DNA of 64,000 bases from Sphingobium sp. JS3065 (GTDB lineage: Bacteria > Pseudomonadota > Alphaproteobacteria > Sphingomonadales > Sphingomonadaceae): positions 3,165,501 to 3,229,500 of the forward strand of contig NZ_CP102664.1 in NCBI RefSeq assembly GCF_026427355.1, read 5' to 3'. The notes below the pieces were generated by a model. The model saw nothing but the letters and a program-made list of their open reading frames with translations, was not told the origin of the DNA and made no database searches. Positions 1 through 64,000 of the stretch are shown piece after piece (the first letter of the stretch is position 1; each line of letters starts with the position of its first letter). Both the position numbers and the translations under genes were made by a program.

Positions 1-1170
1 TGACAAACCGTGGACTGGGACCAGGGCGCGCGGGTTTACCGCTTTGGCAAAGCGCGCGATGTCGGAAGGGCTGGCGTGGCCGCTGGTGTGGAGGTGCAGT
101 GCCTTCGCACCGGCCTGCCGGGCACGACCCCAACCCGCGGCTTCATCCAAGTAGCCGCGCCAGTTAGAGAAGACGTATGCATCGCGCTCTGTGAAGCCGA
201 GGCCGCCGCGCGCGAACTCCGCCACCATGGAGTCCCGCGTCATAACTATTGCGCGACCGCCTGATAGACGCTTGCGGGAGGTGGCATATGGTTTCCGAGC
301 AAGAGCGTCGACCCAGTCATCGCGACCTTGCCTTGCATAGAGGCGTTTTCCTGAGCCGGTAATGATTACCTGCAACTCGGGGAATCGCGGATCGCCGGGG
401 AAGGGGATCCCCGTGCCAGGTGCAATCCGTTGCAGTACGTCTGCGCCATAGAGGTCCACCACCAGGGAACGCCCGGTGCGTTTCGCGGCGCGGAACAATG
501 TGACTGTTCGGTCGAGATTCTGTGCGGACCAGTTTACGAAGATGTGTCCCTGCACCTCCTGAGCAAGCTGGGTAAAATCCTGTTCCAGCTCTGCCTCGGT
601 GACGACAGGCTTGTGGGTTCCCAGGTTCGTGCCTTCGATGATCAGTGCGTCCACATCTCGGGGCGGATTTGCGATCATCGCCTCAACGAGTGCGGCCTTA
701 CGCCCGTGGCAGCGAAAATCTCCTGAATAGAGTATGCGGCGGCCCTCTGCTTCGATCAGGAGCATGTATGCGTCAGCGGCGCTATGGTCGGTGAGGAAAG
801 GTGTCACCGAGAATGCGCCGAGGGCAAGAGGACATGACCTAGCCCGCCACGTGGAGATCGAACGGGAAAGCGGCGTCCCGAACAGACCAGAAGTAAGCCG
901 CATCAACTCCGCTGCTTTTTCACCGGTCCAAAGGGGCCAATGCGCGGGCAGTTCGTCGATCAGGCCCCAGTGATCCATGTGCGCGTGGCTGAACAGAACG
1001 GTGGCGGGACCGTAGCGATCGAGTGTCTGGGGTAGGAGGCCGCTCGCCTCGCGCGGTGCGTCGAGCGGCCGGCCGGCATCCAGGATCAAGCGCTCGCCTC
1101 CTGAGGCGACGAGTTCGATGCACGAGCCGCCGATCGCGCGTGTGCCGCGATGGACAATCACCTCAAGCAT
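1..1170 (-). CDS. MBL-fold / beta-CASP nuclease-like protein, 3' end outside window
   Basis: Metallo-beta-lactamase fold hydrolase of the RNase J/CPSF type. The frame stays open for 390 codons up to the window edge, so the C-terminus is missing. HAHMDH near residues 62-67 is the HxHxDH two-metal motif, and SGDFR near 150 supplies the bridging Asp. Late in the visible part, TSGHAS and then PVHG match motifs of the beta-CASP subfamily, which acts on nucleic acids. The start codon overlaps the stop of the upstream gene as TGATG, so the two are translationally coupled in the same minus-strand operon as the AddAB-like genes. A nucleic-acid substrate is inferred from the beta-CASP motifs and the neighbours; RNA versus DNA cannot be decided. 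Confidence 0.8.
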   Translation of the reverse strand, partial: MLEVIVHRGTRAIGGSCIELVASGGERLILDAGRPLDAPREASGLLPQTLDRYGPATVLFSHAHMDHWGLIDELPAHWPLWTGEKAAELMRLTSGLFGTPLSRSISTWRARSCPLALGAFSVTPFLTDHSAADAYMLLIEAEGRRILYSGDFRCHGRKAALVEAMIANPPRDVDALIIEGTNLGTHKPVVTEAELEQDFTQLAQEVQGHIFVNWSAQNLDRTVTLFRAAKRTGRSLVVDLYGADVLQRIAPGTGIPFPGDPRFPELQVIITGSGKRLYARQGRDDWVDALARKPYATSRKRLSGGRAIVMTRDSMVAEFARGGLGFTERDAYVFSNWRGYLDEAAGWGRARQAGAKALHLHTSGHASPSDIARFAKAVNPRALVPVHGLS

Positions 1171-2171
1171 CAGGGGCGCGGTTCCAGTTCCGGGATACTG
1201 CCTTGGTCCAAAACGCCAAGGCATGATGCCGTTGGCTTGCAGCCAATTGGAACGACTTTGATACCAAATCGAGAGAGACGCGCCTCGTGCTCGTTTTGCA
1301 CGAAGGAATTTGCATGGGCCAAATAGCGCTCCATCTCTGTACTGCGCGGCACTCCATCGGCTCGGGGCGAACAGTAATTGCCGACGACCACTCCGGGAGG
1401 AAGGATCACGGATGCTGCATCGCCGGCGTCGGCAAATGTCTGCCAAGCTGCGATGGCCGGGCCGGTCTTGCCGAACATTTCGGCTAGGGCGAGAAGGATC
1501 CGTGCAGCTTCGGAATAGGCTGAGCGCACCTCGCTGGGACCGCCGTCGTGATCCATCCAACCCACATATTTGCGGAGCTGATCCACCACGTGTGGTGCCG
1601 CTGGTTTATTGTGGTCGGACCGTAGTTCACCGTTCACGGCGCATTTGGCTTCCCAGAACCCGATGTCCTGACCCTGCGCCACCACTAGATCCATGCGGGG
1701 TGCGACTCTACCGGTGGCATCGGGACGAGCAGGAAGAGCCATTTCCAGGTCCAGCGTGCCCGCAGTGACGGCCACTAAATCATCTACAAAACGCTTCTCG
1801 TCACCTGCATAGGTTTCGGCGGCGTGAACCCATTTAGCGACGTCCATCATGGGTGTCGCCGTCCCACGACCGAGCGAGAAGGACGTATATTTCTGAGCAT
1901 ATTTGCTCTCGTCTTCGTGCCCTTTAACGACGCCCGCCACATATTTGTCGTGGACTTCGAAACGAGGTGAGCCGGAACGTATGCTTAGCTTGGCTACGGA
2001 CTGGCCCTTTACATAAAAATTCAAATATCCATTGCGCACCGCAACGCGTAGTCCATGTGGACCCGCATCTTCGCCCGGCAGCACCCAGCGGTCGAACAGG
2101 GCTTTGATGACGGGGACTTCCCGGTAGTTGCGCAGGACATCGACGTCGAATTTGCGTTCAAAAAGTGGCAT
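1170..2171 (-). CDS. PD-(D/E)XK nuclease-like protein (active-site copy of a paralogous pair)
   Basis: A 333-residue protein of no family I can name. Residues 158-176 carry a PD-(D/E)XK-like active site: Asp161 in PRMDLVV, then Glu174 and Lys176 in GFWEAK, with a possible supporting Glu143. An N-terminal beta-rich block (about residues 40-65) and a C-terminal block after PGVVVGNY are shared with the protein encoded just upstream (2216-3157), so the two are paralogues. It is preceded by a 44-bp gap and overlaps the MBL gene by TGATG. A nuclease role in the helicase-nuclease operon is inferred from the motif alone; there is no direct proof of fold. Confidence 0.6.
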   Translation of the reverse strand: MPLFERKFDVDVLRNYREVPVIKALFDRWVLPGEDAGPHGLRVAVRNGYLNFYVKGQSVAKLSIRSGSPRFEVHDKYVAGVVKGHEDESKYAQKYTSFSLGRGTATPMMDVAKWVHAAETYAGDEKRFVDDLVAVTAGTLDLEMALPARPDATGRVAPRMDLVVAQGQDIGFWEAKCAVNGELRSDHNKPAAPHVVDQLRKYVGWMDHDGGPSEVRSAYSEAARILLALAEMFGKTGPAIAAWQTFADAGDAASVILPPGVVVGNYCSPRADGVPRSTEMERYLAHANSFVQNEHEARLSRFGIKVVPIGCKPTASCLGVLDQGSIPELEPRP

Positions 2172-2215
2172 GCAGGCTCTCTACTCATCAGTTGCGACAG
2201 ATTTGGTCATGGAGA

Positions 2216-3157
2216 TCATTGCTTCAGTAAGGGCAGTGTCAGCTCGGCCGGGGACGTGGCGTCCGTTGCCTGCTGTGCCATCAAGACCGTTCGGCCGCCT
2301 TCCTGCAGAAGGTCGATAACACCAGTTCGGGAGAGCTTATCAACGCACTGCTGGATCCGCCGACTTGCCACCGGAGGGTTGTAACCTTTCGGCCAATAGG
2401 CGCTGACGATTAAACCCGGACGGCTGATTATGGCTGGAGGTAGATGCGTGGCTACTGCGCGCCACAAAGAAGCGCTGCGAGGGCATGTGCCGCTACAGAA
2501 AAGCTCGTCCAGATTCACCAGTGTCTCGGCCGCTTGACACAATTGGGCCGCTGCGGCGTTGCCGTCATCCTCATTCTCAATGGGCTGCAACAAGGCCGGG
2601 GCGCCACCATCTCGCCCGTGCAAATTGTGGGAGCAGGCAGTCATGACGTCCCACAGAGCTATGCCGGCCGGGTAGTTAGTTCCTACCTGAGCAACGGCAA
2701 TGCGACCTCCATATCGGCGGTCTCCGGAACCAGACTCCGCGGTCACGCCTATTACGCCAGGGTTAGCTGCGATGACCTCTTCAAGGAAACAGGAACCCTC
2801 GTATCGTGTCGTACACGCCTCCTCTATGCTGCTGATTATCTCATCCGTTCGCTTCGGGGTCGCAAGTGCTGCAGGGCGATAGGTCCGCACACCGCCATCG
2901 GCGGTCACGGTGAGCAAGGGTGCGGCATCAGCCGAAAGCAAAGAGCCCACTTTCCTACCGTAATGATAGATGGCGATGCTGTCCTTAAAGGGCATCATCC
3001 GCAGTGGCGTCTCTGGCGAAAGTGGACAACCCGGCCGAGCCCATCGCTCGAAGAGCGCGCGCACAGCGTTACCTGGATGGGCCGCGTCCCACCGAGCCAA
3101 AGAGCTGACGTCGTAAAATTTAAGCATCTTTATCCGGTTTCCGTCGGTTGACAGCAT
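2216..3157 (-). CDS. Degenerate paralogue of the neighbouring nuclease-like protein
   Basis: 313 residues if the first ATG is used. The ATG at 3127 (MLKFYDVSSL) aligns better with the N-terminus of the paralogue and has GGATAAAG just upstream, so the true protein may be 303 residues. Shared blocks are an ALFxRW segment, a beta-rich segment near residues 52-74, and a late block starting PGLIVSAYW. At the positions of the paralogue's Asp, Glu and Lys it has Arg152, Asp170 and Met172, so the PD-(D/E)XK site appears lost. It sits between the AddA-like gene and the active paralogue, which suggests a structural or DNA-binding partner in a heteromeric complex. Function is unknown. Confidence 0.55.
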   Translation of the reverse strand: MLSTDGNRIKMLKFYDVSSLARWDAAHPGNAVRALFERWARPGCPLSPETPLRMMPFKDSIAIYHYGRKVGSLLSADAAPLLTVTADGGVRTYRPAALATPKRTDEIISSIEEACTTRYEGSCFLEEVIAANPGVIGVTAESGSGDRRYGGRIAVAQVGTNYPAGIALWDVMTACSHNLHGRDGGAPALLQPIENEDDGNAAAAQLCQAAETLVNLDELFCSGTCPRSASLWRAVATHLPPAIISRPGLIVSAYWPKGYNPPVASRRIQQCVDKLSRTGVIDLLQEGGRTVLMAQQATDATSPAELTLPLLKQ

Positions 3158-3260
3158 CCCTCAGGATTTTGGATGTCCACATCCAGACGTCATTCTGGTC
3201 GCTGAACGGGGGTATAGGGAAAGGAATTTATGGCTGCTGCGGTGAGCCGGAAAGCAGGCA

Positions 3261-6200
3261 TCAGCATGAACTGGTGCCCACCTGCAGAAGGCCTCCGACT
3301 ATCGGCATGTGGATGAATAGTTCGCAGGGAACACCAGGCCGCGCCTTGTCGAGCGCGTCAGCGTAGAGCTGGATTTGCGGGCCGTGCCCACCCGCTCGTG
3401 CATCCCAGCTGTCCGGCGAACCCGGAAAGGATTTGTGATCAATGATGGCGAAGCCGCTGTCATGCTCAACCAATAAGTCGATGCGTCCCGTTACCAGCTG
3501 ATCACCGATCCGGGCTGAAACTGGGGTCTCGCGATGAATTCGGCCGCTCGGCCATCGCTTCGAGATCTCGGCGAACAGCCGATCATTGGCTCCCAGCACG
3601 TCCTTTGCGGCAACCTGATGCACCCCCCAGCGATTGAGGATCGCTTGTGCTTGATTAAGCCGGGCATCGTACGGATCGTGAGGCTGATCTGCCGCAATGA
3701 TAGCGTGAACGGCTTCGCCGAGCAGGTTCATGTCCGGGCTGCCTGCAAACGGCAAACGGGGGCCGATCGTCGATTTCTCTACGATGACGAAGGTTTCGCC
3801 GCTGGAAGCCTCGCTAGGGCGACGATGAAGCGGTGCTCGGTGCCCCGTCGGTCGCGTGATGCGCCCGAATGAGACAACCGGAGGTTTGGCCTCCGCGCCT
3901 TCGCCGCACACTAGCGTTGCGGTTCTTGCCGGAAAAGCTTTCGTCCCAGCACGGATCTCTTCGCTGGCGCTAGGTGGTAGAGCGAAATGCTCCGTTTCGT
4001 CCCCATCGAGAACCTTCAACCAGTGAAGTGTTCCCTTAGCTGGAGGCGCAAACACAAGATGATCCCGAGCCCGGGTCATGCCGACGTAAAGAAGGCGGGC
4101 CTCCTCATCCCTCGATCGGATCGCAGCCTGTTGCCCAAGCGCCGAGCTGGGCGCTGAAGCATCGAGATATACGTCCTTTTCTTGGCTCGCATAGGGCCAT
4201 GGCCAGTAGCGGATCCAGCGTCCGACGAGAGGATTTTGCCAATCCAGGTCACCATCAGCCTCGGCCATGGGTTCGAACAGTCGAGGCTTTGGTTCTTTGC
4301 CCAGCCCGGTCAGGATTACGACGGGCCATTCAAGCCCCTTCGCTCCATGGTAGGTCATGACTTTAACAGCATCGTCACGAAGGCTTCGCGGGCGGGCTGG
4401 GTTCTCTGCAGCCAACGCGAGTGCCAGCCCCGAAGGCGTCGCAGGAGATCCCTCGCCCGCGCAGCTTTCCTCATAGCTCTGAGCGAAGCCGCGAAGCGCT
4501 TCGAGATCATCGAGACGCGCCGGCACGTCGCCCCAACTTTCGATGTGGCGATTGAGCTCAGGGAGAAGGATGATCGCATCGACGAGGTCGGCTGGCGTCA
4601 GCGACAGAATGCCCTCACGAATCTCTTGGAGGGCCGCGGAGATGGGTACGATGGCGAGCAGTGCCTCGGAGGCATTTTCAGCGCCAAGCGCCTCAAGCCA
4701 GGTTTCTGATTCTGGATCCTCGGCGAAGAAGCGGGCAAGTTCGGCAAGCGCGAGACGGTCTGTGGGATCTGCAACCCAGCGGAACGCGGCCATCACCAGT
4801 TGGACGTGCGGTGTTTGCGCCAATCCTTCACGCTCGACGGCTGCCTTGACGCCTTGCTGGCTAAGCGCAGCCGATACTTTGGCGATATCGGCTTTGCTAC
4901 GGCACAGAATAGCGATGTCTCCGGCGCGTAGCGCCCGAACGCCTTTGGGCCTGGCTGCCACTTCCCATGGTTGGTCGGCCGTCACCATCTCGCGGATTTG
5001 GGCGGCCAATGCGGCATATTGAAGCTCAAGCTTTCCTTCGAGCCACCAAACCGCGAGCGGCGCCTGCGTGAATCCTTCTTCGCTGCGACCCGTTCCGCTG
5101 AACGCATGTTCCTCCGCTTTAAGACCCATAGCGCTCAGAGCCGGCGCAAAGGCGGCGTTGACGAGGTTTACAATGCCCTCGCGGCTCCGATATGACGTCG
5201 CTAGCACATCTTGCGGTTCGCTCGACGATGCAGCGACCCCTGCGAACGCGGCGTGGGTGAGGGCGCTGTCCGCATTGCGGAAGCCGTAGATGGCCTGCTT
5301 GGGGTCTCCCACCCACGTGCTTGCGTCAACTAACCCGGACATCGCCGTGAAAATGGCGACTTGAAGCGGGCTGGAGTCTTGAAATTCATCGACAAACAGC
5401 CGGCCAATGCGCTCGCCCAGCCCCGCGGACATTACCGGATCGCGAAGGACGTCGAGCGCGAGCGCCTCTTGGTCGGTGAAGTCTAATAAGCCGCGCTCTG
5501 CTTTATAAGCTTGGAATGCAGTCAGGGCTTCGGCCGCACAGGCGAAGACCGACCTTATGAACTGCCTGCAATCCTCACGAAGCCGCGGATGTGCAGGATG
5601 GCGGCTCGCTGTTTGTGCAACTGCGTCGAGAGCGTCGATGAAAGCCTGACCATCTTTCTTAGCGCAGCCCACCTTCGACAGGCGGGCCCAGTTTGGCCAG
5701 GAGATCCGTTCTCCTCGACGAATGCTTGCATCGGTCTGGCGAAGCAACGCAATGGAGGATTTGGCAGTCGCGCTCGGCTCAACGGGAATCGCAGCCACTG
5801 CCGAACTTACGGCCTTTCGCAAATCCGCATCGAGATCGTCACTGCGCCGGATCGACACCGCTGGTAGCAATTCGAGGAAAGTTGCGACTGATCGCTCCGC
5901 CGAAACGGATAGATCTTGGGCGGGAATACCATTCGCTCGAGCCAGCTCTATCAAACGCCTGACGGTGGTACGCCAATCATTTCGTTCAGCGTCAGCGGCT
6001 CGTTTAGGCTCGAAGAACCCCATGACATCGGCGAGCAAATTCAGCGTTGGCGCGTGACGCTCGATCGCAGCATCGGCGGCGATCGCAAAAATACGGGACA
6101 CGCTGCCTTCGGGAATAACCTCGGCCCGCGGAGATCGCCCCAGAGCGATGGCGTTCTCAGATACAATCTGACCGCAAATGGCATTTACCGTTCCAAAGCG

Positions 6201-6419
6201 GGCTCCAAGCAATCGCGCTGCCTTATCCGGCATGCCCAATTCGAACAGCTTGGCACGCGAGCGCTCGATCAGTTCGTCCGCTGCTTTCACCGTGAATGTG
6301 GTTGCGACGATCGTCTCGGGATCACGGGATGTGACCTCCGTCGCGATGTTGCCGACAATGCGGGTGGTTTTGCCGGCGCCAGCAGACGCCACGACGGTCG
6401 TGATATTGGGAACGGTCAT
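3261..6419 (-). CDS. AddA-like UvrD/Rep helicase with C-terminal PD-(D/E)XK nuclease
   Basis: About 1052 residues. SF1A helicase motifs appear in order: Walker A (SAGAGKTT, residues 12-19), motif II DEFQDS (about 343), motif III GDPKQAIYGFR (about 370), TSYRS, motif V TYHGAKGLEW, and motif VI YVGMTRARD. The last ~80 residues contain GRIDLLVE followed by IIDHK and QIQLYADAL, the RecB-family nuclease motifs. I chose the ATG at 6419 because it lies two bases after the stop of the upstream AddB-like gene and puts Walker A near the N-terminus; a longer frame would start inside that gene. This resembles AddA of the end-resection machinery, but its partners differ from chromosomal addAB, so it may be an accessory system. 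Confidence 0.85.
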   Translation of the reverse strand: MTVPNITTVVASAGAGKTTRIVGNIATEVTSRDPETIVATTFTVKAADELIERSRAKLFELGMPDKAARLLGARFGTVNAICGQIVSENAIALGRSPRAEVIPEGSVSRIFAIAADAAIERHAPTLNLLADVMGFFEPKRAADAERNDWRTTVRRLIELARANGIPAQDLSVSAERSVATFLELLPAVSIRRSDDLDADLRKAVSSAVAAIPVEPSATAKSSIALLRQTDASIRRGERISWPNWARLSKVGCAKKDGQAFIDALDAVAQTASRHPAHPRLREDCRQFIRSVFACAAEALTAFQAYKAERGLLDFTDQEALALDVLRDPVMSAGLGERIGRLFVDEFQDSSPLQVAIFTAMSGLVDASTWVGDPKQAIYGFRNADSALTHAAFAGVAASSSEPQDVLATSYRSREGIVNLVNAAFAPALSAMGLKAEEHAFSGTGRSEEGFTQAPLAVWWLEGKLELQYAALAAQIREMVTADQPWEVAARPKGVRALRAGDIAILCRSKADIAKVSAALSQQGVKAAVEREGLAQTPHVQLVMAAFRWVADPTDRLALAELARFFAEDPESETWLEALGAENASEALLAIVPISAALQEIREGILSLTPADLVDAIILLPELNRHIESWGDVPARLDDLEALRGFAQSYEESCAGEGSPATPSGLALALAAENPARPRSLRDDAVKVMTYHGAKGLEWPVVILTGLGKEPKPRLFEPMAEADGDLDWQNPLVGRWIRYWPWPYASQEKDVYLDASAPSSALGQQAAIRSRDEEARLLYVGMTRARDHLVFAPPAKGTLHWLKVLDGDETEHFALPPSASEEIRAGTKAFPARTATLVCGEGAEAKPPVVSFGRITRPTGHRAPLHRRPSEASSGETFVIVEKSTIGPRLPFAGSPDMNLLGEAVHAIIAADQPHDPYDARLNQAQAILNRWGVHQVAAKDVLGANDRLFAEISKRWPSGRIHRETPVSARIGDQLVTGRIDLLVEHDSGFAIIDHKSFPGSPDSWDARAGGHGPQIQLYADALDKARPGVPCELFIHMPIVGGLLQVGTSSC

Positions 6420-6421
6420 GT

Positions 6422-9109
6422 TCAGTTGGCCTCCACGCCTACGCGGCAGAGCGCTGTAAGTTCGCAATAGCGACACGGTTCGGTCCCCGTCTCGATCGGG
6501 AGATCGGCCGGTATGTGGGCCTCGGCCTCATCGGCACCCGTCGCAATCGCAATCCCCTCCCGGGCTAGATCGCGCCACACCTGCCACGTCGACACGAGAT
6601 TCGACCATGTGTCGGGCAGGCTATGGTCGGATTCGACCGATTCCTCCGCCAGGAACGAACCGCTCAGCCCGATCAGCTGTCGCTGGTTCAGCATATAGAA
6701 CGCGCCTGGAGCAGGTGTGGTGCTGTTGGAATTTGCTATCGCACCATATGTCGCGAGCTGAATCGAACGACCTTCGGCGAGCTCGTTGCGTCGCGTTTTA
6801 GCGCTCCTTGACCATTTCAGATCAATGACGCCTGTGCCGTGAGTCGGATGCTCTATCAGCATGTCGATGCGGCCCTTTACATCCGGTCCATCGACGAACG
6901 TCCTCGCGCGTTCGATTTCCGTCCCAATCACCGTTACGTCCATCGCCTGCAGAAGACGTGCGAGTTGGGCCAGAGCAGCTGGGACTTTGAACCGGGCCGA
7001 CGCAAGCTCGCCGGCATATTCCGGCTGCTGAAGCGGTGTGGCGATCGCACTGAGCAATTCGTCAAATAGATCATTGGCTTGCGAGAAAACGTCTTCTGGA
7101 GCAGGCACAGGTCCTGGCGGGAAAACGCGATTTGCAAGTTCATGAGCGAGGTTGCCCAGCAGCTGGCTTGTGCCAGGGATCTCAGCAACCCGGCCGCCTG
7201 AGAGTCGCAAAACGTCGAGAAGGAGCCATCGCATCTGGCAGTCCGCGAGATGCTCGAAGCTGGTGGCGCTTTCGACGCGATCGTCGAGTTTGGCGATCAC
7301 AGATACCGGCAGAGACCAGCGAGGGCGCTGTGCTGGCAAGAGGTTTGGAGTGATCGCTTCACGGAGAATCTCGCGCCCTGCGAGCTCATGAGACGGCCCG
7401 TGCAATAGCTGTTCTGCTGGCCATTGGATCATGTCCTTAGCAGGTGTCGTCAATGGGTTCAGCTGATGCGCGAGGGGATGGCTCGTGGTCTCCTCCCCCG
7501 CCGAAAGCGCTGGCGAGAAAAGAATGACGCGCTCCCCAGCGCGATGCACCGCGTTGGCGTTACTCCACCCAATCCGGGCGGTGATCGCGGCCGGCGATTC
7601 GATTTCGCAGCCATGACCCTTAAGAGCAGCAACCTCAGCTGCGGTCCATGGCGATGAGCTTACGCGTTCTCCGGGACCTTTGAAGTCCCACCAAAGTACG
7701 TTTTTGGCATCGCCCCAAATGGCGCCTGGATGACGCACGGCACGCAAACCCCCCGATGTCGCTATGTGGTTGGGGTTTTGAGCGCCGTCCGCAAGCACCT
7801 GGTCGGTCATGCGTCCTAGCAGCAGCGGAGAGAGCATCTCGACGTTCAGAACATCGATCGCTTGCACGAGAGCCTGCGCGGCACCAACTAGCGTCAGAAG
7901 AAGCGGATCAGCATTTCCAGCATTCGTATCGAGCGCCCATTGCGCGACGCGCGAAGCGATCGACTTGGCCGCCTCCGCAGGCATGCCTTCGTGCCGCGGA
8001 TATAATTCTCCAGACGTCCATTGCCTCCACGCCGTAAGCTTCGCATCGCGCTTTTCTTGAGGTTCTGTGGACATCCTTTCGGCAAGATCTGACTCGATAT
8101 TACCCCATGCAGCGAGCCATGCTGGCCCGCCTGTGCCAGGCTCGCGGCTCAGTGCATAGGCGAGCTTGCGCGCCGCACGTCGCGCGATGGGAGGACGCGG
8201 TAGCATGAGCAAGTCAAGCATCGCCTTCGCATTAAATGGTGCCCAAGAAGCGGCGAAGGCGAGTGGGAGCACCTGAAGTGCTCCACGCCACGGCGACGAG
8301 GCCGACAAGCCCAGAGCGGGAAGCCCGCGAGCTTGAAGCGCGCGGTCCAGCAGCGCGGTGTCTCCGTCAGCGCTCACTATGACCGTGCCATGCAACTCGG
8401 CTTCCGAACAATGGGAAAGCCACTCTGCAGCTGCTTCAGCCGCCGCCAAGGCAGTGTCCGCGTGGACGATCGCGAAGCTACCATCGCCTGTTAACGTCGA
8501 GGGTGAGCCGTCCGCGAGAAAGGCTTGCACGTGGCCCAGGTCGTTGGCGGAAGTTGCACAGGCAGGAGCCTGCGAGATTTCTACCCCCGATCCCTCCAGC
8601 GTATCGATAAGGCGCTGCCAGAGAGGCGGCAGCAAATCTCGGGGCTCGACCAGCTCGATTGAGGCGAGCGGTAGACCGGCACGGACCTTAACCGCCTCGC
8701 AGAGCGTGCGCGTGCGATCTGCGATCCCGGGGGAAAGGGGCGAACCAGCCTCTTCCACCACCGCGAATGCATCAACACGTCCGGCGCCAATAGGGCTGCC
8801 GGACCAGCCGCCGGCGATCAGTTCATCTCGCCAATCGAGCAATGATGCGGCAGTGGCCCACGGATCAAGGGTGAACGACTGACCGAAGAACAGGTCCGGG
8901 GCTGTGGCCTGCGCGGTACGCAATTTAGCAGCGTAGCTGGAAACTCGAACCGCATGTGCCACCCGGGGAGCTGTGAGGCCAAGCTGCACCTCGAGCATCT
9001 CTATGAGGCCTTGTGGCCCCACTACGGCGGCATTGAAGACGCCTTCATTCGGGCCCGGAAAATCCGGAAAGGAAGGGCCATCGCATGAAAGGCCGAAGAT
9101 AAGCTTCAT
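6422..9109 (-). CDS. AddB-like PD-(D/E)XK nuclease with iron-sulphur cysteines
   Basis: 895 residues, first gene of the minus-strand operon. The N-terminal two thirds are diverged and have no evident Walker A, as expected for a helicase-like scaffold. Near the C-terminus, GRIDMLIE and then VIDLKWS form the RecB-type nuclease core. C879-x2-C882-x5-C888 at the extreme C-terminus plus an upstream Cys in HLADCQMRW match the four-cysteine iron-sulphur staple of AddB nucleases. The stop is two bases before the AddA-like start, so the pair is almost certainly co-translated and forms a heterodimer. Family assignment rests on the nuclease and cysteine pattern and on the partner gene. Confidence 0.8.
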   Translation of the reverse strand: MKLIFGLSCDGPSFPDFPGPNEGVFNAAVVGPQGLIEMLEVQLGLTAPRVAHAVRVSSYAAKLRTAQATAPDLFFGQSFTLDPWATAASLLDWRDELIAGGWSGSPIGAGRVDAFAVVEEAGSPLSPGIADRTRTLCEAVKVRAGLPLASIELVEPRDLLPPLWQRLIDTLEGSGVEISQAPACATSANDLGHVQAFLADGSPSTLTGDGSFAIVHADTALAAAEAAAEWLSHCSEAELHGTVIVSADGDTALLDRALQARGLPALGLSASSPWRGALQVLPLAFAASWAPFNAKAMLDLLMLPRPPIARRAARKLAYALSREPGTGGPAWLAAWGNIESDLAERMSTEPQEKRDAKLTAWRQWTSGELYPRHEGMPAEAAKSIASRVAQWALDTNAGNADPLLLTLVGAAQALVQAIDVLNVEMLSPLLLGRMTDQVLADGAQNPNHIATSGGLRAVRHPGAIWGDAKNVLWWDFKGPGERVSSSPWTAAEVAALKGHGCEIESPAAITARIGWSNANAVHRAGERVILFSPALSAGEETTSHPLAHQLNPLTTPAKDMIQWPAEQLLHGPSHELAGREILREAITPNLLPAQRPRWSLPVSVIAKLDDRVESATSFEHLADCQMRWLLLDVLRLSGGRVAEIPGTSQLLGNLAHELANRVFPPGPVPAPEDVFSQANDLFDELLSAIATPLQQPEYAGELASARFKVPAALAQLARLLQAMDVTVIGTEIERARTFVDGPDVKGRIDMLIEHPTHGTGVIDLKWSRSAKTRRNELAEGRSIQLATYGAIANSNSTTPAPGAFYMLNQRQLIGLSGSFLAEESVESDHSLPDTWSNLVSTWQVWRDLAREGIAIATGADEAEAHIPADLPIETGTEPCRYCELTALCRVGVEAN

Positions 9110-9442
9110 TCTTAACTATCCCCCATCCGCGAGCTGCCTCGTCAGCACACGGCATCGCTGGCCGTAAGCGCAAATGCTTTGTCATGTCATTAATGAATGC
9201 GCCCACGACAAAGGCGGTCGTGACAGGTTCGTCTCACGAAAACAGAGGCTTGGCGTTTCGACCTAGTGTCGCCAAGCTTTGCCTAGATGCTCGGAAAGGC
9301 GGCACTGGAATCCCGCAGGGCGGCTGCTGGAAGCAGGATGTTTGATAGGTTTAGCGGGGGAATTTTGGCTGTCGCTGAGAAGTGAAATGTTCCTCGGGCG
9401 CTGGAGGGCAGCCGCCTCCGCGCCAAGTCGAAGAGACTTAAT
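9110..9442. other. Divergent intergenic region with a hairpin
   Basis: 333 bases between the minus-strand helicase-nuclease operon and the plus-strand unknown operon, so it must hold both promoters. An inverted repeat (GCTTGGCG at 9248-9255 and CGCCAAGC at 9270-9277, 14-base loop) lies inside it and could be an operator or an RNA hairpin. No convincing gene was found here. Confidence 0.5.
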
Positions 9443-9979
9443 ATGGTATATGTGAATGAAGAAGATCGGCAGCGGATCTCGGACGGCGAAGAGGCCGTGC
9501 GCGCGCTTGCCAAGATGGGGGGCTGGGCCACTCAGCCCTGCGATGGGCTATTCCCGCAGATTCTGAGCCAATATCGTCACAGTGAGCGGGCCGGGCTCGT
9601 TCTTGGTCACTGGCGTCGCGAAATTTCGTTGAGCAAATTGATCGAGGCAGTCCGTCAGATACGAACGGACATTCTTATTCTTGAACCAGGGCGCGACACC
9701 TCGGGGCGGAAGACATATTATCTTTCGCTGATCCTCGCTCGGGCCGGTGAGGTCCGCCTCCACCGGGGTCTGCGGCTCTGGTCTGCCGACTTCGATTCGC
9801 TGCTGTGGGTAGTCGCAGATCCAAGGGATAGAGATCTCGATCCCTGCTTTTTCAGCAGTCGGGCCACCGGCTTTAAGGAGGAAGCTGGAGCGCCTTTTGG
9901 TGATCCGGTCTCTGCTGAGACAGGCTTGCGGATCGCCGATCTTCGCTGGGTCGCGGAAATCGGAGGTCACTTCGTATGA
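9443..9979 (+). CDS. Unknown protein, first gene of a coupled operon
   Basis: 178 residues; I do not recognise the family. The protein is mixed alpha/beta with no signal peptide or membrane segment, and no catalytic motif stands out. Its end overlaps the next start as ATGA, so it is translationally coupled. It is divergent from the AddAB-like operon and heads a run of plus-strand accessory genes that leads to a MobA-like protein and a recombinase, which suggests it belongs to a mobile or plasmid-derived module. Confidence 0.6.
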   Translation: MVYVNEEDRQRISDGEEAVRALAKMGGWATQPCDGLFPQILSQYRHSERAGLVLGHWRREISLSKLIEAVRQIRTDILILEPGRDTSGRKTYYLSLILARAGEVRLHRGLRLWSADFDSLLWVVADPRDRDLDPCFFSSRATGFKEEAGAPFGDPVSAETGLRIADLRWVAEIGGHFV

Positions 9980-10335
9980 GCCACGACGAGAATTTGCAGT
10001 GGGAACCATGCCTTCCGGCCGGTTGGCAACCGCTGTTTCGCCAGCTGTTGGCCGATCTGCATTCGGCTGGAATTTCGGTGAGAGTGACCCAAGCCAAAGA
10101 GAAGTTCGGGGAGCTGAGGGTCTATATTGATCAGCCTGACCAAGCAGCAGCGCCGCTCATTGCAGCCGCTGAGCAGCGTTCGACCCGCATGTGCCAAGAG
10201 TGTGGCGCTGCTGGTGAGCTGATGGTCGGTAATTATCTCTATGCCACACTTTGTGAGAAACATGGGGCCGGTTTCACAAAACCGCTCGGGCGGCCGATGA
10301 TATCGCTCAATCTCCGGTACCCCAAAGACGATTGA
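9976..10335 (+). CDS. Small unknown protein with a CxxC...CxxH metal site
   Basis: 119 residues. Cys73-x2-Cys76 (MCQECG) and Cys93-x2-His96 (LCEKH) form a plausible zinc-ribbon site, and the preceding VTQAKEKFGELRVYI strand resembles small hypothetical proteins seen in accessory regions. It overlaps the previous gene by ATGA. No enzymatic motif is visible. A zinc-dependent binding role is an inference from the cysteine spacing. Confidence 0.6.
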   Translation: MSHDENLQWEPCLPAGWQPLFRQLLADLHSAGISVRVTQAKEKFGELRVYIDQPDQAAAPLIAAAEQRSTRMCQECGAAGELMVGNYLYATLCEKHGAGFTKPLGRPMISLNLRYPKDD

Positions 10336-10476
10336 GGACGAGCGCTGCCGACACCAAGCGGCAGCGGTTTCGATCGGTTGAGAAGAGCTCAGGTGACTGA
10401 GCAGATGAGATGAAAATCTTGGGGTGATGCGCGTCCAAGCTCAGCGGATCGCGCCCCTAAAAGGAAGATAATAAAT

Positions 10477-10974
10477 ATGTTTAGCTCGATGAACGCGCAG
10501 CCCGGCTCGGGTGCGCCAACAATCCCGTTCGTCCGTGACGCAGTCCAGCGCGCGATGATCAAGGTCGCTTGGGAAATCGGCGGGCCTATCAGCGTCGATC
10601 CGGCCTTCGGGGGTGGAGCGCTCCTGCTTCAGGAAGCCAACCTCTTGATCCTTGGTACGTCGGCATTTCGGCCCCTTGGGGAGCAGCTGTTTGGCCAGAT
10701 CGGTGACCTCTACGGCATGGACACTCTGCTCGTCCGGTTCGACGCATATCATTGCAGCTTCGATATTCTTTTCCACGGCGAAGGCGAGTGGCTGTCGGAT
10801 TATCGGCAAAGCCTTTTGGGCGGACAGATTTGGTTTGTTCCCGCGCACGAAGATCAATCCTTTACCGTCAGGGCCGATAGTCAGGGGCTCTTCCTCAACC
10901 CCCCAATGCTGCCGAACTCATTCTATCGGCCGAGTGCGGCCGACATTCAGCCGGCAGGGAGGGATGCGGCATGA
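10477..10974 (+). CDS. Unknown protein upstream of a MobA-like gene
   Basis: 165 residues with no family I recognise, no signal peptide and no obvious catalytic motif. It is separated from the previous gene by about 140 bases without another gene and overlaps the following gene by ATGA, so it is coupled to the HxH protein and may work with it. Confidence 0.6.
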   Translation: MFSSMNAQPGSGAPTIPFVRDAVQRAMIKVAWEIGGPISVDPAFGGGALLLQEANLLILGTSAFRPLGEQLFGQIGDLYGMDTLLVRFDAYHCSFDILFHGEGEWLSDYRQSLLGGQIWFVPAHEDQSFTVRADSQGLFLNPPMLPNSFYRPSAADIQPAGRDAA

Positions 10975-11546
10975 CCCAGAAGAAGTCGAAGTCGGGCCCT
11001 GAGGAATTGTCTTGCTTCTATCTCGATTGGCCCGGCCATCCCCAGTTTCGCTACATGCGTTGGTACTGGAAGACCGACGGCGCGCGCATCGGGATCGCCG
11101 CCCCGGTGTTGGCGAAGCTCAATCCCTCTGGCCATCAGGCGGCTCGGCATGACCTTCTCCTTCCGAGCAGTGCGCCAGGGGAATATGCGGACCTGAGCTA
11201 TTTGCTCGAACGCTATGATGCTACCCAGCCCGTGATCGAACGGAATGGTTATGCCCAGTTCAACATCATTCTCGATGCCGACCGCCCTCTCCATGCCGAT
11301 TGGGAACTGGTCCGCGCCTGGGCACTGAGCTACTTCGTGCGCGAGCTGCAACTTGCCGCTGTCCTCGTCCTGCATGCGCCATTCCTGGCGGGCTCCGCGA
11401 ATGAACCCCATGTCCATATCCTGGTGCCAGCTCGGCGGCTGACTGCGAATGGGTTTGGGCTGCACGCCCGTGACACTTGCTCGGATGCAGGCGCGGCTGA
11501 AGCGCTTGCCAGCTGGTTGGCGTATAACGGGGTGGAAGCCGTATGA
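10971..11546 (+). CDS. MobA/MobL-like HxH protein (possible minimal relaxase domain)
   Basis: 191 residues. The centre reads as a strand and helix, then His135, then NEPHVHILVPAR with His147 and His149, followed by GFG. This His plus HxH arrangement and the following R...GFG resemble the metal site of MobA/MobL relaxases (NPHAHI...R...GFG). There is no helicase or primase extension, and the protein is far shorter than usual mobilisation proteins, so it may be a stand-alone HUH-like domain or an inactive relative. I could not identify a catalytic Tyr with confidence. It overlaps genes on both sides by ATGA. Confidence 0.5.
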   Translation: MTQKKSKSGPEELSCFYLDWPGHPQFRYMRWYWKTDGARIGIAAPVLAKLNPSGHQAARHDLLLPSSAPGEYADLSYLLERYDATQPVIERNGYAQFNIILDADRPLHADWELVRAWALSYFVRELQLAAVLVLHAPFLAGSANEPHVHILVPARRLTANGFGLHARDTCSDAGAAEALASWLAYNGVEAV

Positions 11547-11617
11547 AGCTGATTGAACCGCCAACCGGGCGGGCGAACGGATCCCTGCTGCTGCTGCTGG
11601 TACGCGAGGTGTCATGA
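11543..11617 (+). CDS. Micro-ORF, 24 residues, coupled by ATGA at both ends
   Basis: Reads MKLIEPPTGR and then GSLLLLLVREVS. Its start overlaps the stop of the MobA-like gene as ATGA, and its own stop overlaps the next start as ATGA. The five-leucine run could be a short hydrophobic segment. The unbroken chain of 4-base overlaps is the only reason to call it; it could also be just a translational bridge. Confidence 0.3.
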   Translation: MKLIEPPTGRANGSLLLLLVREVS

Positions 11618-11703
11618 GCCGGTCACATCGGCGGCAAGCGGCGAAGCGTATCAGATTGAAGCACGGGGTGATCCAGCGTCAACTTGATAAACTTGGGTGG
11701 TGA
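11614..11703 (+). CDS. Micro-ORF, 29 residues, basic
   Basis: Starts MSRSHRRQAAKRIRLKHG, strongly basic at its N-terminus, and ends QLDKLGW. It is coupled upstream by ATGA and downstream by GTGA. A small nucleic-acid-binding peptide is conceivable but this is speculation; the evidence is the overlap chain. Confidence 0.3.
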   Translation: MSRSHRRQAAKRIRLKHGVIQRQLDKLGW

Positions 11704-11945
11704 AAGGCGCCAAGCTCCCAGTCGGTTACCTTCGCCGCGTTATACGTTTGGACCTGTGGATGTTGCGAGAACACCCGGCCGCCGTCTGCGCCCGGGCGAC
11801 GCATGACCTGGTAGTTGTCCTCCGCTGTGGCAAACCTGCTTTCGTGGTGGTCCACTTCGCTTATGCGACGGAATTTTTGGATATTCGGCATATCATGAAC
11901 AAACCTGCCTTGGAGGCGAGCGGCGCTGCTCAACCTGAACGTTGA
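11700..11945 (+). CDS. Small unknown protein, GTG start
   Basis: 81 residues from a GTG that overlaps the previous stop as GTGA. The sequence (LPVGYLRRVIRLDLWMLREHP and so on) has no motif I recognise. A second GTG three bases upstream is also possible. It is the last short member of the coupled chain before a gene split by an insertion sequence. Confidence 0.35.
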   Translation: MKGAKLPVGYLRRVIRLDLWMLREHPAAVCARATHDLVVVLRCGKPAFVVVHFAYATEFLDIRHIMNKPALEASGAAQPER

Positions 11946-11989
11946 TTAGGGCTAACGGCTTAGCAAGGAATGAAGAATAAGGCCGGACT

Positions 11990-12137
11990 GTGCTTGCTAT
12001 CACCCCTTCGGCGCTACCTGCGACTGACACATGGCCGTCAATTTGGAGCAACGTCAATTTATGGCGAGGACGCGCCATGGACGAATTCGCCCGAGCCGAG
12101 GCAGCCGTCAGCGAAGCGCTCCTGTTGTTGTCGGAAG
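11990..12137 (+). pseudogene. 5' part of a gene split by the IS21 element
   Basis: From a GTG start the frame reads through TWPSIWSNVNLWRGRAMDEF to LLLLSEV, where the insertion sequence begins. Removing the element and one copy of the 6-bp duplication joins this frame exactly to the fragment beyond the element, giving SEV-PGRGEAVSLPHLVGQRF and a product of about 172 residues. The function is unknown to me. The first frame then runs out inside the insertion sequence at 12178. Confidence 0.75.
12132..12137. repeat. Left copy of 6-bp target-site duplication (CGGAAG)
   Basis: CGGAAG flanks the IS21-family element on the left and is repeated immediately after its right end at 14925-14930. A 6-bp duplication is within the 4-8 bp range known for this family and fixes the boundaries. 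Confidence 0.8.
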
Positions 12138-12351
12138 TGCGCGGCGACATTTGTGATGGCCGGTTCAGCGACAACTAAGATGGCCGGTAAGATCGGTTGT
12201 CTGGCCTGATCGCAGGGAGGGGCGGAGCCCCGACCGGAGAGCAGGCCAGACAACCGATGGCGATCTTTTCTCCCCTGGGCGGGAGTGCGGATCGGGCTGC
12301 GGCGAGCGGTGGTATCGGAACACTCATCGAACATTGAAGCGATGGGTTGCG

Positions 12352-13857
12352 ATGCCGGGCCACCACCTTTCCGATCAGCAGGTATTTCTTTTCATGGTTG
12401 AACGTCGCCATCACACCCAGTCCGTTGCGGCCGCCAAGGCCGGTATCAGCGAGCGCAGCGCACGCCGGATCGAGAACGATCCGCGCTTGCCCTCCCAGAA
12501 GAAGCAGGGGCGTCATTGGCGCACCCGCGCCGATCCTCTTGAGCCTTTTTGGCCGCGGATCGAGGAGTTGCTCAAGATCGACGGCATTCTCGCCGTCACC
12601 ATCTTCGAGACGCTACAGGACGAGTTTGGCGAGGAGGCTGTTCCCGACAAGATCAGGCGCACGCTCGAGCGTCGGGTTGCCCGCTGGCGGGCGCTGCATG
12701 GCGAGGAGAAGGAGATATTCTTCCCGCAGCGCCACGAGATCGGGCGGCAGGGCCTGTCGGATTTCACGGTCTGCGACGACCTGAAGGTCACCATCGCCGG
12801 CGAGCCTTTCGCCCACCGGCTCTATCATTTCCGCCTGGCCTGCAGTGGCTGGGAGCATGCCGCTGTCGTCCTGGGGGGCGAGAGCTTCGCTGCCCTGTCC
12901 GAGCATCTGCAGGATGCGCTGTGGAAGCTGGGCGGCGTCCCGGCCGAGCACCGCAGCGATTCCCTATCAGCTGCCTACAAGAACCTCGATGCCGATGCGC
13001 AGCAGGATTTCACCCGCAGCTACAACGACCTGTGCCGGCATTACGGCATGATCGCGACCCGCAACAACCGCGGCGAGGCCCACGAGAACGGCTCGATCGA
13101 AGGCCCTCATGGCCATCTCAAGCGACGCCTCGACCAAGCCCTGCGCCGCCGCGGCAGCCGGGACTTCGACAGCCTCGGTGCCTGGCGCGGCTTTGTAGAA
13201 GCCGAAGTCGCCAAGCAGAACCGCCGCAAGGCCAGGCTCGTCGACGAGGAACGCCGCCTGCTGGCGCGCCTGCCATCACACCGCACCACAGACTTTGCCA
13301 TGATCGCGGTGGATGTCAGCCGTAACGGTACCGTTCCTATCGAGAGGGTCATCTATTCGGTCCCCTCCCGCCTGGTCGGTCGTCGGCTGCACGCCCATCT
13401 CTTCGATGACCGCATCGATCTATTCCTCGGCCCCGACAAGGTGATGACCACACCACGGGTCCGTATCCCGCATCCCCAAAGAGGCCACCACATCGATTTT
13501 CGCCACATGATCGCCAACCTGCGGCGCAAGCCCGGGGCATTGCGCAACCTGGTATACCGCGACGCCCTGTTCCCCGCCCATGCCTACAGGCGGGCATGGC
13601 AAGCCTTCGACGATCAGCTCGATGCCCGCCAAGCCTGCCGCGACACTGTCGCCCTGCTCGATATCGCGGCAAGAGGAGATTGTGTCGATGCGCTGGCTCT
13701 GCGCATCGATGCGGCACTCGATGCTGGTCGACTCCCCGATGTCGCCGCGCTCAGGCAGGAGTTTCTTCCGACCGTCCGAGCCAGGCACGAGGTGACGATC
13801 CCGCCACCGGATCCGCGCGGATACAACAGCTTGCTTACCAGCATGGAGGTGCGCTGA
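12352..13857 (+). CDS. istA: IS21-family transposase IstA
   Basis: About 501 residues from the ATG in MPGHHLSDQQ; an in-frame TTG 18 bases upstream is an alternative. An N-terminal helix-turn-helix (SVAAAKAGISERSARRI) is followed by a DDE integrase core, with Asp in the FTVCDDLKVTI strand, Asp in HRSDSLSAA, and Glu in ENGSIEGPHGHLKRRL. The C-terminal region is the usual basic IstA tail. The stop overlaps the istB start as TGATG. It catalyses cut and paste joining together with the IstB ATPase. Confidence 0.92.
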   Translation: MPGHHLSDQQVFLFMVERRHHTQSVAAAKAGISERSARRIENDPRLPSQKKQGRHWRTRADPLEPFWPRIEELLKIDGILAVTIFETLQDEFGEEAVPDKIRRTLERRVARWRALHGEEKEIFFPQRHEIGRQGLSDFTVCDDLKVTIAGEPFAHRLYHFRLACSGWEHAAVVLGGESFAALSEHLQDALWKLGGVPAEHRSDSLSAAYKNLDADAQQDFTRSYNDLCRHYGMIATRNNRGEAHENGSIEGPHGHLKRRLDQALRRRGSRDFDSLGAWRGFVEAEVAKQNRRKARLVDEERRLLARLPSHRTTDFAMIAVDVSRNGTVPIERVIYSVPSRLVGRRLHAHLFDDRIDLFLGPDKVMTTPRVRIPHPQRGHHIDFRHMIANLRRKPGALRNLVYRDALFPAHAYRRAWQAFDDQLDARQACRDTVALLDIAARGDCVDALALRIDAALDAGRLPDVAALRQEFLPTVRARHEVTIPPPDPRGYNSLLTSMEVR

Positions 13858-14666
13858 TGACCCGGACCAAGGATCAGGCCGCAGCCGTGCTGCCCACCAT
13901 GCTCAAGGCCCTGCGCTTGCCCAGCATCAATCGCAACTGGAAGCGACTTACCGATACCGCCGATCATGATGGTTGGCCCGCCGTTCATCTGCTGGCCTCG
14001 CTTCTCGAGATCGAGATGGCCGAACGCACTACGCGGCGTATCCAGCGACATCGTGACCAGTCCGGCCTGCCAGCAGGCAAGACCTTCGCCACCTTCGATT
14101 TCGACGCTGCACCTGGGGTGCGCAAACCCCATCTGCTCTCGCTCGCAACCGGCGATAGCTGGATCGAAAGTGGCGGCAATCTGCTGTTCTTCGGACAGTC
14201 GGGCACCGGCAAGACGCACGCCATCTCGGCGATCAGCCATGCGCTTATCGATACCGGGCGCCGGGTCTTGTTCTGCTCCACCACCGATATGGTCCAGAAG
14301 CTTCAGGCCGCGCGCCGCGATCTCAGTCTGCCATCCATGCTCGACAAACTCGACAAATATGATCTCATTGTGCTCGACGATCTGTCCTATGTCCGCAAGG
14401 ACCAGGTCGAGACCAGCGCCCTGTTCGAGCTCATCGCCCATCGCTACGAGCGCCACTCCATCGCGATAACCGCCAACCAGCCATTTTCCGCTTGGGACAA
14501 CGTTTTTCCAGATCCCGCCATGACTGTCGCGGCCATCGACCGCCTCGTTCACCACTCGACCATCATCGAGATGAACGGCGAGAGCTACCGAAAACGCTCG
14601 GCCGTCAGCCGCATAGAGCCAGCCAATAATCACCCTCCCGTGCCAGTACCGGACCGGCCATCGTAA
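13857..14666 (+). CDS. istB: IS21-family helper ATPase IstB
   Basis: 269 residues, starting MTRTKDQAAAVLP at the ATG that overlaps the istA stop. It is an AAA+ DnaC-like ATPase with Walker A GQSGTGKTH and Walker B LIVLDDLSYV. The N-terminal IS21 helical region (MLKALRLPSINRNWKRL) is present. The length is normal for the family. It stimulates IstA and selects targets. Confidence 0.93.
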   Translation: MTRTKDQAAAVLPTMLKALRLPSINRNWKRLTDTADHDGWPAVHLLASLLEIEMAERTTRRIQRHRDQSGLPAGKTFATFDFDAAPGVRKPHLLSLATGDSWIESGGNLLFFGQSGTGKTHAISAISHALIDTGRRVLFCSTTDMVQKLQAARRDLSLPSMLDKLDKYDLIVLDDLSYVRKDQVETSALFELIAHRYERHSIAITANQPFSAWDNVFPDPAMTVAAIDRLVHHSTIIEMNGESYRKRSAVSRIEPANNHPPVPVPDRPS

Positions 14667-14924
14667 TTGTCGCTGACCTCGCATCCGGGATGCATCTCCA
14701 ATGAGGCAACCCGCGATCAGGTAATTGTCGCCACCGTCAATTACTCCCGCACCGCCACAGCGGGCTTTACCACCGGCGCCAGCGACAATTATCCAACATC
14801 CCTAATTGCCCAAGGCCCGTTGCCACTGCGGAGCTTGCGTGATACCCAAATCCTACCACTCGGTGCGGCCGCTTACCGGCCATCATAATTGACGCCGACC
14901 GGCCTCCGTAAATGTCGCCCTACA

Positions 14925-15301
14925 CGGAAGTGCCTGGGCGTGGCGAAGCAGTGAGCCTGCCACATCTTGTTGGCCAGCGCTTCGCGGCGTTGGGCGAATT
15001 GGTGAGTGAAAATGGTGCGTTCGCTGTGGAGGGGAAAGGCGTAGCTAAATCACTTGCGGAATGGAGCGCACATCACACCTTCCGATCTTTATTATGCCAC
15101 GGAATGGCGACGGTGACCGTCGATCATCGTGGCCGATGGCATTTGGTGCTGAAGATGCTCACCTTCAGATCGGGCGAAGCCGTCCGGGAGTCGATGGTCA
15201 TAGATGAAGAAGAGGCTGCCGAACGGTTAACAGCACTGCATGCCTCACGCCAGCGGCTAGAAGGTAGACTGCGGGGAATGACGGCCGGCATCTGTCGTTA
15301 G
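14925..15301 (+). pseudogene. 3' part of the IS21-interrupted gene (with right CGGAAG copy)
   Basis: Begins with the second CGGAAG copy and continues in frame as PGRGEAVSLPHLVGQRFAAL to a natural stop. The last bases of the insertion sequence happen to supply an ATG (14912) that could start translation of this fragment. It is rich in charged helix near the C-terminus (EEEAAERLTALHASRQRLEG). The family is unknown to me. It is closely followed by the recombinase-like gene, so the intact gene probably belonged to the same module. Confidence 0.75.
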
Positions 15302-15491
15302 CTTCGACGCCTGGTCCCGCTCATATTGAACGTAGCAATGCCTGGCAGGCCGTGATCGCGCACGGACGCGGAACTTGTCATCAATGCGGGGTACGTTGAA
15401 GGCGAGGCTTTGCCGTCATGCCTCTGCGCCTGCATCGCAGGCGTCGCCAGCTCAAGCTGGATAATGACCATCAAATTTGGAAATCTCGACG

Positions 15492-17453
15492 ATGCTAAGA
15501 ACAACACGCCGGAGTAACGGCGACGGGGATCAATCTGTCTCATCGAAGCGGGGGCGCAAGCCTTTGCCGATCGTGGAACACCCGGTCCCAAAGTTCACAG
15601 ATTGGGTGGATCTCCCCTCTTTTCGCGAAGCGCTCGTCCTCCATCTGGGACGCTTTTCCGAGAGCTATTATCAACTCCACCGCTGTATTGTTCGGCCCGG
15701 GGAGAAATTTGATCGCGCGACACTGCAATCGTGGGTCGAGGGACGTCGCACACCGCAAAGCGCGACCAGCCTTGAGCTGCTAACGCGAATTGAGCGGCGG
15801 TACGATTTACCCCTAGGTTACTTCAAATCGAAGCTGCCGAATCCCGCGCGCGCGGCTTCGGGTCTATCGGTGAAGGGGCTGCCGAGAGCTGAGCAGCGCC
15901 GGCTGGCTTGGCACCTGCCCGATGATTTTAACTCAAGGCCGCTCAAGGAGCAGAAGGAGATCCTGGACTGGGTTCAGAACGTCGTGATCTCCGGCGCCAC
16001 CGAATATCGCCGCTTTCAGGCCCAAGCCATGAAGCTGCGCTACGCGATCCGGTTTCCTTCTCTGACAGGCAAGCAGATGAAAGCGTCGGTTGTGAGCGAT
16101 GAGCCCTATGATCTCGATGACCAAGCTGATCATATCGGCGTGGTGGATGCGCCGCCTCGTCTGGTGTCGGAATTGACCGAGCTCATCCGCTTCAAGACCG
16201 CTACCCTCACCGATATCGGCTTCCAGCGCATTGGGGTTTGGAACGGGGAAACCACGGCTCAGAAGATCGAGCATTTCGGCCTCATGTTCGGCGCTTTGGC
16301 GGCCTCGCCGTCGGGGGCCGTTCATGGTCATGGCGTGCCGCTCAAGGACATCTCGTTCGCCATGCTCATCTTTCCGCGCGTTTGGGACTGGTATGTCCAG
16401 TGGCGTGAGCGCCGGCGCGGCTTCTTCACTCGCTGGGAATGCGATATGCTGCGCAATGCCATGGCGTTGGTCCGTTCCGAGACTGGTTGGCTGCGTCAGC
16501 ATCCAGAACTTGCTTCACGTCTTGTCCCCGTCGAAGGCCTTATATCGGCTGAGGAAGTCGCAGCTGTGCGTGCCGATTGGCAGAGCGCTTGCGATTTTCT
16601 CCATGCGCATGCTGGCGCACGAGTGAAGGAAGTGGAGCGGGTAGCGCGGATCCATCGTGATCCGTTTGAGCCGATACTGCCGATCTTGGAGGCGTCGAGT
16701 CCGGTGGCGGAATATCTGAAGATTGCCGATGAAATTTTGAAGCTTCGCCCAGACGCGCGGCGGTTTCCTCGTGCAGCCGCGGAAGTGGCTCGCTCCTACC
16801 TTCTCATTCGCCTGGGCTTACATCTTGGATTGCGACAGAAGAATTTACGGCAACTTATGGTCTGCCCGCGCGGGCATCTGCCGCGTTCAGAACGGCAGCT
16901 TGAGGCACAGAAGCGCGGCGAAATTCGCTGGAGCGAGCGCGACCATGGCTGGGAAGTTTTCGTGCCTGCCGTCGCTTTCAAGAACGCCCATTCATCCTTC
17001 TTCGCCGGCAAGCCCTTCCGGTTGGTCCTGCCCGATCTCGGCGGCCTCTATGACCATATCAGCGCCTATATCGAGCGGCATCGTCCTACCCTGCTCAACG
17101 GTGCGGAGGATCCTGGCACCTTCTTCGTCAAGACGGTGAAGAGGACCAGCCGGGACGCGTCATATAACCAGAATACATTTTATGAGGCGTGGAGGCTCGT
17201 GATCCAACGCTATGGCGTCTTTAATCCCTATACTGGGAGAGGCGCGATCAAGGGATTGCTGCCGCACGGGCCGCACAATGTCCGCGACGTTCTGGCCACC
17301 CACATCCTCAAACATACCGGCTCCTATGAGCAGGCAAGCTATGCCATCCAAGACACGCCGGAGATGGTAGCCAAGCATTATGGGCGCTTCCTACCGCAGG
17401 ACAAAGCGGCGATGGCCGCTCAGATTCTGAACCGGGTATGGGAAGCTGCTTGA
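15492..17453 (+). CDS. Long tyrosine-recombinase-like protein
   Basis: 653 residues from ATG 15492; a TTG 15 bases upstream is an alternative. The C-terminal third carries the tyrosine recombinase pattern: Arg in HLGLRQKNLRQL (about 447), HNVRD as HxxR (about 595-598), and AKHYGRF, whose Tyr (about 630) is the likely nucleophile, preceded by a conserved-looking DTPEMV. At over 650 residues it is much longer than phage integrases, and the ~400-residue N-terminal part is unfamiliar. It lies at the end of the plus-strand accessory run and may have mobilised it. No attachment site was identified. Confidence 0.65.
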   Translation: MLRTTRRSNGDGDQSVSSKRGRKPLPIVEHPVPKFTDWVDLPSFREALVLHLGRFSESYYQLHRCIVRPGEKFDRATLQSWVEGRRTPQSATSLELLTRIERRYDLPLGYFKSKLPNPARAASGLSVKGLPRAEQRRLAWHLPDDFNSRPLKEQKEILDWVQNVVISGATEYRRFQAQAMKLRYAIRFPSLTGKQMKASVVSDEPYDLDDQADHIGVVDAPPRLVSELTELIRFKTATLTDIGFQRIGVWNGETTAQKIEHFGLMFGALAASPSGAVHGHGVPLKDISFAMLIFPRVWDWYVQWRERRRGFFTRWECDMLRNAMALVRSETGWLRQHPELASRLVPVEGLISAEEVAAVRADWQSACDFLHAHAGARVKEVERVARIHRDPFEPILPILEASSPVAEYLKIADEILKLRPDARRFPRAAAEVARSYLLIRLGLHLGLRQKNLRQLMVCPRGHLPRSERQLEAQKRGEIRWSERDHGWEVFVPAVAFKNAHSSFFAGKPFRLVLPDLGGLYDHISAYIERHRPTLLNGAEDPGTFFVKTVKRTSRDASYNQNTFYEAWRLVIQRYGVFNPYTGRGAIKGLLPHGPHNVRDVLATHILKHTGSYEQASYAIQDTPEMVAKHYGRFLPQDKAAMAAQILNRVWEAA

Positions 17454-17464
17454 GATGGAAAAGT

Positions 17465-17485
17465 GGGGCCGGCTCAGCCGGCCCC
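17465..17485 (+). terminator. Perfect GC-rich hairpin after the recombinase gene
   Basis: GGGGCCGGC, then TCA, then GCCGGCCCC: a perfect 9-bp stem with a 3-base loop, 11 bases after the stop codon. There is no T-run on the plus strand, so termination may be weak or depend on Rho. Confidence 0.5.
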
Positions 17486-17641
17486 AGTAGAAGAACTTGG
17501 ATAAGCCAAGCCTTCGGGTCGCAACGTGAAACTGCTCGGGATCCTACTGATTCGGATAGGAAGAACGCGACATTCATCACCGACACCCGTGCGGGTCGCA
17601 ATTCGCCTTCGCCGCGGATCCTGTCGCGCAAACCAACCTTG

Positions 17642-17785
17642 TCAGAACAGCCGATCGTATAGATAATTGCCTGCGATCAGCGCGGCAGCCCCGACAAGCA
17701 GAGCGAATTCTATCCGCACAGGCCAAGGATTGCGCTTGGCTACAAGATCATCATGCCGGTCTTTCCAGCGATATTGCTGCCGCAT
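17642..17785 (-). CDS. Small single-pass membrane protein
   Basis: 47 residues. The first ~22 are polar and basic (MRQQYRWKDRHDDLVAKRN), followed by one hydrophobic stretch (FALLVGAAALIAGNYLY) and a short tail DRLF. A GAGG about ten bases before the ATG is a plausible ribosome-binding site. The positive-inside rule predicts a cytoplasmic N-terminus. It is not a family I can name. It lies just downstream of the terminator of the outer-membrane protein gene on the same strand. Confidence 0.5.
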   Translation of the reverse strand: MRQQYRWKDRHDDLVAKRNPWPVRIEFALLVGAAALIAGNYLYDRLF

Positions 17786-17850
17786 GGACGGTGCCTCGCC
17801 CAAAAAGCGCCCCGCCGACTGTGATAAGCGGGGCCAGTCGAGAATGGAAA

Positions 17851-17875
17851 AAAGGGCGTCCTCCTGGGACGCCCT
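17851..17875 (-). terminator. Rho-independent terminator of the outer-membrane protein gene
   Basis: AAGGGCGTCC and GGACGCCCTT form a perfect 10-bp stem around a 5-base loop. On the minus strand the stem is followed by a run of T, and it lies 22 bases after the stop of the beta-barrel gene. Confidence 0.85.
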
Positions 17876-17897
17876 TCTTCGTCAGTTCAGCCGACGC

Positions 17898-18542
17898 TTA
17901 GTAGCGCCAGGAGATGCCGAGCGAGAGCTTGTTGTTGTCGACGCGAATGCCGTTCGTGTCGAGATCGCGATTGAGGCCGGCGCTGCCGTAGTCCTCGATC
18001 AGATACTCAACCCGGATCGAGGTCTGAGTGCCGATGCGCGTTTCGAGGCCTGCGCCATAAACGAGTGCGTCCTGGGTGTCCTTCGCGGTGAAGGCATCCA
18101 CGCCGTCGTCATAGCTCAGCTTGAACTTGGTCGACTGCCAGCCGCCCTTGGCATAAAGGCCGGTGCTGTCGGCGAGCATGAAGCCAAGGCGAGCGCTCGC
18201 ACCGAAGGACTCACGGGCGCGGACCTTGCCGCTGATGCTATCGGTGCCGTCGTCCAGGCTCACCGACGCGCTCGCGCCCGAATAGTTGGCATTCGCCTCA
18301 ACGCCGAAGAAGACATTGTTCGTCAGGGCATAATCATAGCCGACATAGAGGCCGCCACCGACGCCATTCGCGCTGATGCCGTCCAGGTCGAGGTCAGCAA
18401 AGCCGAGGTCGGTGCCTTCGGCCTTTACTTCATATGCATCACGGCTGATTTGCGCGCCGATATACGGGCCAGAAAAGGTTTCTGCGTGAGCGGAAGTGGC
18501 ACCGGCGACGACGGCCAGCGCAGCGATTGCAAGCTTGTTCAA
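17898..18542 (-). CDS. Outer-membrane beta-barrel protein (OmpA/OmpW-like porin family)
   Basis: 214 residues from a TTG start preceded by AAGGGGGAT, a strong ribosome-binding site; a longer upstream frame lacks one and would bury the signal peptide. Residues 1-20 (NKLAIAALAVVAGATSAHA) form a Sec signal peptide with an AxA site. The rest alternates amphipathic strands rich in Gly and aromatics and ends in ISWRY, the C-terminal aromatic signature recognised by the BAM complex. The small eight-stranded barrel size fits the Opa/OmpA-like opacity group. It has its own terminator and is probably a stable surface protein. Confidence 0.8.
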   Translation of the reverse strand: MNKLAIAALAVVAGATSAHAETFSGPYIGAQISRDAYEVKAEGTDLGFADLDLDGISANGVGGGLYVGYDYALTNNVFFGVEANANYSGASASVSLDDGTDSISGKVRARESFGASARLGFMLADSTGLYAKGGWQSTKFKLSYDDGVDAFTAKDTQDALVYGAGLETRIGTQTSIRVEYLIEDYGSAGLNRDLDTNGIRVDNNKLSLGISWRY

Positions 18543-18737
18543 TTGATCCCCCTTGGGTTGTTCGCGAAATCTTATCGTTACGGTCGCGACCCGAGCGGGC
18601 ATCTAGAAGTCGCTCAAGAACGCGTCAACCCTCTGAATCTTTGCCTGAATGTTGGGAGCCGACGCCCAGCCAATAGGATATGCTGGTATCAATTGCGCGA
18701 ACGTAGCTGCGCCTGTTCGGCGATGATCTCGTCCATA

Positions 18738-18926
18738 TCAGCCACCGACAACGATGGCCCGATCGACCATAGCGATCCGAAGCGCTTCAATATCGGTCGG
18801 GGTGACGATCGACAGGAGCTTGAGAAGAAGGCCGTCTGCGTTTTTCTCAACGAGTAGTTTCGTGCCGGGCGCCAACGCTTTTGATCGCGGATGGACTGGA
18901 TAAGTCCCTGCGTTTCTTAAGTGCAT
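18738..18926 (-). pseudogene. Possible AbrB/VapB-type antitoxin remnant
   Basis: A 62-codon frame whose central part (LAPGTKLLVEKNADGLLLKLL) resembles the second half of an AbrB-type swapped-hairpin domain. The conserved first half is not present and no toxin gene follows. It could be coincidence. The remaining intergenic sequence between 18603 and 18993 shows nothing else I can support. Confidence 0.25.
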
Positions 18927-18993
18927 TTTAACGAGAACGCGCTCTATCCACAGCTCGTCGTCAGCTATACATCGCTAAACACCACAGGGGTTT

Positions 18994-20373
18994 ATGTCGC
19001 TAAGCCAATTTTACACTCGCTACCAGCCAGTCCTAGACTTCCTGATAGAAGGGGACCCGGCGAGTTCCAAATCTCTTAAGATTGTCGATGAGCCGGGCGG
19101 CCAGGCCGCCGTCGATCGCTTGGCTGCGTCAGAGGATTTTCAAATCTTGGCATCTCAGCTCTTGGCGGCCAACCCGTTCGCTGCGATGGGACGTCTCACC
19201 GATGAGGTGCGGCATAGTAACTTCCTCGCCTACCTCCTTACACCTTGGCAAACCCATGGATATGGGACCGATGTGCTGTTTGGCCTTTGTCCGGCGTTTC
19301 GAGGCACTGCATCCACCCCTCCGTCTGATCCCAAGGACATCATCGTACTTCGCGAGCACGTCGGTGACGAGTTCGCAGTTGTCTTCGATCAGGCCATAGC
19401 GTCGAGAGACCGTCCCGGACGGCCCGATGTCATTGTGTATGACCCCATTCTTCGCCGTCTTGCGATCATCGAACTGAAGATTGGTTCAGCTGAGGGACCG
19501 GCTCAGAGGAGGCGCTATCGTCAGTGGGCCACAGAGTTCTTTGCTAAATACTACTCCGAGGGCCCCAGCTGGCAGTGCAACTTCGTCTTCCTTGCGAAGG
19601 ACGCTGACGCCGCAACGAGGGTGGCGGAGGGGATGATGAGCGCGCGGCCGTTCGAAATTCCTACTGGCGGCGTTTTCCAATCGGACATCCACGAAGATAG
19701 CGTGTGGACGATGGCCCATTACGGTCATGTCACGCAGGTTCTCTCCTCCGTCATCGATCGATCCCCTCCGCGGGCTGGGGACCAGCTGGTCAAGGATTAC
19801 CTTGCCTTCCTCGGCGAGCACGTTTGCCCGTCGCAAGGGCTCTTCAGTCCCATCGTCCAGAAGCTCGTAGCCGAACACCAGACAGCCCTTGACGCCGTGA
19901 GGCAGGAGCGTCGGAAACTTCGCCAGGAAGTGATCACGGCGCTTCAGCCGGCGTTTGAGGATCTCGGCCTACAGATTACCGAGATGAACAACGGTCATTT
20001 CACTGGCAACCCGTACAATGCAGTATCGCTAAGCTATGTCCGTAGCGACGATGGCGATCTAGTCGGCTGGGGCGCTGATGCAACGGAACTGACGTGGCAA
20101 TTTTCTGTCTTCGTGAAGGGAAGCGGAACTGCACTCTGTGCCGAACTTGAAAAAGCAGATGTGACCAGGCGCGGGACGTGGTCCGAGCGGTTTAGATACA
20201 AGGCGCAGCGAGAATCCGCGGGCAAGCGTGTCTTGACGATCAAACTGCCCATGCCGATCCAGCAAAAGCCTTATCCCCTGACGCGCGCCAACCTCCCGTT
20301 CTTGGTCGAACATCTCCGCATGAGACTACGGACAAAGGCAAAGCTGCACATCGATCAGGCCCGCCTCGGATGA
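18994..20373 (+). CDS. PD-(D/E)XK nuclease-superfamily protein (PDDEXK_4 type)
   Basis: 459 residues. Glu71 and His74 in DEVRHSNFLAYLL, then GRPDVIVYD (Asp145) and IIELKIG (Glu160, Lys162), match the PDDEXK_4 family, a group often encoded in accessory and defence loci. The C-terminal 150 residues form an uncharacterised domain with strand-rich segments (WQFSVFVKGSG). No partner gene is adjacent on the same strand. A nuclease role is inferred from the complete active-site set; the target is unknown. Confidence 0.65.
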   Translation: MSLSQFYTRYQPVLDFLIEGDPASSKSLKIVDEPGGQAAVDRLAASEDFQILASQLLAANPFAAMGRLTDEVRHSNFLAYLLTPWQTHGYGTDVLFGLCPAFRGTASTPPSDPKDIIVLREHVGDEFAVVFDQAIASRDRPGRPDVIVYDPILRRLAIIELKIGSAEGPAQRRRYRQWATEFFAKYYSEGPSWQCNFVFLAKDADAATRVAEGMMSARPFEIPTGGVFQSDIHEDSVWTMAHYGHVTQVLSSVIDRSPPRAGDQLVKDYLAFLGEHVCPSQGLFSPIVQKLVAEHQTALDAVRQERRKLRQEVITALQPAFEDLGLQITEMNNGHFTGNPYNAVSLSYVRSDDGDLVGWGADATELTWQFSVFVKGSGTALCAELEKADVTRRGTWSERFRYKAQRESAGKRVLTIKLPMPIQQKPYPLTRANLPFLVEHLRMRLRTKAKLHIDQARLG

Positions 20374-20839
20374 GCTGCCTGGTTGGATGTATAAGAAGGA
20401 AGCTGCTGATAGTGGCAACTACGGCCGGTCACTTGGCATCGAGCGTTTCCAAATCGCGCATGCTCGCCCTTGAGACCGGCAGCCGAAAGTCCTGGTTGCA
20501 AGTCCACGAGCCGGAACGCGCCAGTTTCAGTCGGTCCACCAGCCATATGCTTTTCCCAAAACCTCCGTTGGGGAGTTTCAAGCGCTTATAGGTCTGGAGG
20601 ACGGATCGTTACATGTTCACGGCACTTGGTTTGGGCGCGTCACTGCGCCGAAGGGGCCAACATTCCAGACGTTATCAGCTCTTGTGGAATGAATGAAAGG
20701 GATGGACCCTCGATTTCGGGTTCATGTTAGGGACCTCCCGAGCGTTGATGCAGCAGGGCTACTAAGATGCTTGCGGATCACAACAGCATTGCTTAGTTCT
20801 CATTCCGTTTTCAGTAGAATAACCCTGAGTTGAGGTAAC
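20374..20839 (+). other. Gene-poor stretch with a possible decayed coding remnant
   Basis: No intact gene is evident. One frame from 20474 to the stop at 20692 reads protein-like (FPKTSVGEFQALIGLEDG, then LHVHGTWFGRVTAPKGP) but has no usable start codon, so it may be the 3' end of a truncated gene. A chance open frame is equally possible. Confidence 0.25.
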
Positions 20840-21682
20840 ATGCAGACGCGTTTGATCCACGTCGTTTCAGACGAAGCAAAGACCGACTGGTCCAAATTGA
20901 TGCATGATTCATTCGCGGCCTCGCACATGGTAGCTAAAGGTATTGGCTCGCTCGCGAAGGATGCTGGCTGGGACAAAATATCAGAAAGCAAAGTTGGTAA
21001 GGCTTTCGGGAATTTCCGGAATGCCTTTGCAGAAGGTCGCAGGGCTCAGGGGGAATTAATCGCTGCTGCCAGTACCACTACTCTGCGATCAGCCAAATCA
21101 CTTTTCAAAAAGAGTGCGGCAGGATCTGTTGAGATTGAAAATGTGTCGTTGGATTTTGCTGAAAAATACTTTTCAAAGAGTGGCAGAAAGCTTCTGCCAG
21201 GATACATATATGCGCAGCATCCATTGAGAGAAGACGATTTTTTTATCGCAGATGCTCTTCATACCGAAATTTTAAAGGAGCAGAGAGCCCAGATAATTAG
21301 ATATTTTCGAAGCTCGGTTGCTCTAAAATTTATATCAATTGAAATCTATAGTCATAATACCGGGAATTTTTACACTTCGAGTGGCTGGGGCAAAGCTTCA
21401 GGATCCGCGTCTCGGGAGTTTGATACTCAAAACAGGCGATGGTTCGCTGCGACATACAATGAACCGGCGCGAGAGCCTTTGGTCGAAAATACAGATCTCT
21501 TTTGGATGCCCTATTTCGACGAAATAGCTGCAGCTATAGAGGGCGGAAAATCGGGAACTATTGAGACAATCACTACTATTAACACTTCGTTTGGAATAGC
21601 GGCATCAGCAGCTGATGCAGCTAATATCAAATCAGATTGGTTATCACAGCAGAATTTCATTGTTAAAGCAGAGTACGATTGA
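20840..21682 (+). CDS. Unknown protein in low-GC DNA
   Basis: 280 residues, not recognised. Residues 20-110 are helical and rich in Ala, Lys and Ser; the second half has aromatic segments (FYTSSGWGKASG, WFAATYNEP). There is no signal peptide or membrane segment. The codons use A and T far more than the flanking genes (for example runs of AAATTTATATC-type codons), which points to recent horizontal acquisition. No promoter or partner is evident; GTTGAGGTAAC lies just before the start. Confidence 0.6.
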   Translation: MQTRLIHVVSDEAKTDWSKLMHDSFAASHMVAKGIGSLAKDAGWDKISESKVGKAFGNFRNAFAEGRRAQGELIAAASTTTLRSAKSLFKKSAAGSVEIENVSLDFAEKYFSKSGRKLLPGYIYAQHPLREDDFFIADALHTEILKEQRAQIIRYFRSSVALKFISIEIYSHNTGNFYTSSGWGKASGSASREFDTQNRRWFAATYNEPAREPLVENTDLFWMPYFDEIAAAIEGGKSGTIETITTINTSFGIAASAADAANIKSDWLSQQNFIVKAEYD

Positions 21683-21895
21683 ACCGCATTCTAAAATTTG
21701 TGAAAATCGGCTACCGCTAAAAGTGCTCATAGGTGTTTAATCACCGCCTCTCGCGGATCGGACTGACGTGAACGAATCTTGCTCTCCGCCCACAGCTTGC
21801 GCTGGTTCACCCGAAAGCTGCCATCCCGTAATCGGCCATATAGCGGCCATGGTGGGTGGGAGGCTCAATGAGCCGTCAGAATTGATAATTGGAAA

Positions 21896-23419
21896 TTAAT
21901 GGAAATCGTGACTGCGGATTGGCACCATGTCTTCTCGATTGTCTTTGATGTGAAAGGGCGGTGACGCGAGCGTGCGCCCGTCCCGTAGCCTTGGATCGCG
22001 TGGATCTGGCCCACCGCCATGGCTCGCGCCGTCACCGCGACCGGGCATAACCGTAAAGTCTTTCTTGCCGATCGACCGCAGCATGTCATCATGATCGATG
22101 ATCCGATCGCAGATGACATGGATGACCTCGCCTTCCTTCTGTAGCCGCCCCCGTATAGCGATCATGGATGCGGACATCACTTGCCGGCGATAAATCTCGA
22201 ACTTGTTCGGCCAGAGGATGCCGTTGGCAACGCCGGTCTCGTCTTCGATGGTCACGAACAGCACGCCCTTGGCTGACCCGGGCCGCTGCCGCACGAGGAT
22301 GACGCCAGCTACCTCGACATTGCGCCCGTCCCGGATGGCGCGAAGGTCGGCGCAGCGCACGACCTGCATCCGGTCGAGCTGCGGGCGTAGGAAGCTCAGC
22401 GGATGATCGCGCAGCGACAGCTGGAGCGAGCGATAGTCCTCCACCACTTCGCGCCCTTGCGTCATCGGCTGTAGCGTGACGGGCGCCTCTAGACCTTCGG
22501 GCGAGAATTTCCCCTCCCGCTCGTCGGCGGCGGCAAATAATGGCAGCGGCGCTTCGCCCAGACCCTTGACCTTCCATAGCCCCTGCCGCCGGTCCTGTGC
22601 GATGCAGGAAAAAGCGTCCGCCTCCGCCAGCCGCTCAATCGCGGCGCGCGGCACGCCGGCGCGGCGCCAGACCTCCTCAACGCTCCCGAACGGCGCCGGA
22701 CCGCGCGCGCCGACGATCGCCGCGCCATGGAGATTGGCAAGCCCGCGCACCTGCCGAAAGCCTAGGCGCACCGCTTTGTAGCGGCCTCGCGCCGGTTCCA
22801 GCGTGCAGTCCCAATGGCTGTGGTTGATCGACACTGGCCGCACCTCGACGCCATGTTGCCGGGCATCCCGCACGATCTGCGCCGGGGCATAGAAGCCCAT
22901 GGGTTGGGCATTCAGCAGCGCCGCGCAGAAGACGTCAGGATGATGATGCTTCATCCAGCAGGACGCATAGGCGATCTTGGCGAAGCTTGCCGCATGGCTT
23001 TCGGGAAAGCCGTAGCTGCCGAATCCCTCGATCTGCTTGAAGGTGCGCTCGGCAAAGTCCTTTGGGTAGCCGCGTGATACCATGCCGTTCACCAGCTTGT
23101 CGTAAAAATGGCTGACCCCGCCCGTCAGCTTGAACGTCGCCATGGCGCGGCGCAGCTGGTCGGCCTCGGCGGGGGTGAACCCCGCGCCGACAATCGCCAC
23201 CTTCATCGCCTGCTCCTGGAAGAGCGGCACGCCCAACGTCTTCTTGAGCACGGCCTTCAGCTCCTCCTTGGGATATTCGGGCTGCTCCTTGCCCTCGCGG
23301 CGGCGGAGATAAGGGTGGACCATGTCCCCCTGGATCGGACCCGGACGGACGATCGCGACTTCGATGACGAGATCGTAGAACTCCATCGGCTTGATCCGCG
23401 GCAGCATCGACATCTGGGC
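21896..23419 (-). pseudogene. dnaE2: 3' half of dnaE2 (error-prone polymerase), 5' half deleted
   Basis: Homology starts abruptly at [20 protein letters not shown] and continues through [33 protein letters not shown] and the OB-fold region to the normal C-terminus ([17 protein letters not shown]). About 508 residues remain of a protein usually near 1,080. The missing half holds the PHP domain and the catalytic aspartates of the alpha-subunit-type palm, so polymerase activity is not expected. Its 5' end is joined directly to imuB sequence in another frame, showing a deletion across the imuB-dnaE2 junction. Confidence 0.85.
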
Positions 23420-23426
23420 GGTCACT

Positions 23427-24779
23427 TGTGCCGAGGCCCGCCTCCAGCGTCTGTGCCCGAAGTTCCTCAATCCGCGGCGCGACGAGCATCATCGCCTCGA
23501 TACCAAGCCCAGGGTCGATTCGCTCGATCCGCATGCCGAGCATGCGCTTTAAATGCCGGGCATCGCGTGTGGCGCGGGCGGTGCCAATCGCGACATGCTG
23601 CTCGGTACCATCGACAATCGCGCAGGTGAGATGGGCAGCGCGCAGGCCCATGCCGCGCTCCTGCAGCAGGACCACCAGATCGTTGACCAGATCACCGATG
23701 ACCTGCGTGATGGCCTCGGCGGTGCCGATGGGTTCGAGCAGCCGCCGCTCCGCACGCGGCGCTTCGAACGGTACGACGGGAACGATCGGCTCGGCGACCA
23801 GTCCACGCGCTTGGTCCAGTCGACGGACGGTCGCCAGGCCCATGCGACGGGCCAGGGGGCCGCGCGGCATGGGATAAAGATCGGCGATCCGTTCAAGGCC
23901 GAAGCGCGCCGCCGACAGCAGCGCCTCGGGTTCCAGCCGCAATGCCGCTAGCGGCAGATCGGCGATCGCCTGGGTCTCTGTGCCGGGCGGTAGCAGGGTG
24001 ATGGCCTTGCCGCCATAGCGCGCCAGCGCATGGGCGGCGCCAGGCGTACCGGCGATGGCGATGCTGCCGGTAAAGCCCAGCCGCTCCAGAAAACGTAGCA
24101 GCCGTCGGCAGAAGCGCGCCTCGCCTCCGAAGAGGTGGGTGGTGCCGGTGAGATCCAGCCACATTCCGTCGTTGCCTGACGGGCAGGCTGTCGGCGTCCA
24201 ATGACCGACCGCGTGGAGGGCCAGGCGCTCGAGCCAGGTCCGATCGGCCTCGGGATCGGCGTCACGCACATCGAGGTCGGTCACCAGCGCGCGGGCGTGC
24301 GCGGCCGCCATGCCGGGACGCAGGCCAAGCTTAAGTGCCACCGGGCAGGCGGCGGTCACCACCTCACGCTGCCCTGTCCGCGCGATCAGAATTGTCGGCT
24401 GCCCCCATAGGGTCGTCCATGTGACAGCGGGGGCAGACCGGGTGCTGGTGCCGCCTTCATCAGCTGGCATAGCTTTGAAAGGATGCTCCGCCGACTCGCT
24501 GCGGCGGCCCATTTCGCGCATGGTGGGGCGCTGGTGCGCGGGCAATGCGTCGATTACGCTCTGGCTTGGACGCTTCGCATCATCACGCGCCCAGCGTGCG
24601 CCGGGCCGCCAGTGACCGCCGCGCGGCACTGAACAGGCGCCTGGATTGTCATCGACCGGCTCGGCCAAACGGGCGCGGATCGACAGGCCAGCGGGCTCAG
24701 GCCGCTTGGCTGGCCGCTCCAGCTGCCGCAGACGCTCTATGGGAAGCTGCGGCAGGTAGAGCGAGGCGACCCTGATCAT
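23427..24779 (-). pseudogene. imuB: 5' part of imuB (Y-family-like protein), 3' end deleted
   Basis: Starts MIRVASLYLPQLPIERLRQL, the usual ImuB N-terminus, and continues through the Y-family-like region (WTTLWGQPTILIA; LFGGEARFCRRLLRF; ALARYGGKAITLLP) to about [13 protein letters not shown]. There the sequence switches to dnaE2 and the frame runs on as an out-of-frame read-through to 22935. The lost C-terminal part normally contains the beta-clamp and partner-binding region. The imuA overlap at its start is longer (83 bases) than usual. The product is unlikely to support mutagenesis. Confidence 0.8.
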
Positions 24780-25476
24780 CGCACGCGTCCAGTTCGAGGG
24801 AGAAGGGATTGCCGTTTCGCTGACGGACGAGCTCGACCGACCAACGCGCGTGCCCGACCCCGGGATGGGGAAGACGCGCGGAGGGCACGCAGCCGATGCG
24901 CCAGCGGGTCATTGCAGAGGAAAGCCCGCTTAACGGGCAGCGATCGCGGACACGATGGCGGCGGTAGAGCAGAACCGGGGTCTTGCCGTCAGAGGCGGCA
25001 AGCTGCAGCCGACGGGTCGCGGTCTGATCAGCTGATTTGACCTCCGCAATGACGCAGGCAAGCGAGCCGTCGCGCACGGCATCCTCGGTCATGGCGAGGA
25101 CGGCGCTGTCGCTCGTGCCCTGCGCATAGAGAACCCGCTCGGGTCTTAGCCCTATCTGCTCCAGCCCCGGCGCATAGAGGTCGAACTTTGTGAGCGCCCA
25201 AAATACGGTAAATCCGGCCTGTGCTGCAAAGCGGGCGGCAATGCCGGCCGCGAACAGCGTCGCGGCAGCGTCATCGCTGAGGCTCGCAGACGCGGCGGCA
25301 ATCTCATGCAAGGCCGCGCCGTCCAACCCACGATCGGCTAGGCGCTGGTCGATCGCGTCGATGCCGAAGGGCAGGGCAGGCCCCCGCGCGGCGCGCGCCT
25401 GCGTGAGTTCCGCCAGTAGGGCGGCAAGAGGAGTGGTGGCGCGGGGCCGGTCAGATGTGGAAGCGGGGCAAATCAT
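24697..25476 (-). CDS. imuA: ImuA, RecA-like mutasome protein
   Basis: 259 residues. It matches the alphaproteobacterial ImuA type: a FGIDAIDQRLADRGLDGAALHEIA segment near residue 40, then VFWALTKFDLYAPGLEQIGL and VIAEVKSADQTATRRLQLAAS, a degenerate RecA-like core without Walker A. It works with ImuB and DnaE2 in SOS-induced translesion synthesis, but both partners here are truncated, so it is probably without function. It is transcribed from a promoter with a LexA box 21 bases upstream. The C-terminal Ala-rich extension overlapping imuB looks non-conserved. Confidence 0.85.
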   Translation of the reverse strand: MICPASTSDRPRATTPLAALLAELTQARAARGPALPFGIDAIDQRLADRGLDGAALHEIAAASASLSDDAAATLFAAGIAARFAAQAGFTVFWALTKFDLYAPGLEQIGLRPERVLYAQGTSDSAVLAMTEDAVRDGSLACVIAEVKSADQTATRRLQLAASDGKTPVLLYRRHRVRDRCPLSGLSSAMTRWRIGCVPSARLPHPGVGHARWSVELVRQRNGNPFSLELDACDDQGRLALPAAASHRASAAAGAASQAA

Positions 25477-25496
25477 GGGAACATATCGACTCAGAT

Positions 25497-25511
25497 GTTC
25501 CCTTTATGTTC
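25497..25511 (-). promoter_or_regulatory. LexA/SOS box upstream of imuA
   Basis: GTTCCCTTTATGTTC is an exact GTTC-N7-GTTC, the direct-repeat LexA site of alphaproteobacteria. It lies 21 bases before the imuA start. Confidence 0.85.
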
Positions 25512-25577
25512 CGTTCGGCCGGGCGATTCGTCAAGCGGGATGAATCGCCATTTTTCCTCCGCCCGTCTTCAGATGGA

Positions 25578-26000
25578 TCAGTCTGCAAGCATTTGCAGAG
25601 TCGCCGGGTCGCGCTCTCCGTTGAACCATCGGTCCAATGCGCCCGCGAACAACGGACATGGCTCCGCCGCCTCGAACAGGGTTAGCGATGAGCGCAGCTT
25701 AATGGCGTCCACGCTACCGAACACGGCGACGGGGTCATCAGTGGCCAGTTGCTGTAGCGCTTCAACACATTCGCGATAGCGCGGGCCAAGCAGGTCGTGA
25801 TCAAGAAAGGCGCGGGCTTCGTCGATCGACGCGATGCCATAATAATGGGCGGTCGGACTTTGCCCCAGGCCGCGCAGCTGCGGGAAAATGTACCACATCC
25901 AGTGCGAGCGCTTGGCGCCAGCCCGGATCTCCGCCAATGCGGTGGCGTAGCTATTTTCCTGCGCCTCGACGAAGCGGGCGAGGGTGGCATCGGTAGTCAT
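25578..26000 (-). CDS. DUF1810 family protein
   Basis: 140 residues, starting MTTDATLARFVEAQ at the ATG that overlaps the upstream SRAP stop (TGATG). RSHWMWYIFPQLRGLGQSP and FLDHDLLGPRYRECVEAL are hallmark segments of DUF1810, a small helical family of calpastatin-like annotation but unknown function. The tight coupling to the SRAP gene suggests co-expression in the DNA-damage neighbourhood. Confidence 0.85.
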   Translation of the reverse strand: MTTDATLARFVEAQENSYATALAEIRAGAKRSHWMWYIFPQLRGLGQSPTAHYYGIASIDEARAFLDHDLLGPRYRECVEALQQLATDDPVAVFGSVDAIKLRSSLTLFEAAEPCPLFAGALDRWFNGERDPATLQMLAD

Positions 26001-26617
26001 CAGAGCAGCGCTCCCTGCGCTGGCGGCGAGCCGTAGACTTGGGTGACGGGCAAACTTCCTTGCGGCAGCCAGCGCAGCACTTGCCCAGCGGGCACGGTCG
26101 GATCGAGCCAGTCGGCCCATTGCTCGCGGGTGAGGGGGATGATCTGCCTATGATGGTAGGGAGCCACGTCCGGTCCCGCGTCCATAGTGAGCATGGTGAA
26201 GGCTTCGCCCAGCGGGCTCTCACGCCATATGCCTGCGATGCAGAACAAGCGATGATCGGCCATGGTGAAAAGCCATTTGTCGAGCCGCTTCTGCTTGGGA
26301 TCGGCGGGATCTGTAAATTCGTAGAAGCCGTCCGCCAGGATGAGGCAGCGATGAGAGGTGAACTCGCGCCCCTCGGAGCGGAAATTATAGACGGGTTTGC
26401 CCTTCGTGCCCGGCCAGCTCCATCGTCGGTTGACCAGCTCCCCTGTACCCCGTTCGCCCTCTACCGATCGGACGATCGGCGCCATGTCGGTCATCTTGAT
26501 GTCCTCACGCGCGGGCACGTTGGGCTTGCCCTCGGGCATCTTGATCTTGATTTTGAGATCCTCGAAATCCTCGGCGATCGAGGCGATGTCGACCTCCAGC
26601 CTATAATCGTTGCACAT
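26000..26617 (-). CDS. SRAP-domain abasic-site crosslinking protein (YedK/HMCES type)
   Basis: About 205 residues. I start it at MCNDYRLEV so that Cys2 becomes the N-terminal catalytic residue after Met removal; a longer upstream frame is rejected. Asn78 in VYNFRSEG, Glu100 in DGFYEF and the PYHHRQII histidines correspond to the SRAP active site that forms a thiazolidine link with abasic sites in single-stranded DNA. It lies in an operon with DUF1810. No clear LexA box was seen directly upstream. Confidence 0.9.
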   Translation of the reverse strand: MCNDYRLEVDIASIAEDFEDLKIKIKMPEGKPNVPAREDIKMTDMAPIVRSVEGERGTGELVNRRWSWPGTKGKPVYNFRSEGREFTSHRCLILADGFYEFTDPADPKQKRLDKWLFTMADHRLFCIAGIWRESPLGEAFTMLTMDAGPDVAPYHHRQIIPLTREQWADWLDPTVPAGQVLRWLPQGSLPVTQVYGSPPAQGALL

Positions 26618-27037
26618 CTCTCCTCCTTCTTGGCGGCGCTTGCTCCCGGTCGTGCGGCAAACCGGGTTGATTGAAGGCTTGGCGCACGCTGGGCGTGAAC
26701 GCGGGACAAGTCCGACCGGTTCATCGCCGTTTCCTGCCAAAGCTGCTGCGAAAGGGTTGCCAACAACGCAGCCATATGGGGGAATGCGCTACGGGGGATC
26801 GTTGATCAGCCCCGAACCTCGCAGCCGGTCACTCTACCGGCTGTGCCATCAACTCCCTTCGCCGGACAGCTTGATCCTGGTTCTCCGGTATATTGGGCTG
26901 ATGGCTCGCTGGTCGGCCTCATTTCTGCTCCGGCGTTTTGCCTCATCTAGGGACGGGGCTGGCGGCGTTGAAGGTTGAAAATTTTCACAGCATGATGTAT
27001 ATGTTTATGCATATACACATGAACAAGAAGGGCGATC
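26618..27037. other. Intergenic region with tRNA-like and promoter-like remnants
   Basis: 420 bases between the minus-strand SRAP gene and plus-strand VapB. The minus strand around 26857-26800 has a D-arm-like segment (CAC-AGCCGGTAGA-GTG), followed by weak arms and a GGGG/CCCC hairpin, but it cannot be folded into a proper tRNA. The plus strand at 26867-26890 (TTCGCCGGA, TTGATCCTG, GTTCTC) closely resembles the sequence before the second SRAP-like gene at 27949-27980, so it may be a decayed copy of that promoter. Confidence 0.35.
26996..27017 (+). promoter_or_regulatory. Inverted repeat operator before vapBC
   Basis: TGTATATG and CATATACA form perfect 8-bp arms around a 6-base spacer, 20 bases before the vapB start. 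VapB antitoxins normally repress their own promoter by binding such sites. Confidence 0.6.
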
Positions 27038-27301
27038 ATGCCGCATCCGCAGTCATATTCAGAGCCTCGTGAAGCCAAGCTCTTCCGTAACAACAAGAGC
27101 CAAGCCGTCCGCATTCCCGCAGACTTCGAGATGCCGGGGGATCGGGTGAACATCTATCGTGATGGGAATCGGCTTATTATCGAGCCGGTGCGCCGCAAGA
27201 ACCTGCTTGAAGTGCTGGCCGGACTAGACCCGCTCGGGCCAGAGGATCAGTTTCCTGATGTGCACGAGACGCTTCTCCCGGCCAAGGAAATCGACCTTTG
27301 A
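27038..27301 (+). CDS. vapB: VapB-type antitoxin
   Basis: 87 residues. EAKLFRNNKSQAVRIPADFEMPG is the N-terminal AbrB-like DNA-binding domain of VapB/MazE-type antitoxins, and the C-terminal half (LLEVLAGLDPLGPEDQFPDV) would wrap the toxin. AAGG lies six bases before the ATG. The stop overlaps the toxin start. A palindrome just upstream is the likely autoregulatory site. Confidence 0.88.
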   Translation: MPHPQSYSEPREAKLFRNNKSQAVRIPADFEMPGDRVNIYRDGNRLIIEPVRRKNLLEVLAGLDPLGPEDQFPDVHETLLPAKEIDL

Positions 27302-27699
27302 CCCTCTACATGCTCGACACCAATATCGTCTCCGATCTGCTGCGACATCCTGACGGCAGCGCGGCAAAGCGCATTGCCGAGGTCGGCCCGGACGCGATTT
27401 GCGTGAGCATCATCACAGCCGCAGAGCTGCGATATGGGTGCGCCAGGAAAGGGTCTGCGAAACTCTTGGCGCATGTCGAAGCGATATTGGAAAGTGTGCA
27501 GGTTCTGGCGCTCGATGTGCCTGCTGACGCGGAGTATGGCGGCATTCGCGCCGAGCATGAGGCCGCGGGCAAGCCCATTGGTCCGAACGATCTGTTTATC
27601 GCAGCTCATGCCTACGCCGCAGGCGCAATCCTCGTGACTAACAACACGGGCGAGTTTTCCCGCATTCGCGGCCTGCAGGTTGAAAACTGGATCAGGTAG
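27298..27699 (+). CDS. vapC: VapC toxin, PIN-domain ribonuclease
   Basis: 133 residues from a TTG that overlaps the vapB stop; the next in-frame ATG is inside the conserved MLDTN strand. PIN residues are Asp7 (MLDTNI), Glu43 (AAELRYG) and Asp98 (GPNDLFIAAHA); the fourth position is TNNTGEF, with Asn where many have Asp but Glu119 nearby. It should cleave specific RNAs, commonly initiator tRNA in related enzymes, when not bound by VapB. The operon looks intact. Confidence 0.9.
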   Translation: MTLYMLDTNIVSDLLRHPDGSAAKRIAEVGPDAICVSIITAAELRYGCARKGSAKLLAHVEAILESVQVLALDVPADAEYGGIRAEHEAAGKPIGPNDLFIAAHAYAAGAILVTNNTGEFSRIRGLQVENWIR

Positions 27700-27800
27700 T
27701 TGATGAGTAAGCGTCCGCCTTCGGGCGTGTTGCGGCATTTCGGCTAGGCGCTGATGGACCTCCGCTACGGAGCCTCTTTCTGGACCCCAATGGAGGCCAA

Positions 27801-27914
27801 GTGAAGGATCGGGTGGAGATCATCGCGCGAACCGAGCGACGCAGGAAGTTTTTGGATGTCGAGAAGGCGGCGATCCTCGCTGAGGCTGATGAAGGCGGCG
27901 TATTGGTCCGTTGA
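27801..27914 (+). pseudogene. IS66-family TnpA N-terminal remnant
   Basis: 37 codons reading DRVEIIARTERRRKF and then VEKAAILAEADEGGV, which resembles the start of IS66 TnpA proteins (RRRWSxExKARIVAE). It stops after about a third of the usual length and no tnpB or tnpC follows, so it is a relic. Confidence 0.5.
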
Positions 27915-27975
27915 TGAAGAACCGGGGATTTGACCCATCAACCCAATTCGCCGGATAACCTTGATCCTGCCAATT

Positions 27976-27990
27976 GTTCTCTGTATGTTC
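27976..27990 (+). promoter_or_regulatory. LexA/SOS box before the SRAP-like/alkB genes
   Basis: GTTCTCTGTATGTTC is an exact GTTC-N7-GTTC. It ends five bases before the chosen ATG at 27996, which would place transcription start very near or at the start codon. Confidence 0.75.
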
Positions 27991-27995
27991 CTGTC

Positions 27996-28514
27996 ATGGA
28001 CTCGAAAGCAACGCCCTTCGACTCCGAGGCACTCGGAAGTCGCCGTGCCATCATCCGGCGTAACCCGGATGACGTGCATGAAGTTGAGATGATTGAGGCG
28101 GCCTGGGGCTCCAACCCGCGCTTTAGCGATGGCGTGTGCTACGAGTTCATCCGATCCGAAGGGCGATCATTCCCGAGCAATCGCTGCTTGGTGCCGGCGT
28201 CTGAATTTCACATCCGCAATGGCGAGAAGAAATTCCGGGTGACCATGGAGGACGGCAATTTCTTCTATCTCGCCGCCATTTGGGAGCCTGCCATTGGCGA
28301 CTGGCCGGTCAGCTACCGGATCATCACCGTTGACGCGAACCCAGAGGTGATGCGCTATCAGGAGCGCCATGGCGCCATAATCCAGCGCCGGCAGGTCATG
28401 CAGTGGCTGGATTGCCAGGTGCCCGAAACGGATCTGCTGGTCACCCCGCCTGCGCATCTGTTTTTGGTCGAGGAGATCCTGACCAAGCCGGTGCAGACCA
28501 GCCTGGCGTTTTGA
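27996..28514 (+). CDS. SRAP-like protein lacking the crosslinking cysteine
   Basis: 172 residues from the ATG after the LexA box. RSEGRSFPSNRCLVPASEFH, YRIITVDANPEVMRYQERHG and the C-terminal VMQWLD segment align with the SRAP protein at 26000-26617. The N-terminus is MDSKATP with no Cys2, and the residue matching the catalytic Asn is Glu50 (CYEFIRSEG); Glu70 and His125 remain. It probably cannot form the usual thiazolidine adduct. The alternative ATG at 27930 lies upstream of the LexA box and also gives no Cys2. It is followed by alkB 20 bases later, so both are likely SOS-induced together. Confidence 0.7.
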   Translation: MDSKATPFDSEALGSRRAIIRRNPDDVHEVEMIEAAWGSNPRFSDGVCYEFIRSEGRSFPSNRCLVPASEFHIRNGEKKFRVTMEDGNFFYLAAIWEPAIGDWPVSYRIITVDANPEVMRYQERHGAIIQRRQVMQWLDCQVPETDLLVTPPAHLFLVEEILTKPVQTSLAF

Positions 28515-28534
28515 GCAGAAGCGGGGCGGTGAAT

Positions 28535-29110
28535 ATGTTCGCGCATCCATCCGCCAGTCAGGCCGATCTGTTTGGACAGCCGCTTCTGCCGGGGCTGCGA
28601 CAGGGGCATGAGTTCATCACAGCGGAAGAGGAGAGGGCGTTGATCGCCCGGATCGATGCTAGCGATCTTACGCCCTTTCGCTTCCAGCAGTGGATGGGGA
28701 AGCGTCTGACCCGGAGCTACGGCTGGAGCTATGATTTCCAGACAGGTGCTTTCACGCCAACCGAACCGATGCCGGATTGGCTGCTGCCTTTGAAGGCAAT
28801 GGCGGCGTCCTTTGCTGGTCTTCGGGCTGAGGATCTCGTCCAGGCTTTGTTGATCCGCTATGATCCAGGCGCCGGCATCGGATGGCATCGCGACCGTCCT
28901 GTTTTCGAGCATGTCATCGGGATATCGCTGGGCGAACCTGCCGCGATGCGGTTTCGGCGTCGGATAGGAACGAGGTTTGAGCGACGGAACGCGCCACTGG
29001 CGTCGCGCTCGATTTATCATCTGAGTGGCCAGGCACGGCATGCATGGGAGCACAGCATCGCGGAAATGGAAGGGACGCGGTGGTCGATCACTTTTCGCAG
29101 TCTCGCCTAG
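28535..29110 (+). CDS. alkB: AlkB-family 2-oxoglutarate/Fe(II) dioxygenase
   Basis: 191 residues, from the ATG 20 bases after the SRAP-like stop. Iron ligands are His118 and Asp120 (GIGWHRD) and His173 (AWEHSI); Arg182 and Arg188 in TRWSITFR bind 2-oxoglutarate and match AlkB motif spacing. YGWSYDFQTG near residue 62 is the nucleotide-recognition lid region of the short AlkB2/3-like group. It removes alkyl groups from DNA bases by oxidation. The upstream LexA box would put it under SOS control, unlike the Ada control of E. coli alkB. Confidence 0.88.
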   Translation: MFAHPSASQADLFGQPLLPGLRQGHEFITAEEERALIARIDASDLTPFRFQQWMGKRLTRSYGWSYDFQTGAFTPTEPMPDWLLPLKAMAASFAGLRAEDLVQALLIRYDPGAGIGWHRDRPVFEHVIGISLGEPAAMRFRRRIGTRFERRNAPLASRSIYHLSGQARHAWEHSIAEMEGTRWSITFRSLA

Positions 29111-29223
29111 CGACCAACGTTCGATCAAACGCGGATAGGGTTCGGGACGGGAGCAAGCATATGAACCCAACTGATCCGAAGCTTTATGAGCGTAATGGGG
29201 AAGAACCAGGAAAGAAATAACTT

Positions 29224-29418
29224 GTGCGAACCAAAACCGTAACCGACGATGATCTTATGACTCAGGTGCTCCGTACTATTGGCTTTAAGACGAAGCGCGA
29301 GGCGGTGGAAGCGGGGTTAAGGTTGCTCCTCTCGCTCCATTCGCAGGCCAAGCTTTGTAGCGCTCGCGGCAAGCTCGCCTGGGGAGGAGATCTCGATACG
29401 ATGCGGAATGACCGATGA
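29224..29418 (+). CDS. VapB-family antitoxin (ribbon-helix-helix type), orphan
   Basis: 64 residues from a GTG start. MRTKTVTDDDLMTQVLRTIGFKT, then REAVEAGLRLLL, matches the short VapB (DUF2191) antitoxins. The following toxin frame starts with an ATGA overlap but is truncated to eight residues, so this antitoxin is orphaned. It might still cross-neutralise related toxins, but that is speculation. Confidence 0.65.
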   Translation: MRTKTVTDDDLMTQVLRTIGFKTKREAVEAGLRLLLSLHSQAKLCSARGKLAWGGDLDTMRNDR

Positions 29419-29441
29419 TCCTCACTGATTCGAAGGTTTAA
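29415..29441 (+). pseudogene. Vestige of a vapC start
   Basis: Overlaps the antitoxin stop as ATGA and reads MILTDSKV before a stop. MILxDSSV is the usual start of a PIN toxin, including its first catalytic Asp. The rest of the gene is absent, with the Fic gene starting 24 bases later. Confidence 0.55.
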
Positions 29442-29465
29442 ATCGACTCGCTAAGTGTTTTTCAC

Positions 29466-30998
29466 ATGAACGATGACATAGGTGACAATCGGCCGAAACT
29501 GGGGCACATCTGGCTGCGGGCGAAGTTTGCGCCGCAGAGTCCGCCGCCCTATACCGAAAGCTACCTCGTCTCGGGTGCGCGGCGCACCGACGTGATCGCT
29601 GATCGCACGGTCGAGTTCTACCCGCGCTCCTATGCGACCGATGACGACATCATCGCCAACCTGCGCTTTGCCCTACGCTATGAACCCCTGGATCTGGCCG
29701 TGCTGGCCGCGACCTTCGTTGCTATCGACGCCGAGGTCATCGCGGCATGGGTCCGCACTGAGCCGAGCGGCAGCTACGCGCGGCGCGCCTGGTTCTTCTA
29801 TGAGTATCTGACTGGCGAACTTCTCGATGTTCCCGATGCCGCGGCGGGCAATTATGTCGAGGCGCTCGATCCGCAGAAGCATATCGTCGGGGCAAGGCGG
29901 AACTCGTCGCGGCACCGCGTTATCGATAACTTGCTCGGGACGCCGGACCTGTGCCCCACGGTGCGCCGCACGGCGAAGCTGGAAGGGCAGATCGGCCTCT
30001 ATATCGATGCCGAAGCACGTGCGATCATCGAACGCTATGACCCGGCCGTGCTTGCCCGGGCGGTGCGGCATATCTTCACCAAGGAGACGCGCGCGTCCTT
30101 TGCGATCGAGGGGGAGGCGCCCAGCCCGGATCGGACCGAGCGGTTCGTCGCTGCGCTGCGCTCCGCCTCCGGCTTTGACATGGGCGACAAGGAAGCGATC
30201 GTTCGGCTGCAAAATGCGATCGTCGATCGCCGCTATGTCGCGACCGACTGGCGCAGCTTTCAGAATTTCGTCGGCGAGACGACCGTTGATCTCCGCGAGG
30301 AGGTGCATTTCATCTGCCCCCGACCTGAAGACGTTCCCTCGCTGATGACGGGCTGGATGACGCTGATGGCGCGGATGCTCGCTGACGACATCGAGCCTGT
30401 CGTGGCAGCGGCAGTCGCGGCCTTCGCCTTTGTCTTCATTCACCCGTTCGAGGACGGCAACGGTCGCATCCACCGCTTCATCGTTCATCATGTGCTGAGC
30501 AAGACAGGTTTCAGCCCAGACAGCATGATCTTTCCTGTGTCGGCCGCCATCGTCCGCGATCGGCGCAGCTATGACGCGGTGCTGGAGGGCTTCTCAAGGC
30601 CCCTGCTCAGCGCGATCGAATGGGGCTGGACCAGCGAGCGCGAGATCGCGGTCCGCAGCGACAGCGCGCTGTTCTATCGCTTCTTCGACGCCACCTCTGT
30701 CGCCGAATATCTCTATGACCGCGTGGTCGATACCGTCCGTACGGATCTGCGCGAAGAACTAAGCTTCCTGGCGATGTTTGACCGCGCGATGGAAGGGGTC
30801 CGCACAATCGTCGATATGCCGGACCGCCGCGCCGCGTTGCTGATCCGCCTGATGCTTCAGAACGGCGGACGTCTTTCCAATAGCAAGCGCGGTCAGTTCG
30901 ACGAACTGACCGATGCCGAGATCGCCGAGATGGAGCAGGCGGTGCAGTGGGCGCTGGCCGAAGCGGGGGATATACCTCGTGCGGTAAACGCCTCCTGA
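29466..30998 (+). CDS. Fic-domain protein (AMPylase-type)
   Basis: 510 residues. The Fic motif HPFEDGNGRIHR starts at His326. SFAIEGE (Ser211 to Glu215) matches the inhibitory (S/T)xxxE(G/N) helix, placed N-terminal to the core as in class II Fic proteins, so it is probably self-inhibited. The C-terminal 130 residues look like a winged-helix segment (ALLIRLMLQNGGRLSNSKRG). Such proteins usually transfer AMP to a target Ser, Thr or Tyr. It sits between a decayed TA pair and an IS element; no separate antitoxin is needed for this class. Confidence 0.85.
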   Translation: MNDDIGDNRPKLGHIWLRAKFAPQSPPPYTESYLVSGARRTDVIADRTVEFYPRSYATDDDIIANLRFALRYEPLDLAVLAATFVAIDAEVIAAWVRTEPSGSYARRAWFFYEYLTGELLDVPDAAAGNYVEALDPQKHIVGARRNSSRHRVIDNLLGTPDLCPTVRRTAKLEGQIGLYIDAEARAIIERYDPAVLARAVRHIFTKETRASFAIEGEAPSPDRTERFVAALRSASGFDMGDKEAIVRLQNAIVDRRYVATDWRSFQNFVGETTVDLREEVHFICPRPEDVPSLMTGWMTLMARMLADDIEPVVAAAVAAFAFVFIHPFEDGNGRIHRFIVHHVLSKTGFSPDSMIFPVSAAIVRDRRSYDAVLEGFSRPLLSAIEWGWTSEREIAVRSDSALFYRFFDATSVAEYLYDRVVDTVRTDLREELSFLAMFDRAMEGVRTIVDMPDRRAALLIRLMLQNGGRLSNSKRGQFDELTDAEIAEMEQAVQWALAEAGDIPRAVNAS

Positions 30999-31057
30999 GA
31001 GTATGTGATTACCCGAGGCTATCTGCGGTGGCGATCACGTGGGCGGCACACTAGCCC

Positions 31058-32615
31058 GCCTTATTCACCAAAAGTGTCCTGAAGGGTTGGCGGGAGTGGC
31101 GTAAGCCTCTGATCTGAATTAGGAACTGGGTGTCTAAGCCGAACCTGCCGCAGGGCAGAAAATGCCACGGGCCACACCCGCCATGAACGATGATATCGCA
31201 AGCTCATTTGGATTCCCAGCAGTCGGCCGCAAGAAAATCACAGCTGCGTTCGACGGTGGCCGGCTTACCTCGGATGGCGGTGTTCTACTGCTTGCACAGG
31301 CCGAGCGCGCGATGGGGATTTGCCAGCGCCTGGCGGCTTGTATTGCCGATCCGCGCGATCCAGCGCGGGTGATCCATCGCCTGGATGACATTCTGCGTGC
31401 CCGTGTGTTCGCGATTGCGTGCGGCTATGAGGATGCCGATGATCTCGATGCTCTGCGCGACGATCCAGGCTTCCGCCTGGCGCTCGGCAAGCTGCCGGAA
31501 TCGGGCGCGGGGCTGGCCAGCCAACCGACGATGAGCCGGTGGGAAAATGCACCGACTACGCGCGAACTGGCCAGCATGATGGCCGCGATGATCGACATCT
31601 ACTGCGCCAGCTATCCCGCCCCTCCGACAGCGGTCACGCTGGATATCGACGACACGTGCGACGTCGTGCATGGCTATCAACAGCTCTCGTTCTGGAACGG
31701 GCATCATGGGGAGCGCTGCTTCCTACCGATCCATATCTACGACACCGCGACCGGCAGGCCGGTGGCCATGCTGCTGCGCACAGGCAAGACGCCTTCTGGA
31801 AAGGAGGCGGCGGGGCACATCCGACGCCTGGTGCGTCACCTGCGCCGTAATTGGCCCGATACCCACATCACTATCCGCGGCGACGGGCACTATGGTCGAC
31901 CCGAGGTCATGGCCTACTGCGATGCGGCCCGCGTCGATTACGTGTTCGGCCTGCCCACCAATTCAGCGCTGCGCGCCGATCCCGCCATTGTTGCGGTCGC
32001 CGATGCCTGCGCGGTCAAGCGCGCCCAGCGTCAGTGTCCCGTCCTGCGCAACTATGCCGAGACCCGCTATGGGGCAAAGACCTGGAAGTGCCAGCGTCGC
32101 GTCGTTGCACGGATCGAGGCCAGCACGCTGGGCATGGACATCCGCTATGTCGTCACCTCGTTGGCAACAGGATCGGCCGAGCACATCTACGACACGCTCT
32201 ACTGCGCGCGTGGTCAGGCCGAGAACCTGATCAAGCGCCACAAGTCCCAGCTCGCCAGCGACCGAACCTCGTGCCGCTCGGCCAATGCCAATCAGATGCG
32301 CCTGATACTGCACACTGCCGCATACTGGCTGCTATGGCGCATCCAGCAGGCGATGCCCAGGACCGCTGCTCTGGCAAGCGCGGAGTTTACCACCTTGCGC
32401 CTGCGGCTGCTCAAGGTCGCTGCGCGCGTCGTAGAAAGTGCTAGCCGCATCCGCATTGCCTTCGCTTCCGCCTGTCCGGATGCCGACCTGTTCCGCGCCC
32501 TCGTTCTCCGGCTGAAGCCTGCGCCGACGTAGCCCATGCGGCAGCGCCGCAGAACTCCGAGCCCAGCCCTTCAACCCGAAAAGCCCATCAATCCGAATGC
32601 GGTGAAACAAACGCC
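31058..32615 (+). mobile_element. IS1380-family insertion sequence, ends tentative
   Basis: A single intact transposase gene lies between two unrelated loci. Candidate imperfect ends are GCC-TTATTCACC on the left and, inverted, GGCGTTTGTTTCACC on the right. They match well only in TTCACC, and I found no target duplication, so these limits are a guess. Confidence 0.45.
31162..32532 (+). CDS. IS1380-family transposase
   Basis: 456 residues; AGGG lies just before this ATG, and MNDDIASS 21 bases downstream is an alternative start. Typical IS1380 features are FDGGRLTSDGGVLLLAQ near the N-terminus, LDIDDTCDVVHGYQQ (first DDE Asp), ITIRGDGHYGRPEVM (second Asp) and AENLIKRHKSQLASDRTSC (Glu). The length is normal, and nothing suggests inactivation. 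Confidence 0.9.
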   Translation: MPRATPAMNDDIASSFGFPAVGRKKITAAFDGGRLTSDGGVLLLAQAERAMGICQRLAACIADPRDPARVIHRLDDILRARVFAIACGYEDADDLDALRDDPGFRLALGKLPESGAGLASQPTMSRWENAPTTRELASMMAAMIDIYCASYPAPPTAVTLDIDDTCDVVHGYQQLSFWNGHHGERCFLPIHIYDTATGRPVAMLLRTGKTPSGKEAAGHIRRLVRHLRRNWPDTHITIRGDGHYGRPEVMAYCDAARVDYVFGLPTNSALRADPAIVAVADACAVKRAQRQCPVLRNYAETRYGAKTWKCQRRVVARIEASTLGMDIRYVVTSLATGSAEHIYDTLYCARGQAENLIKRHKSQLASDRTSCRSANANQMRLILHTAAYWLLWRIQQAMPRTAALASAEFTTLRLRLLKVAARVVESASRIRIAFASACPDADLFRALVLRLKPAPT

Positions 32616-32934
32616 AGCGATGCCGGTCGTCCGCGCAATACAGCCAGCCGCAGCAAATGCCCAGAGCGGGCCCGAAACCGAGCGTCGTGAATAAGAGAGG
32701 CTAGGTCCCTGTACCCCACCAAGCTTGCCGCCAGTCCCATCAACCAGCAGCCGTTCGGCATCGCGCCAAGGGCGGTCATTCAAGTGCCGCGGTTACTTGG
32801 AACCGGACAAAGATGGCTCTGCATTAATTTGCTTTCTGGCGGGTTGAACGCACGGCTGCGTTTAGCTGAGGCTGTCTCGGGTTGCAGGGAGGAGCAAGCT
32901 CCATTGTCCGACCGGTTCGATCTTGTCTTTTGAC
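32533..32934. other. Gene-free stretch after the IS1380 element
   Basis: About 400 bases. Short open frames on the minus strand (about 63 and 70 codons) overlap each other and show no recognisable family or start signal, so I call no gene. The first ~80 bases probably belong to the insertion sequence end. Confidence 0.4.
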
Positions 32935-32962
32935 CATATGAGCCATATATATGGCTCATATG
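32935..32962 (+). promoter_or_regulatory. Perfect 28-bp palindrome, operator of the Xre-RES operon
   Basis: The half-site CATATGAGCCATAT is followed without spacer by its exact reverse complement. It ends 14 bases before the antitoxin ATG and 3 bases before the AAGGAG ribosome-binding site. It is very likely bound by the Xre antitoxin as a dimer or higher complex. Confidence 0.8.
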
Positions 32963-32976
32963 AACGAAGGAGAATA

Positions 32977-33411
32977 ATGATGATCGCGGAAGCATGCGGC
33001 CTCGCTGACTCGCTCGGGCTAAAGACAGGCCCGCGATCGCCGCTGGCGATCGCGAACCGCATCAAGGCTGGACTCCCGCTCTCCTCGCTAGAGCGGTTGT
33101 CGAAGGCGATCGCGCCGGACGACGCTAGCTTCCCGTATCGCTTCGTGCCCCGTGCAACGCTGACGCGGCGCAAAAGCGCCAGCGAGCCAAAGCTCACCGT
33201 TGACGAAGGCAATCGTGTCGCGGCCGTCGCCAAGGTCTGGGAATTTGCGATGGAGATCTATCACGACGAGATCAAGGCGCGCGAGTTTCTCTACCGTTCG
33301 CACCCAATGCTTGAGGACCAGAGGCCGATTGACGTGGCTACCGACACGGGAATTGGCGCCGATCTTGTTATCAATCTCCTCGGCCGAGCGGCCTATGGCG
33401 GCGGCGCTTGA
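32977..33411 (+). CDS. Xre/MbcA/ParS-type antitoxin of a RES toxin
   Basis: 144 residues. I chose the first of two tandem ATGs five bases after AAGGAG; an upstream frame would run through the operator. LADSLGLKTGPRSPLAIANRIKAGLPLSSLERL is the N-terminal domain of this antitoxin group, and REFLYRSHPMLEDQRPIDVATD is the C-terminal toxin-binding domain that plugs the RES active site. The stop overlaps the toxin start. Confidence 0.85.
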   Translation: MMIAEACGLADSLGLKTGPRSPLAIANRIKAGLPLSSLERLSKAIAPDDASFPYRFVPRATLTRRKSASEPKLTVDEGNRVAAVAKVWEFAMEIYHDEIKAREFLYRSHPMLEDQRPIDVATDTGIGADLVINLLGRAAYGGGA

Positions 33412-33893
33412 AGCCGGGGATCGTTGACAGGGTTCTCTACAGCTACCGGATTGGTGACCCTGCAGGAAAGCATCCAATCTATGATGACGAGGGAGCCCGC
33501 CTTTTCCCGGGACGCTGGAACACCCCGAGCAGCCCGATGCTCTACACTTCTGAGCATTATGCGACCGCGCTGATCGAGAAACTCGCCCACTTCAACGGGG
33601 TGCTTCCCGGGAACCAGCACTACATCCGCATCACGATTCCGCCGGGCGTCAGCTACGAAGAATTCCCGCAGACTTCCCATCCGGGCTGGGACGGGATCGA
33701 CGATTCGATTTCGAAGACCTTCGGTGCCACATGGTGTCTCGAATATCGCTCGTGCATACTCATCGTCCCATCAATCCCCGGCGGTCGGATCGAGCGCAAC
33801 TTACTCATAAATCTGCGTCACCCCGAGGCGGCCAAAATTACTCACGACATGGCGAGTCCGGTACCTTGGGACCTGCGCCTGTTCCAGATCTAG
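33408..33893 (+). CDS. RES-domain toxin (NAD+-degrading)
   Basis: 161 residues from a TTG that overlaps the antitoxin stop. YRIGDP, GRWNTPSSPMLYTSEHYATALIEKL and the late WCLEYRSCILIVPS segment are RES-family hallmarks. Known RES toxins deplete NAD+ by phosphorolysis or hydrolysis. The length is normal and the conserved Arg, Tyr and Glu positions are present, so it looks active. About 200 bases downstream contain no gene. Confidence 0.88.
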   Translation: MKPGIVDRVLYSYRIGDPAGKHPIYDDEGARLFPGRWNTPSSPMLYTSEHYATALIEKLAHFNGVLPGNQHYIRITIPPGVSYEEFPQTSHPGWDGIDDSISKTFGATWCLEYRSCILIVPSIPGGRIERNLLINLRHPEAAKITHDMASPVPWDLRLFQI

Positions 33894-34098
33894 CCAATTT
33901 TTTGCGCGGACCATCGGCCGGGGCACAGTGCGCCATTTCTTGCCGTCCGAGCGCGATTTTCCTGCACTTGGAATCAGTCATTCAATTCATGACCAGAGTG
34001 GGAACTTTCTCGACTGTCGGGTTCCCGGTGATGATCGAGGTAAAGTGCGTTCCAACTCTCCGGCCGGCCGCTATTGAGAAGTAGGATTTGGACGGCAA

Positions 34099-34914
34099 TC
34101 AGCCCATCGGAGCCTCAATCTGCGAAGCGGCCTGGTAAGCCCGGTCGCCCTTGTCGCGCCAATCGCAAAGGTGCGCCTTGAGAGCTCGAAACGCGACGCC
34201 CCGATCATCACCCACGAGAAACGCCCGCACATCCTTGCGACGCCATGCCTCGATCTGTCCCTCGGCGCGTGGAACGGCGCAAAAAGGTATTCCCGCAGCC
34301 TGGCTGCGATCAGCGAGGTGAGCGATAGCGGCCTGGACAGCTGGATTCAAAGGTTGCCCGGGAACGCCGAAAGACTGTGACAGATCCACAGCGCCTTCGA
34401 TAACAAGGTCGATACCGGGCACTGCAAGGATCGAATCTATCGCATCGACGCCAGCACGATCCTCGATCATCACCGCGACAAGAATTTCCGCGTTTGCCAG
34501 CGCAAAATATTCGGTGAGGCCAATCGTGCCGAAACCGGTTGTCCGCCCGCCAGAAATGCCGCGGGTGCCCAATGGGTGATAGCGGCTTGCGGATACCGCC
34601 GCCCTTGCCTCGTCGGCGCTGCTCACATGCGGAATAACGATGCCTTGGGCGCCGGCATCAAGAACACGCAGGATAATGGCCGGATCAGCCCTTGGGACAC
34701 GGACCAGGCTCGTCGTGCCCGAACATTCGGCAGCGCGCAGCGCATGTTCGACGGTTTCCAGATTCGTGCAGCTATGTTCAAGGTCGATGATCACGAAGTC
34801 ATAGCCGGCATATCCGAGCATTTCGACCAGCAAAGGCGCCGGCACGGAATTGATCAGGCCGAACACCGGCGTGCCGGCGGCTAACGCTCGCTTGAGCCTA
34901 TTCGGCTGCAACAT
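34099..34914 (-). CDS. HpcH/HpaI aldolase-family enzyme, SbnG-like citrate synthase candidate
   Basis: 271 residues, a TIM-barrel of the HpcH/HpaI family. Metal and catalytic positions include Glu in AVMIEDRAGV and Asp in EGAVDLSQSFG, and RVPRADPAIILRVLDAGAQGIVIPHV is the conserved core. SbnG of staphyloferrin B synthesis belongs to this family and condenses oxaloacetate with acetyl-CoA to make citrate. The position as last gene of a vibrioferrin-like operon, overlapping the decarboxylase gene by 17 bases, supports the same job: a dedicated citrate supply. A plain aldolase cannot be excluded. Confidence 0.7.
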   Translation of the reverse strand: MLQPNRLKRALAAGTPVFGLINSVPAPLLVEMLGYAGYDFVIIDLEHSCTNLETVEHALRAAECSGTTSLVRVPRADPAIILRVLDAGAQGIVIPHVSSADEARAAVSASRYHPLGTRGISGGRTTGFGTIGLTEYFALANAEILVAVMIEDRAGVDAIDSILAVPGIDLVIEGAVDLSQSFGVPGQPLNPAVQAAIAHLADRSQAAGIPFCAVPRAEGQIEAWRRKDVRAFLVGDDRGVAFRALKAHLCDWRDKGDRAYQAASQIEAPMG

Positions 34915-36130
34915 TCATGCTCTCCTGCGAGGCGAGATAGACTTGCTCTGGGTGGGGATGACGCAGAAATGCATGATGCGAGATGTGCCATGCGTAGGCG
35001 CCGGCGAGAGTGAAGATCAACAGATCCCCGACCTGTATCCGCTCGACGGGAGCATCGGTGGCGAGCACATCTTTTGGGGTGCAGAGCTGGCCCACGACCG
35101 TCACTTGCTCGGCGTTCGCTGTCAGGCGCGGATAGGGGCGCGACCAACGATCGATCGGCAGCACGAGAAAGGGATGGCTGTGGCCCTGCGCGTAAGGCGT
35201 GCGGAAATGGTGCGTGCCACCCCGGCCCACAACGAATGTGCGGCCAAAGCTGCGCTTGATGTCGAGCACCTCCATCCCATAGGCGCCACAGCCCGCGGTC
35301 AGGAAACGGCCGATCTCGAAGCGGATGCGCCACCGCCCCAGATCCATCCGGTCGATGATATCATGCAGTCCCTGGGTGAAGGTGGGCCAGTCGAACGGCC
35401 GGGTGGGATCACGATAGTTGACGCCGATGCCGCCGCCGACATTGATGTGGCGCATGGTCAGGCCATGCACGCTTTCCCACTGCGCCAACGTCGTGAAATA
35501 ATGTTCGAGAAGGCGCAGATGCACGGTTGCATCGAGCTGCCCGGACATCAGATGGAAATGCACGCCGTCCAGCGTCAGTTCGGGAAAGCCGTCGAGCAGA
35601 TGCAGGCACTCGGGCAGGAGAGCGACGTCGATGCCGAACGGAGTCGCCTTGCCGCCCATTGCGAGCGGAACGTCATGCGCTCGCGCGAGCGGCAGATTGA
35701 TGCGAAGCAATATAGCCTGGCGGACCCCATGTTGACGGGCAAGCTGGCCCAGACGAACCAGTTCTCCGATACTTTCGACGTGGACATATTCGATCCCCGA
35801 GCGGAGGGCCTGAACAAGCTCCGCATCGGTCTTGCCCGGCCCGCCGAACACGACCGGCAGATCGGGAAAGCGCTCCCGCACCCACGCCAGCTCTCCTCCC
35901 GATGCGATCTCGAACCCGGCGACCAGCGGCGCCAGCGTATCGAGGATCGGATATTCGGAATTGGCCTTTATCGCGTAGAAGAGATCGCAATTGGCCGGAA
36001 GCGACGCCACCAGCCGCTGTGCGTGCTGCCGGAGGAGTTCCAAGTCATAGATATAGCCGCACCATGGCTCCTCGGACATTGCCTGGGCGTTCCGGGCGGC
36101 GGTGGTTATCCGGGTCCAGTCAGCCATCAT
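34898..36130 (-). CDS. pvsE: PLP-dependent decarboxylase of siderophore synthesis (PvsE/SbnH-like)
   Basis: 410 residues, fold type III decarboxylase related to diaminopimelate decarboxylase. Lys55 in FYAIKANS binds PLP; HFHLMSGQ, GGGIGVNY and EIGRFLTAGCGAYG are the cofactor-binding segments, and GQLCTPKDVLA carries the active-site Cys from the partner subunit. In vibrioferrin synthesis the PvsE enzyme decarboxylates the serine part of citryl-serine to ethanolamine. It overlaps the NIS synthetase gene upstream by four bases. Confidence 0.85.
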   Translation of the reverse strand: MMADWTRITTAARNAQAMSEEPWCGYIYDLELLRQHAQRLVASLPANCDLFYAIKANSEYPILDTLAPLVAGFEIASGGELAWVRERFPDLPVVFGGPGKTDAELVQALRSGIEYVHVESIGELVRLGQLARQHGVRQAILLRINLPLARAHDVPLAMGGKATPFGIDVALLPECLHLLDGFPELTLDGVHFHLMSGQLDATVHLRLLEHYFTTLAQWESVHGLTMRHINVGGGIGVNYRDPTRPFDWPTFTQGLHDIIDRMDLGRWRIRFEIGRFLTAGCGAYGMEVLDIKRSFGRTFVVGRGGTHHFRTPYAQGHSHPFLVLPIDRWSRPYPRLTANAEQVTVVGQLCTPKDVLATDAPVERIQVGDLLIFTLAGAYAWHISHHAFLRHPHPEQVYLASQESMNVAAE

Positions 36131-37929
36131 GCTGACGCATCCACCATCGGATTGGCGAGTGGCGCATAGCCTGCCTTGCGATCGGCCTGCCTCGTGAATC
36201 GGACTAAAAGGTTGGTCTTGGCAGGCAGAGGGGCTCCTGAAAGCAGCGTGCTCAACCGTTCAGAGGAGGCCCGCGATCCGTGCGCCTCCTGATAGCTTTC
36301 GATATGGTGCCGCACGATATGCCATAGTTTTCCGGCCAGCGCAGCGTCTCCTTCCGCCAAATGGTCGACGGCTTCACCGAGCTGATTGACGAAGAGACAG
36401 TAAGCGATGCGGTTCCAGCTTCGATCCTCGTCATACCATAGAGCCAGTTGCACGGTCGGTTCGAGATGGGCAACGCGCCCGGCGTCATAATGGCCGGCGA
36501 CAAGCTTGGTGCCTTCGAAATCGCGCAGGATGATCCGCTCCGGCCAGCCGTTACGCGTCCCGACCAATGTGTTCTGGAGATGCGGTTCGAACACGATACC
36601 TTCCCCGAACAGTGCGTGAAGGACGGGGGGAACGAGGCGCCCGGCATAAGCATCGAACCAGGCTTCTGCGGCCGCAGCGTAGGAAAGCTGCTCCCGCCGC
36701 GCAATGCCCCGACAGAGATCGCGCGCCTGCGGCGTTCTGCCAGCATCGTCCGCGAACAGCGCGGCCGCGAGTAGCGGCGTGAAACCCTGGTCAATAATGT
36801 GCTCCACATTTTCCCGCAGGATCAGGCCGAACGCTTCTTGGACCTCTGCGCGCTGTTCCGGTTCGGCACCGGGCAGATCAGCGGTGAGGTAGGCGGGTTC
36901 TTCCAGAACCAGCAGGTCGGGGAACATCGCCATCCGGGGCATCAGATCACGGATGAGCCGCGTCATTTCGACCGCTCCCTCCAGTTCGTAATGGGCATTC
37001 TTGCGCAGGCAGTTGGTGATGCGCACGTGAAGCGACAACTTCAGGAAGAAGGCCGCACCGGGCCGGAACAAGGTCCGCACGGAGGAGGTCGGAAAATAAT
37101 CCTCGCCCGCTATTCCCAAATCCCTGATCCGCCCGGCTGCGATCGCATCGCGAACGGGATCGAGACCAAGGACGTGCCGGGCCTGCCAGGGATGCACTGG
37201 GACCAGCGCCTGGCCATCGATCGTCGGGATACCGGCCTCGTCGCCGATGAGCGCATCGGCGGACGACGGCAGCAATGAACGCTGACGGATCATTTCCTGG
37301 GGCATCGCGAACCAGTGCAAGGGAAACTGCGTGCGTAGTTCGGGGGAATAGCGCGCGCGGTCGCCCGCGTCGAAGCCGAGGCGGCTTTTCGGGGCCGGGT
37401 GAAAAGCATGTCCCAGGACCAGCGCCTGCTCGGACTCGATATAATGCGTCGATGGGTCGTCGATGTCGTTTCGGGCGGGGCGGTCGGTTTGAAAGGCCGA
37501 GACGTTCTCCACGCTGTCGTAGATCTGCGTGAGCAGTTCTTCATTGAACTCGGCGCCCTGGCCAAGCGACAGCTCTTTAATCAGCAAAGCTGCAAGCTCA
37601 CGCCATTCGATGGGCGCCCACGCCTTTTCCGGCATGCGGGCGTAAAGGGGCGAACGCAGGCGTAGGCGGCCCGCTGGCAACGGGGGCTTCGCCTGGGCCA
37701 CGAGGCGCGCGTGGGAATGCGGCAGATGCAGCTGGATCACTCCGCCTTGAGCATTCGCGACGCGTAATGCCATTGGCCAGTCATTCTGGCCGAACGGCGA
37801 GTCGAAGATGATGTGGCCGTCCGGAGCGGCGACCTCCCTATAGTAGCAATTGAGCAGCGTTTCCGCGCAGTGTTGGCCTGCCTCGGCATCATCAGCCGCC
37901 ATTGCACGGTGAGCCAAATTCGTGAGCAT
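36127..37929 (-). CDS. pvsD: IucA/IucC-type NIS siderophore synthetase (PvsD-like)
   Basis: 600 residues from MLTNLAHRAM, with GGAG nine bases upstream; a longer frame would extend into the exporter gene and is rejected. NIS synthetase motifs are PVHPWQARHVL, SSVRTLFRPGAAFFLKLSLHVRITNCLRKN and PHLQNTLVG with RDFEGTKL. These enzymes adenylate a carboxylate, usually of citrate, and transfer it to an amine or alcohol. By gene order it corresponds to PvsD, which joins citrate with serine. The C-terminal FhuF-like segment is present. Confidence 0.85.
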   Translation of the reverse strand: MLTNLAHRAMAADDAEAGQHCAETLLNCYYREVAAPDGHIIFDSPFGQNDWPMALRVANAQGGVIQLHLPHSHARLVAQAKPPLPAGRLRLRSPLYARMPEKAWAPIEWRELAALLIKELSLGQGAEFNEELLTQIYDSVENVSAFQTDRPARNDIDDPSTHYIESEQALVLGHAFHPAPKSRLGFDAGDRARYSPELRTQFPLHWFAMPQEMIRQRSLLPSSADALIGDEAGIPTIDGQALVPVHPWQARHVLGLDPVRDAIAAGRIRDLGIAGEDYFPTSSVRTLFRPGAAFFLKLSLHVRITNCLRKNAHYELEGAVEMTRLIRDLMPRMAMFPDLLVLEEPAYLTADLPGAEPEQRAEVQEAFGLILRENVEHIIDQGFTPLLAAALFADDAGRTPQARDLCRGIARREQLSYAAAAEAWFDAYAGRLVPPVLHALFGEGIVFEPHLQNTLVGTRNGWPERIILRDFEGTKLVAGHYDAGRVAHLEPTVQLALWYDEDRSWNRIAYCLFVNQLGEAVDHLAEGDAALAGKLWHIVRHHIESYQEAHGSRASSERLSTLLSGAPLPAKTNLLVRFTRQADRKAGYAPLANPMVDASA

Positions 37930-37945
37930 GGAAATAATCTCCGAT

Positions 37946-39124
37946 TCATCGAGCCTGCAGAAGGGGAATGGACGCGCGACTGACGAGCGCGATTGCCGCT
38001 GCCGCGAGGACCAGGGCGCCGAGCACCAGTGGAGCATTGGTTCCAAAAGCTTCAACCGCGAGGCCGGCGATCACACCGGCGGCCACGCCGCCCCATTTTG
38101 AAGCGGCATCGAGCCACCCGAAGGTGCGGCCGGCGTTCGAGGATCGGCTTGCACTGGCGATCATGCCATGCAGACCGATAAAGCCTGCCGTCATCGCAAC
38201 ACCCATGACGAGACGCCACAGGGTGAGAGAAAGCAGGGTGTTCGCGAACAATTGCCCGCACAGGCTGGCCGCCAGCAGAAGAAATGCCGCTGACACCGTC
38301 GCATCGAGATGTTTCTGGCCAAGCCAGAGGCTGAGCGGCGCCGCCGCCAAAAGGTAGACAAGGTGCGGCAGGCCGAACAGCATGCCGGTAAGCGCCGAAT
38401 CCGCACCGCCCAGATGAGTGTCGACGAATGGCACGAAATAGGGAAACGTCACCACGGTGCCGAAGGCGAAGGCGAACTGGATCAGAACCAGCGTCCACAG
38501 TTCCGATCGTGCTGACCCGCCCGAAGCGGACTTGCCGGACACCGAATGGGGTTTGGCGGCAGGCGCCGCTTCGGGGGCCGGCAGGAACGCGATCAGCAGC
38601 GCGGCGGCGAGTGGGAGCAAGGCCAGATAGCGGTAGGTCTCGATGGGCGTGGTCTGGAGCAGTGCGAACCCCAGACCCACCGGTGCGACGAACAGCGACG
38701 CGCGCGCCGACCCCTGCAATAGCGTCAATGTCCGGGTGAGTCCCTTTCCGTCGACCATCGTTGCCAGATAAGCGCTCGACGCCGCGAATGTGCCACCGAA
38801 CAGTCCCTGGAGGGCGAGCGCCAGCAGAAAGACCGGTACTGACTCCGCAAAGCCCGCCAGAAGGAAGCTACCGGCAAGGCCGAATTGGGCGCGCAACAAC
38901 AATGCCTTCTTGCCGAAGCGATCCGACAGTCGTCCCCACATGGGTGCGCTCAGCGCGGTCATGGCCGCCGGCAGGACATAGGCCCAGCCAATGAGATAGT
39001 CCGCGTCGCTATGCAGCGACCGCGAAAATATCAGGGGAAAGAAGGGAGGCATGCCGAGCGCTGAGAAGGCCGCGGTGAAATGCCCTACGACGATGGCGGC
39101 TATGGTCCATGAACGCTGTTTCAT
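37946..39124 (-). CDS. pvsC: MFS transporter, siderophore exporter (PvsC-like)
   Basis: 392 residues with about twelve hydrophobic segments and the MFS signature GRLSDRFGKK between helices 2 and 3. The N-terminal signal-like start MKQRSWTIAAIVVGHFTAAF is the first helix. It lies between the two synthetase genes as in vibrioferrin operons, overlaps the upstream gene by four bases, and is expected to export the finished siderophore across the inner membrane. Confidence 0.85.
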   Translation of the reverse strand: MKQRSWTIAAIVVGHFTAAFSALGMPPFFPLIFSRSLHSDADYLIGWAYVLPAAMTALSAPMWGRLSDRFGKKALLLRAQFGLAGSFLLAGFAESVPVFLLALALQGLFGGTFAASSAYLATMVDGKGLTRTLTLLQGSARASLFVAPVGLGFALLQTTPIETYRYLALLPLAAALLIAFLPAPEAAPAAKPHSVSGKSASGGSARSELWTLVLIQFAFAFGTVVTFPYFVPFVDTHLGGADSALTGMLFGLPHLVYLLAAAPLSLWLGQKHLDATVSAAFLLLAASLCGQLFANTLLSLTLWRLVMGVAMTAGFIGLHGMIASASRSSNAGRTFGWLDAASKWGGVAAGVIAGLAVEAFGTNAPLVLGALVLAAAAIALVSRASIPLLQAR

Positions 39125-40908
39125 GCGAGCCTCAAGAAATTGGGCGCCGTGACGCCGTAAAATTTGTTGACGTCGGCGGTGCCGGTCTGGGCCTTGCTTT
39201 CAAGGCTTGCCGCCCGCAGCAGATATTTAAGCGGCAGTCGCTCGGCCTCCAGCAAGTGGCGCTGAGCGGATCTCACGTCGACATGCTCGCTGGCCAATCG
39301 GTCGAGGCAAACCGCGATGGTCGCGCGGACAAGCCCATAGAGGCTTTCCCGATCCGCCCGGCCCGCCATGTGCAGGGCTTCGACCAGCACGGCGATATTG
39401 AGCTGGAGCGTGATGGTGATGAACATTTGCGCCAGCGGCAGATCGTGATCGACGACGATGCGCCGATCCCTGATCGCTGCGATACGGCTGGCCAGATCAG
39501 GCCGCGCTTGAAGCAGAACCGAGCTGCGAATGCGCGCCGCATCATTGTCCTTGAGCATCAACCGCATGGGGCCGTCGGAAAAGAGCAGGAGCGAATTCTG
39601 CTGATTGGATTCGAGCGCGATGCCATATTTCAGCCACAGGCTGAGATGAAGGGGCAGGACCAGGTCGAGATAGCTTTGGAAAAAGGCATCGACGTCGCCT
39701 TGAAAAAAGCGATCCGCCAAAGTTTCCGCCACCAGCTGGCCGCCTGACTCCGGTGCAGCCAGCGCGGCGACGGGCGTGACGGTTTCCTCGTCCAGTTGGT
39801 CTGGATAGCGGCGCAGGATGAAGCCCAGGAAACTCTGGCCAAAGGCGGTCGCCCCGCTCTCTTCGTCCGTCAACAGCAGGCGTTCGGAGAGGCCCGGCAA
39901 CTCGCGCGCAACATCGCGCAGGATCGTCTGAACGATGTGGCCATCGACGATCGTGCTGGGCTTGATCGTTCTGATGTTGCTCGCGCCAAGCGTGCGGATC
40001 GCCAGCGGCAGCTTGAGATGAAGGGTTGGGCAGGCGAGCGGCGTCACCGTTCGCACCGACAGGGTAGGCAGGACCTTCAAGAACGTGCGCGGCGCCCGGA
40101 TTACCGATCCCGTCAGATCCGCCTGCGCCAGAAACTGCTCGAGCCCATCTTGCCAGAGCGCTGGATGAACCGGCAACAGTTCGTGGTCCGCGCTCAGGGA
40201 TGAGTTCAGGCCGAGCTCTTCGAAATCCGGACGAATGGATCCCGGAAGTCGTGTGCCTTCATAGCGGGTCTTGGGCACGGCCAGCCAGTTCAGCTCGAAC
40301 GCCGGCTGAAACTCAGGCGCATAAGCGCGAACATCTTCGGTGGAAAAGCCCAGTTTTGCGCGTGCTGTCGGATAAAAGGGATGGTCATGAAATGCCGCCA
40401 GGCGGTCATGCCGTACGAGGCTTTTCGCCCATTGCGGCCAACCTGCGGGCTCTTCGTCACGCGCTGCGAACCACCGCGACCGCTCGGCTTCGCACAGGGC
40501 GCGATGCTCTGCGGCGACCGCGCATTCCTCAGCGAAAGCGAGGTGAAGGCTCTGTGTCTCGTTGTCCAGCTGTTCGCGGAAGCAGGCGAGTATTTCGGAA
40601 AGACCAAATAGATATTTGGTCTTCCCACTCTGCAGCCAGAGAGCCGGCAGGGCGCGAAGCCGCCAATCCTGCATGAAGCGGCCGGGCCCAACCGCCAGCC
40701 AGAGCGTCCCGCCAAGATGGTCGATGCGCAGCCAACTGTCTTCTGGCGCGCTATCCAACTTCGCCTCCCTGAGCACTTCGGCATCACCGGGCATCATCGC
40801 TCCGCGACTGACGCATTCGCGCACATCCTCCCGCAGAAAGGCGTCGATGACACGACGCGCCAGATAATCCGGACAATCTTCCTGTTCGAAGCGGAGTGAC
40901 GCCCTCAT
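39121..40908 (-). CDS. pvsB: IucA/IucC-type NIS siderophore synthetase (PvsB-like)
   Basis: 595 residues. Motifs are ELLPVHPALWQDGLEQF, TLSVRTVTPLACPTLHLKL with LPLAIRT, GIALESNQQNSLLLF and MLKDNDAARI. It belongs to the same superfamily as the neighbouring synthetase but a different clade, as expected for two successive acylations. By order it matches PvsB, thought to attach 2-oxoglutarate in vibrioferrin. It overlaps genes on both sides by four bases (ATGA). Confidence 0.85.
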   Translation of the reverse strand: MRASLRFEQEDCPDYLARRVIDAFLREDVRECVSRGAMMPGDAEVLREAKLDSAPEDSWLRIDHLGGTLWLAVGPGRFMQDWRLRALPALWLQSGKTKYLFGLSEILACFREQLDNETQSLHLAFAEECAVAAEHRALCEAERSRWFAARDEEPAGWPQWAKSLVRHDRLAAFHDHPFYPTARAKLGFSTEDVRAYAPEFQPAFELNWLAVPKTRYEGTRLPGSIRPDFEELGLNSSLSADHELLPVHPALWQDGLEQFLAQADLTGSVIRAPRTFLKVLPTLSVRTVTPLACPTLHLKLPLAIRTLGASNIRTIKPSTIVDGHIVQTILRDVARELPGLSERLLLTDEESGATAFGQSFLGFILRRYPDQLDEETVTPVAALAAPESGGQLVAETLADRFFQGDVDAFFQSYLDLVLPLHLSLWLKYGIALESNQQNSLLLFSDGPMRLMLKDNDAARIRSSVLLQARPDLASRIAAIRDRRIVVDHDLPLAQMFITITLQLNIAVLVEALHMAGRADRESLYGLVRATIAVCLDRLASEHVDVRSAQRHLLEAERLPLKYLLRAASLESKAQTGTADVNKFYGVTAPNFLRLA

Positions 40909-42104
40909 GCCCGGACTTCCCAGTTCAGGCGATTGGTCGCCGCGTCCATGGCCTTGTTGAGCACGGCAACATTCGGTGCGCTGGCAGAAAGTACGCCCAG
41001 ATAATCCTTGTTCGAATTGCTGATCGCGATCGCGTCGCCTGCCTGGCGGAGCGGACGATAACGCAGCGAAACCCCGTTAGCCGCCTCGCTAAATGCCTCG
41101 GGCGCCTTGATCAGTTCACCGCTTCGCACGGTCGGAAAATATCGCATCGCTGCGGTCCGGCTGCCCGGGTCCAGATCGGGGAGCGGCTCGCCCAGGTGCA
41201 GCCGGAGGATGGTTTCGAACAGCGGGAAGCCCAGCGTATCTTCGAGGAGGAATTCGCGCCTATCCCCGACCGTGCGATAGTTGATTTCAATCAGCCGGGG
41301 TCCATTGGGGGTGAGGACAAATTCCGTATGGCAGGAACCGAAGCCGACGCCGAAGGCGCGGATCTGATGCAACACCGTGTCCTGATCTTTCGCATCGAGC
41401 CAATTGCCCCACTCTGCCGCGAGTTCGACGAAATGCGGGGGAGGCGACAGGGTAACCCGAAAACCGCCTAGCGCGCAAAGGCTCCGGCCATCTCCCAGAG
41501 TCTCAAGGGTGTAGAGATCGCCCGAAACATATTCCTCGACGAGCAGAATGCAGCCGGGACGTTCCTTCCAGACGGACCGGCAATATTCCGCCAGCTCCCG
41601 TTCATCCTGAATGAGCCGGACGAGTTGACTGCCGACGCCTTCGCGCGGTTTCACGACGACTGGAAAAGGAGCTTCCTTCGAGACAATCAGGTCGGCATCG
41701 TCAGCGACGATCTTGTGCCACAACATGTCGATGCCGTTGCTTGCCATGTAGGTTCGCATCGCAGCCTTGTTCTTGGCACGGTAGACGACGCGCTGATCCT
41801 TGCCCGGCAGGTTCAGATGGTAGGCTGCCGTGGCCGCACTCGTCTGCAGATGATCGCTGTTGGAAAAGATCGCGTTCGGGCTTTTCCTTTCCAACGCCTC
41901 GATGACGGCGATGGGATTGAAGACGTCGCAGGCGATGATCTGATCGGGATAAGCGGGCAGGTCGGACTGCGCGAAATGGCGGCGATGAGCATCCGCATGG
42001 TCCGTCAGCAGGGCCACGGACAAGCCAAGTCGATGCGCAGCCGGCAGGAACCCCTCATTTACGGCGTCTGTAGGCACATGTGCAAGTATTGCGAGATCAG
42101 GCAT
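40905..42104 (-). CDS. pvsA: ATP-grasp ligase of siderophore synthesis (PvsA-like)
   Basis: 399 residues, first gene of the operon. The ATP-grasp core includes FPVVVKPREGVGSQLVRLI, ILLVEEYVSGDLYTLETLG and FVLTPNGPRLIEINYRTVGD, with the Mg-binding Glu and Asn. In vibrioferrin synthesis the PvsA enzyme joins alanine to the citryl intermediate. The start codon follows a divergent promoter region with a Fur-box-like site, so iron starvation should induce the whole operon. Confidence 0.82.
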   Translation of the reverse strand: MPDLAILAHVPTDAVNEGFLPAAHRLGLSVALLTDHADAHRRHFAQSDLPAYPDQIIACDVFNPIAVIEALERKSPNAIFSNSDHLQTSAATAAYHLNLPGKDQRVVYRAKNKAAMRTYMASNGIDMLWHKIVADDADLIVSKEAPFPVVVKPREGVGSQLVRLIQDERELAEYCRSVWKERPGCILLVEEYVSGDLYTLETLGDGRSLCALGGFRVTLSPPPHFVELAAEWGNWLDAKDQDTVLHQIRAFGVGFGSCHTEFVLTPNGPRLIEINYRTVGDRREFLLEDTLGFPLFETILRLHLGEPLPDLDPGSRTAAMRYFPTVRSGELIKAPEAFSEAANGVSLRYRPLRQAGDAIAISNSNKDYLGVLSASAPNVAVLNKAMDAATNRLNWEVRA

Positions 42105-42569
42105 GGGCTCTCCAGTTGAAGGTCTAAAATTGAAGGGACTAGGCGACGGCGCAGAATGCGCTTGGCATTGGAGCCGATTGGTTGCAGCCAGGATTAATGC
42201 GGGAGGCCGCTTCGGCTGCCCTACCGCGTCATAATCTGAAGAAAGATAATGCGACTCATTAGCGATTAATGTTTGTTATCGGGGTCTCCGCTACAAATCC
42301 AGTCGGTCAGTGCAGTATGCCTCTGCACGCACGACGGGATGGTCTTTCTCTGAGATCGCCTGTTGGGACAGGCGATGCTGCAGAAATTACATCACTTTTT
42401 GATCGAGCCCGCTTGGGCGGCCCTCGCTCGACTGCATCTTTGTGGCGACGTGCCCTCACGGCCCGCTACCCTCTGATACAGTTTGATACAGAGTTGCAAA
42501 CAAATCGCAATAGCGGTAAGCGCCCCTCGTTCTTTTTATCAGGGTTTTATCTAGGGGGTAGCCGCACCA
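42105..42569. other. Divergent promoter region between siderophore operon and receptor
   Basis: 465 bases with no gene. It must carry promoters for both directions and includes the Fur-like site described separately. The sequence just before the receptor (AGGGTTTTATCTAGGGGGTAG) provides its ribosome-binding site. Confidence 0.6.
42245..42263. promoter_or_regulatory. Fur-box-like site
   Basis: GATAATGCGACTCATTAGC matches the 19-bp Fur consensus GATAATGATAATCATTATC at 15 positions. It lies between divergent iron genes, where a Fur operator is expected. Confidence 0.65.
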
Positions 42570-44660
42570 ATGCTAATTCGTCAGACACTCGGTCTTTCCG
42601 TCGCAACCATCGCAATGATCGCAGGTCTGCCTGCCTTGGCGGAAGACACCGTAAGCGAGGCTGAGAGCCCGCGCAGCGACATCGTGGTCAACGGTGTCAC
42701 CCAGGGCTATATCCCTGTTGATACCAGTGCAGCGAAGATTCCGGTGCCCCTGCGCGACATCCCGCAGTCGATCGCCGTGGTTCCGGCAGAGGTTTTGCGC
42801 GATCAGCGCGCGCTGTCGGTGCAGGATGCGCTGAAGAATGTTCCGGGCGTCGGTTTTTCCTCCGGCGACGGTCAACGAGACCAGGTGACGATCCGCGGCT
42901 TCACCGCGATTGCCGATCAGTTCGTCGATGGCTTCCGTGACGATGCCCTCTATTTTCGTGATCTTTCCAACGTCGAGCGTATCGAGGTGATCAAGGGGCC
43001 CGCCGCCGTGCTCTATGGCCGCGGGTCGTCGGGTGGTTTGATCAATCGCGTTACGAAGAAGCCTGATCGCGACATCTTGGCCGTGACGCTATCGGCCGGT
43101 TCCTTCGACAGCTATCGCGGCGAATTCGACCTTGGCATGCTCGATCCGGGGTCGCATGTCGGGTTTCGCCTGACCGGGGCCGCAGAGGACAATGGCAGCT
43201 ACCGCGACCAGCAGTTCCTCAAGCGCTACGCCATCGCGCCATCCTTCTTGTTCGGCGCTGGCCAGGATACCACCATATTGCTCCAGGCTGACTATCTGAC
43301 CGATCGCCGCATCATGGACTTGGGCATCCCGGCACTCGACGGCCGGCCGGTCGATGTGCCACGCTCCACTTACTACGGCGCGGCCAATGCGCGCGAGGCC
43401 GACTTCGTCGAGAGCGAGGTGTTCTCCCAGCGTGTCGCCATTACCCATCGTTTCTCCGATGCATTGAGCCTGCGCAACGGCTTCAACCATTATAACTATC
43501 AACTCGACCGGCAGAGCACGAATCCCACAGCGGTCAACGCCGCAGCGGGGACGGTGACGCTGGGGCATAGCTGGTTCGATCGGAACGAGGATGGCTGGTC
43601 CAACCAGACCGAACTGACGCAGAAGCTGGCGCTCGCCGGAACGAACCACACCATTCTCTATGGTTTTGAAATTGCCCAGCAGCAGAAGTTCGCATTGCGT
43701 TCTGCCGCTCGCACGGTCGCGGTCACGTCGATATTTGACCCGGTGTTGCCAGTGGTCGATAATTCATCCTTCACGACAATAATCGACAATTCGAAAACGA
43801 CGCTCAAGACGCGGGGGCTCTACGTCCAGGATCTCATTGACTTCGGCCACGGCTTCAAGGCGATGCTGGGCCTGCGCCACGACTGGTTCATCCAGAAGAC
43901 CGACCTGCGCCTGCCGGGGCAAACGGATCTTGCCCGCACGGATCGCAAATGGAGCCCGCGTGCCGGCCTGTTGTTCCAACCGGATGATGCGCAGTCTTAC
44001 TATGTTTCCTGGAGCCGCAGTTTCCAGCCTTCCGGCGAGACCTTCGCGCTGGCGGCCAATAATTCGGATATCGCGCCAGAGCAAACGACGAACAATGAGA
44101 TCGGCGCGAAATACACGCTGCTGGGCGGCAAACTGTCAATCCAGGCTGCGGCGTTCATCCTCCGTCGCACCGGTATCAAGGGCACCAATATTGCAACCCA
44201 ACGCGTCGAGCCCATCGGGACGCAGCGCACGCGAGGCTTCGAGATGTCAGCGGCCCTTGACCTGCCGGAGAATATCCGTGCGGTTGCGGGCTATGCCCAT
44301 CTGGATACGCGCACAACCGAGTCCGCGACGGCCGCCTTCATCGGCAAGCGGGCGACGCTCACCCCGCTCAATTCCGCCAATCTCTTTGTGACCAAGACGA
44401 TCGCGCGTCGTTTCGGGCTCGGAGGGGGCGTCAACTATGTCGATGACCGCTGGGCCGATCCACAGAACACGACCATATTGCCGAGCTATGTCACTTTTGA
44501 CGCGATGGCTTGGGCGCAGTTCGGCCCCGTCCGCCTCCAGGTCAACGCCTATAATCTGGCGGACAAGCACTATATCGTATCGGGCCATGGAACCTCGCCC
44601 ATCTTGAATGTGCCCGGTGCGCCGCGTTCGGTCATGGGCACTGTCAGCGTGACTTTCTAG
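42570..44660 (+). CDS. TonB-dependent siderophore receptor (PvuA/FhuE-like)
   Basis: 696 residues. A signal peptide (about 1-24, ending GLPALA) is followed by a plug domain with IPQSIAVVPAEVLRDQ, ALKNVPGV, RIEVIKGPAAVLYGRGSSGG and INRVTKKP, then a 22-strand barrel that ends in SVMGTVSVTF with terminal Phe. It is divergent from the vibrioferrin-like operon and is therefore the likely receptor for that ferric siderophore. No signalling extension is present, so it is probably not a transducer. Confidence 0.88.
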   Translation: MLIRQTLGLSVATIAMIAGLPALAEDTVSEAESPRSDIVVNGVTQGYIPVDTSAAKIPVPLRDIPQSIAVVPAEVLRDQRALSVQDALKNVPGVGFSSGDGQRDQVTIRGFTAIADQFVDGFRDDALYFRDLSNVERIEVIKGPAAVLYGRGSSGGLINRVTKKPDRDILAVTLSAGSFDSYRGEFDLGMLDPGSHVGFRLTGAAEDNGSYRDQQFLKRYAIAPSFLFGAGQDTTILLQADYLTDRRIMDLGIPALDGRPVDVPRSTYYGAANAREADFVESEVFSQRVAITHRFSDALSLRNGFNHYNYQLDRQSTNPTAVNAAAGTVTLGHSWFDRNEDGWSNQTELTQKLALAGTNHTILYGFEIAQQQKFALRSAARTVAVTSIFDPVLPVVDNSSFTTIIDNSKTTLKTRGLYVQDLIDFGHGFKAMLGLRHDWFIQKTDLRLPGQTDLARTDRKWSPRAGLLFQPDDAQSYYVSWSRSFQPSGETFALAANNSDIAPEQTTNNEIGAKYTLLGGKLSIQAAAFILRRTGIKGTNIATQRVEPIGTQRTRGFEMSAALDLPENIRAVAGYAHLDTRTTESATAAFIGKRATLTPLNSANLFVTKTIARRFGLGGGVNYVDDRWADPQNTTILPSYVTFDAMAWAQFGPVRLQVNAYNLADKHYIVSGHGTSPILNVPGAPRSVMGTVSVTF

Positions 44661-45079
44661 GTCGCCGTTTCATGCCGCCGAGCCTGTTTATCTGAGACCT
44701 TCAATAAACAGGCTGGCACCGTAAAGCTGCCCCCAGCGGTTTGATCCTTTTCCGGGAGCATCGCCTGCGCGTGGTCACAGGGTTCTGCGTCGGGGCGATG
44801 GTAGGTCGTGGGAAACGCCCGACTAGGGGCATCCACGATCGTCGGGGTGCATGGGCGCGGAACTGCGTCGTTTCCGCCCCGGCAGGCCGTATGTTCGAGA
44901 TTTTGTTTCGCATGGGCGGGCAACCGCCTCTCGCAAAGATCGGGCAGTACGCAGGTCGTTGGTGCTGACAAGACGGTAGGGTGATCGCGCGGCATTCTTC
45001 GTTCATGTATTAGCCAGCAACCGGCTGGAATAAGGGCGTCCGTGGAGACGGGAGCCGTCGCAATGGGAGGAATTTCGAG
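44661..45079. other. Gene-free stretch after the receptor gene
   Basis: 419 bases; only short overlapping open frames with no family resemblance. I see no terminator with a clear T-run and no RNA gene. Confidence 0.4.
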
Positions 45080-45487
45080 ATGCTGATCCGCAAGCCGATC
45101 CTGGCGCTGTCGCTGGCTGCTTCGATAATGGCGGGACTGCCATCGCTGGCTCACGCCCATGGCGGGGAGCGTAGCTGGTATCGTTACGAAGAATATCGTC
45201 ATGATGACTACGACGATGATCATGACGATCGTCCGCGCTATCGCCGCAGCTATTATGAAAGCCGTGAATATGAACGCCCGCGTTATCAGCCAAGGCGCCA
45301 TTATCGCGACGAGCGTCGCTATCGCTGCGGCGGCAGCGGGACGACCGGTCTGCTGTTAGGCGGTGTAGCGGGAGCGCTGCTCGGGCGCTCGGTAGATCGC
45401 TATGGCGACCGCGCGCCGGGCACCATCGTCGGAGCCGGTGCGGGCGCGCTGCTCGGCCGCGAGGTCGATCGCAATTCTGGCTGTTGA
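45080..45487 (+). CDS. Secreted glycine-zipper (2TM) protein
   Basis: 135 residues with a signal peptide (MLIRKPILALSLAASIMAGLPSLAHA). The middle is a highly charged, Tyr/Arg/Asp-rich linker (EEYRHDDYDDDHDDRPRYRR). The C-terminal 55 residues have the glycine-zipper repeat GLLLGGVAGALLGRSVD ... GAGAGALLGREVD of the Rick_17kDa/glycine-zipper 2TM family, found in outer-membrane or periplasmic proteins of unknown role. It has a good AGGA site upstream and a hairpin downstream. Confidence 0.8.
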   Translation: MLIRKPILALSLAASIMAGLPSLAHAHGGERSWYRYEEYRHDDYDDDHDDRPRYRRSYYESREYERPRYQPRRHYRDERRYRCGGSGTTGLLLGGVAGALLGRSVDRYGDRAPGTIVGAGAGALLGREVDRNSGC

Positions 45488-45544
45488 AAGTCAGCGCTGT
45501 TCGGGAAACGGCCCTTACCGTGCAATACGCTGATTCGCAAAAAT

Positions 45545-45571
45545 GACCCGGCCATTTTGGGGCCGGGTCAG
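45545..45571. terminator. Strong hairpin, terminator-like
   Basis: TGACCCGGCC and GGCCGGGTCA form a perfect 10-bp stem around a 7-base loop, 57 bases after the glycine-zipper gene. The T-run is present only on the minus-strand side (TTTTTGC), so it may act in either direction but best on the minus strand. Confidence 0.55.
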
Positions 45572-45659
45572 GAGAAGTCTCTGAACGTCAGAGCCTTCGG
45601 GTCGCGAAGCGTGATTAACATGCCGTTCAGGCATTTATACGGGCGGGCATCTCAGGCGG

Positions 45660-45917
45660 TTGTCGTTCATCCGTCGCGCCGGCGACCTGGGCTTCACGGT
45701 CCAGCAAGTTCGCGCGCTGCTCCGGCTGGCCGACGATCAGAATGCTCCTTGTTCGCAGGTCGACGACATCACGTCCGAGCATGTTGCACAGATCGACCGC
45801 AAGATTGCGGATCTCCAGGCGCTGCGAACCGAACTCGAGCATCGAAAGCTGTCAGGGTACGAATTCGCCAATTGTCGTATAATAGAGTCACTTAGTCCTC
45901 GATTGAACGATGCTTAA
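45660..45917 (+). pseudogene. C-terminal fragment of a MerR-family metal regulator
   Basis: 85 codons reading LSFIRRAGDLGFTVQQVRALL, then CSQVDDITSEHVAQIDRKIADL and a late CRIIESL. This is the linker, dimerisation helix and metal-binding tail of MerR/CueR-type regulators. The winged-helix DNA-binding half is absent: the frame closes at 45614 and shows no HTH upstream. Without it the protein cannot bind an operator, so this is a relic. Confidence 0.65.
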
Positions 45918-45984
45918 GCTGTTCTCGGTCGCGCTCGCTCCGACTAGAATTTGAGAACAGGCACCTTCGATCCACTTAATCCCC

Positions 45985-45999
45985 TGCGAATGCCTCGCA
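45985..45999. promoter_or_regulatory. Possible regulator site before the second receptor
   Basis: TGCGAATGCCTCGCA has perfect 5-bp inverted arms and resembles the GCGAAT-type half-sites reported for alphaproteobacterial Fur proteins. It lies about 60 bases before the receptor start. Weak by itself. Confidence 0.3.
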
Positions 46000-46062
46000 A
46001 TCTTACGTTGACGCTGGCCTTCCTACTAATTAGTCGCAACAGCGATTCCTGAGGGGGACCAG

Positions 46063-48186
46063 ATGATGCGTAAGATGGTGTGGGCCGCGACCGCGGCTGT
46101 CGTGTTGGCAACCAATGCTCAAGCGGCGGAAAAAGCAGCAGAGGCACCGGGCACGTCGCCACGCGATTATGATCTGATCACGGTCGAGGGGCAGCGCTAC
46201 ACTGCTACAGCGCCCGGAACGGGCAGCAAGACGAATGTCGAAAACAAGGACATCCCGGCTGCGATCGTCACCGTGCCGGAGGCTGTGCTGCGCGACCAGG
46301 GCGTTCACTCGATGAACGACGCGCTCGCCAATGCCAGCGCAGTGGCACCTGTGTTCGCCGGCGGCTATGGCGTTGCCGACAATTATCTCATCCGCGGCCT
46401 GCCAATGCGGTTCCTGCGCGATGGCCTGCCGGACGGCCCCTCATTCATGGGCTACCGCCGCAGCCTCGCCGACGTTTCGGTTCTGGAGGTTCTCAAGGGT
46501 CCCGGATCGGCGCTTTACGGTCGCGCGGAGGCAGGTGGTTCGGTCAATCTGATCACCAAGGCGCCGCAGGATGAATGGTCCGGCGAGGTTGGCGGCTCGA
46601 TCGGCAGCCGGTGGGACAGCTGGAGCGCCTTTGGCGATATTACGGGTCCGCTGACGGGCGGCATCAACGCCCGGCTGATTGGAAACTACGAGGATTCCGA
46701 CGGCTATCGCGGGCTCAAGCGCCGCATCACGGAGGTGTTGCCGACCGTGTCGGTGAAGCTGGGTGAAGGCCACGAGCTTGTTCTCGACTACGATTATCGC
46801 GACAGCCACTCGGTGGTCGATAATTACGGCATTCCCTTCACGGTTGACGGCAAGTTGGCGGACGTCGATGAGAAATCGCGACTCTACAGCCCCTTCAACT
46901 ATGCCGATCAGACCCTGCACCGTTTCACCGTCGGCGATCGCGCGCAGGTGCTTCCCGACCTGCAACTTCGCGCGGCGGTCATTTACGACACCCGCGATAT
47001 CGAGGTGGCGCGCAACGCGGGCGGCAATATCCTGAACGCAGCGGGTGTTTCGACTAGTCGCAACGGGCGCACGCAGGTCGATGACAGCGAGTTCTGGACA
47101 GCCCAGGCCGAAGCGGTCATCACCCCGACCACCGGCGCGATCAAGCACACCATCCTTCTTGGCGTCGAATATAACAGCACCGACATGACGACGGTGCGCC
47201 GCAACTACAATCTGCCCAATGCCGGCATCATCGGCGGCCGGATCGATGCGCCCGAGACGGCGATCCCAATAGTCACGACGCTTGGCTTCGACCGGCGCAT
47301 TCAGTCGGACAGCATGTCAGTTTATGCCCAGGAGCAGATGGATATTTCCGACGTCCTGAAGCTTCGCGGCGGCGTGCGCTACGACAGCGTGAAGCTGGTG
47401 GATGAGGGCTTCGTCGGTGCCACTCAGCGCCGCATCGCCGGCAATCCCAACCTCTTCAGCTGGCAGGTGGGAGCCGTCTACGAGGCGAGCGAGCAGCTAT
47501 CCTTCTACGGCGGGTATGCCCGGGGCAAGTTCGTCAGCATCCAGACTGAATCGACCAGCCTCACGCCGGTTCCGGAAAGCTCCAGTCAGGTCGAAGCGGG
47601 GATCAAGGCCGAGATCATCCCCGGACGCCTCAACGCCAATCTGGCGGTGTTCGAGACCAAGCGGGACAAATATTTCGTGACGCTGGTTCCAGGCGGCAAT
47701 CCCGAGCCGGTCGGCAAGCAGCGTTCGCGCGGCGTCGAACTGGATGTGGTCGGCTCGCCGTTCGATGGCCTCAGCATCATCGGCAATTTCGCATATGTCG
47801 ATGCGATCAATCGGTCGGCGGCTCTGTCGTCCGTGACACTGCTCGCCACCAATCAGTCGATGCTGGGCAAGCGCATCAGTTCCACACCGGAAACGTCTGG
47901 TGCCTTGTGGGCCGCTTACACGGTGCCACAGGGTTCTCTCGCTGGGCTGGGTTTCGGCGCGGGCGTAACCTATAAGGGCGCTTCCTACGTGGACTCGCTC
48001 GAACTTCTGCGCGTGCCCTCCTACACATTGGTCCGGGCGGCGCTGTCCTACCGGCAGGAAGCGTGGGAAGCTCAGCTCGTCGTCAACAACCTGACGAACC
48101 GGACATGGTACAGTGTGCCGACCTTCATCGGCGCACTGCCCGGCGAACCGCGGAGCCTACAGCTTTCACTCCGGGCGCGGTTCTGA
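46063..48186 (+). CDS. TonB-dependent receptor, first gene of a three-gene operon
   Basis: 707 residues. A signal peptide (MMRKMVWAATAAVVLATNAQA) is followed by a plug with DIPAAIVTVPEAVLRDQG, ALANASAV and LEVLKGPGSALYGRAEAGG, and a barrel ending LSLRARF with terminal Phe. It belongs to the siderophore-receptor group by plug motifs. The genes after it encode a DUF4198-like periplasmic protein and a PepSY membrane protein, a set often linked to iron or other metal uptake. The ligand is unknown. Confidence 0.85.
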   Translation: MMRKMVWAATAAVVLATNAQAAEKAAEAPGTSPRDYDLITVEGQRYTATAPGTGSKTNVENKDIPAAIVTVPEAVLRDQGVHSMNDALANASAVAPVFAGGYGVADNYLIRGLPMRFLRDGLPDGPSFMGYRRSLADVSVLEVLKGPGSALYGRAEAGGSVNLITKAPQDEWSGEVGGSIGSRWDSWSAFGDITGPLTGGINARLIGNYEDSDGYRGLKRRITEVLPTVSVKLGEGHELVLDYDYRDSHSVVDNYGIPFTVDGKLADVDEKSRLYSPFNYADQTLHRFTVGDRAQVLPDLQLRAAVIYDTRDIEVARNAGGNILNAAGVSTSRNGRTQVDDSEFWTAQAEAVITPTTGAIKHTILLGVEYNSTDMTTVRRNYNLPNAGIIGGRIDAPETAIPIVTTLGFDRRIQSDSMSVYAQEQMDISDVLKLRGGVRYDSVKLVDEGFVGATQRRIAGNPNLFSWQVGAVYEASEQLSFYGGYARGKFVSIQTESTSLTPVPESSSQVEAGIKAEIIPGRLNANLAVFETKRDKYFVTLVPGGNPEPVGKQRSRGVELDVVGSPFDGLSIIGNFAYVDAINRSAALSSVTLLATNQSMLGKRISSTPETSGALWAAYTVPQGSLAGLGFGAGVTYKGASYVDSLELLRVPSYTLVRAALSYRQEAWEAQLVVNNLTNRTWYSVPTFIGALPGEPRSLQLSLRARF

Positions 48187-48231
48187 TCGGGCAGGGTAGA
48201 TTGTGAGTGAGATCGGCGAGGAGCGGGCACG

Positions 48232-48912
48232 ATGAAAAGGACGGCTGCGATTTCCCTAATGGTGGCGTTTCTTTGCGCCGCTTCCCCGGTCCGGGCGCAT
48301 TATCTCTGGGTCGACCCGGCCGCGGGTCCCGCAGTTCGCTTCGGCGAGTTCGAGGAAGGAATCGTCGAAAAGTCTCCCGGCCGTCTCGATGAAATGGCTG
48401 AAACGAAGGTTTCTGTCGCGGACCGCATCGCCACGACTTCCCTTGCCGGCGATCGGATCGCCATCACCGGGGCCGCAGCGGCGCGAAGCGTGACTGCTGA
48501 GAATCTGTCGGTGCCGGTCAAGGACTGGCGGTCGAGCGGCCTCGGCATGGTCAAGCCGTTCTATTATGCACGTTGGGGAACGGGCGGTCGTCCGATGATG
48601 CTCGACATCCTGCCCCATAGCCCCACCACCGCGACGGTGGTCTTCAAGGGCCAGCCTCTGTCCAAGGCCAAGCTTCTCGTCCACGCGCCGAACGGTTGGA
48701 CCCGCGAGGAAGCTGCGGACGAGCGCGGTGAGGTGCGCTTCTCCACGCCTTGGAGCGGCCTCTATGTTCTTGAGGTCGTCCATAGCGAAGAAGGTCCGGG
48801 AGCCTACGCCGGGGCAGCCTTCGAGCGCCAGCAGCATCGTGCGACGCTCGCCATCGTGCAATCCGGTGGTCCTACTGTGACCGCCCCTGTTTCCAATCCC
48901 CACCATCATTAA
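48232..48912 (+). CDS. Periplasmic DUF4198-like protein
   Basis: 226 residues with a signal peptide (MKRTAAISLMVAFLCAASPVRA) directly followed by HYLWVDP, the typical start of mature DUF4198/NikM-like proteins whose N-terminal His can bind metal. A C-terminal Ig-like segment (GQPLSKAKLLVHAPNGW ... GLYVLEVVHSEEG) and a His-rich tail (NPHHH) are visible. It lies between a TonB receptor and a PepSY protein and probably helps deliver a metal or metal complex in the periplasm. Confidence 0.75.
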   Translation: MKRTAAISLMVAFLCAASPVRAHYLWVDPAAGPAVRFGEFEEGIVEKSPGRLDEMAETKVSVADRIATTSLAGDRIAITGAAAARSVTAENLSVPVKDWRSSGLGMVKPFYYARWGTGGRPMMLDILPHSPTTATVVFKGQPLSKAKLLVHAPNGWTREEAADERGEVRFSTPWSGLYVLEVVHSEEGPGAYAGAAFERQQHRATLAIVQSGGPTVTAPVSNPHHH

Positions 48913-48917
48913 GACCG

Positions 48918-49571
48918 ATGCGGTTGCTTTTCGTTCCGGCGCACCTTCAGCGCGTTCGCTTCCTAATCTGGCTGAAACGCGTCCATGCCTGGACCGGTTT
49001 TTGGGGAGCGGCGCTGTTTCTGTTGCTGGGATTTAGCGGCTTCCTGCTCAATCATCGGACAGTCATGAAGATCGATACGGGCGAACCTGTCGAACTCAGC
49101 CAGGCTGCGCTGCCGCTCGGCACCGCGAAGATCCAGGACGAAAAAGCGCTTGGTCAATGGGTGAAGCGCGAACTTTCGCTTGCAGCCGATCCCCGCGCGG
49201 TCACAGAGCCACCGAGCGGCAGATCGTCGGGCCGGTTCCTTGGCAAGGACCGGCCGCTGGTCCCAATCTGGCGCGTGATGTTTCATTTGCCGAATGGCAG
49301 GCTCACCGCCGAATATCCCGTGGGCGGAACGGCTGTAACGGTCAAACGCGACGCTATTGGCCTGCTCGATGTGGTCAAAAACCTGCACAAAGGAACGGGT
49401 CTCGGGGTCGCCTGGGTTTTGCTGATCGACAGCATCGCCGGTGCGCTTGGCGCCATGGCCATCACCGGTTTCCTGCTTTGGTCTCGCCTGCATGGCCCAC
49501 GCCTACTTGCGGGTGGTCTTGCAACCGGTGCACTCGCCTGGTCGGTCGCGGCGGCATGGCCTCACTTCTAG
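48918..49571 (+). CDS. PepSY-associated membrane protein
   Basis: 217 residues. An N-terminal helix (LKRVHAWTGFWGAALFLLLGFSGFLLNH) with paired His residues is followed by a periplasmic PepSY-like region (WRVMFHLPNGRLTAEYPVGG) and two helices (VAWVLLIDSIAGALGAMAITGFLLW and a short final one). Such proteins accompany TonB receptors and are thought to act as ferric or siderophore reductases through haem bound by the helix histidines. It starts five bases after the previous stop. Confidence 0.78.
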   Translation: MRLLFVPAHLQRVRFLIWLKRVHAWTGFWGAALFLLLGFSGFLLNHRTVMKIDTGEPVELSQAALPLGTAKIQDEKALGQWVKRELSLAADPRAVTEPPSGRSSGRFLGKDRPLVPIWRVMFHLPNGRLTAEYPVGGTAVTVKRDAIGLLDVVKNLHKGTGLGVAWVLLIDSIAGALGAMAITGFLLWSRLHGPRLLAGGLATGALAWSVAAAWPHF

Positions 49572-49806
49572 GAGTTCGCTTGGGGAAGGAAAAATTTCAG
49601 CCTGGGCGAAGGGCTGCGTCGCAAGCCGCCTCCAAATCGCGTGGGCGACAAATGGCAGCTATCCTGAAGTCGCGGATGGATACCTTCCAGTCGGCTAACG
49701 GCCAAGTTGAGCCGATCAGCGCCGCTTCTACAGCGCGCCACCTGGTCAAGGGGATGGCGACAAGGCGGCATCACTTGAGCGATATGGAAAGGGCGCTAAA
49801 GCACCC

Positions 49807-52800
49807 TCAATCGAGCCCGGCCCCGATTCGTGTTTGGAGGTCAGGGCCTACTCGGTTGAATCCCAACAATCGTGCAGCGGCGCGGATCAGATCCGGATCA
49901 TCACCGCCGGGATTGTCCTCCCGCGCTAGGCGAATTGCTGCGCGCACCTCTAGCAAGGAAAGAGCTTCCGCCTTAAAAGTGGAACCACTCTCGGCTGATC
50001 GATCTCGTACGGGCGGCTCGGCGGCTTGCGCTGCAGTAAACCAAAAATTCTCGTGGTCATTCTGAAGGTCAGCGTCTTTGCGCTTGGCAGAAACCAGTGC
50101 TTGATGTGTGGCTGCCAAAATTCGTTTACCGCTGCTTTTTTTCCCGAAGGCAGAAGCGATACGGCGCGCTACCTCATCAACATGGACCGGTCCTTCGACC
50201 GCCACAATCTCCTGCACCAGTGGAATGAGCAGCGGCGTGGGAGCCTCATGTGGCTCGATAGCGGTCGCGGCCCAAGGTTGAGCCCGAACATATGCAGGCA
50301 TCACGCGCGCAACCACTTCAGGCAGTTCGATCCGCTCGGGTAGACTTATCTGCTCAACTTCTGGTTCTCCGCCATTGGCCCCAGCAACTACCAACTCATC
50401 ACGTTCCTTTAGGCGTGCAGCCTCGAGCGCTGCCCGGAGGCGTTCGATTTGCCGACGTCGATCATAGAACCAGTCCGTGCTCCAGATCCGATGGAAGCGC
50501 CAGCCGAGATGCTCAAGGACATCCTGGCGGAGACGGTCACGCTCGCGGGCCCAGAGCGCTGAATGATAGGTCGCACCATCACACTCCACAGCAAGCAAAT
50601 AGCTGCCGGGGCGATCGGGATGGCGTACCCCGATATCGATCCGGAAACCGGCCGAACCGACCTGCGGGTCCGCAAGGTAGCCGAGGCTGCGAATCACCTC
50701 TGCGACATCTTCTTCGAACGGCGTGTCGGGCACTTCCCCGGTTAGTGTGGGCTGCTCAATCGCACCGGACTTCGCGTATTCCAGAAAGCGCTTGAGAATG
50801 CGGGGGCCGGGCTGGCTGGCTCGGCTCACGTCAAGCTGTCCCGGATCAAACGAAGCGAAAACTTCGCACCGCAATCGAGCTCGGGTGAAAAGCACATTGA
50901 GCCGTCGCTCCCCGCCTTCGCTATTCACCGGGCCAAAGCTCGCGCCGACCATGATACCACCGGCCTGCGTCGGACCATATCCGACGGTGATCAGAATCAC
51001 GTCGCGTTCATCGCCTTGGACGTTTTCAATATTCCTCACGAACAGATCCTCGGCGCGACCTTCTCGAAGGAAGGAGTCGAGATCACGGTCATCCCGTCGC
51101 GCTAACTCGAGCAATTCGGTGATCGTGTTTTTCTGTGCGTGGCTGAAAGTTACGATCCCAAGGGAAAGGTCGGGCGTGCGCCGCGCATGTTCCTGTACGC
51201 GAGCGACCAGAGCCTCGCCCTCAATGCGGTTGTCTCGTCGTCCACCGCGATCGTAAACCCCGTCAACCTGGGTAAAGATCAGGCCATAGGCGGCGTCTTT
51301 TTCGAGGGGAGAGGGTGGGAGGACCAATGCTTCGTTATAGAATTCAGCGTTGGACACGCGCATCAGTGAAGGATCGCGAGAGCGATAGTGCCATTGTAAC
51401 ATTCGGCCTGGCAGACCGCGCGCTTCGCATAGTGTCAGAATGCTTTCGGAGGACCCAAGCGCAGCGGCATTCTCGAGCAAATCCTCAATCGTTTCTTCTT
51501 CCTCATCTAAACTATCAGCTTCGCCATCACCGTCGGCTAAGAGGCGATCGAAGAAGGAGGACGGCGGCAACTGCTGCTTATCGCCTACCACGACAATCTG
51601 CCGCGATCGAGCAATAGCACCCAATGCATCCTCGGGTCGAACTTGGCTGGCCTCGTCGATAACCAACAGATCAAAGCTGACCAAACCTGGCGTGAGGAAC
51701 TGCGCAACAGAAATGGGGCTCATTAGCAGCACGGGTTTGATCCGTTGGATCGCGACAGGCGCATTGAGGAACAGCTTGCGCAGAGCCATTTGCTGTTTCT
51801 TTTTGCCTATCTCGCCCCGGATCACCTTCATTTCGCCCTGCGCGCCTTGCGGCAGTTGCGCGAGGTGATCGGCGAGAATCGAGGTCACATTCTCTTTTAA
51901 ACGAGAGCGCTCAAGCTGGATGAAATCGTCGACCAATGCATGTCTGTCCAGGGATGCGACTTCCTTTAGCGCTGGATTGGAGGCCAAGGTAGCGTTCCAT
52001 AGCTGCTCGGCGCGGGCAAATTTCAGTTCAATTACGGCCGCGCTCCCATCCAGCGATCCCGCAGCCATGCGGTCAGCCAGTTCCGCTAAGCCGAACGCGT
52101 CAAGCGCCGCACGTGCCTGACACAGAGCGGCCCATTCTGAGTACCGGTCAATGGCAGCTGCCATGCCATCAAAAACTCCTGACACGACCGCGAGGTCGAC
52201 ATCGGCATGGGGATTTCCGAAGCGCCGTTCGTCGATGTCGAGCGCCCCAATCGTTGTTGCCAACCGATCACGGGTCTCAGAAAAGATGGCATCTAGGTCG
52301 GCCGCGTGGCGTTCCCGCGCGGGCGCATCACTAGCGATCGCCACGAGACGGTCTGGTTGGAGGGTGATAGCCCCTTCGGAAGCTCGATCGCACCATTCCG
52401 CGACACGGGAAATTCGGGAGAAGTCAGTCCGTTCACCGCGCCAATCGTCGCCAAGAACTGTGGCTAGCCACGCCTCGTCGTCGCCCCACCCTCGACGAAG
52501 GGTCTGGATGTCTGCAAGAAGGTCGACGAGAGCAAGCCGCTCGTCGGCGGTCTTTGGTATCGGCCCTCTTAATAGACCGGCGAGCGTGCGAGATGCGGTT
52601 CGATAGGCTCCGCCCCAGCGGGCGAAGAAGGATCCAGTGCCAGCAACCAGCGGACCGCGCAGTTGCGTGGGATCGGTTTCAAATGCCGACTCGATGAAAT
52701 CAGCCCGGGCGTTGTCCTGCGCGGTGCGCCAAGCGGCGGCCACGTTTAGTCCGTCAATCAGGCGGGCTGCGTCGGCTATCGAAAGAAGTCGGCGCGCCAA

Positions 52801-54522
52801 CGTTGCATCGGAAGCGTCGAACCCATCAATTCGATCCAGCAGATCGCGTAAAGGGCCCGCAGCGTTAATTGCCCGAGCATCATTTAAACCGGCTGCTGAC
52901 ATTGGTGCGTCGAGGGCCGCCCTCAACCTCTTTGCCCCATCAACTGCAGCAGTTAAGTCTTGACCAAGGCGAGCAACGGCCACTGGTTGGAGGTCAATCA
53001 TGCCTACGCCGTCGAATGGATGCAGGGATTGAGGCCCAGCTGTGGCGAGCAAGGCTCCATAGCGGGTTATGAGGTCGCTCGCCGCGGCTTCCTCATCGCG
53101 AGACATCGAAGCCACAGCCTGCGCATCTAGCGTGGGCATGGGGGCACCCATGCCTAGATATCGGGCTTGTCGGCCGAGGACGGTGAACGGCGTTTCACCA
53201 CTTGTACCGATTGGAGCATGCAACGCATCCGCGAGGTCATTCAACCTGTCACGGACGCCGCGAAGGGCTTCCGGTTTTGGCGGCATCGCCGGTACCGCCT
53301 GCCCGGCGCTCAGGGTGCGAGCCAACTCGCCGAGTACAGCCCTCTTGTTTGCTGTTTTGGAATGGAGCTCAAGGATAAGATCGCGCAAGCCCACTTTTAC
53401 CAATCGATCATGCACAACCGATAAGGCCGCCATTTTCTCGGCGACGAATAGGACGGTCTTACCTTCCTTGGCCGCCGCAGCGATGATGTTCGTGATGGTT
53501 TGGCTCTTGCCGGTGCCAGGCGGTCCTTGCACAACCAAATTTCGGCCTGCCCGGACTTCCTCGATCACCTTTGCTTGGCTCGCATCGGCGTCGACAACGT
53601 GGAACAGTTTGTCGGGGGGCAAAACGGCATCGAGCCGATCCTCTGGGCCGAAGAGGGGGGACTCGTGTGCAAATCCTTCGTGGAGAAGGCCTTGCGTCAG
53701 CTCGTGTGTTTCCAAGGCGTTCTTCGGCCAGGCCTCGAGCGCTAGGTCTCGATACATCAGCAACTTCGAAAAGGAGAAGAAGCCAAGCTGGATCGCATCA
53801 CGATTCACTTTCCAGCCCGGTCGCTCAGCAACAATCGCCTCTATTTGGGAGTGATAGTAGCTGGGGCGCCAGTCATCCATGTCATAGTCGATTTCGGGTA
53901 GCCGAATGCCGAAATCTTCTTGCCAGCGCTGCTGCAACGGCAAGTTGGTCATCATGTCCTCTGGGCGAACTCGGAGATCATATGTTGAGCGGCGCTGATC
54001 GCGGACCAGTTCAACAGGTAACAGCACCAGAGGGGCTTCTCGAGCCACACCCGAATCTTTGTCCTCGAACCAAGTCGCAAAACCTAAGGCGATGTACAGG
54101 ATGTTGATGCCCTGCTCTTCTTCGGCAGTTTTTGCCTCTCGAGCGATTTTGAGCAGTTTCTTGGCAAGGGCGTCCGGCCCTAGTCGCGTTTCGAGCTGAT
54201 CGTCTGTGTAGCGACCTTCGCCGATGTCGCCGTCGATATTCTCTGCCAGGACAATGTCATCGGTATCCCGCTGGTCGCGTCCGAGAGCACGGAACCGCAT
54301 TGCCTTCCCGCCCGAAAGAAGCGCATAAACATCATCTGATCGTTCATTGACGATGTTCAGAACATTACCCCGCGTGTTCGCCCGATTGACATGCACAAGT
54401 CGGTTACGCGTTCCCGTCTCTACCAACCGCCTGCGGGTATCATCGAACAGGCGCTGGATGGAGCGGCTGCGGATCGGATCTGAGCTGTGTGTGGCGCGCG
54501 GGTCAGTCGACAGGTCGGTCAT
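49807..54522 (-). CDS. Giant DUF4011/helicase/Vsr-like nuclease protein
   Basis: 1571 residues, single gene. The N-terminal ~300 residues start RRLVETGTRNRLVHVNRANTRG, typical of DUF4011. An SF1 helicase follows with Walker A GPPGTGKSQT (about residue 340), DLLVIDEASQVRPEDALG (Walker B), VGDKQQLPP, LQWHYRSRDPSL, and a late motif VI region (LNVLFTRARLRCEVF). A Vsr/RAP-type nuclease module (LAVECDGATYHSALWARERDRLRQD, then HLGWRFHRIWSTDW) and a DUF3320-like C-terminal region complete it. This resembles single-protein predicted defence helicases such as Hhe. No partner gene is adjacent. A defence role is inferred from architecture. Confidence 0.8.
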   Translation of the reverse strand: MTDLSTDPRATHSSDPIRSRSIQRLFDDTRRRLVETGTRNRLVHVNRANTRGNVLNIVNERSDDVYALLSGGKAMRFRALGRDQRDTDDIVLAENIDGDIGEGRYTDDQLETRLGPDALAKKLLKIAREAKTAEEEQGINILYIALGFATWFEDKDSGVAREAPLVLLPVELVRDQRRSTYDLRVRPEDMMTNLPLQQRWQEDFGIRLPEIDYDMDDWRPSYYHSQIEAIVAERPGWKVNRDAIQLGFFSFSKLLMYRDLALEAWPKNALETHELTQGLLHEGFAHESPLFGPEDRLDAVLPPDKLFHVVDADASQAKVIEEVRAGRNLVVQGPPGTGKSQTITNIIAAAAKEGKTVLFVAEKMAALSVVHDRLVKVGLRDLILELHSKTANKRAVLGELARTLSAGQAVPAMPPKPEALRGVRDRLNDLADALHAPIGTSGETPFTVLGRQARYLGMGAPMPTLDAQAVASMSRDEEAAASDLITRYGALLATAGPQSLHPFDGVGMIDLQPVAVARLGQDLTAAVDGAKRLRAALDAPMSAAGLNDARAINAAGPLRDLLDRIDGFDASDATLARRLLSIADAARLIDGLNVAAAWRTAQDNARADFIESAFETDPTQLRGPLVAGTGSFFARWGGAYRTASRTLAGLLRGPIPKTADERLALVDLLADIQTLRRGWGDDEAWLATVLGDDWRGERTDFSRISRVAEWCDRASEGAITLQPDRLVAIASDAPARERHAADLDAIFSETRDRLATTIGALDIDERRFGNPHADVDLAVVSGVFDGMAAAIDRYSEWAALCQARAALDAFGLAELADRMAAGSLDGSAAVIELKFARAEQLWNATLASNPALKEVASLDRHALVDDFIQLERSRLKENVTSILADHLAQLPQGAQGEMKVIRGEIGKKKQQMALRKLFLNAPVAIQRIKPVLLMSPISVAQFLTPGLVSFDLLVIDEASQVRPEDALGAIARSRQIVVVGDKQQLPPSSFFDRLLADGDGEADSLDEEEETIEDLLENAAALGSSESILTLCEARGLPGRMLQWHYRSRDPSLMRVSNAEFYNEALVLPPSPLEKDAAYGLIFTQVDGVYDRGGRRDNRIEGEALVARVQEHARRTPDLSLGIVTFSHAQKNTITELLELARRDDRDLDSFLREGRAEDLFVRNIENVQGDERDVILITVGYGPTQAGGIMVGASFGPVNSEGGERRLNVLFTRARLRCEVFASFDPGQLDVSRASQPGPRILKRFLEYAKSGAIEQPTLTGEVPDTPFEEDVAEVIRSLGYLADPQVGSAGFRIDIGVRHPDRPGSYLLAVECDGATYHSALWARERDRLRQDVLEHLGWRFHRIWSTDWFYDRRRQIERLRAALEAARLKERDELVVAGANGGEPEVEQISLPERIELPEVVARVMPAYVRAQPWAATAIEPHEAPTPLLIPLVQEIVAVEGPVHVDEVARRIASAFGKKSSGKRILAATHQALVSAKRKDADLQNDHENFWFTAAQAAEPPVRDRSAESGSTFKAEALSLLEVRAAIRLAREDNPGGDDPDLIRAAARLLGFNRVGPDLQTRIGAGLD

Positions 54523-54661
54523 AGCACCTAGGCAGTTGAGAGATGAGAAACGGCATCATTGATTCCACAACCTTAATTTGAAATTAGGCTCGGGGTAAAT
54601 CTCGTTTCTCATTGGAACCGACCCGCTGGTTCAAGCTGGAAGATCTTACTGATCACAGTGC

Positions 54662-55339
54662 TTAGACACGACGGTCGAAGATGGCATGGCCTTTTCTGAG
54701 CCGATAGAGAAGGGAGGGGCGATTGGCACCAGGCTCGCGACGCTTTTCTCCGGTTTCTTCCAGAAAGCCTCGTTCGATCACCTTTCGCCGGAAGGCATCA
54801 ATGTTGAGCTTTTCGTCCAGGACAATTTCGTAGACGCTGTGCAGTTCCGCCAAGGTAAAAGTGGGCCCCAGGAAACGCGCAGGCAGATCGGAATAGGCGC
54901 CCTTGCCCCGCAGACGCGCGACCGCGGCAGCAAGGATGCTGTCATGGTCGAAGGGCATCCCCCCGGCCACTTCCACTGGCTTGAGTTCCAGTCCCTCGAT
55001 CTTCAACGCAGGCTCCAGTCGTTCGCGGGGGGATAATGAAAAATAGGCGACGCTGGCCGACCATCCCCGTGGATCGCGATCCGCGCCGGAGAAGGTTGAG
55101 AGCTGTTCGACATAGAGATTGGTGAGCCCCGCCTTGGCGCTGAGCACCCGCCGCGCCGTATCGCCCAGATGGCTGTCCTCACCGACATGGACATAGCCGC
55201 CGATCAAAGCCTGGCGCTCGGCGAAAGGTTCGGCGCCACGTCGGGCGCGCAGCACGCACAACCGGTCTTCGTTCAATGTCAGCGGGACGATGTCGACAGT
55301 CAGGATCGGCTTTTCGAATGACGGGCTCATAAACTGCAT
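54662..55339 (-). CDS. NrtR-like Nudix-domain transcriptional regulator
   Basis: 225 residues. The N-terminal Nudix domain has GGYVHVGEDSHLGDTARRVLSAKAG, in which the catalytic REUxEE is replaced by RRVLSAK, so it should sense rather than hydrolyse a nucleotide ligand. The C-terminal winged helix (FTLAELHSVYEIVLDEKLNI, then FRRKVIERGFLEETG and RPSLLYRL) is typical of NrtR regulators of NAD metabolism. It is divergent from the vWA gene with an imperfect palindrome between them. The ligand is probably an ADP-ribose-type molecule by family analogy. Confidence 0.82.
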   Translation of the reverse strand: MQFMSPSFEKPILTVDIVPLTLNEDRLCVLRARRGAEPFAERQALIGGYVHVGEDSHLGDTARRVLSAKAGLTNLYVEQLSTFSGADRDPRGWSASVAYFSLSPRERLEPALKIEGLELKPVEVAGGMPFDHDSILAAAVARLRGKGAYSDLPARFLGPTFTLAELHSVYEIVLDEKLNIDAFRRKVIERGFLEETGEKRREPGANRPSLLYRLRKGHAIFDRRV

Positions 55340-55341
55340 CT

Positions 55342-55364
55342 TGCATCTTATCTAATAAAATGCA
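55342..55364. promoter_or_regulatory. 23-bp imperfect palindrome, NrtR-type operator
   Basis: Outer arms TGCAT and ATGCA are perfect, and inner TTAT and ATAA are also symmetric around the centre at 55353; about 18 of 23 positions match on inversion. It lies within the short gap between the divergent Nudix regulator and vWA genes. Confidence 0.6.
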
Positions 55365-55399
55365 AAATGACGTTTATTGAGTCGATAAGGAGATTGACC

Positions 55400-56284
55400 A
55401 TGGGACACGGAAATTGGAGCGCCCGCGATTGGGAGGCTTATGCGGCTCGCTCGGTTCATGGGCGCGGCCGCAGCGAGCTTTTCGGCGCCCGGGGTATGGA
55501 TGCATCCTATGATCCGGCGCGGATCGAAATGCGGGAATCGCGCGACAGCGCTGACAATCCGGATTCCACGCCGATCATCATCGGGGTCGATGTAACCGGG
55601 TCGATGGGCATGCTGGCGGAAGAGCTGGTTGTGCACGGCCTCAATGAGACATTCACGATGTTGATGGATCGCAGGCCGGTCAGCGATCCTCATGTCATGG
55701 CGATGGCGATCGGGGATGCCTATTGCGATCGGGCGCCGTTGCAGGTCACGCAGTTCGAGGCGGACCTGCGTATCGTTGAGCAGCTACGCCAGCTCTGGCT
55801 GGAAGGCGGCGGTGGGGGCAATGAGGGAGAGAGCTATTGCCTCGCCCATGTCTTCGCGGGCCTCAAGACCGAGCACGACGCCATGGAGAAGCGCCGCCGC
55901 AAAGGCTTCCTGTTCACGGTCGGCGACGAACCCGTGTTGGACGGTGTTGAGCGTGATCAATTGGCTCGAGTGCTGGGCATCGATGCGCAGCGGGGTGTGT
56001 CGGGCCGGGAAGCGGTGAAGCTGGCGAGCGCGGGCTATGAAGTGTTTCACATCATTGTCGACGGCAGCTACGCGGCGCGCAACATGCGGAAGGTGCGGGC
56101 ATCGTGGGAGGCGATCCTTCCTGAACGGGTCATCCATCTGAAGGATCCGGCTCGGCTTGCCGAAACGATCGTTGCCACGATTGAACTGGCGAGCGGTCGT
56201 CCCGCAACAGCCCCGAGCAGTCTTGCCACCTTATTGCCCGAACCGCTGCGGCGCCTTCGCTGGGCCGGGCTGGGGAGGATTTGA
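55400..56284 (+). CDS. von Willebrand factor A-like protein
   Basis: 294 residues from the ATG seven bases after AAGGAG; an ATG 33 bases earlier lies next to the operator and lacks a site. The vWA fold starts at PIIIGVDVTGSMGML, a MIDAS DxTGS variant of DxSxS. A glycine-rich loop (EGGGGGNEGESYCLAH) replaces the usual second MIDAS loop position. No signal peptide, so it is cytoplasmic. It ends one base before the PurA-like start, so the two probably form one unit. Function unknown. Confidence 0.8.
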   Translation: MGHGNWSARDWEAYAARSVHGRGRSELFGARGMDASYDPARIEMRESRDSADNPDSTPIIIGVDVTGSMGMLAEELVVHGLNETFTMLMDRRPVSDPHVMAMAIGDAYCDRAPLQVTQFEADLRIVEQLRQLWLEGGGGGNEGESYCLAHVFAGLKTEHDAMEKRRRKGFLFTVGDEPVLDGVERDQLARVLGIDAQRGVSGREAVKLASAGYEVFHIIVDGSYAARNMRKVRASWEAILPERVIHLKDPARLAETIVATIELASGRPATAPSSLATLLPEPLRRLRWAGLGRI

Positions 56285-56285
56285 G

Positions 56286-57458
56286 ATGCGCGCCTATGCC
56301 GTGATCGGCGCGAACTATGGTGATGAGGGCAAGGGGCGGACGGTCGACTGGCTGGCCGCTTCCCTTGGCCCCGATGTCGTCGTAGTGCGCAGCAATGGTG
56401 GCGCGCAGGCAGGCCATACCGTGGTGACGGGCGGGCGGCGTCATGTGTTCCATCATTTCGGTTCGGCGACGCTGCGGAAGGGACGTACGCATCTGTCACG
56501 CTTCATGGTTTCGCATCCCATCCTTTTTGCCGATGAACGGGAGACGTTGATCGGTTTCTGCGATCCGCCCCAGGTCACGGCGGATCCGCGCGGTTGGGTA
56601 ACGACCCCGTGGGACATGATGGTCAATCAGGCGGTGGAACTGGCGCGCGGCGGACGCCGGCATGGTAGCTGTGGCCTTGGTTTCGGAGAGACGGTAGGGC
56701 GCTCCGAGCAGACTTCCTTCACGCTGACGGTTGCAGATCTTTGTAGGCCTGATCTTGTGGGTAGGCTGCGAGCAATCCGGGATGAATGGCTGCCTGTGCG
56801 CTGCGCGCAACTCGGCATCGACCTGAACTCTGGTCCGCTGGCATTTGCGGCGGCCGATGCTTTGCTTGAGCGCTTCGTAGAGCAATGCCGGGCTTTTTCG
56901 GAACGGGTTGTCCTGCAGTCCGATGCCGATCTGCCCAGGATGGGGCCGATCATCTTCGAAGCAGCGCAGGGCTTACTTCTCGACCAGGGTGCAGCTGGTT
57001 TCCCATTCGTCACGCGCTCCAGTACGGGTCTTGCCAACATCACTGCCATCGCCACAGAGGCGGGGCTTGGGGAGCTTGAAGCGGTCTACGTCACCCGCTG
57101 CTATCTCACCCGTCATGGACGTGGAGGGATGGAGGATGAAAGGTCGATTGATCACTGGTTCAGCGTGGCTGATGCAACCAACCTTCCCAATCCTTGGCAG
57201 GAAACCTTGCGCTTCGGCCTTCTCGATCCGGCTCGTCTCGGCTGCCGTATCGCGGCTGACCTGGCCGTGGCCGGGGAAACTATGGCCGTCACGCCGTCGC
57301 TTGCGATCACCTGTCTGGATCAGGCCAGGGATGATCGCTTGGGGTGGATCGACGGCGCTGAAGTGCGAAGCGGGCCAGTGCGAGAGATGATGGCAGAGCT
57401 TGAGATGGCTACCCGCCTTCCGTGGACCGCTGAATTTTGGGCTCCAAGCAACGAATGA
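56286..57458 (+). CDS. Adenylosuccinate-synthetase paralogue (PurA-like)
   Basis: 390 residues, about 40 shorter than PurA. GANYGDEGKG (catalytic Asp) and GGAQAGHTVV (catalytic His) are kept, as is the loop FEAAQGLLLDQGAAGFPFVTR. The IMP/GTP arginine loop TGRxRRTGWLD of PurA is replaced by PWQETLRFGLLD, and the TKLDVLDG guanine-binding loop reads ITCLDQARDD. The substrate may therefore differ from IMP/GTP. A longer upstream frame is rejected because ATG 56286 follows the vWA stop by one base. It is co-transcribed with the vWA gene under an NrtR-like regulator. Confidence 0.8.
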   Translation: MRAYAVIGANYGDEGKGRTVDWLAASLGPDVVVVRSNGGAQAGHTVVTGGRRHVFHHFGSATLRKGRTHLSRFMVSHPILFADERETLIGFCDPPQVTADPRGWVTTPWDMMVNQAVELARGGRRHGSCGLGFGETVGRSEQTSFTLTVADLCRPDLVGRLRAIRDEWLPVRCAQLGIDLNSGPLAFAAADALLERFVEQCRAFSERVVLQSDADLPRMGPIIFEAAQGLLLDQGAAGFPFVTRSSTGLANITAIATEAGLGELEAVYVTRCYLTRHGRGGMEDERSIDHWFSVADATNLPNPWQETLRFGLLDPARLGCRIAADLAVAGETMAVTPSLAITCLDQARDDRLGWIDGAEVRSGPVREMMAELEMATRLPWTAEFWAPSNE

Positions 57459-57609
57459 AGCTAAAAGTTCAATCATCCGCGTTGCCATTGCCGCGAATAC
57501 GGCGATTGTCGAGGAGCGCCGGATGCTGGCTATCAGTGCGATAGATGGCCATCTACTGTGACCGAAAATGTCGCATCTTACTGACAAAGGCGAAAGAAAA
57601 GGAGCGTCT

Positions 57610-58257
57610 ATGAAAAAGCCGGTGAGCGTCGCCAGTCTGAGCGAATTTGGAAGAGTGCGGCTGTCAAAGTCGTTTTTCATGCGCGACTTTTTGTTCTCAG
57701 ACATCGCGGCGATCCACGGGCTTCGAAATGTACCTGATGACCCTGACCTCGCCATCGAGGCGGGCAGCCGGCTGTGTCAGGATCTGCTTGAGCCGCTACA
57801 GGACCGCTTCGGTCGGCTGGCCATACGCTCGGCATTCCGCTCCTGCGACGTCAACGGACTTGGCTCCGAGATGATGAATGCCGGTAAGGCGGGCTATAAC
57901 TGCGCTTCCAACGAGCGGAACTACGCCAGCCATATTTGGGATCGGAAGCGTGACGGTATGATGGGAGCGACGGCCTGTATCGTTGTTCCGTCTTTTTGGG
58001 ATGCCTTCCAGGAGGAGGGCGATTGGCAGAAGCTCGCATGGTGGATCCACGATCATTTGCCTTACTCCAGTCTCTATTTCTTCCCCAAATACTGGGCTTT
58101 CAACATATCCTGGTTCGAACAACCGGCCAGAACGATCCACAGCTACACCACTCCGAAAGGCTGTCTGACGAAGCCTGAAATGGAAAATCATATCGGCACA
58201 CACGAGCATGAATGGGCCGGCATAGAAAAAGCGATGAATCCTCAATCGGCGCGCTGA
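57610..58257 (+). CDS. M15-like (DD-peptidase/Hedgehog fold) protein of unknown role
   Basis: 215 residues from the ATG after AAGGAG; an upstream in-frame ATG is ignored. The layout recalls M15 peptidases: AIRSAFRSCDVN near residue 71 (SxxRSxxxN), then His108-x6-Asp115 (HIWDRKRD) as candidate metal ligands, and a late WWIHDHLPY (His147, His149) and His177. The HxxGxAxD motif is not canonical, and there is no signal peptide, so a cell-wall role is doubtful. It lies 151 bases after the PurA-like gene and may be part of the same regulon. Confidence 0.5.
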   Translation: MKKPVSVASLSEFGRVRLSKSFFMRDFLFSDIAAIHGLRNVPDDPDLAIEAGSRLCQDLLEPLQDRFGRLAIRSAFRSCDVNGLGSEMMNAGKAGYNCASNERNYASHIWDRKRDGMMGATACIVVPSFWDAFQEEGDWQKLAWWIHDHLPYSSLYFFPKYWAFNISWFEQPARTIHSYTTPKGCLTKPEMENHIGTHEHEWAGIEKAMNPQSAR

Positions 58258-58275
58258 CCGCGTCATTTGGCGCAT

Positions 58276-58307
58276 GCACCGCGCGCCGAGATAGGGGGAG
58301 GCGGTGC
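58276..58307. terminator. Weak hairpin between convergent genes
   Basis: GCACCGC and GCGGTGC arms (7 bp) with an 18-base loop, followed by TTTC on the plus strand, in the 60-base gap between the convergent M15-like and S24-type genes. Confidence 0.35.
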
Positions 58308-58317
58308 TTTCAGTCGG

Positions 58318-59049
58318 TCAGACGTTGTCGTCGATCATGCCGATGATTGGGAAAACTTGTTTGATCTGGCCGTGGGGGATCGATGCCGTCGCTTGCTCGC
58401 GATATTGCCTTAGCTCGATAAGGTTGCGATCGCGGGCGAGCAGTCGACCGGCGATCCACAATGAGCGCCCTGATTCATCTCGCAGCTGGACCAGCACGTC
58501 CGCGTTGATCGATGCCGGTTTGATGCGGTCAAATACCACTCGCTCGCCGGCTCTGAATCGCGGTTCCATAGCTTCGCCCGGGATATACATGACAAGGTAG
58601 CGATCGGCGTCACCCAGCCCGAAAGGTGCTGCCATATAGGCAACTGGACGAGAAAGATCGGCCTCCCAGAGTTCAAGCTGCTCGGAAAAAGCTAAGCCGC
58701 TCTCCTCAGGAAAGTGGACACTCGCCGCGTACACTGGGATGCCGTTCTGCTTCGATAGCACGGGAAGGGCCGGATCGTCCTTCAGCGTGATGTCGAATGC
58801 CGGAGATCGCAGCGGCAACGCATCCGTTTCACAGATGGAAAATGCATCTGGAAACGTGGCCTTGAGCTTAGCGACGCTTTGTTGTGAGAGCGAATAGCCG
58901 ACCGTAGGGTTGGGGTAGATCCGGGTCAGCGTGGAGGGCGCAAGACCTGAGCGGCGTGCAATCTGGCTTGCTGAAAACCCGGTTTCCTTGATCAGGCAAC
59001 CGATCAGGCTGCGGGCTTTATCCTGATCCCACTCACCGACAAAAGACAT
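58318..59049 (-). CDS. HTH regulator with inactive S24 (LexA-like) domain
   Basis: 243 residues. The N-terminal HTH (FSASQIARRSGLAPSTLTRIY) is followed by a LexA/C2-repressor-type S24 domain (VMYIPGEAMEPRFRAGERVVFDR). The self-cleavage Ser of GxSM is Ala160 here, and the catalytic Lys region (usually VKRL) reads IAGRLLAR with Gly201, so both dyad residues are missing. It should act as a repressor that cannot be cleaved in SOS. It is divergent from the autotransporter gene, and the gap between them is full of TTGCGCAA-type sites that it probably binds. Confidence 0.8.
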   Translation of the reverse strand: MSFVGEWDQDKARSLIGCLIKETGFSASQIARRSGLAPSTLTRIYPNPTVGYSLSQQSVAKLKATFPDAFSICETDALPLRSPAFDITLKDDPALPVLSKQNGIPVYAASVHFPEESGLAFSEQLELWEADLSRPVAYMAAPFGLGDADRYLVMYIPGEAMEPRFRAGERVVFDRIKPASINADVLVQLRDESGRSLWIAGRLLARDRNLIELRQYREQATASIPHGQIKQVFPIIGMIDDNV

Positions 59050-59144
59050 GTGTATGCGCCCGTTTTCTTAGCGCGACAGCCAACCACGACCATATGCGGC
59101 CGTCGTCCGTCGCGCCTGCATCATTATGCGCTTCGATCATTCCG

Positions 59145-59338
59145 GCGCAAACTATAATAGCGCAAATTTGCAAGTGCATATTTGCGCAAATGCATCAGAA
59201 AAATTGCGGTGCGGCATAACGGTATATTGAGGCTGCGACCACTTCTGTCATTTTTGAGGGCGCAAACTCACAAAAAAGATTTGCACGGCTTTCGTTCTAC
59301 ACATAGATGTTTGCGCATGTTGCGCATATTTGCGCAAC
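59145..59338. repeat. Cluster of seven GCGCAA/TTGCGC operator-like sites
   Basis: GCGCAA or its complement occurs near 59145, 59160, 59184, 59260, 59311, 59320 and 59331. The site at 59180-59191 is the perfect palindrome ATTTGCGCAAAT. All lie in the 410-base AT-rich gap between the divergent S24-type regulator and the autotransporter gene, which has no other content. Confidence 0.7.
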
Positions 59339-59459
59339 TACAGGTGTCATGGGGGAGTTCCGAACAGCATCAGCGCAAAGCCTTTTGCGTACGCGAAAGC
59401 ACTGGCGCCCGTCGTTTGCCGCTCATCTGCCTGAGAATCGCAGCCAATAGGGGTTTTGA

Positions 59460-62400
59460 ATGAATAAGAAGTCGAGGTTCAACCGGATGCTGCTGTTGTC
59501 AGCCTCCATACCAGCGGCGGCTCTGCTCGCAAACGCTGGTGGTGCATTGGCGGCTCCCGCCACAGTGAACGTGCCGACCGGCGCAGGGACCGGCGCGGCC
59601 GTAAACGCCGACATTGCAACGGCCATCACCACGCCAGCCAATCCCGACCTCACGGTTACGATTGCCAGCGGCGCGGATATCAGCGGCGCGAGCGTCGGCT
59701 ATGATTTCGTTGCAGCAGGTTTTGCTGCGGGTCAGGGCGACGGCGCGGTAAACCTCACCAATGATGGTCGCGTGACCGGCCTGAGGTTTGGCGGCGTGGG
59801 TGCGGCAAGTGCCGCCAACAGCTTTACCGCCACCAACAATGGTGAAGTCGTCGGCGGCGTAAGCGCGACGGACTTTGGCGGCGCGGTATCGGTTACCAAC
59901 AATGGCACTGTAGGCGGCAGCGTTGTCGGCTCTGGCTTTGGTGACGTCACACTCGCAAACGGCTTGGCCGGTGAAGTGGGTGGCAGCCTTATCGGGCAGG
60001 CGCTCGACGCCGCCAACGTCTCGATCACTAACACTGGCACTGTCGATGGCGACCTCGATGGATCGGCCACCACCGGCACCGTAAGCATCGCCAACAGCGG
60101 CGATGTTGCAGGCAGCGCCTTTGCCTCGACCAGCGAAGGGGCGATCTCCGTCACCAACGCCGCGTCTGGCCGCATCAGCGGCGATGTGTCAGCGGGATCC
60201 GAGTCCGGCGCGATCACGATCGCCAACAACGGCCAGGTCCTGGGTCAGACTGATGCGTTCAGCCGCAACACGACCTTCACCTCGACCGGTCCGACGACCA
60301 CGGTATCGGGCACCACCACCACCACCACCCAGTCGAGCACTTCGCAGCAGACCGTCGGCGGCGATATCGATGGTACTTACGCGGGTATCAATGGCTCGCT
60401 GAACTTCGGTGCTGGCAATGACGGCAGCATCACTCAGGTGAGCGGCACGAACAGCACGGCGACCGTGACGGGCACCGTGTACGGCGACATCTACTCCGAA
60501 GCGTCTGGCTCTTCGTTTGCTACGCAGAATGTGGCCGTGTCGACCGATTCGCGCGACGCGGCGGGCACCGGCTCGGTCGTGAACAGCAGCAACAACACCT
60601 TCGACGTGGCGTCGACCGGCGGCACAAGCACGGTCAACATCTCCGGCACGGTCGCGCCAGGCGATTCGGGCCGCAATGGTGATGTTATCTCCCGCGGCGA
60701 TACTGCGAGCGCCGTCATCATCAACGGCGGCAAGGTGTCGGGCAATGTGTCCTCGACCAGCCAGGGCGTGGCGTTCAATGGGGCATTCACCTCGGAAGAC
60801 ACCGACACCTATGACGCGGGCGTTTTCCAGGGTTCCACCTCGGTAAGCGGCACGCAGTTCAATCAGGCGCGGGCAGGCGGAGACGCTTCCGTCTCGCTTC
60901 AGGGAAGCAGTCTGGTTAACGGCAATGTGAGCGTTGAGGGCGGTGCCTCTGCTTCGGCAGCAATCGGCTCGGCAGCCAAGGTCGAACAGGATGTGTTCGT
61001 CAGCACGGCAGTCCCGATTGGCCCATTCTTCACCGTAGGCGATGCCTCGTCCACGAACTCCAGCACGCGGACGACAGACGCGTCGGGAGACGACACTCAG
61101 GTCGATACGTCGCTGTTCACCGTGTCGGCTCCAGCTGTTGCTGCTGATGCCACGCTCAACAACGCCGGCCGAATCGATGGGGATGCGACCGTTGCAGCGG
61201 GCTTCGGCAACGCTACGGCCACCATCACCGGCACTGTTGGCGGTTCGGTGAACGCCAGCGCGTTCGCGTCCACGTCGAGCAGCGGTTCCACCTCGGACTA
61301 CAGCGTCAATGGCGGCCTCAACACGCTGACGTCGCAAACCTTCACTGACAGCTTCGCCGATGCCGGTGGCCAGGCCAATGTCGTGATCGACACGGCCGCT
61401 GCGCTGCAGGGCAAGGGCGTGCCTAGCGTTGCAGGCAATGTCTTTGCGTCGGGCGTCGGGGGCGCCTCCATCACGGTCGAAGACGGCAGCGTTGTCGGTG
61501 ATGCCGGGACGGGTACGGGTGGCAATCTGTTCGCCAACAGCCTGGGCGAAAGCAGCAGCGATGAGACGGTCACGACCTACGCTGCGGACGGTTTCACGCC
61601 CGCCACAGTTGCGTCGACCTTCAGCGCTGCCGCAGTAGGCGGCGCGGCTTCGGTCACCAACAACGGCACCGTCCTTGGCGATGTCGAGGTTCAGGGGCTG
61701 ACGTCCGCTTCGCTCGTCAACAATGGCGATCTGGGCACCGGCGGCAATCTGTTCAGCGTTTCGGCTCTGGACGCCGACAGCACTGTTACGTTGACCGACA
61801 CCAACCCCACCAACGCTGGCATCCGTTCCCTCGCGGCGACGGTTGCGGCAATGCCTGTGGGCGGCAACGCCAGTTTCACCAACAGCGGCAACGCCTTTGG
61901 TGACGTCGAACTCGAAGGTGTGACGGGTTCGTTCATCAACAATGGCATCCTGACCGGCACCACCACCCTTGGCGGTTCGGTGTTCAGCGGATCGGCCACG
62001 GTCGATGCGACGATCAACACCACCAACGTGACCGTGACTTCGGTTGCCGCTTCGCAGACCTACACTGTCGATCAGAACGGTGTTTCGGGTGGCTTCGCTG
62101 TAACGGGTGCGGTTTCCACGCAGAGCGAGGTGGCGTCCGCGCTGTCTTCGCTGCTTTCGCCAGCGGTGCCACTCGATGCCTCGCAGGTCGATCCGGCTGC
62201 GTTCAACCTGACCGTGGGTGGCGAGGCTGCCGTCAAGACTGCTGCCATCAAGTCGACGATCAACCTCAACAATGGTTCGATCACGCTTGGCGACATCGAC
62301 GCACAGCGTGACGATAGCGGCGCCTTCCTCACCGACACGACCGTCAACCTGAATGGCAGCGGTTTCCTGGGCGCGAGCGAACTGCGTTCGGCTACCTCGA

Positions 62401-64000
62401 CCTCGCCTGCCATCTTCACGCCGGCCGCCACGCTGCCGGAAGAAGCTGAAGGCCTGTTCGGCCCGACCGCCGTCCGCGTCCTGGGCGTCAACACGGTCAA
62501 CAAGACCGGTGCAGGCACCTTCGTCGTAACGGGCGCCGAATATGTTCCGGCTGAAGGGGCTGCCCCGGCAGCTTGGACGATGGATGTCGGCAACTTCAAC
62601 GTGCAGGCTGGCGAAGTTCAGCTGGACGTTGATGGCACCGACGCCGTGTTCGGCATCAAGGGCAACATCAACAATGATGCTACCCTGGTCCTCGGCCGTC
62701 GTGCACCGACCTTCGTTCAGACGGTTGGCAACAGCATCGTCACGCCGGGACCCGAAGCGATCAAGGGCATTGAGCTCTATCAGCAGGGCAACTACACCCA
62801 GACTGCCAACGGTACGACGGTTGTGGGCGTCAATCCCTCGCTGGTCCGCTTTGGCAACCTGTCCGTCAACGATGGCGGCGCAGCGCCCGAGGTGCTGGGT
62901 CCGATCACTGGCGGCGTCAGTGTTCCCTACTTCACCACCCCGACCAATGCCGGTGTCTTCTCGATCCCGTCGTCGGTCACTGTGGACGGTAACCTGAACC
63001 TGGCCGGCAAGGTCGCGGTGACGGTGTCGAAGGATAGCCTCTATTCGACGGGCGATGGCTATACGCTCTTCACCTATACCGGCACCGGCAACGTCACCGC
63101 CACGGCGGCGCCGACGCTGGCCTCGCAGTTCGTGACCTTCGGCCTGAAGCATGATGCGACCGCCAAGACCGTTTCGATCGAGGCGACCCGCAACAGCTAC
63201 GCCACGGGCGCAACCAATCCCAATGCCGCTTCGGCAGCCGTGGGTCTGGACAGCGCGCTGGCTGACGTCATCGCCCGGGTGAAGACGGACGCCGCTGGCG
63301 GCAATGGCTTTGCTTCGGTTACGGAGATCGCCAATGCGCAGGACATCGCCAACATCGCAGCGGGTCTCGACTGGCGCCTGAACAGCGCACAGGCGGCGCA
63401 GGTCTTCAACGAGCTTTCCTCGGCGGAGATCTATGGTTCGCTGGCCGCGGTTGATCAGAACGCGGTTTTCAACACCACCGTCAACCGTCTGGCTGCTCGC
63501 CGTGGCTATGGTGAGGCGCTGGGCACGCAGATCTGGTTCAATCCGTCGGCGAACTTCGCCAAGACGGGCGGCACCAGCTCGGGTGCGTCGAAGATCAAGA
63601 CCAACAGCTATGGCGGCGCCTTTGGTCTCGACGTGGCCTATCAGGAAGACGGCGCCTTCGGCATCGGCTTCGGCTATGGCCAGCATGACGTCACTGCGCA
63701 GGGTTCGCAGGAAGATGCCCAGGTTCGCACCTACACCATCGGTGCCTATGCGACCCAGGGCTTTGGCCCCTTCTACGGCAGCTTCCAGCTGGCGTACGGC
63801 TTCTCGAAATTTGAAGTCGAACGCGACCTGGACATCCTCGCTCGCACCATTGAAGCCGACTTCAAGGGCAAACAGTTGGATGCCAGCCTGGAACTGGGCT
63901 ATGACTTTGCCGCCGGTAGCGGTCTGGTCGTGACCCCTTATGGTAAGCTGGCGCTGCGTCGCTGGTCGATGAACGGCTTCACTGAAGAAGGTGGTGCTGG
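59460..64000 (+). CDS. Large autotransporter, 3' end outside window
   Basis: Open for 1513 codons to the window edge. The ATG follows AGGGG by six bases. A signal peptide (MNKKSRFNRMLLLSASIPAAALLANAGGALA) is followed by a ~1,300-residue passenger of beta-helix repeats built on N-x-G-x-V-x-G-D units (VTNNGTVGGSV, ITNTGTVDGDL, VTNNGTVLGDV). From about residue 1350 (GTQIWFNPSANFAKTGG onwards) the type V autotransporter barrel begins (YGGAFGLDVAYQEDGAFGIGF). It is predicted to sit on the cell surface, likely as an adhesin, and is preceded by the operator-like repeat cluster. Confidence 0.88.
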   Translation, partial: MNKKSRFNRMLLLSASIPAAALLANAGGALAAPATVNVPTGAGTGAAVNADIATAITTPANPDLTVTIASGADISGASVGYDFVAAGFAAGQGDGAVNLTNDGRVTGLRFGGVGAASAANSFTATNNGEVVGGVSATDFGGAVSVTNNGTVGGSVVGSGFGDVTLANGLAGEVGGSLIGQALDAANVSITNTGTVDGDLDGSATTGTVSIANSGDVAGSAFASTSEGAISVTNAASGRISGDVSAGSESGAITIANNGQVLGQTDAFSRNTTFTSTGPTTTVSGTTTTTTQSSTSQQTVGGDIDGTYAGINGSLNFGAGNDGSITQVSGTNSTATVTGTVYGDIYSEASGSSFATQNVAVSTDSRDAAGTGSVVNSSNNTFDVASTGGTSTVNISGTVAPGDSGRNGDVISRGDTASAVIINGGKVSGNVSSTSQGVAFNGAFTSEDTDTYDAGVFQGSTSVSGTQFNQARAGGDASVSLQGSSLVNGNVSVEGGASASAAIGSAAKVEQDVFVSTAVPIGPFFTVGDASSTNSSTRTTDASGDDTQVDTSLFTVSAPAVAADATLNNAGRIDGDATVAAGFGNATATITGTVGGSVNASAFASTSSSGSTSDYSVNGGLNTLTSQTFTDSFADAGGQANVVIDTAAALQGKGVPSVAGNVFASGVGGASITVEDGSVVGDAGTGTGGNLFANSLGESSSDETVTTYAADGFTPATVASTFSAAAVGGAASVTNNGTVLGDVEVQGLTSASLVNNGDLGTGGNLFSVSALDADSTVTLTDTNPTNAGIRSLAATVAAMPVGGNASFTNSGNAFGDVELEGVTGSFINNGILTGTTTLGGSVFSGSATVDATINTTNVTVTSVAASQTYTVDQNGVSGGFAVTGAVSTQSEVASALSSLLSPAVPLDASQVDPAAFNLTVGGEAAVKTAAIKSTINLNNGSITLGDIDAQRDDSGAFLTDTTVNLNGSGFLGASELRSATSTSPAIFTPAATLPEEAEGLFGPTAVRVLGVNTVNKTGAGTFVVTGAEYVPAEGAAPAAWTMDVGNFNVQAGEVQLDVDGTDAVFGIKGNINNDATLVLGRRAPTFVQTVGNSIVTPGPEAIKGIELYQQGNYTQTANGTTVVGVNPSLVRFGNLSVNDGGAAPEVLGPITGGVSVPYFTTPTNAGVFSIPSSVTVDGNLNLAGKVAVTVSKDSLYSTGDGYTLFTYTGTGNVTATAAPTLASQFVTFGLKHDATAKTVSIEATRNSYATGATNPNAASAAVGLDSALADVIARVKTDAAGGNGFASVTEIANAQDIANIAAGLDWRLNSAQAAQVFNELSSAEIYGSLAAVDQNAVFNTTVNRLAARRGYGEALGTQIWFNPSANFAKTGGTSSGASKIKTNSYGGAFGLDVAYQEDGAFGIGFGYGQHDVTAQGSQEDAQVRTYTIGAYATQGFGPFYGSFQLAYGFSKFEVERDLDILARTIEADFKGKQLDASLELGYDFAAGSGLVVTPYGKLALRRWSMNGFTEEGGA

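Follow-up and report, generated by a model that had tools for sequence, protein, structure and literature searches.

Pairs of a metallo-beta-lactamase (MBL) fold nuclease and a trypsin-like protease have been described for the Hachiman, AVAST, Lamassu and DRT systems, and the MBL protein of these pairs is reported to resemble DNA-uptake nucleases (PMC12799240). They share with the locus presented here an MBL-fold nuclease that has another enzyme as partner and is exchanged between loci, whereas in our locus the MBL protein is of the beta-CASP type and is paired with a PD-(D/E)XK nuclease. The locus lies at one end of a 64,000-nucleotide stretch of Sphingobium sp. JS3065 (contig NZ_CP102664.1), which is called the window below, and the following five genes have been assigned.

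6422..9109, minus strand: AddB-like nuclease of an accessory module, 895 aa, with a PDDEXK_1 domain
3261..6476, minus strand: AddA-like UvrD helicase with a C-terminal PD-(D/E)XK nuclease, 1071 aa in the longest open reading frame
2216..3157, minus strand: 313-aa paralogue of NUC, with the catalytic motif lost (alignment) and selection relaxed (dN/dS)
1170..2171, minus strand: NUC, 333 aa, a PD-(D/E)XK nuclease whose family is unlisted and whose N-terminal domain resembles YjbR
1..1170, minus strand, running off the window: MBL, a beta-CASP metallo-beta-lactamase nuclease of 413 aa, assigned from motif residues

An earlier note on this DNA described five frames packed on one strand with coupling or short gaps, and the coordinates agree. 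The probable ATG of AddA is at 6419, 2 nt past the AddB stop; gaps of 103 and 44 nt separate the 313-aa gene from AddA and from the 333-aa gene, respectively, and NUC and MBL overlap by 1 nt (TGATG). The last 69 coding bases and the stop codon of MBL are outside the window (match at contig 3165432-3166670). In comparisons with two relatives and between the two, dN/dS was 0.08-0.22 for AddB, AddA, NUC and MBL, with purifying selection on the NUC-MBL pair, and 0.40-0.51 for the 313-aa gene; these values indicate that the five frames are genes and not chance frames.

The libraries searched (Pfam, NCBIfam and PADLOC) name no known system here, in agreement with the earlier note, which had recognised none. 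In PADLOC (2.0.0 for the AddB-like protein), the helicase matched GajB among the 25 of 50 families listed, and the other four proteins, including the AddB-like one, had no match. Gabija was rejected, since the GajB models match the helicase by generic UvrD similarity and GajA is absent. The combination of a HamA profile match and a HamB helicase, by which Hachiman is recognised, was not found. NUC differs from HamA of Hachiman and SduA of Shedu in lacking a PADLOC match and in having a different partner, and the Z values are too low to claim kinship. Membership of the MBL nuclease-protease pairs is likewise not supported, Pfam finding no protease family in the five proteins. Cas14 of type VII CRISPR shares a beta-CASP nuclease with MBL, but was rejected because MBL scored 27.7 bits, far below the cut-off of 800.

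The two large genes encode an AddAB-type helicase-nuclease in the wide sense, with Walker A, motif II, a PD-(D/E)XK domain in both subunits and the AddB cysteines. The helicase, the two nuclease domains, the four cysteines and the adjacency of the genes are shared with alphaproteobacterial AddAB. By Pfam, the AddA-like protein contains a UvrD helicase (4.5e-33) and PDDEXK_1 (2.6e-8), and the AddB-like protein contains PDDEXK_1 (E 4e-19). Walker A, the DEFQD region and nuclease residues D1000 and D1013-H-K1015 are present in all 17 aligned AddA-like proteins and F365 in 16 of them; D749, D763-x-K765, Q784 and Y788 are present in 19/19 aligned AddB-like proteins and the four cysteines, which we take to be of the Fe-S type, in 18/19. 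This pair is not the canonical addAB of the genome. The AddA-like protein scored 143.9 bits against addA_alphas (TIGR02784; cut-off 860.75), far below the cut-off, the AddB-like protein did not match TIGR02786, and a canonical pair is found elsewhere (addB_alphas 894.9 bits, cut-off 486.5; addA_alphas 1016.7 bits, cut-off 860.75). The accessory role proposed in the earlier note, which had suggested looking for a second addAB, is therefore supported. The AddB of the window is also shorter (895 aa, against 1007 aa in the canonical one), and its pair is a sporadic and often plasmid-borne second copy. It recurs without the other window genes, often on rhizobial plasmids amid defence genes, and its AddB family was found on 26 plasmid records (matches on 19 of these and in G036, G080 and G213 were left unopened). 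This accessory AddAB family is a second uncharacterised component.

NUC gave no significant sequence match in PDB, and its family has no match in Pfam (above cut-off), NCBIfam or PADLOC. It belongs to the PD-(D/E)XK group by D...(E)xK catalytic residues on an alpha-beta core, and the catalytic residues of both NUC and MBL are complete in their sequences. Pfam assigned Lactamase_B_2 (1.1e-10) and RMMBL (2.7e-5) to MBL, and H62, H64, D66, H67, H129, D151, E179, H361, H365 and H387 are conserved at 90% or more in 38 aligned rows. These include HxHxDH, H129, D151, the motif A acid and the motif B and C histidines, so that the beta-CASP assignment of the earlier note holds. By sequence, the nearest solved structures are EF2904 (2az4) and RNase J, with which MBL has the MBL and beta-CASP motifs in common, among them the motif C histidine. 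MBL is not RNase J proper, since it scored 51 bits against TIGR00649 (cut-off 400); it has 413 aa, against about 550 aa in RNase J, and 40 of 43 loci have a PD-(D/E)XK-like gene next to it.

These 43 are bacterial and plasmid MBL loci outside the own lineage (L004, L074 and L075 excluded), and a NUC-family gene adjoins MBL in 37 of them (30/35 and 7/8 in two sets of opened loci), in either order and once as a partial in-frame fusion. In three others the neighbour is PD-(D/E)XK-like but not of the NUC family; the partner of MBL is exchanged between families. From the side of NUC, MBL lies immediately downstream in 25 of 27 loci, and its longest frame begins 4 nt inside NUC in 13 of the 25, the remaining 12 depending on start choice. 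Distances of NUC and MBL are correlated (r 0.842, 0/5000 permutations, 30 pairs). The 8-locus set and L018, in which MBL is split over two frames, do not enter the correlation; L018 is included in the 27 and 43. Duplicates (L080 of L016, L088 of L028) were dropped, L121 and L122 share flanking genes and are not independent, and matches in G523, G600 and plasmid NZ_CP013569 (equal in length to the opened NZ_CP013575) were left unopened. MBL is sporadic (5/94, 2/249, 9/385 and 9/398 genomes sampled, own genome counted; about 1-5%). The pair is carried by plasmids and some phage contigs, and the MBL profile found seven viral contigs (L134 with the same match figures as L133). A NUC profile search of viral contigs found no relative. 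An MBL of an Enterococcus phage record (L094), amid transport-like genes and with no NUC match, was left out of the counts.

That the window holds two modules side by side, AddB-AddA and NUC-MBL, is well supported. Three Sphingobium relatives (L076-L078) have an AddAB-dGTPase block without NUC-MBL, which indicates that the NUC-MBL cassette was inserted behind addA; the sequences on either side match L076 at about 95% identity, and 3.9 kb have been exchanged between addA and the dGTPase gene. The earlier note had regarded the five genes as one unit and had suggested searching for the same five in unrelated genomes, but only 3 of the 20 AddB loci, which belong to one Sphingobium lineage, have NUC-MBL alongside, the other 17 lacking it, and this AddAB is present at 0/27 NUC loci (at least seven of them on contigs shorter than 9 kb). 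A single five-gene system, in which NUC, its paralogue and MBL act on the products of DNA opening and resection by AddAB, is therefore improbable, even though the genes are closely packed on one strand and one genome (G289, L074) keeps all five. Partial parallels exist on Ochrobactrum plasmid CP061774 (L049), where a divergent AddAB adjoins small-MBL-NUC, and in G622 (L090), where an AddA-like helicase adjoins MBL with another nuclease. Across the class, 3 of 385 genomes (own, G401 and G619) have both AddB (E 1e-40) and MBL (E 1e-20), the single rates being 5 and 9 of 385; in G401 and G619 the two are on separate contigs.

With regard to function, two independently mobile modules, of which NUC-MBL is an innate anti-phage or anti-plasmid device beside an accessory AddAB, are the reading that we favour as moderately probable. 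Proteins neighbouring NUC-MBL, AddAB and random stretches (95 each) matched 58, 162 and 2 PADLOC families, respectively. We consider it unlikely that the pair serves cellular nucleic-acid maintenance (RNA turnover or DNA repair) instead of defence and has spread horizontally. RNase J enzymes are among the nearest solved relatives of MBL, some sources call it ribonuclease J, and it is found in five small genomes of two families; against this, MBL is rare, the neighbours of the pair mostly vary by locus, plasmids and phage contigs carry it, and its PD-(D/E)XK partner is swapped. It is very improbable that the pair stabilises mobile DNA by addiction or in a toxin-antitoxin-like manner: the coupling of its two genes and their presence on plasmids and islands would suit this, but both proteins have full catalytic residues, neither is antitoxin-like, and gene order is variable.

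In the favoured reading of two modules, AddB-AddA would be an accessory module that breaks down or resects linear DNA with its helicase and its two nuclease domains. For NUC-MBL we infer substrate, trigger and defence role as follows: NUC most likely cuts invader DNA, with target preference given by its N-terminal domain, the RNase-J-like MBL most likely degrades RNA or the 5' ends made by NUC, and the two would act jointly. More tentatively, NUC-MBL may found a new and widespread kind of innate immune module, in which a constant beta-CASP nuclease is combined in either order with interchangeable PD-(D/E)XK nucleases drawn from several unlisted families and optional third genes (PP2C phosphatase, metallophosphoesterase or small HAD-like protein) on plasmids, islands and phages, and degrades invader DNA and transcripts together. 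If NUC-MBL is a defence system, a DNA nuclease is joined in two genes to an RNase-J-type nuclease, a pairing not found in the literature searched, and partner exchange around the conserved beta-CASP enzyme would make the self/non-self rule directly testable.

The two small proteins are paralogous, as had been noted, though with only 19-20% identity; the profile of the 333-aa family gave 73.5 bits for the 313-aa protein, which has no match above the Pfam cut-off. Of the "paired small nuclease" proposed earlier, the 333-aa member looks active from its residues, while in the 313-aa member catalytic D and ExK are replaced or deleted in the alignment, so that it lacks the catalytic signature of the PD-(D/E)XK superfamily. 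Its predicted model (pLDDT 81.3) arranges its elements in a similar order, but NUC sequences went into its construction, so that it is not independent. Judged from its sequence, the 313-aa gene is a decaying duplicate of NUC, and one relative has transposon-like DNA of about 5 kb interrupting it.

The earlier note placed five genes on one strand, and all of them are present on the minus strand:

6422..9109, minus strand, AddB-like protein
3261..6476, minus strand, AddA-like protein
2216..3157, minus strand, 313-aa paralogue of NUC
1170..2171, minus strand, NUC, a 333-aa PD-(D/E)XK nuclease
1..1170, minus strand, MBL, a 413-aa beta-CASP metallo-beta-lactamase nuclease

The 3' part of MBL, 69 coding bases beyond the window edge, was completed from the genome itself (G000; 5.1 Mb, with the window in a 3.56-Mb contig). 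Both the 333-aa protein and AddB have their closest named relatives in Sphingobium. The proposal that the five genes form one unit did not hold up: NUC-MBL was found inside the examined stretch at 3 of 20 AddB loci (our genome, G289 and G332), which represent one Sphingobium lineage, and AddA and AddB queries matched at none of the 27 NUC loci, at least seven of which are on contigs shorter than 9 kb. AddAB and NUC-MBL move independently of each other.

The suspicion that the window addAB is accessory was borne out, because a second, canonical pair in the same genome (G000:C1:1242789-1249236) reaches the NCBIfam cut-offs of both subunits, whereas the window AddA-like protein scores 143.9 bits against 860.75 required and the AddB-like protein has no match to the NCBIfam AddB model. 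All 17 aligned AddA-like proteins retain Walker A and the DEFQD region together with their nuclease residues, and in the AddB-like alignment the nuclease residues are found in 19 of 19 proteins and the four cysteines in 18; the window pair is predicted to be catalytically complete. AddB was detected in 8 of 94 Sphingobium genomes, 5 of 249 in the family sample (two being short matches at 29-31% identity and one a fragment) and 5 of 385 in the class sample. It is also found in 26 plasmid records. Of these, 17 are typed conjugative and 17 have a host in Rhizobium, Sinorhizobium, Agrobacterium or Bradyrhizobium; neighbours in the seven records opened include WYL proteins, DNA methylases, restriction enzymes, a CBASS cyclase, AbiEii, SIR2 and ThiF/multiubiquitin genes.

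Profile search with the 333-aa family gave 23 loci in genome contigs and four in plasmids; they belong to Alpha-, Beta- and Gammaproteobacteria, plus a single bin labelled Candidatus Solibacter. In 25 of these 27 loci MBL directly follows NUC, and the longest MBL frame begins 4 nt within NUC in 13 of the 25. With MBL-centred searches added, 43 bacterial or plasmid MBL loci outside our own lineage were opened: a NUC-family gene adjoins MBL in 37 (30 of 35 in one set and 7 of 8, one of them fused, in another), a different small PD-(D/E)XK-like gene, with a D...ExK motif spotted by eye, in three (L087, L089 and L090), and no recognised nuclease gene in the other three (L050, with a metallophosphoesterase there, L093 and L095). 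Both gene orders occur. At L125, a single 624-aa frame joins MBL (3-431) to the N-terminal part of NUC (472-516), which may be an assembly fault because the frame ends close to where the contig stops and does not include the catalytic half. Among seven viral contigs with MBL (six distinct), NUC or another PD-(D/E)XK-like gene adjoins it in L135, L136, L137 and L138 and no such gene in L133; L139 is a cut contig. The NUC and MBL distance matrices are correlated (r 0.842, 0 of 5000 permutations, 30 pairs), and NUC evolves faster (mean identity 0.33 vs 0.54 for MBL). NUC, MBL, AddA and AddB had zero matches in 16 random control stretches.

Possible third genes were seen at some loci: a PP2C-type phosphatase cluster in three (L013, L014 and L031) and, among L018, L020, L032 and L050, a metallophosphoesterase cluster in three, with a metallophosphatase 3' of MBL in Prevotella. 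In the small-genome loci L121-L124 the MBL-NUC pair is followed by a small protein, about 130 aa long, whose start (ILCLDFDGTIH) is HAD-like. Small proteins of about 130-160 aa sharing a GIFW motif (L048:5408-5992, L049:5549-5953, L095:6555-6998 and L120:4924-5394) look alike and belong to loci of the divergent MBL subtype, lying immediately 5' of MBL in L048, L049 and L095. Methylases were not among the recognised regular partners.

Two stretches of the Sphingobium relative G267 (L076), one running from upstream of addB to where addA ends and the other from the dGTPase on, are about 95% identical to our genome; our 3.9 kb between addA and dGTPase (own 7216-11095) are swapped there for 1.4 kb with a different gene:

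L076:12928-13818, 296-aa protein in the NUC-MBL slot, no Pfam match

The same interval has different frames in L077 and is about 1 kb in L078, with NUC-MBL in neither, and the final addA codons are unlike on the two sides of the junction. NUC-MBL and the paralogue were therefore put behind an older addAB-dGTPase block, or were swapped for other cargo.

Of the "paired small nuclease" in the earlier note, NUC stands, with its full D161/E174-x-K176 set, and the 313-aa paralogue, without catalytic residues in the alignment, does not. The latter is closer to another NUC clade (up to 0.30 identity) than to the adjacent NUC (19%), and its gene has a dN/dS of 0.40-0.51, compared with 0.08-0.22 for the remaining four genes. 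It is interrupted in G332 by about 5 kb that contain two transposase-sized frames, presumably IS66-like, and NUC and MBL are intact there. We read the 313-aa gene as a decaying duplicate; perhaps the protein retains a structural role, with which a dN/dS below 1 is compatible.

NUC-MBL itself is a mobile pair under selection with intact active-site residues. D161, E174-x-K176 and Q198 of NUC are present in 22 of 22 aligned rows, and the predicted model (pLDDT 91.6, pTM 0.91) aligns at about 123-323 to XisH, AF1548, PspGI, MunI, BsoBI, McrC, HamA and Shedu chains and at 6-133 to YjbR/DUF1801 folds; since every Z is below 8, these matches are support short of proof. MBL has the complete metal and beta-CASP residue set, matches the Pfam RMMBL domain and, by profile, EF2904 (7.7e-34) and RNase J structures, and has as motif C a histidine, a mark of RNA-acting beta-CASP members. 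NUC would cut DNA, its N-terminal domain may read the target, MBL would break down RNA or 5' ends, and the pair may block phages or plasmids.

Neighbour proteins were sampled from 34 NUC or MBL loci (95 of 230 eligible), 13 AddAB loci (95 of 108) and 16 random stretches (95 of 133), and matched 58, 162 and 2 PADLOC families at 1e-10, respectively; only the direction of this difference is safe, because the matched families are in many cases alternative models for a single protein, the sample includes the divergent AddA of L049 and the random stretches are chromosomal. PADLOC matches next to the window are a dGTPase and a WYL protein. AddAB and NUC-MBL could still cooperate, and the following speaks against a purely accidental neighbourhood: on the Ochrobactrum plasmid CP061774 (L049) a small gene, MBL and NUC are followed by divergent AddB-AddA, an AddA-like helicase lies upstream of MBL in L090, and AddB and MBL are both present in 3 of 385 genomes of the class sample, at single rates of 5 and 9. 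Such joint cases are few, however, two of the three co-carrying genomes have AddB and MBL on separate contigs, and clustering of island genes occurs anyway.

The accessible part of PMC12799240 reports protease partners for MBL nucleases of Hachiman, AVAST, Lamassu and DRT; both MBL type and partner differ from those of NUC-MBL. The accessible parts of PMC12839542, PMC11090510 and PMC13142454 describe no pair of the NUC-MBL type, and no such system was found in open-access literature listings, which does not prove absence.

Left of the window, L004:932-4829 (G000:C1) encodes consecutively a WYL regulator, a DUF2779 protein with a Cas4-like part and an SbcD-like phosphoesterase; relatives of the DUF2779 protein are also close to NUC in L012 and L023, and those of the WYL protein in L020, L028 and L031. 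The dGTPase-like HD protein (L004:13062-14402) adjoins accessory addAB in several Sphingobium genomes, and our genome has a second copy on C2 (57% identical) and another, more distant, on C1. Further genes are as follows:

L006:6001-9411 (G000:C2), Peptidase_M78-UvrD-PDDEXK_1 fusion, 1136 aa, another helicase-nuclease
window 49807-54522, DUF4011/AAA/MTES_1575/DUF3320 protein, 1571 aa
window 18994-20373, PDDEXK_4 nuclease-like protein, same region
window 22935-24779, ImpB/MucB/SamB-type (ImuB-like) polymerase family protein
window 36127-40908, two IucA/IucC siderophore synthetases
window 42570-44660 and 46063-48186, TonB receptors

A DUF4011 protein is also located near NUC-MBL on plasmid pC33.
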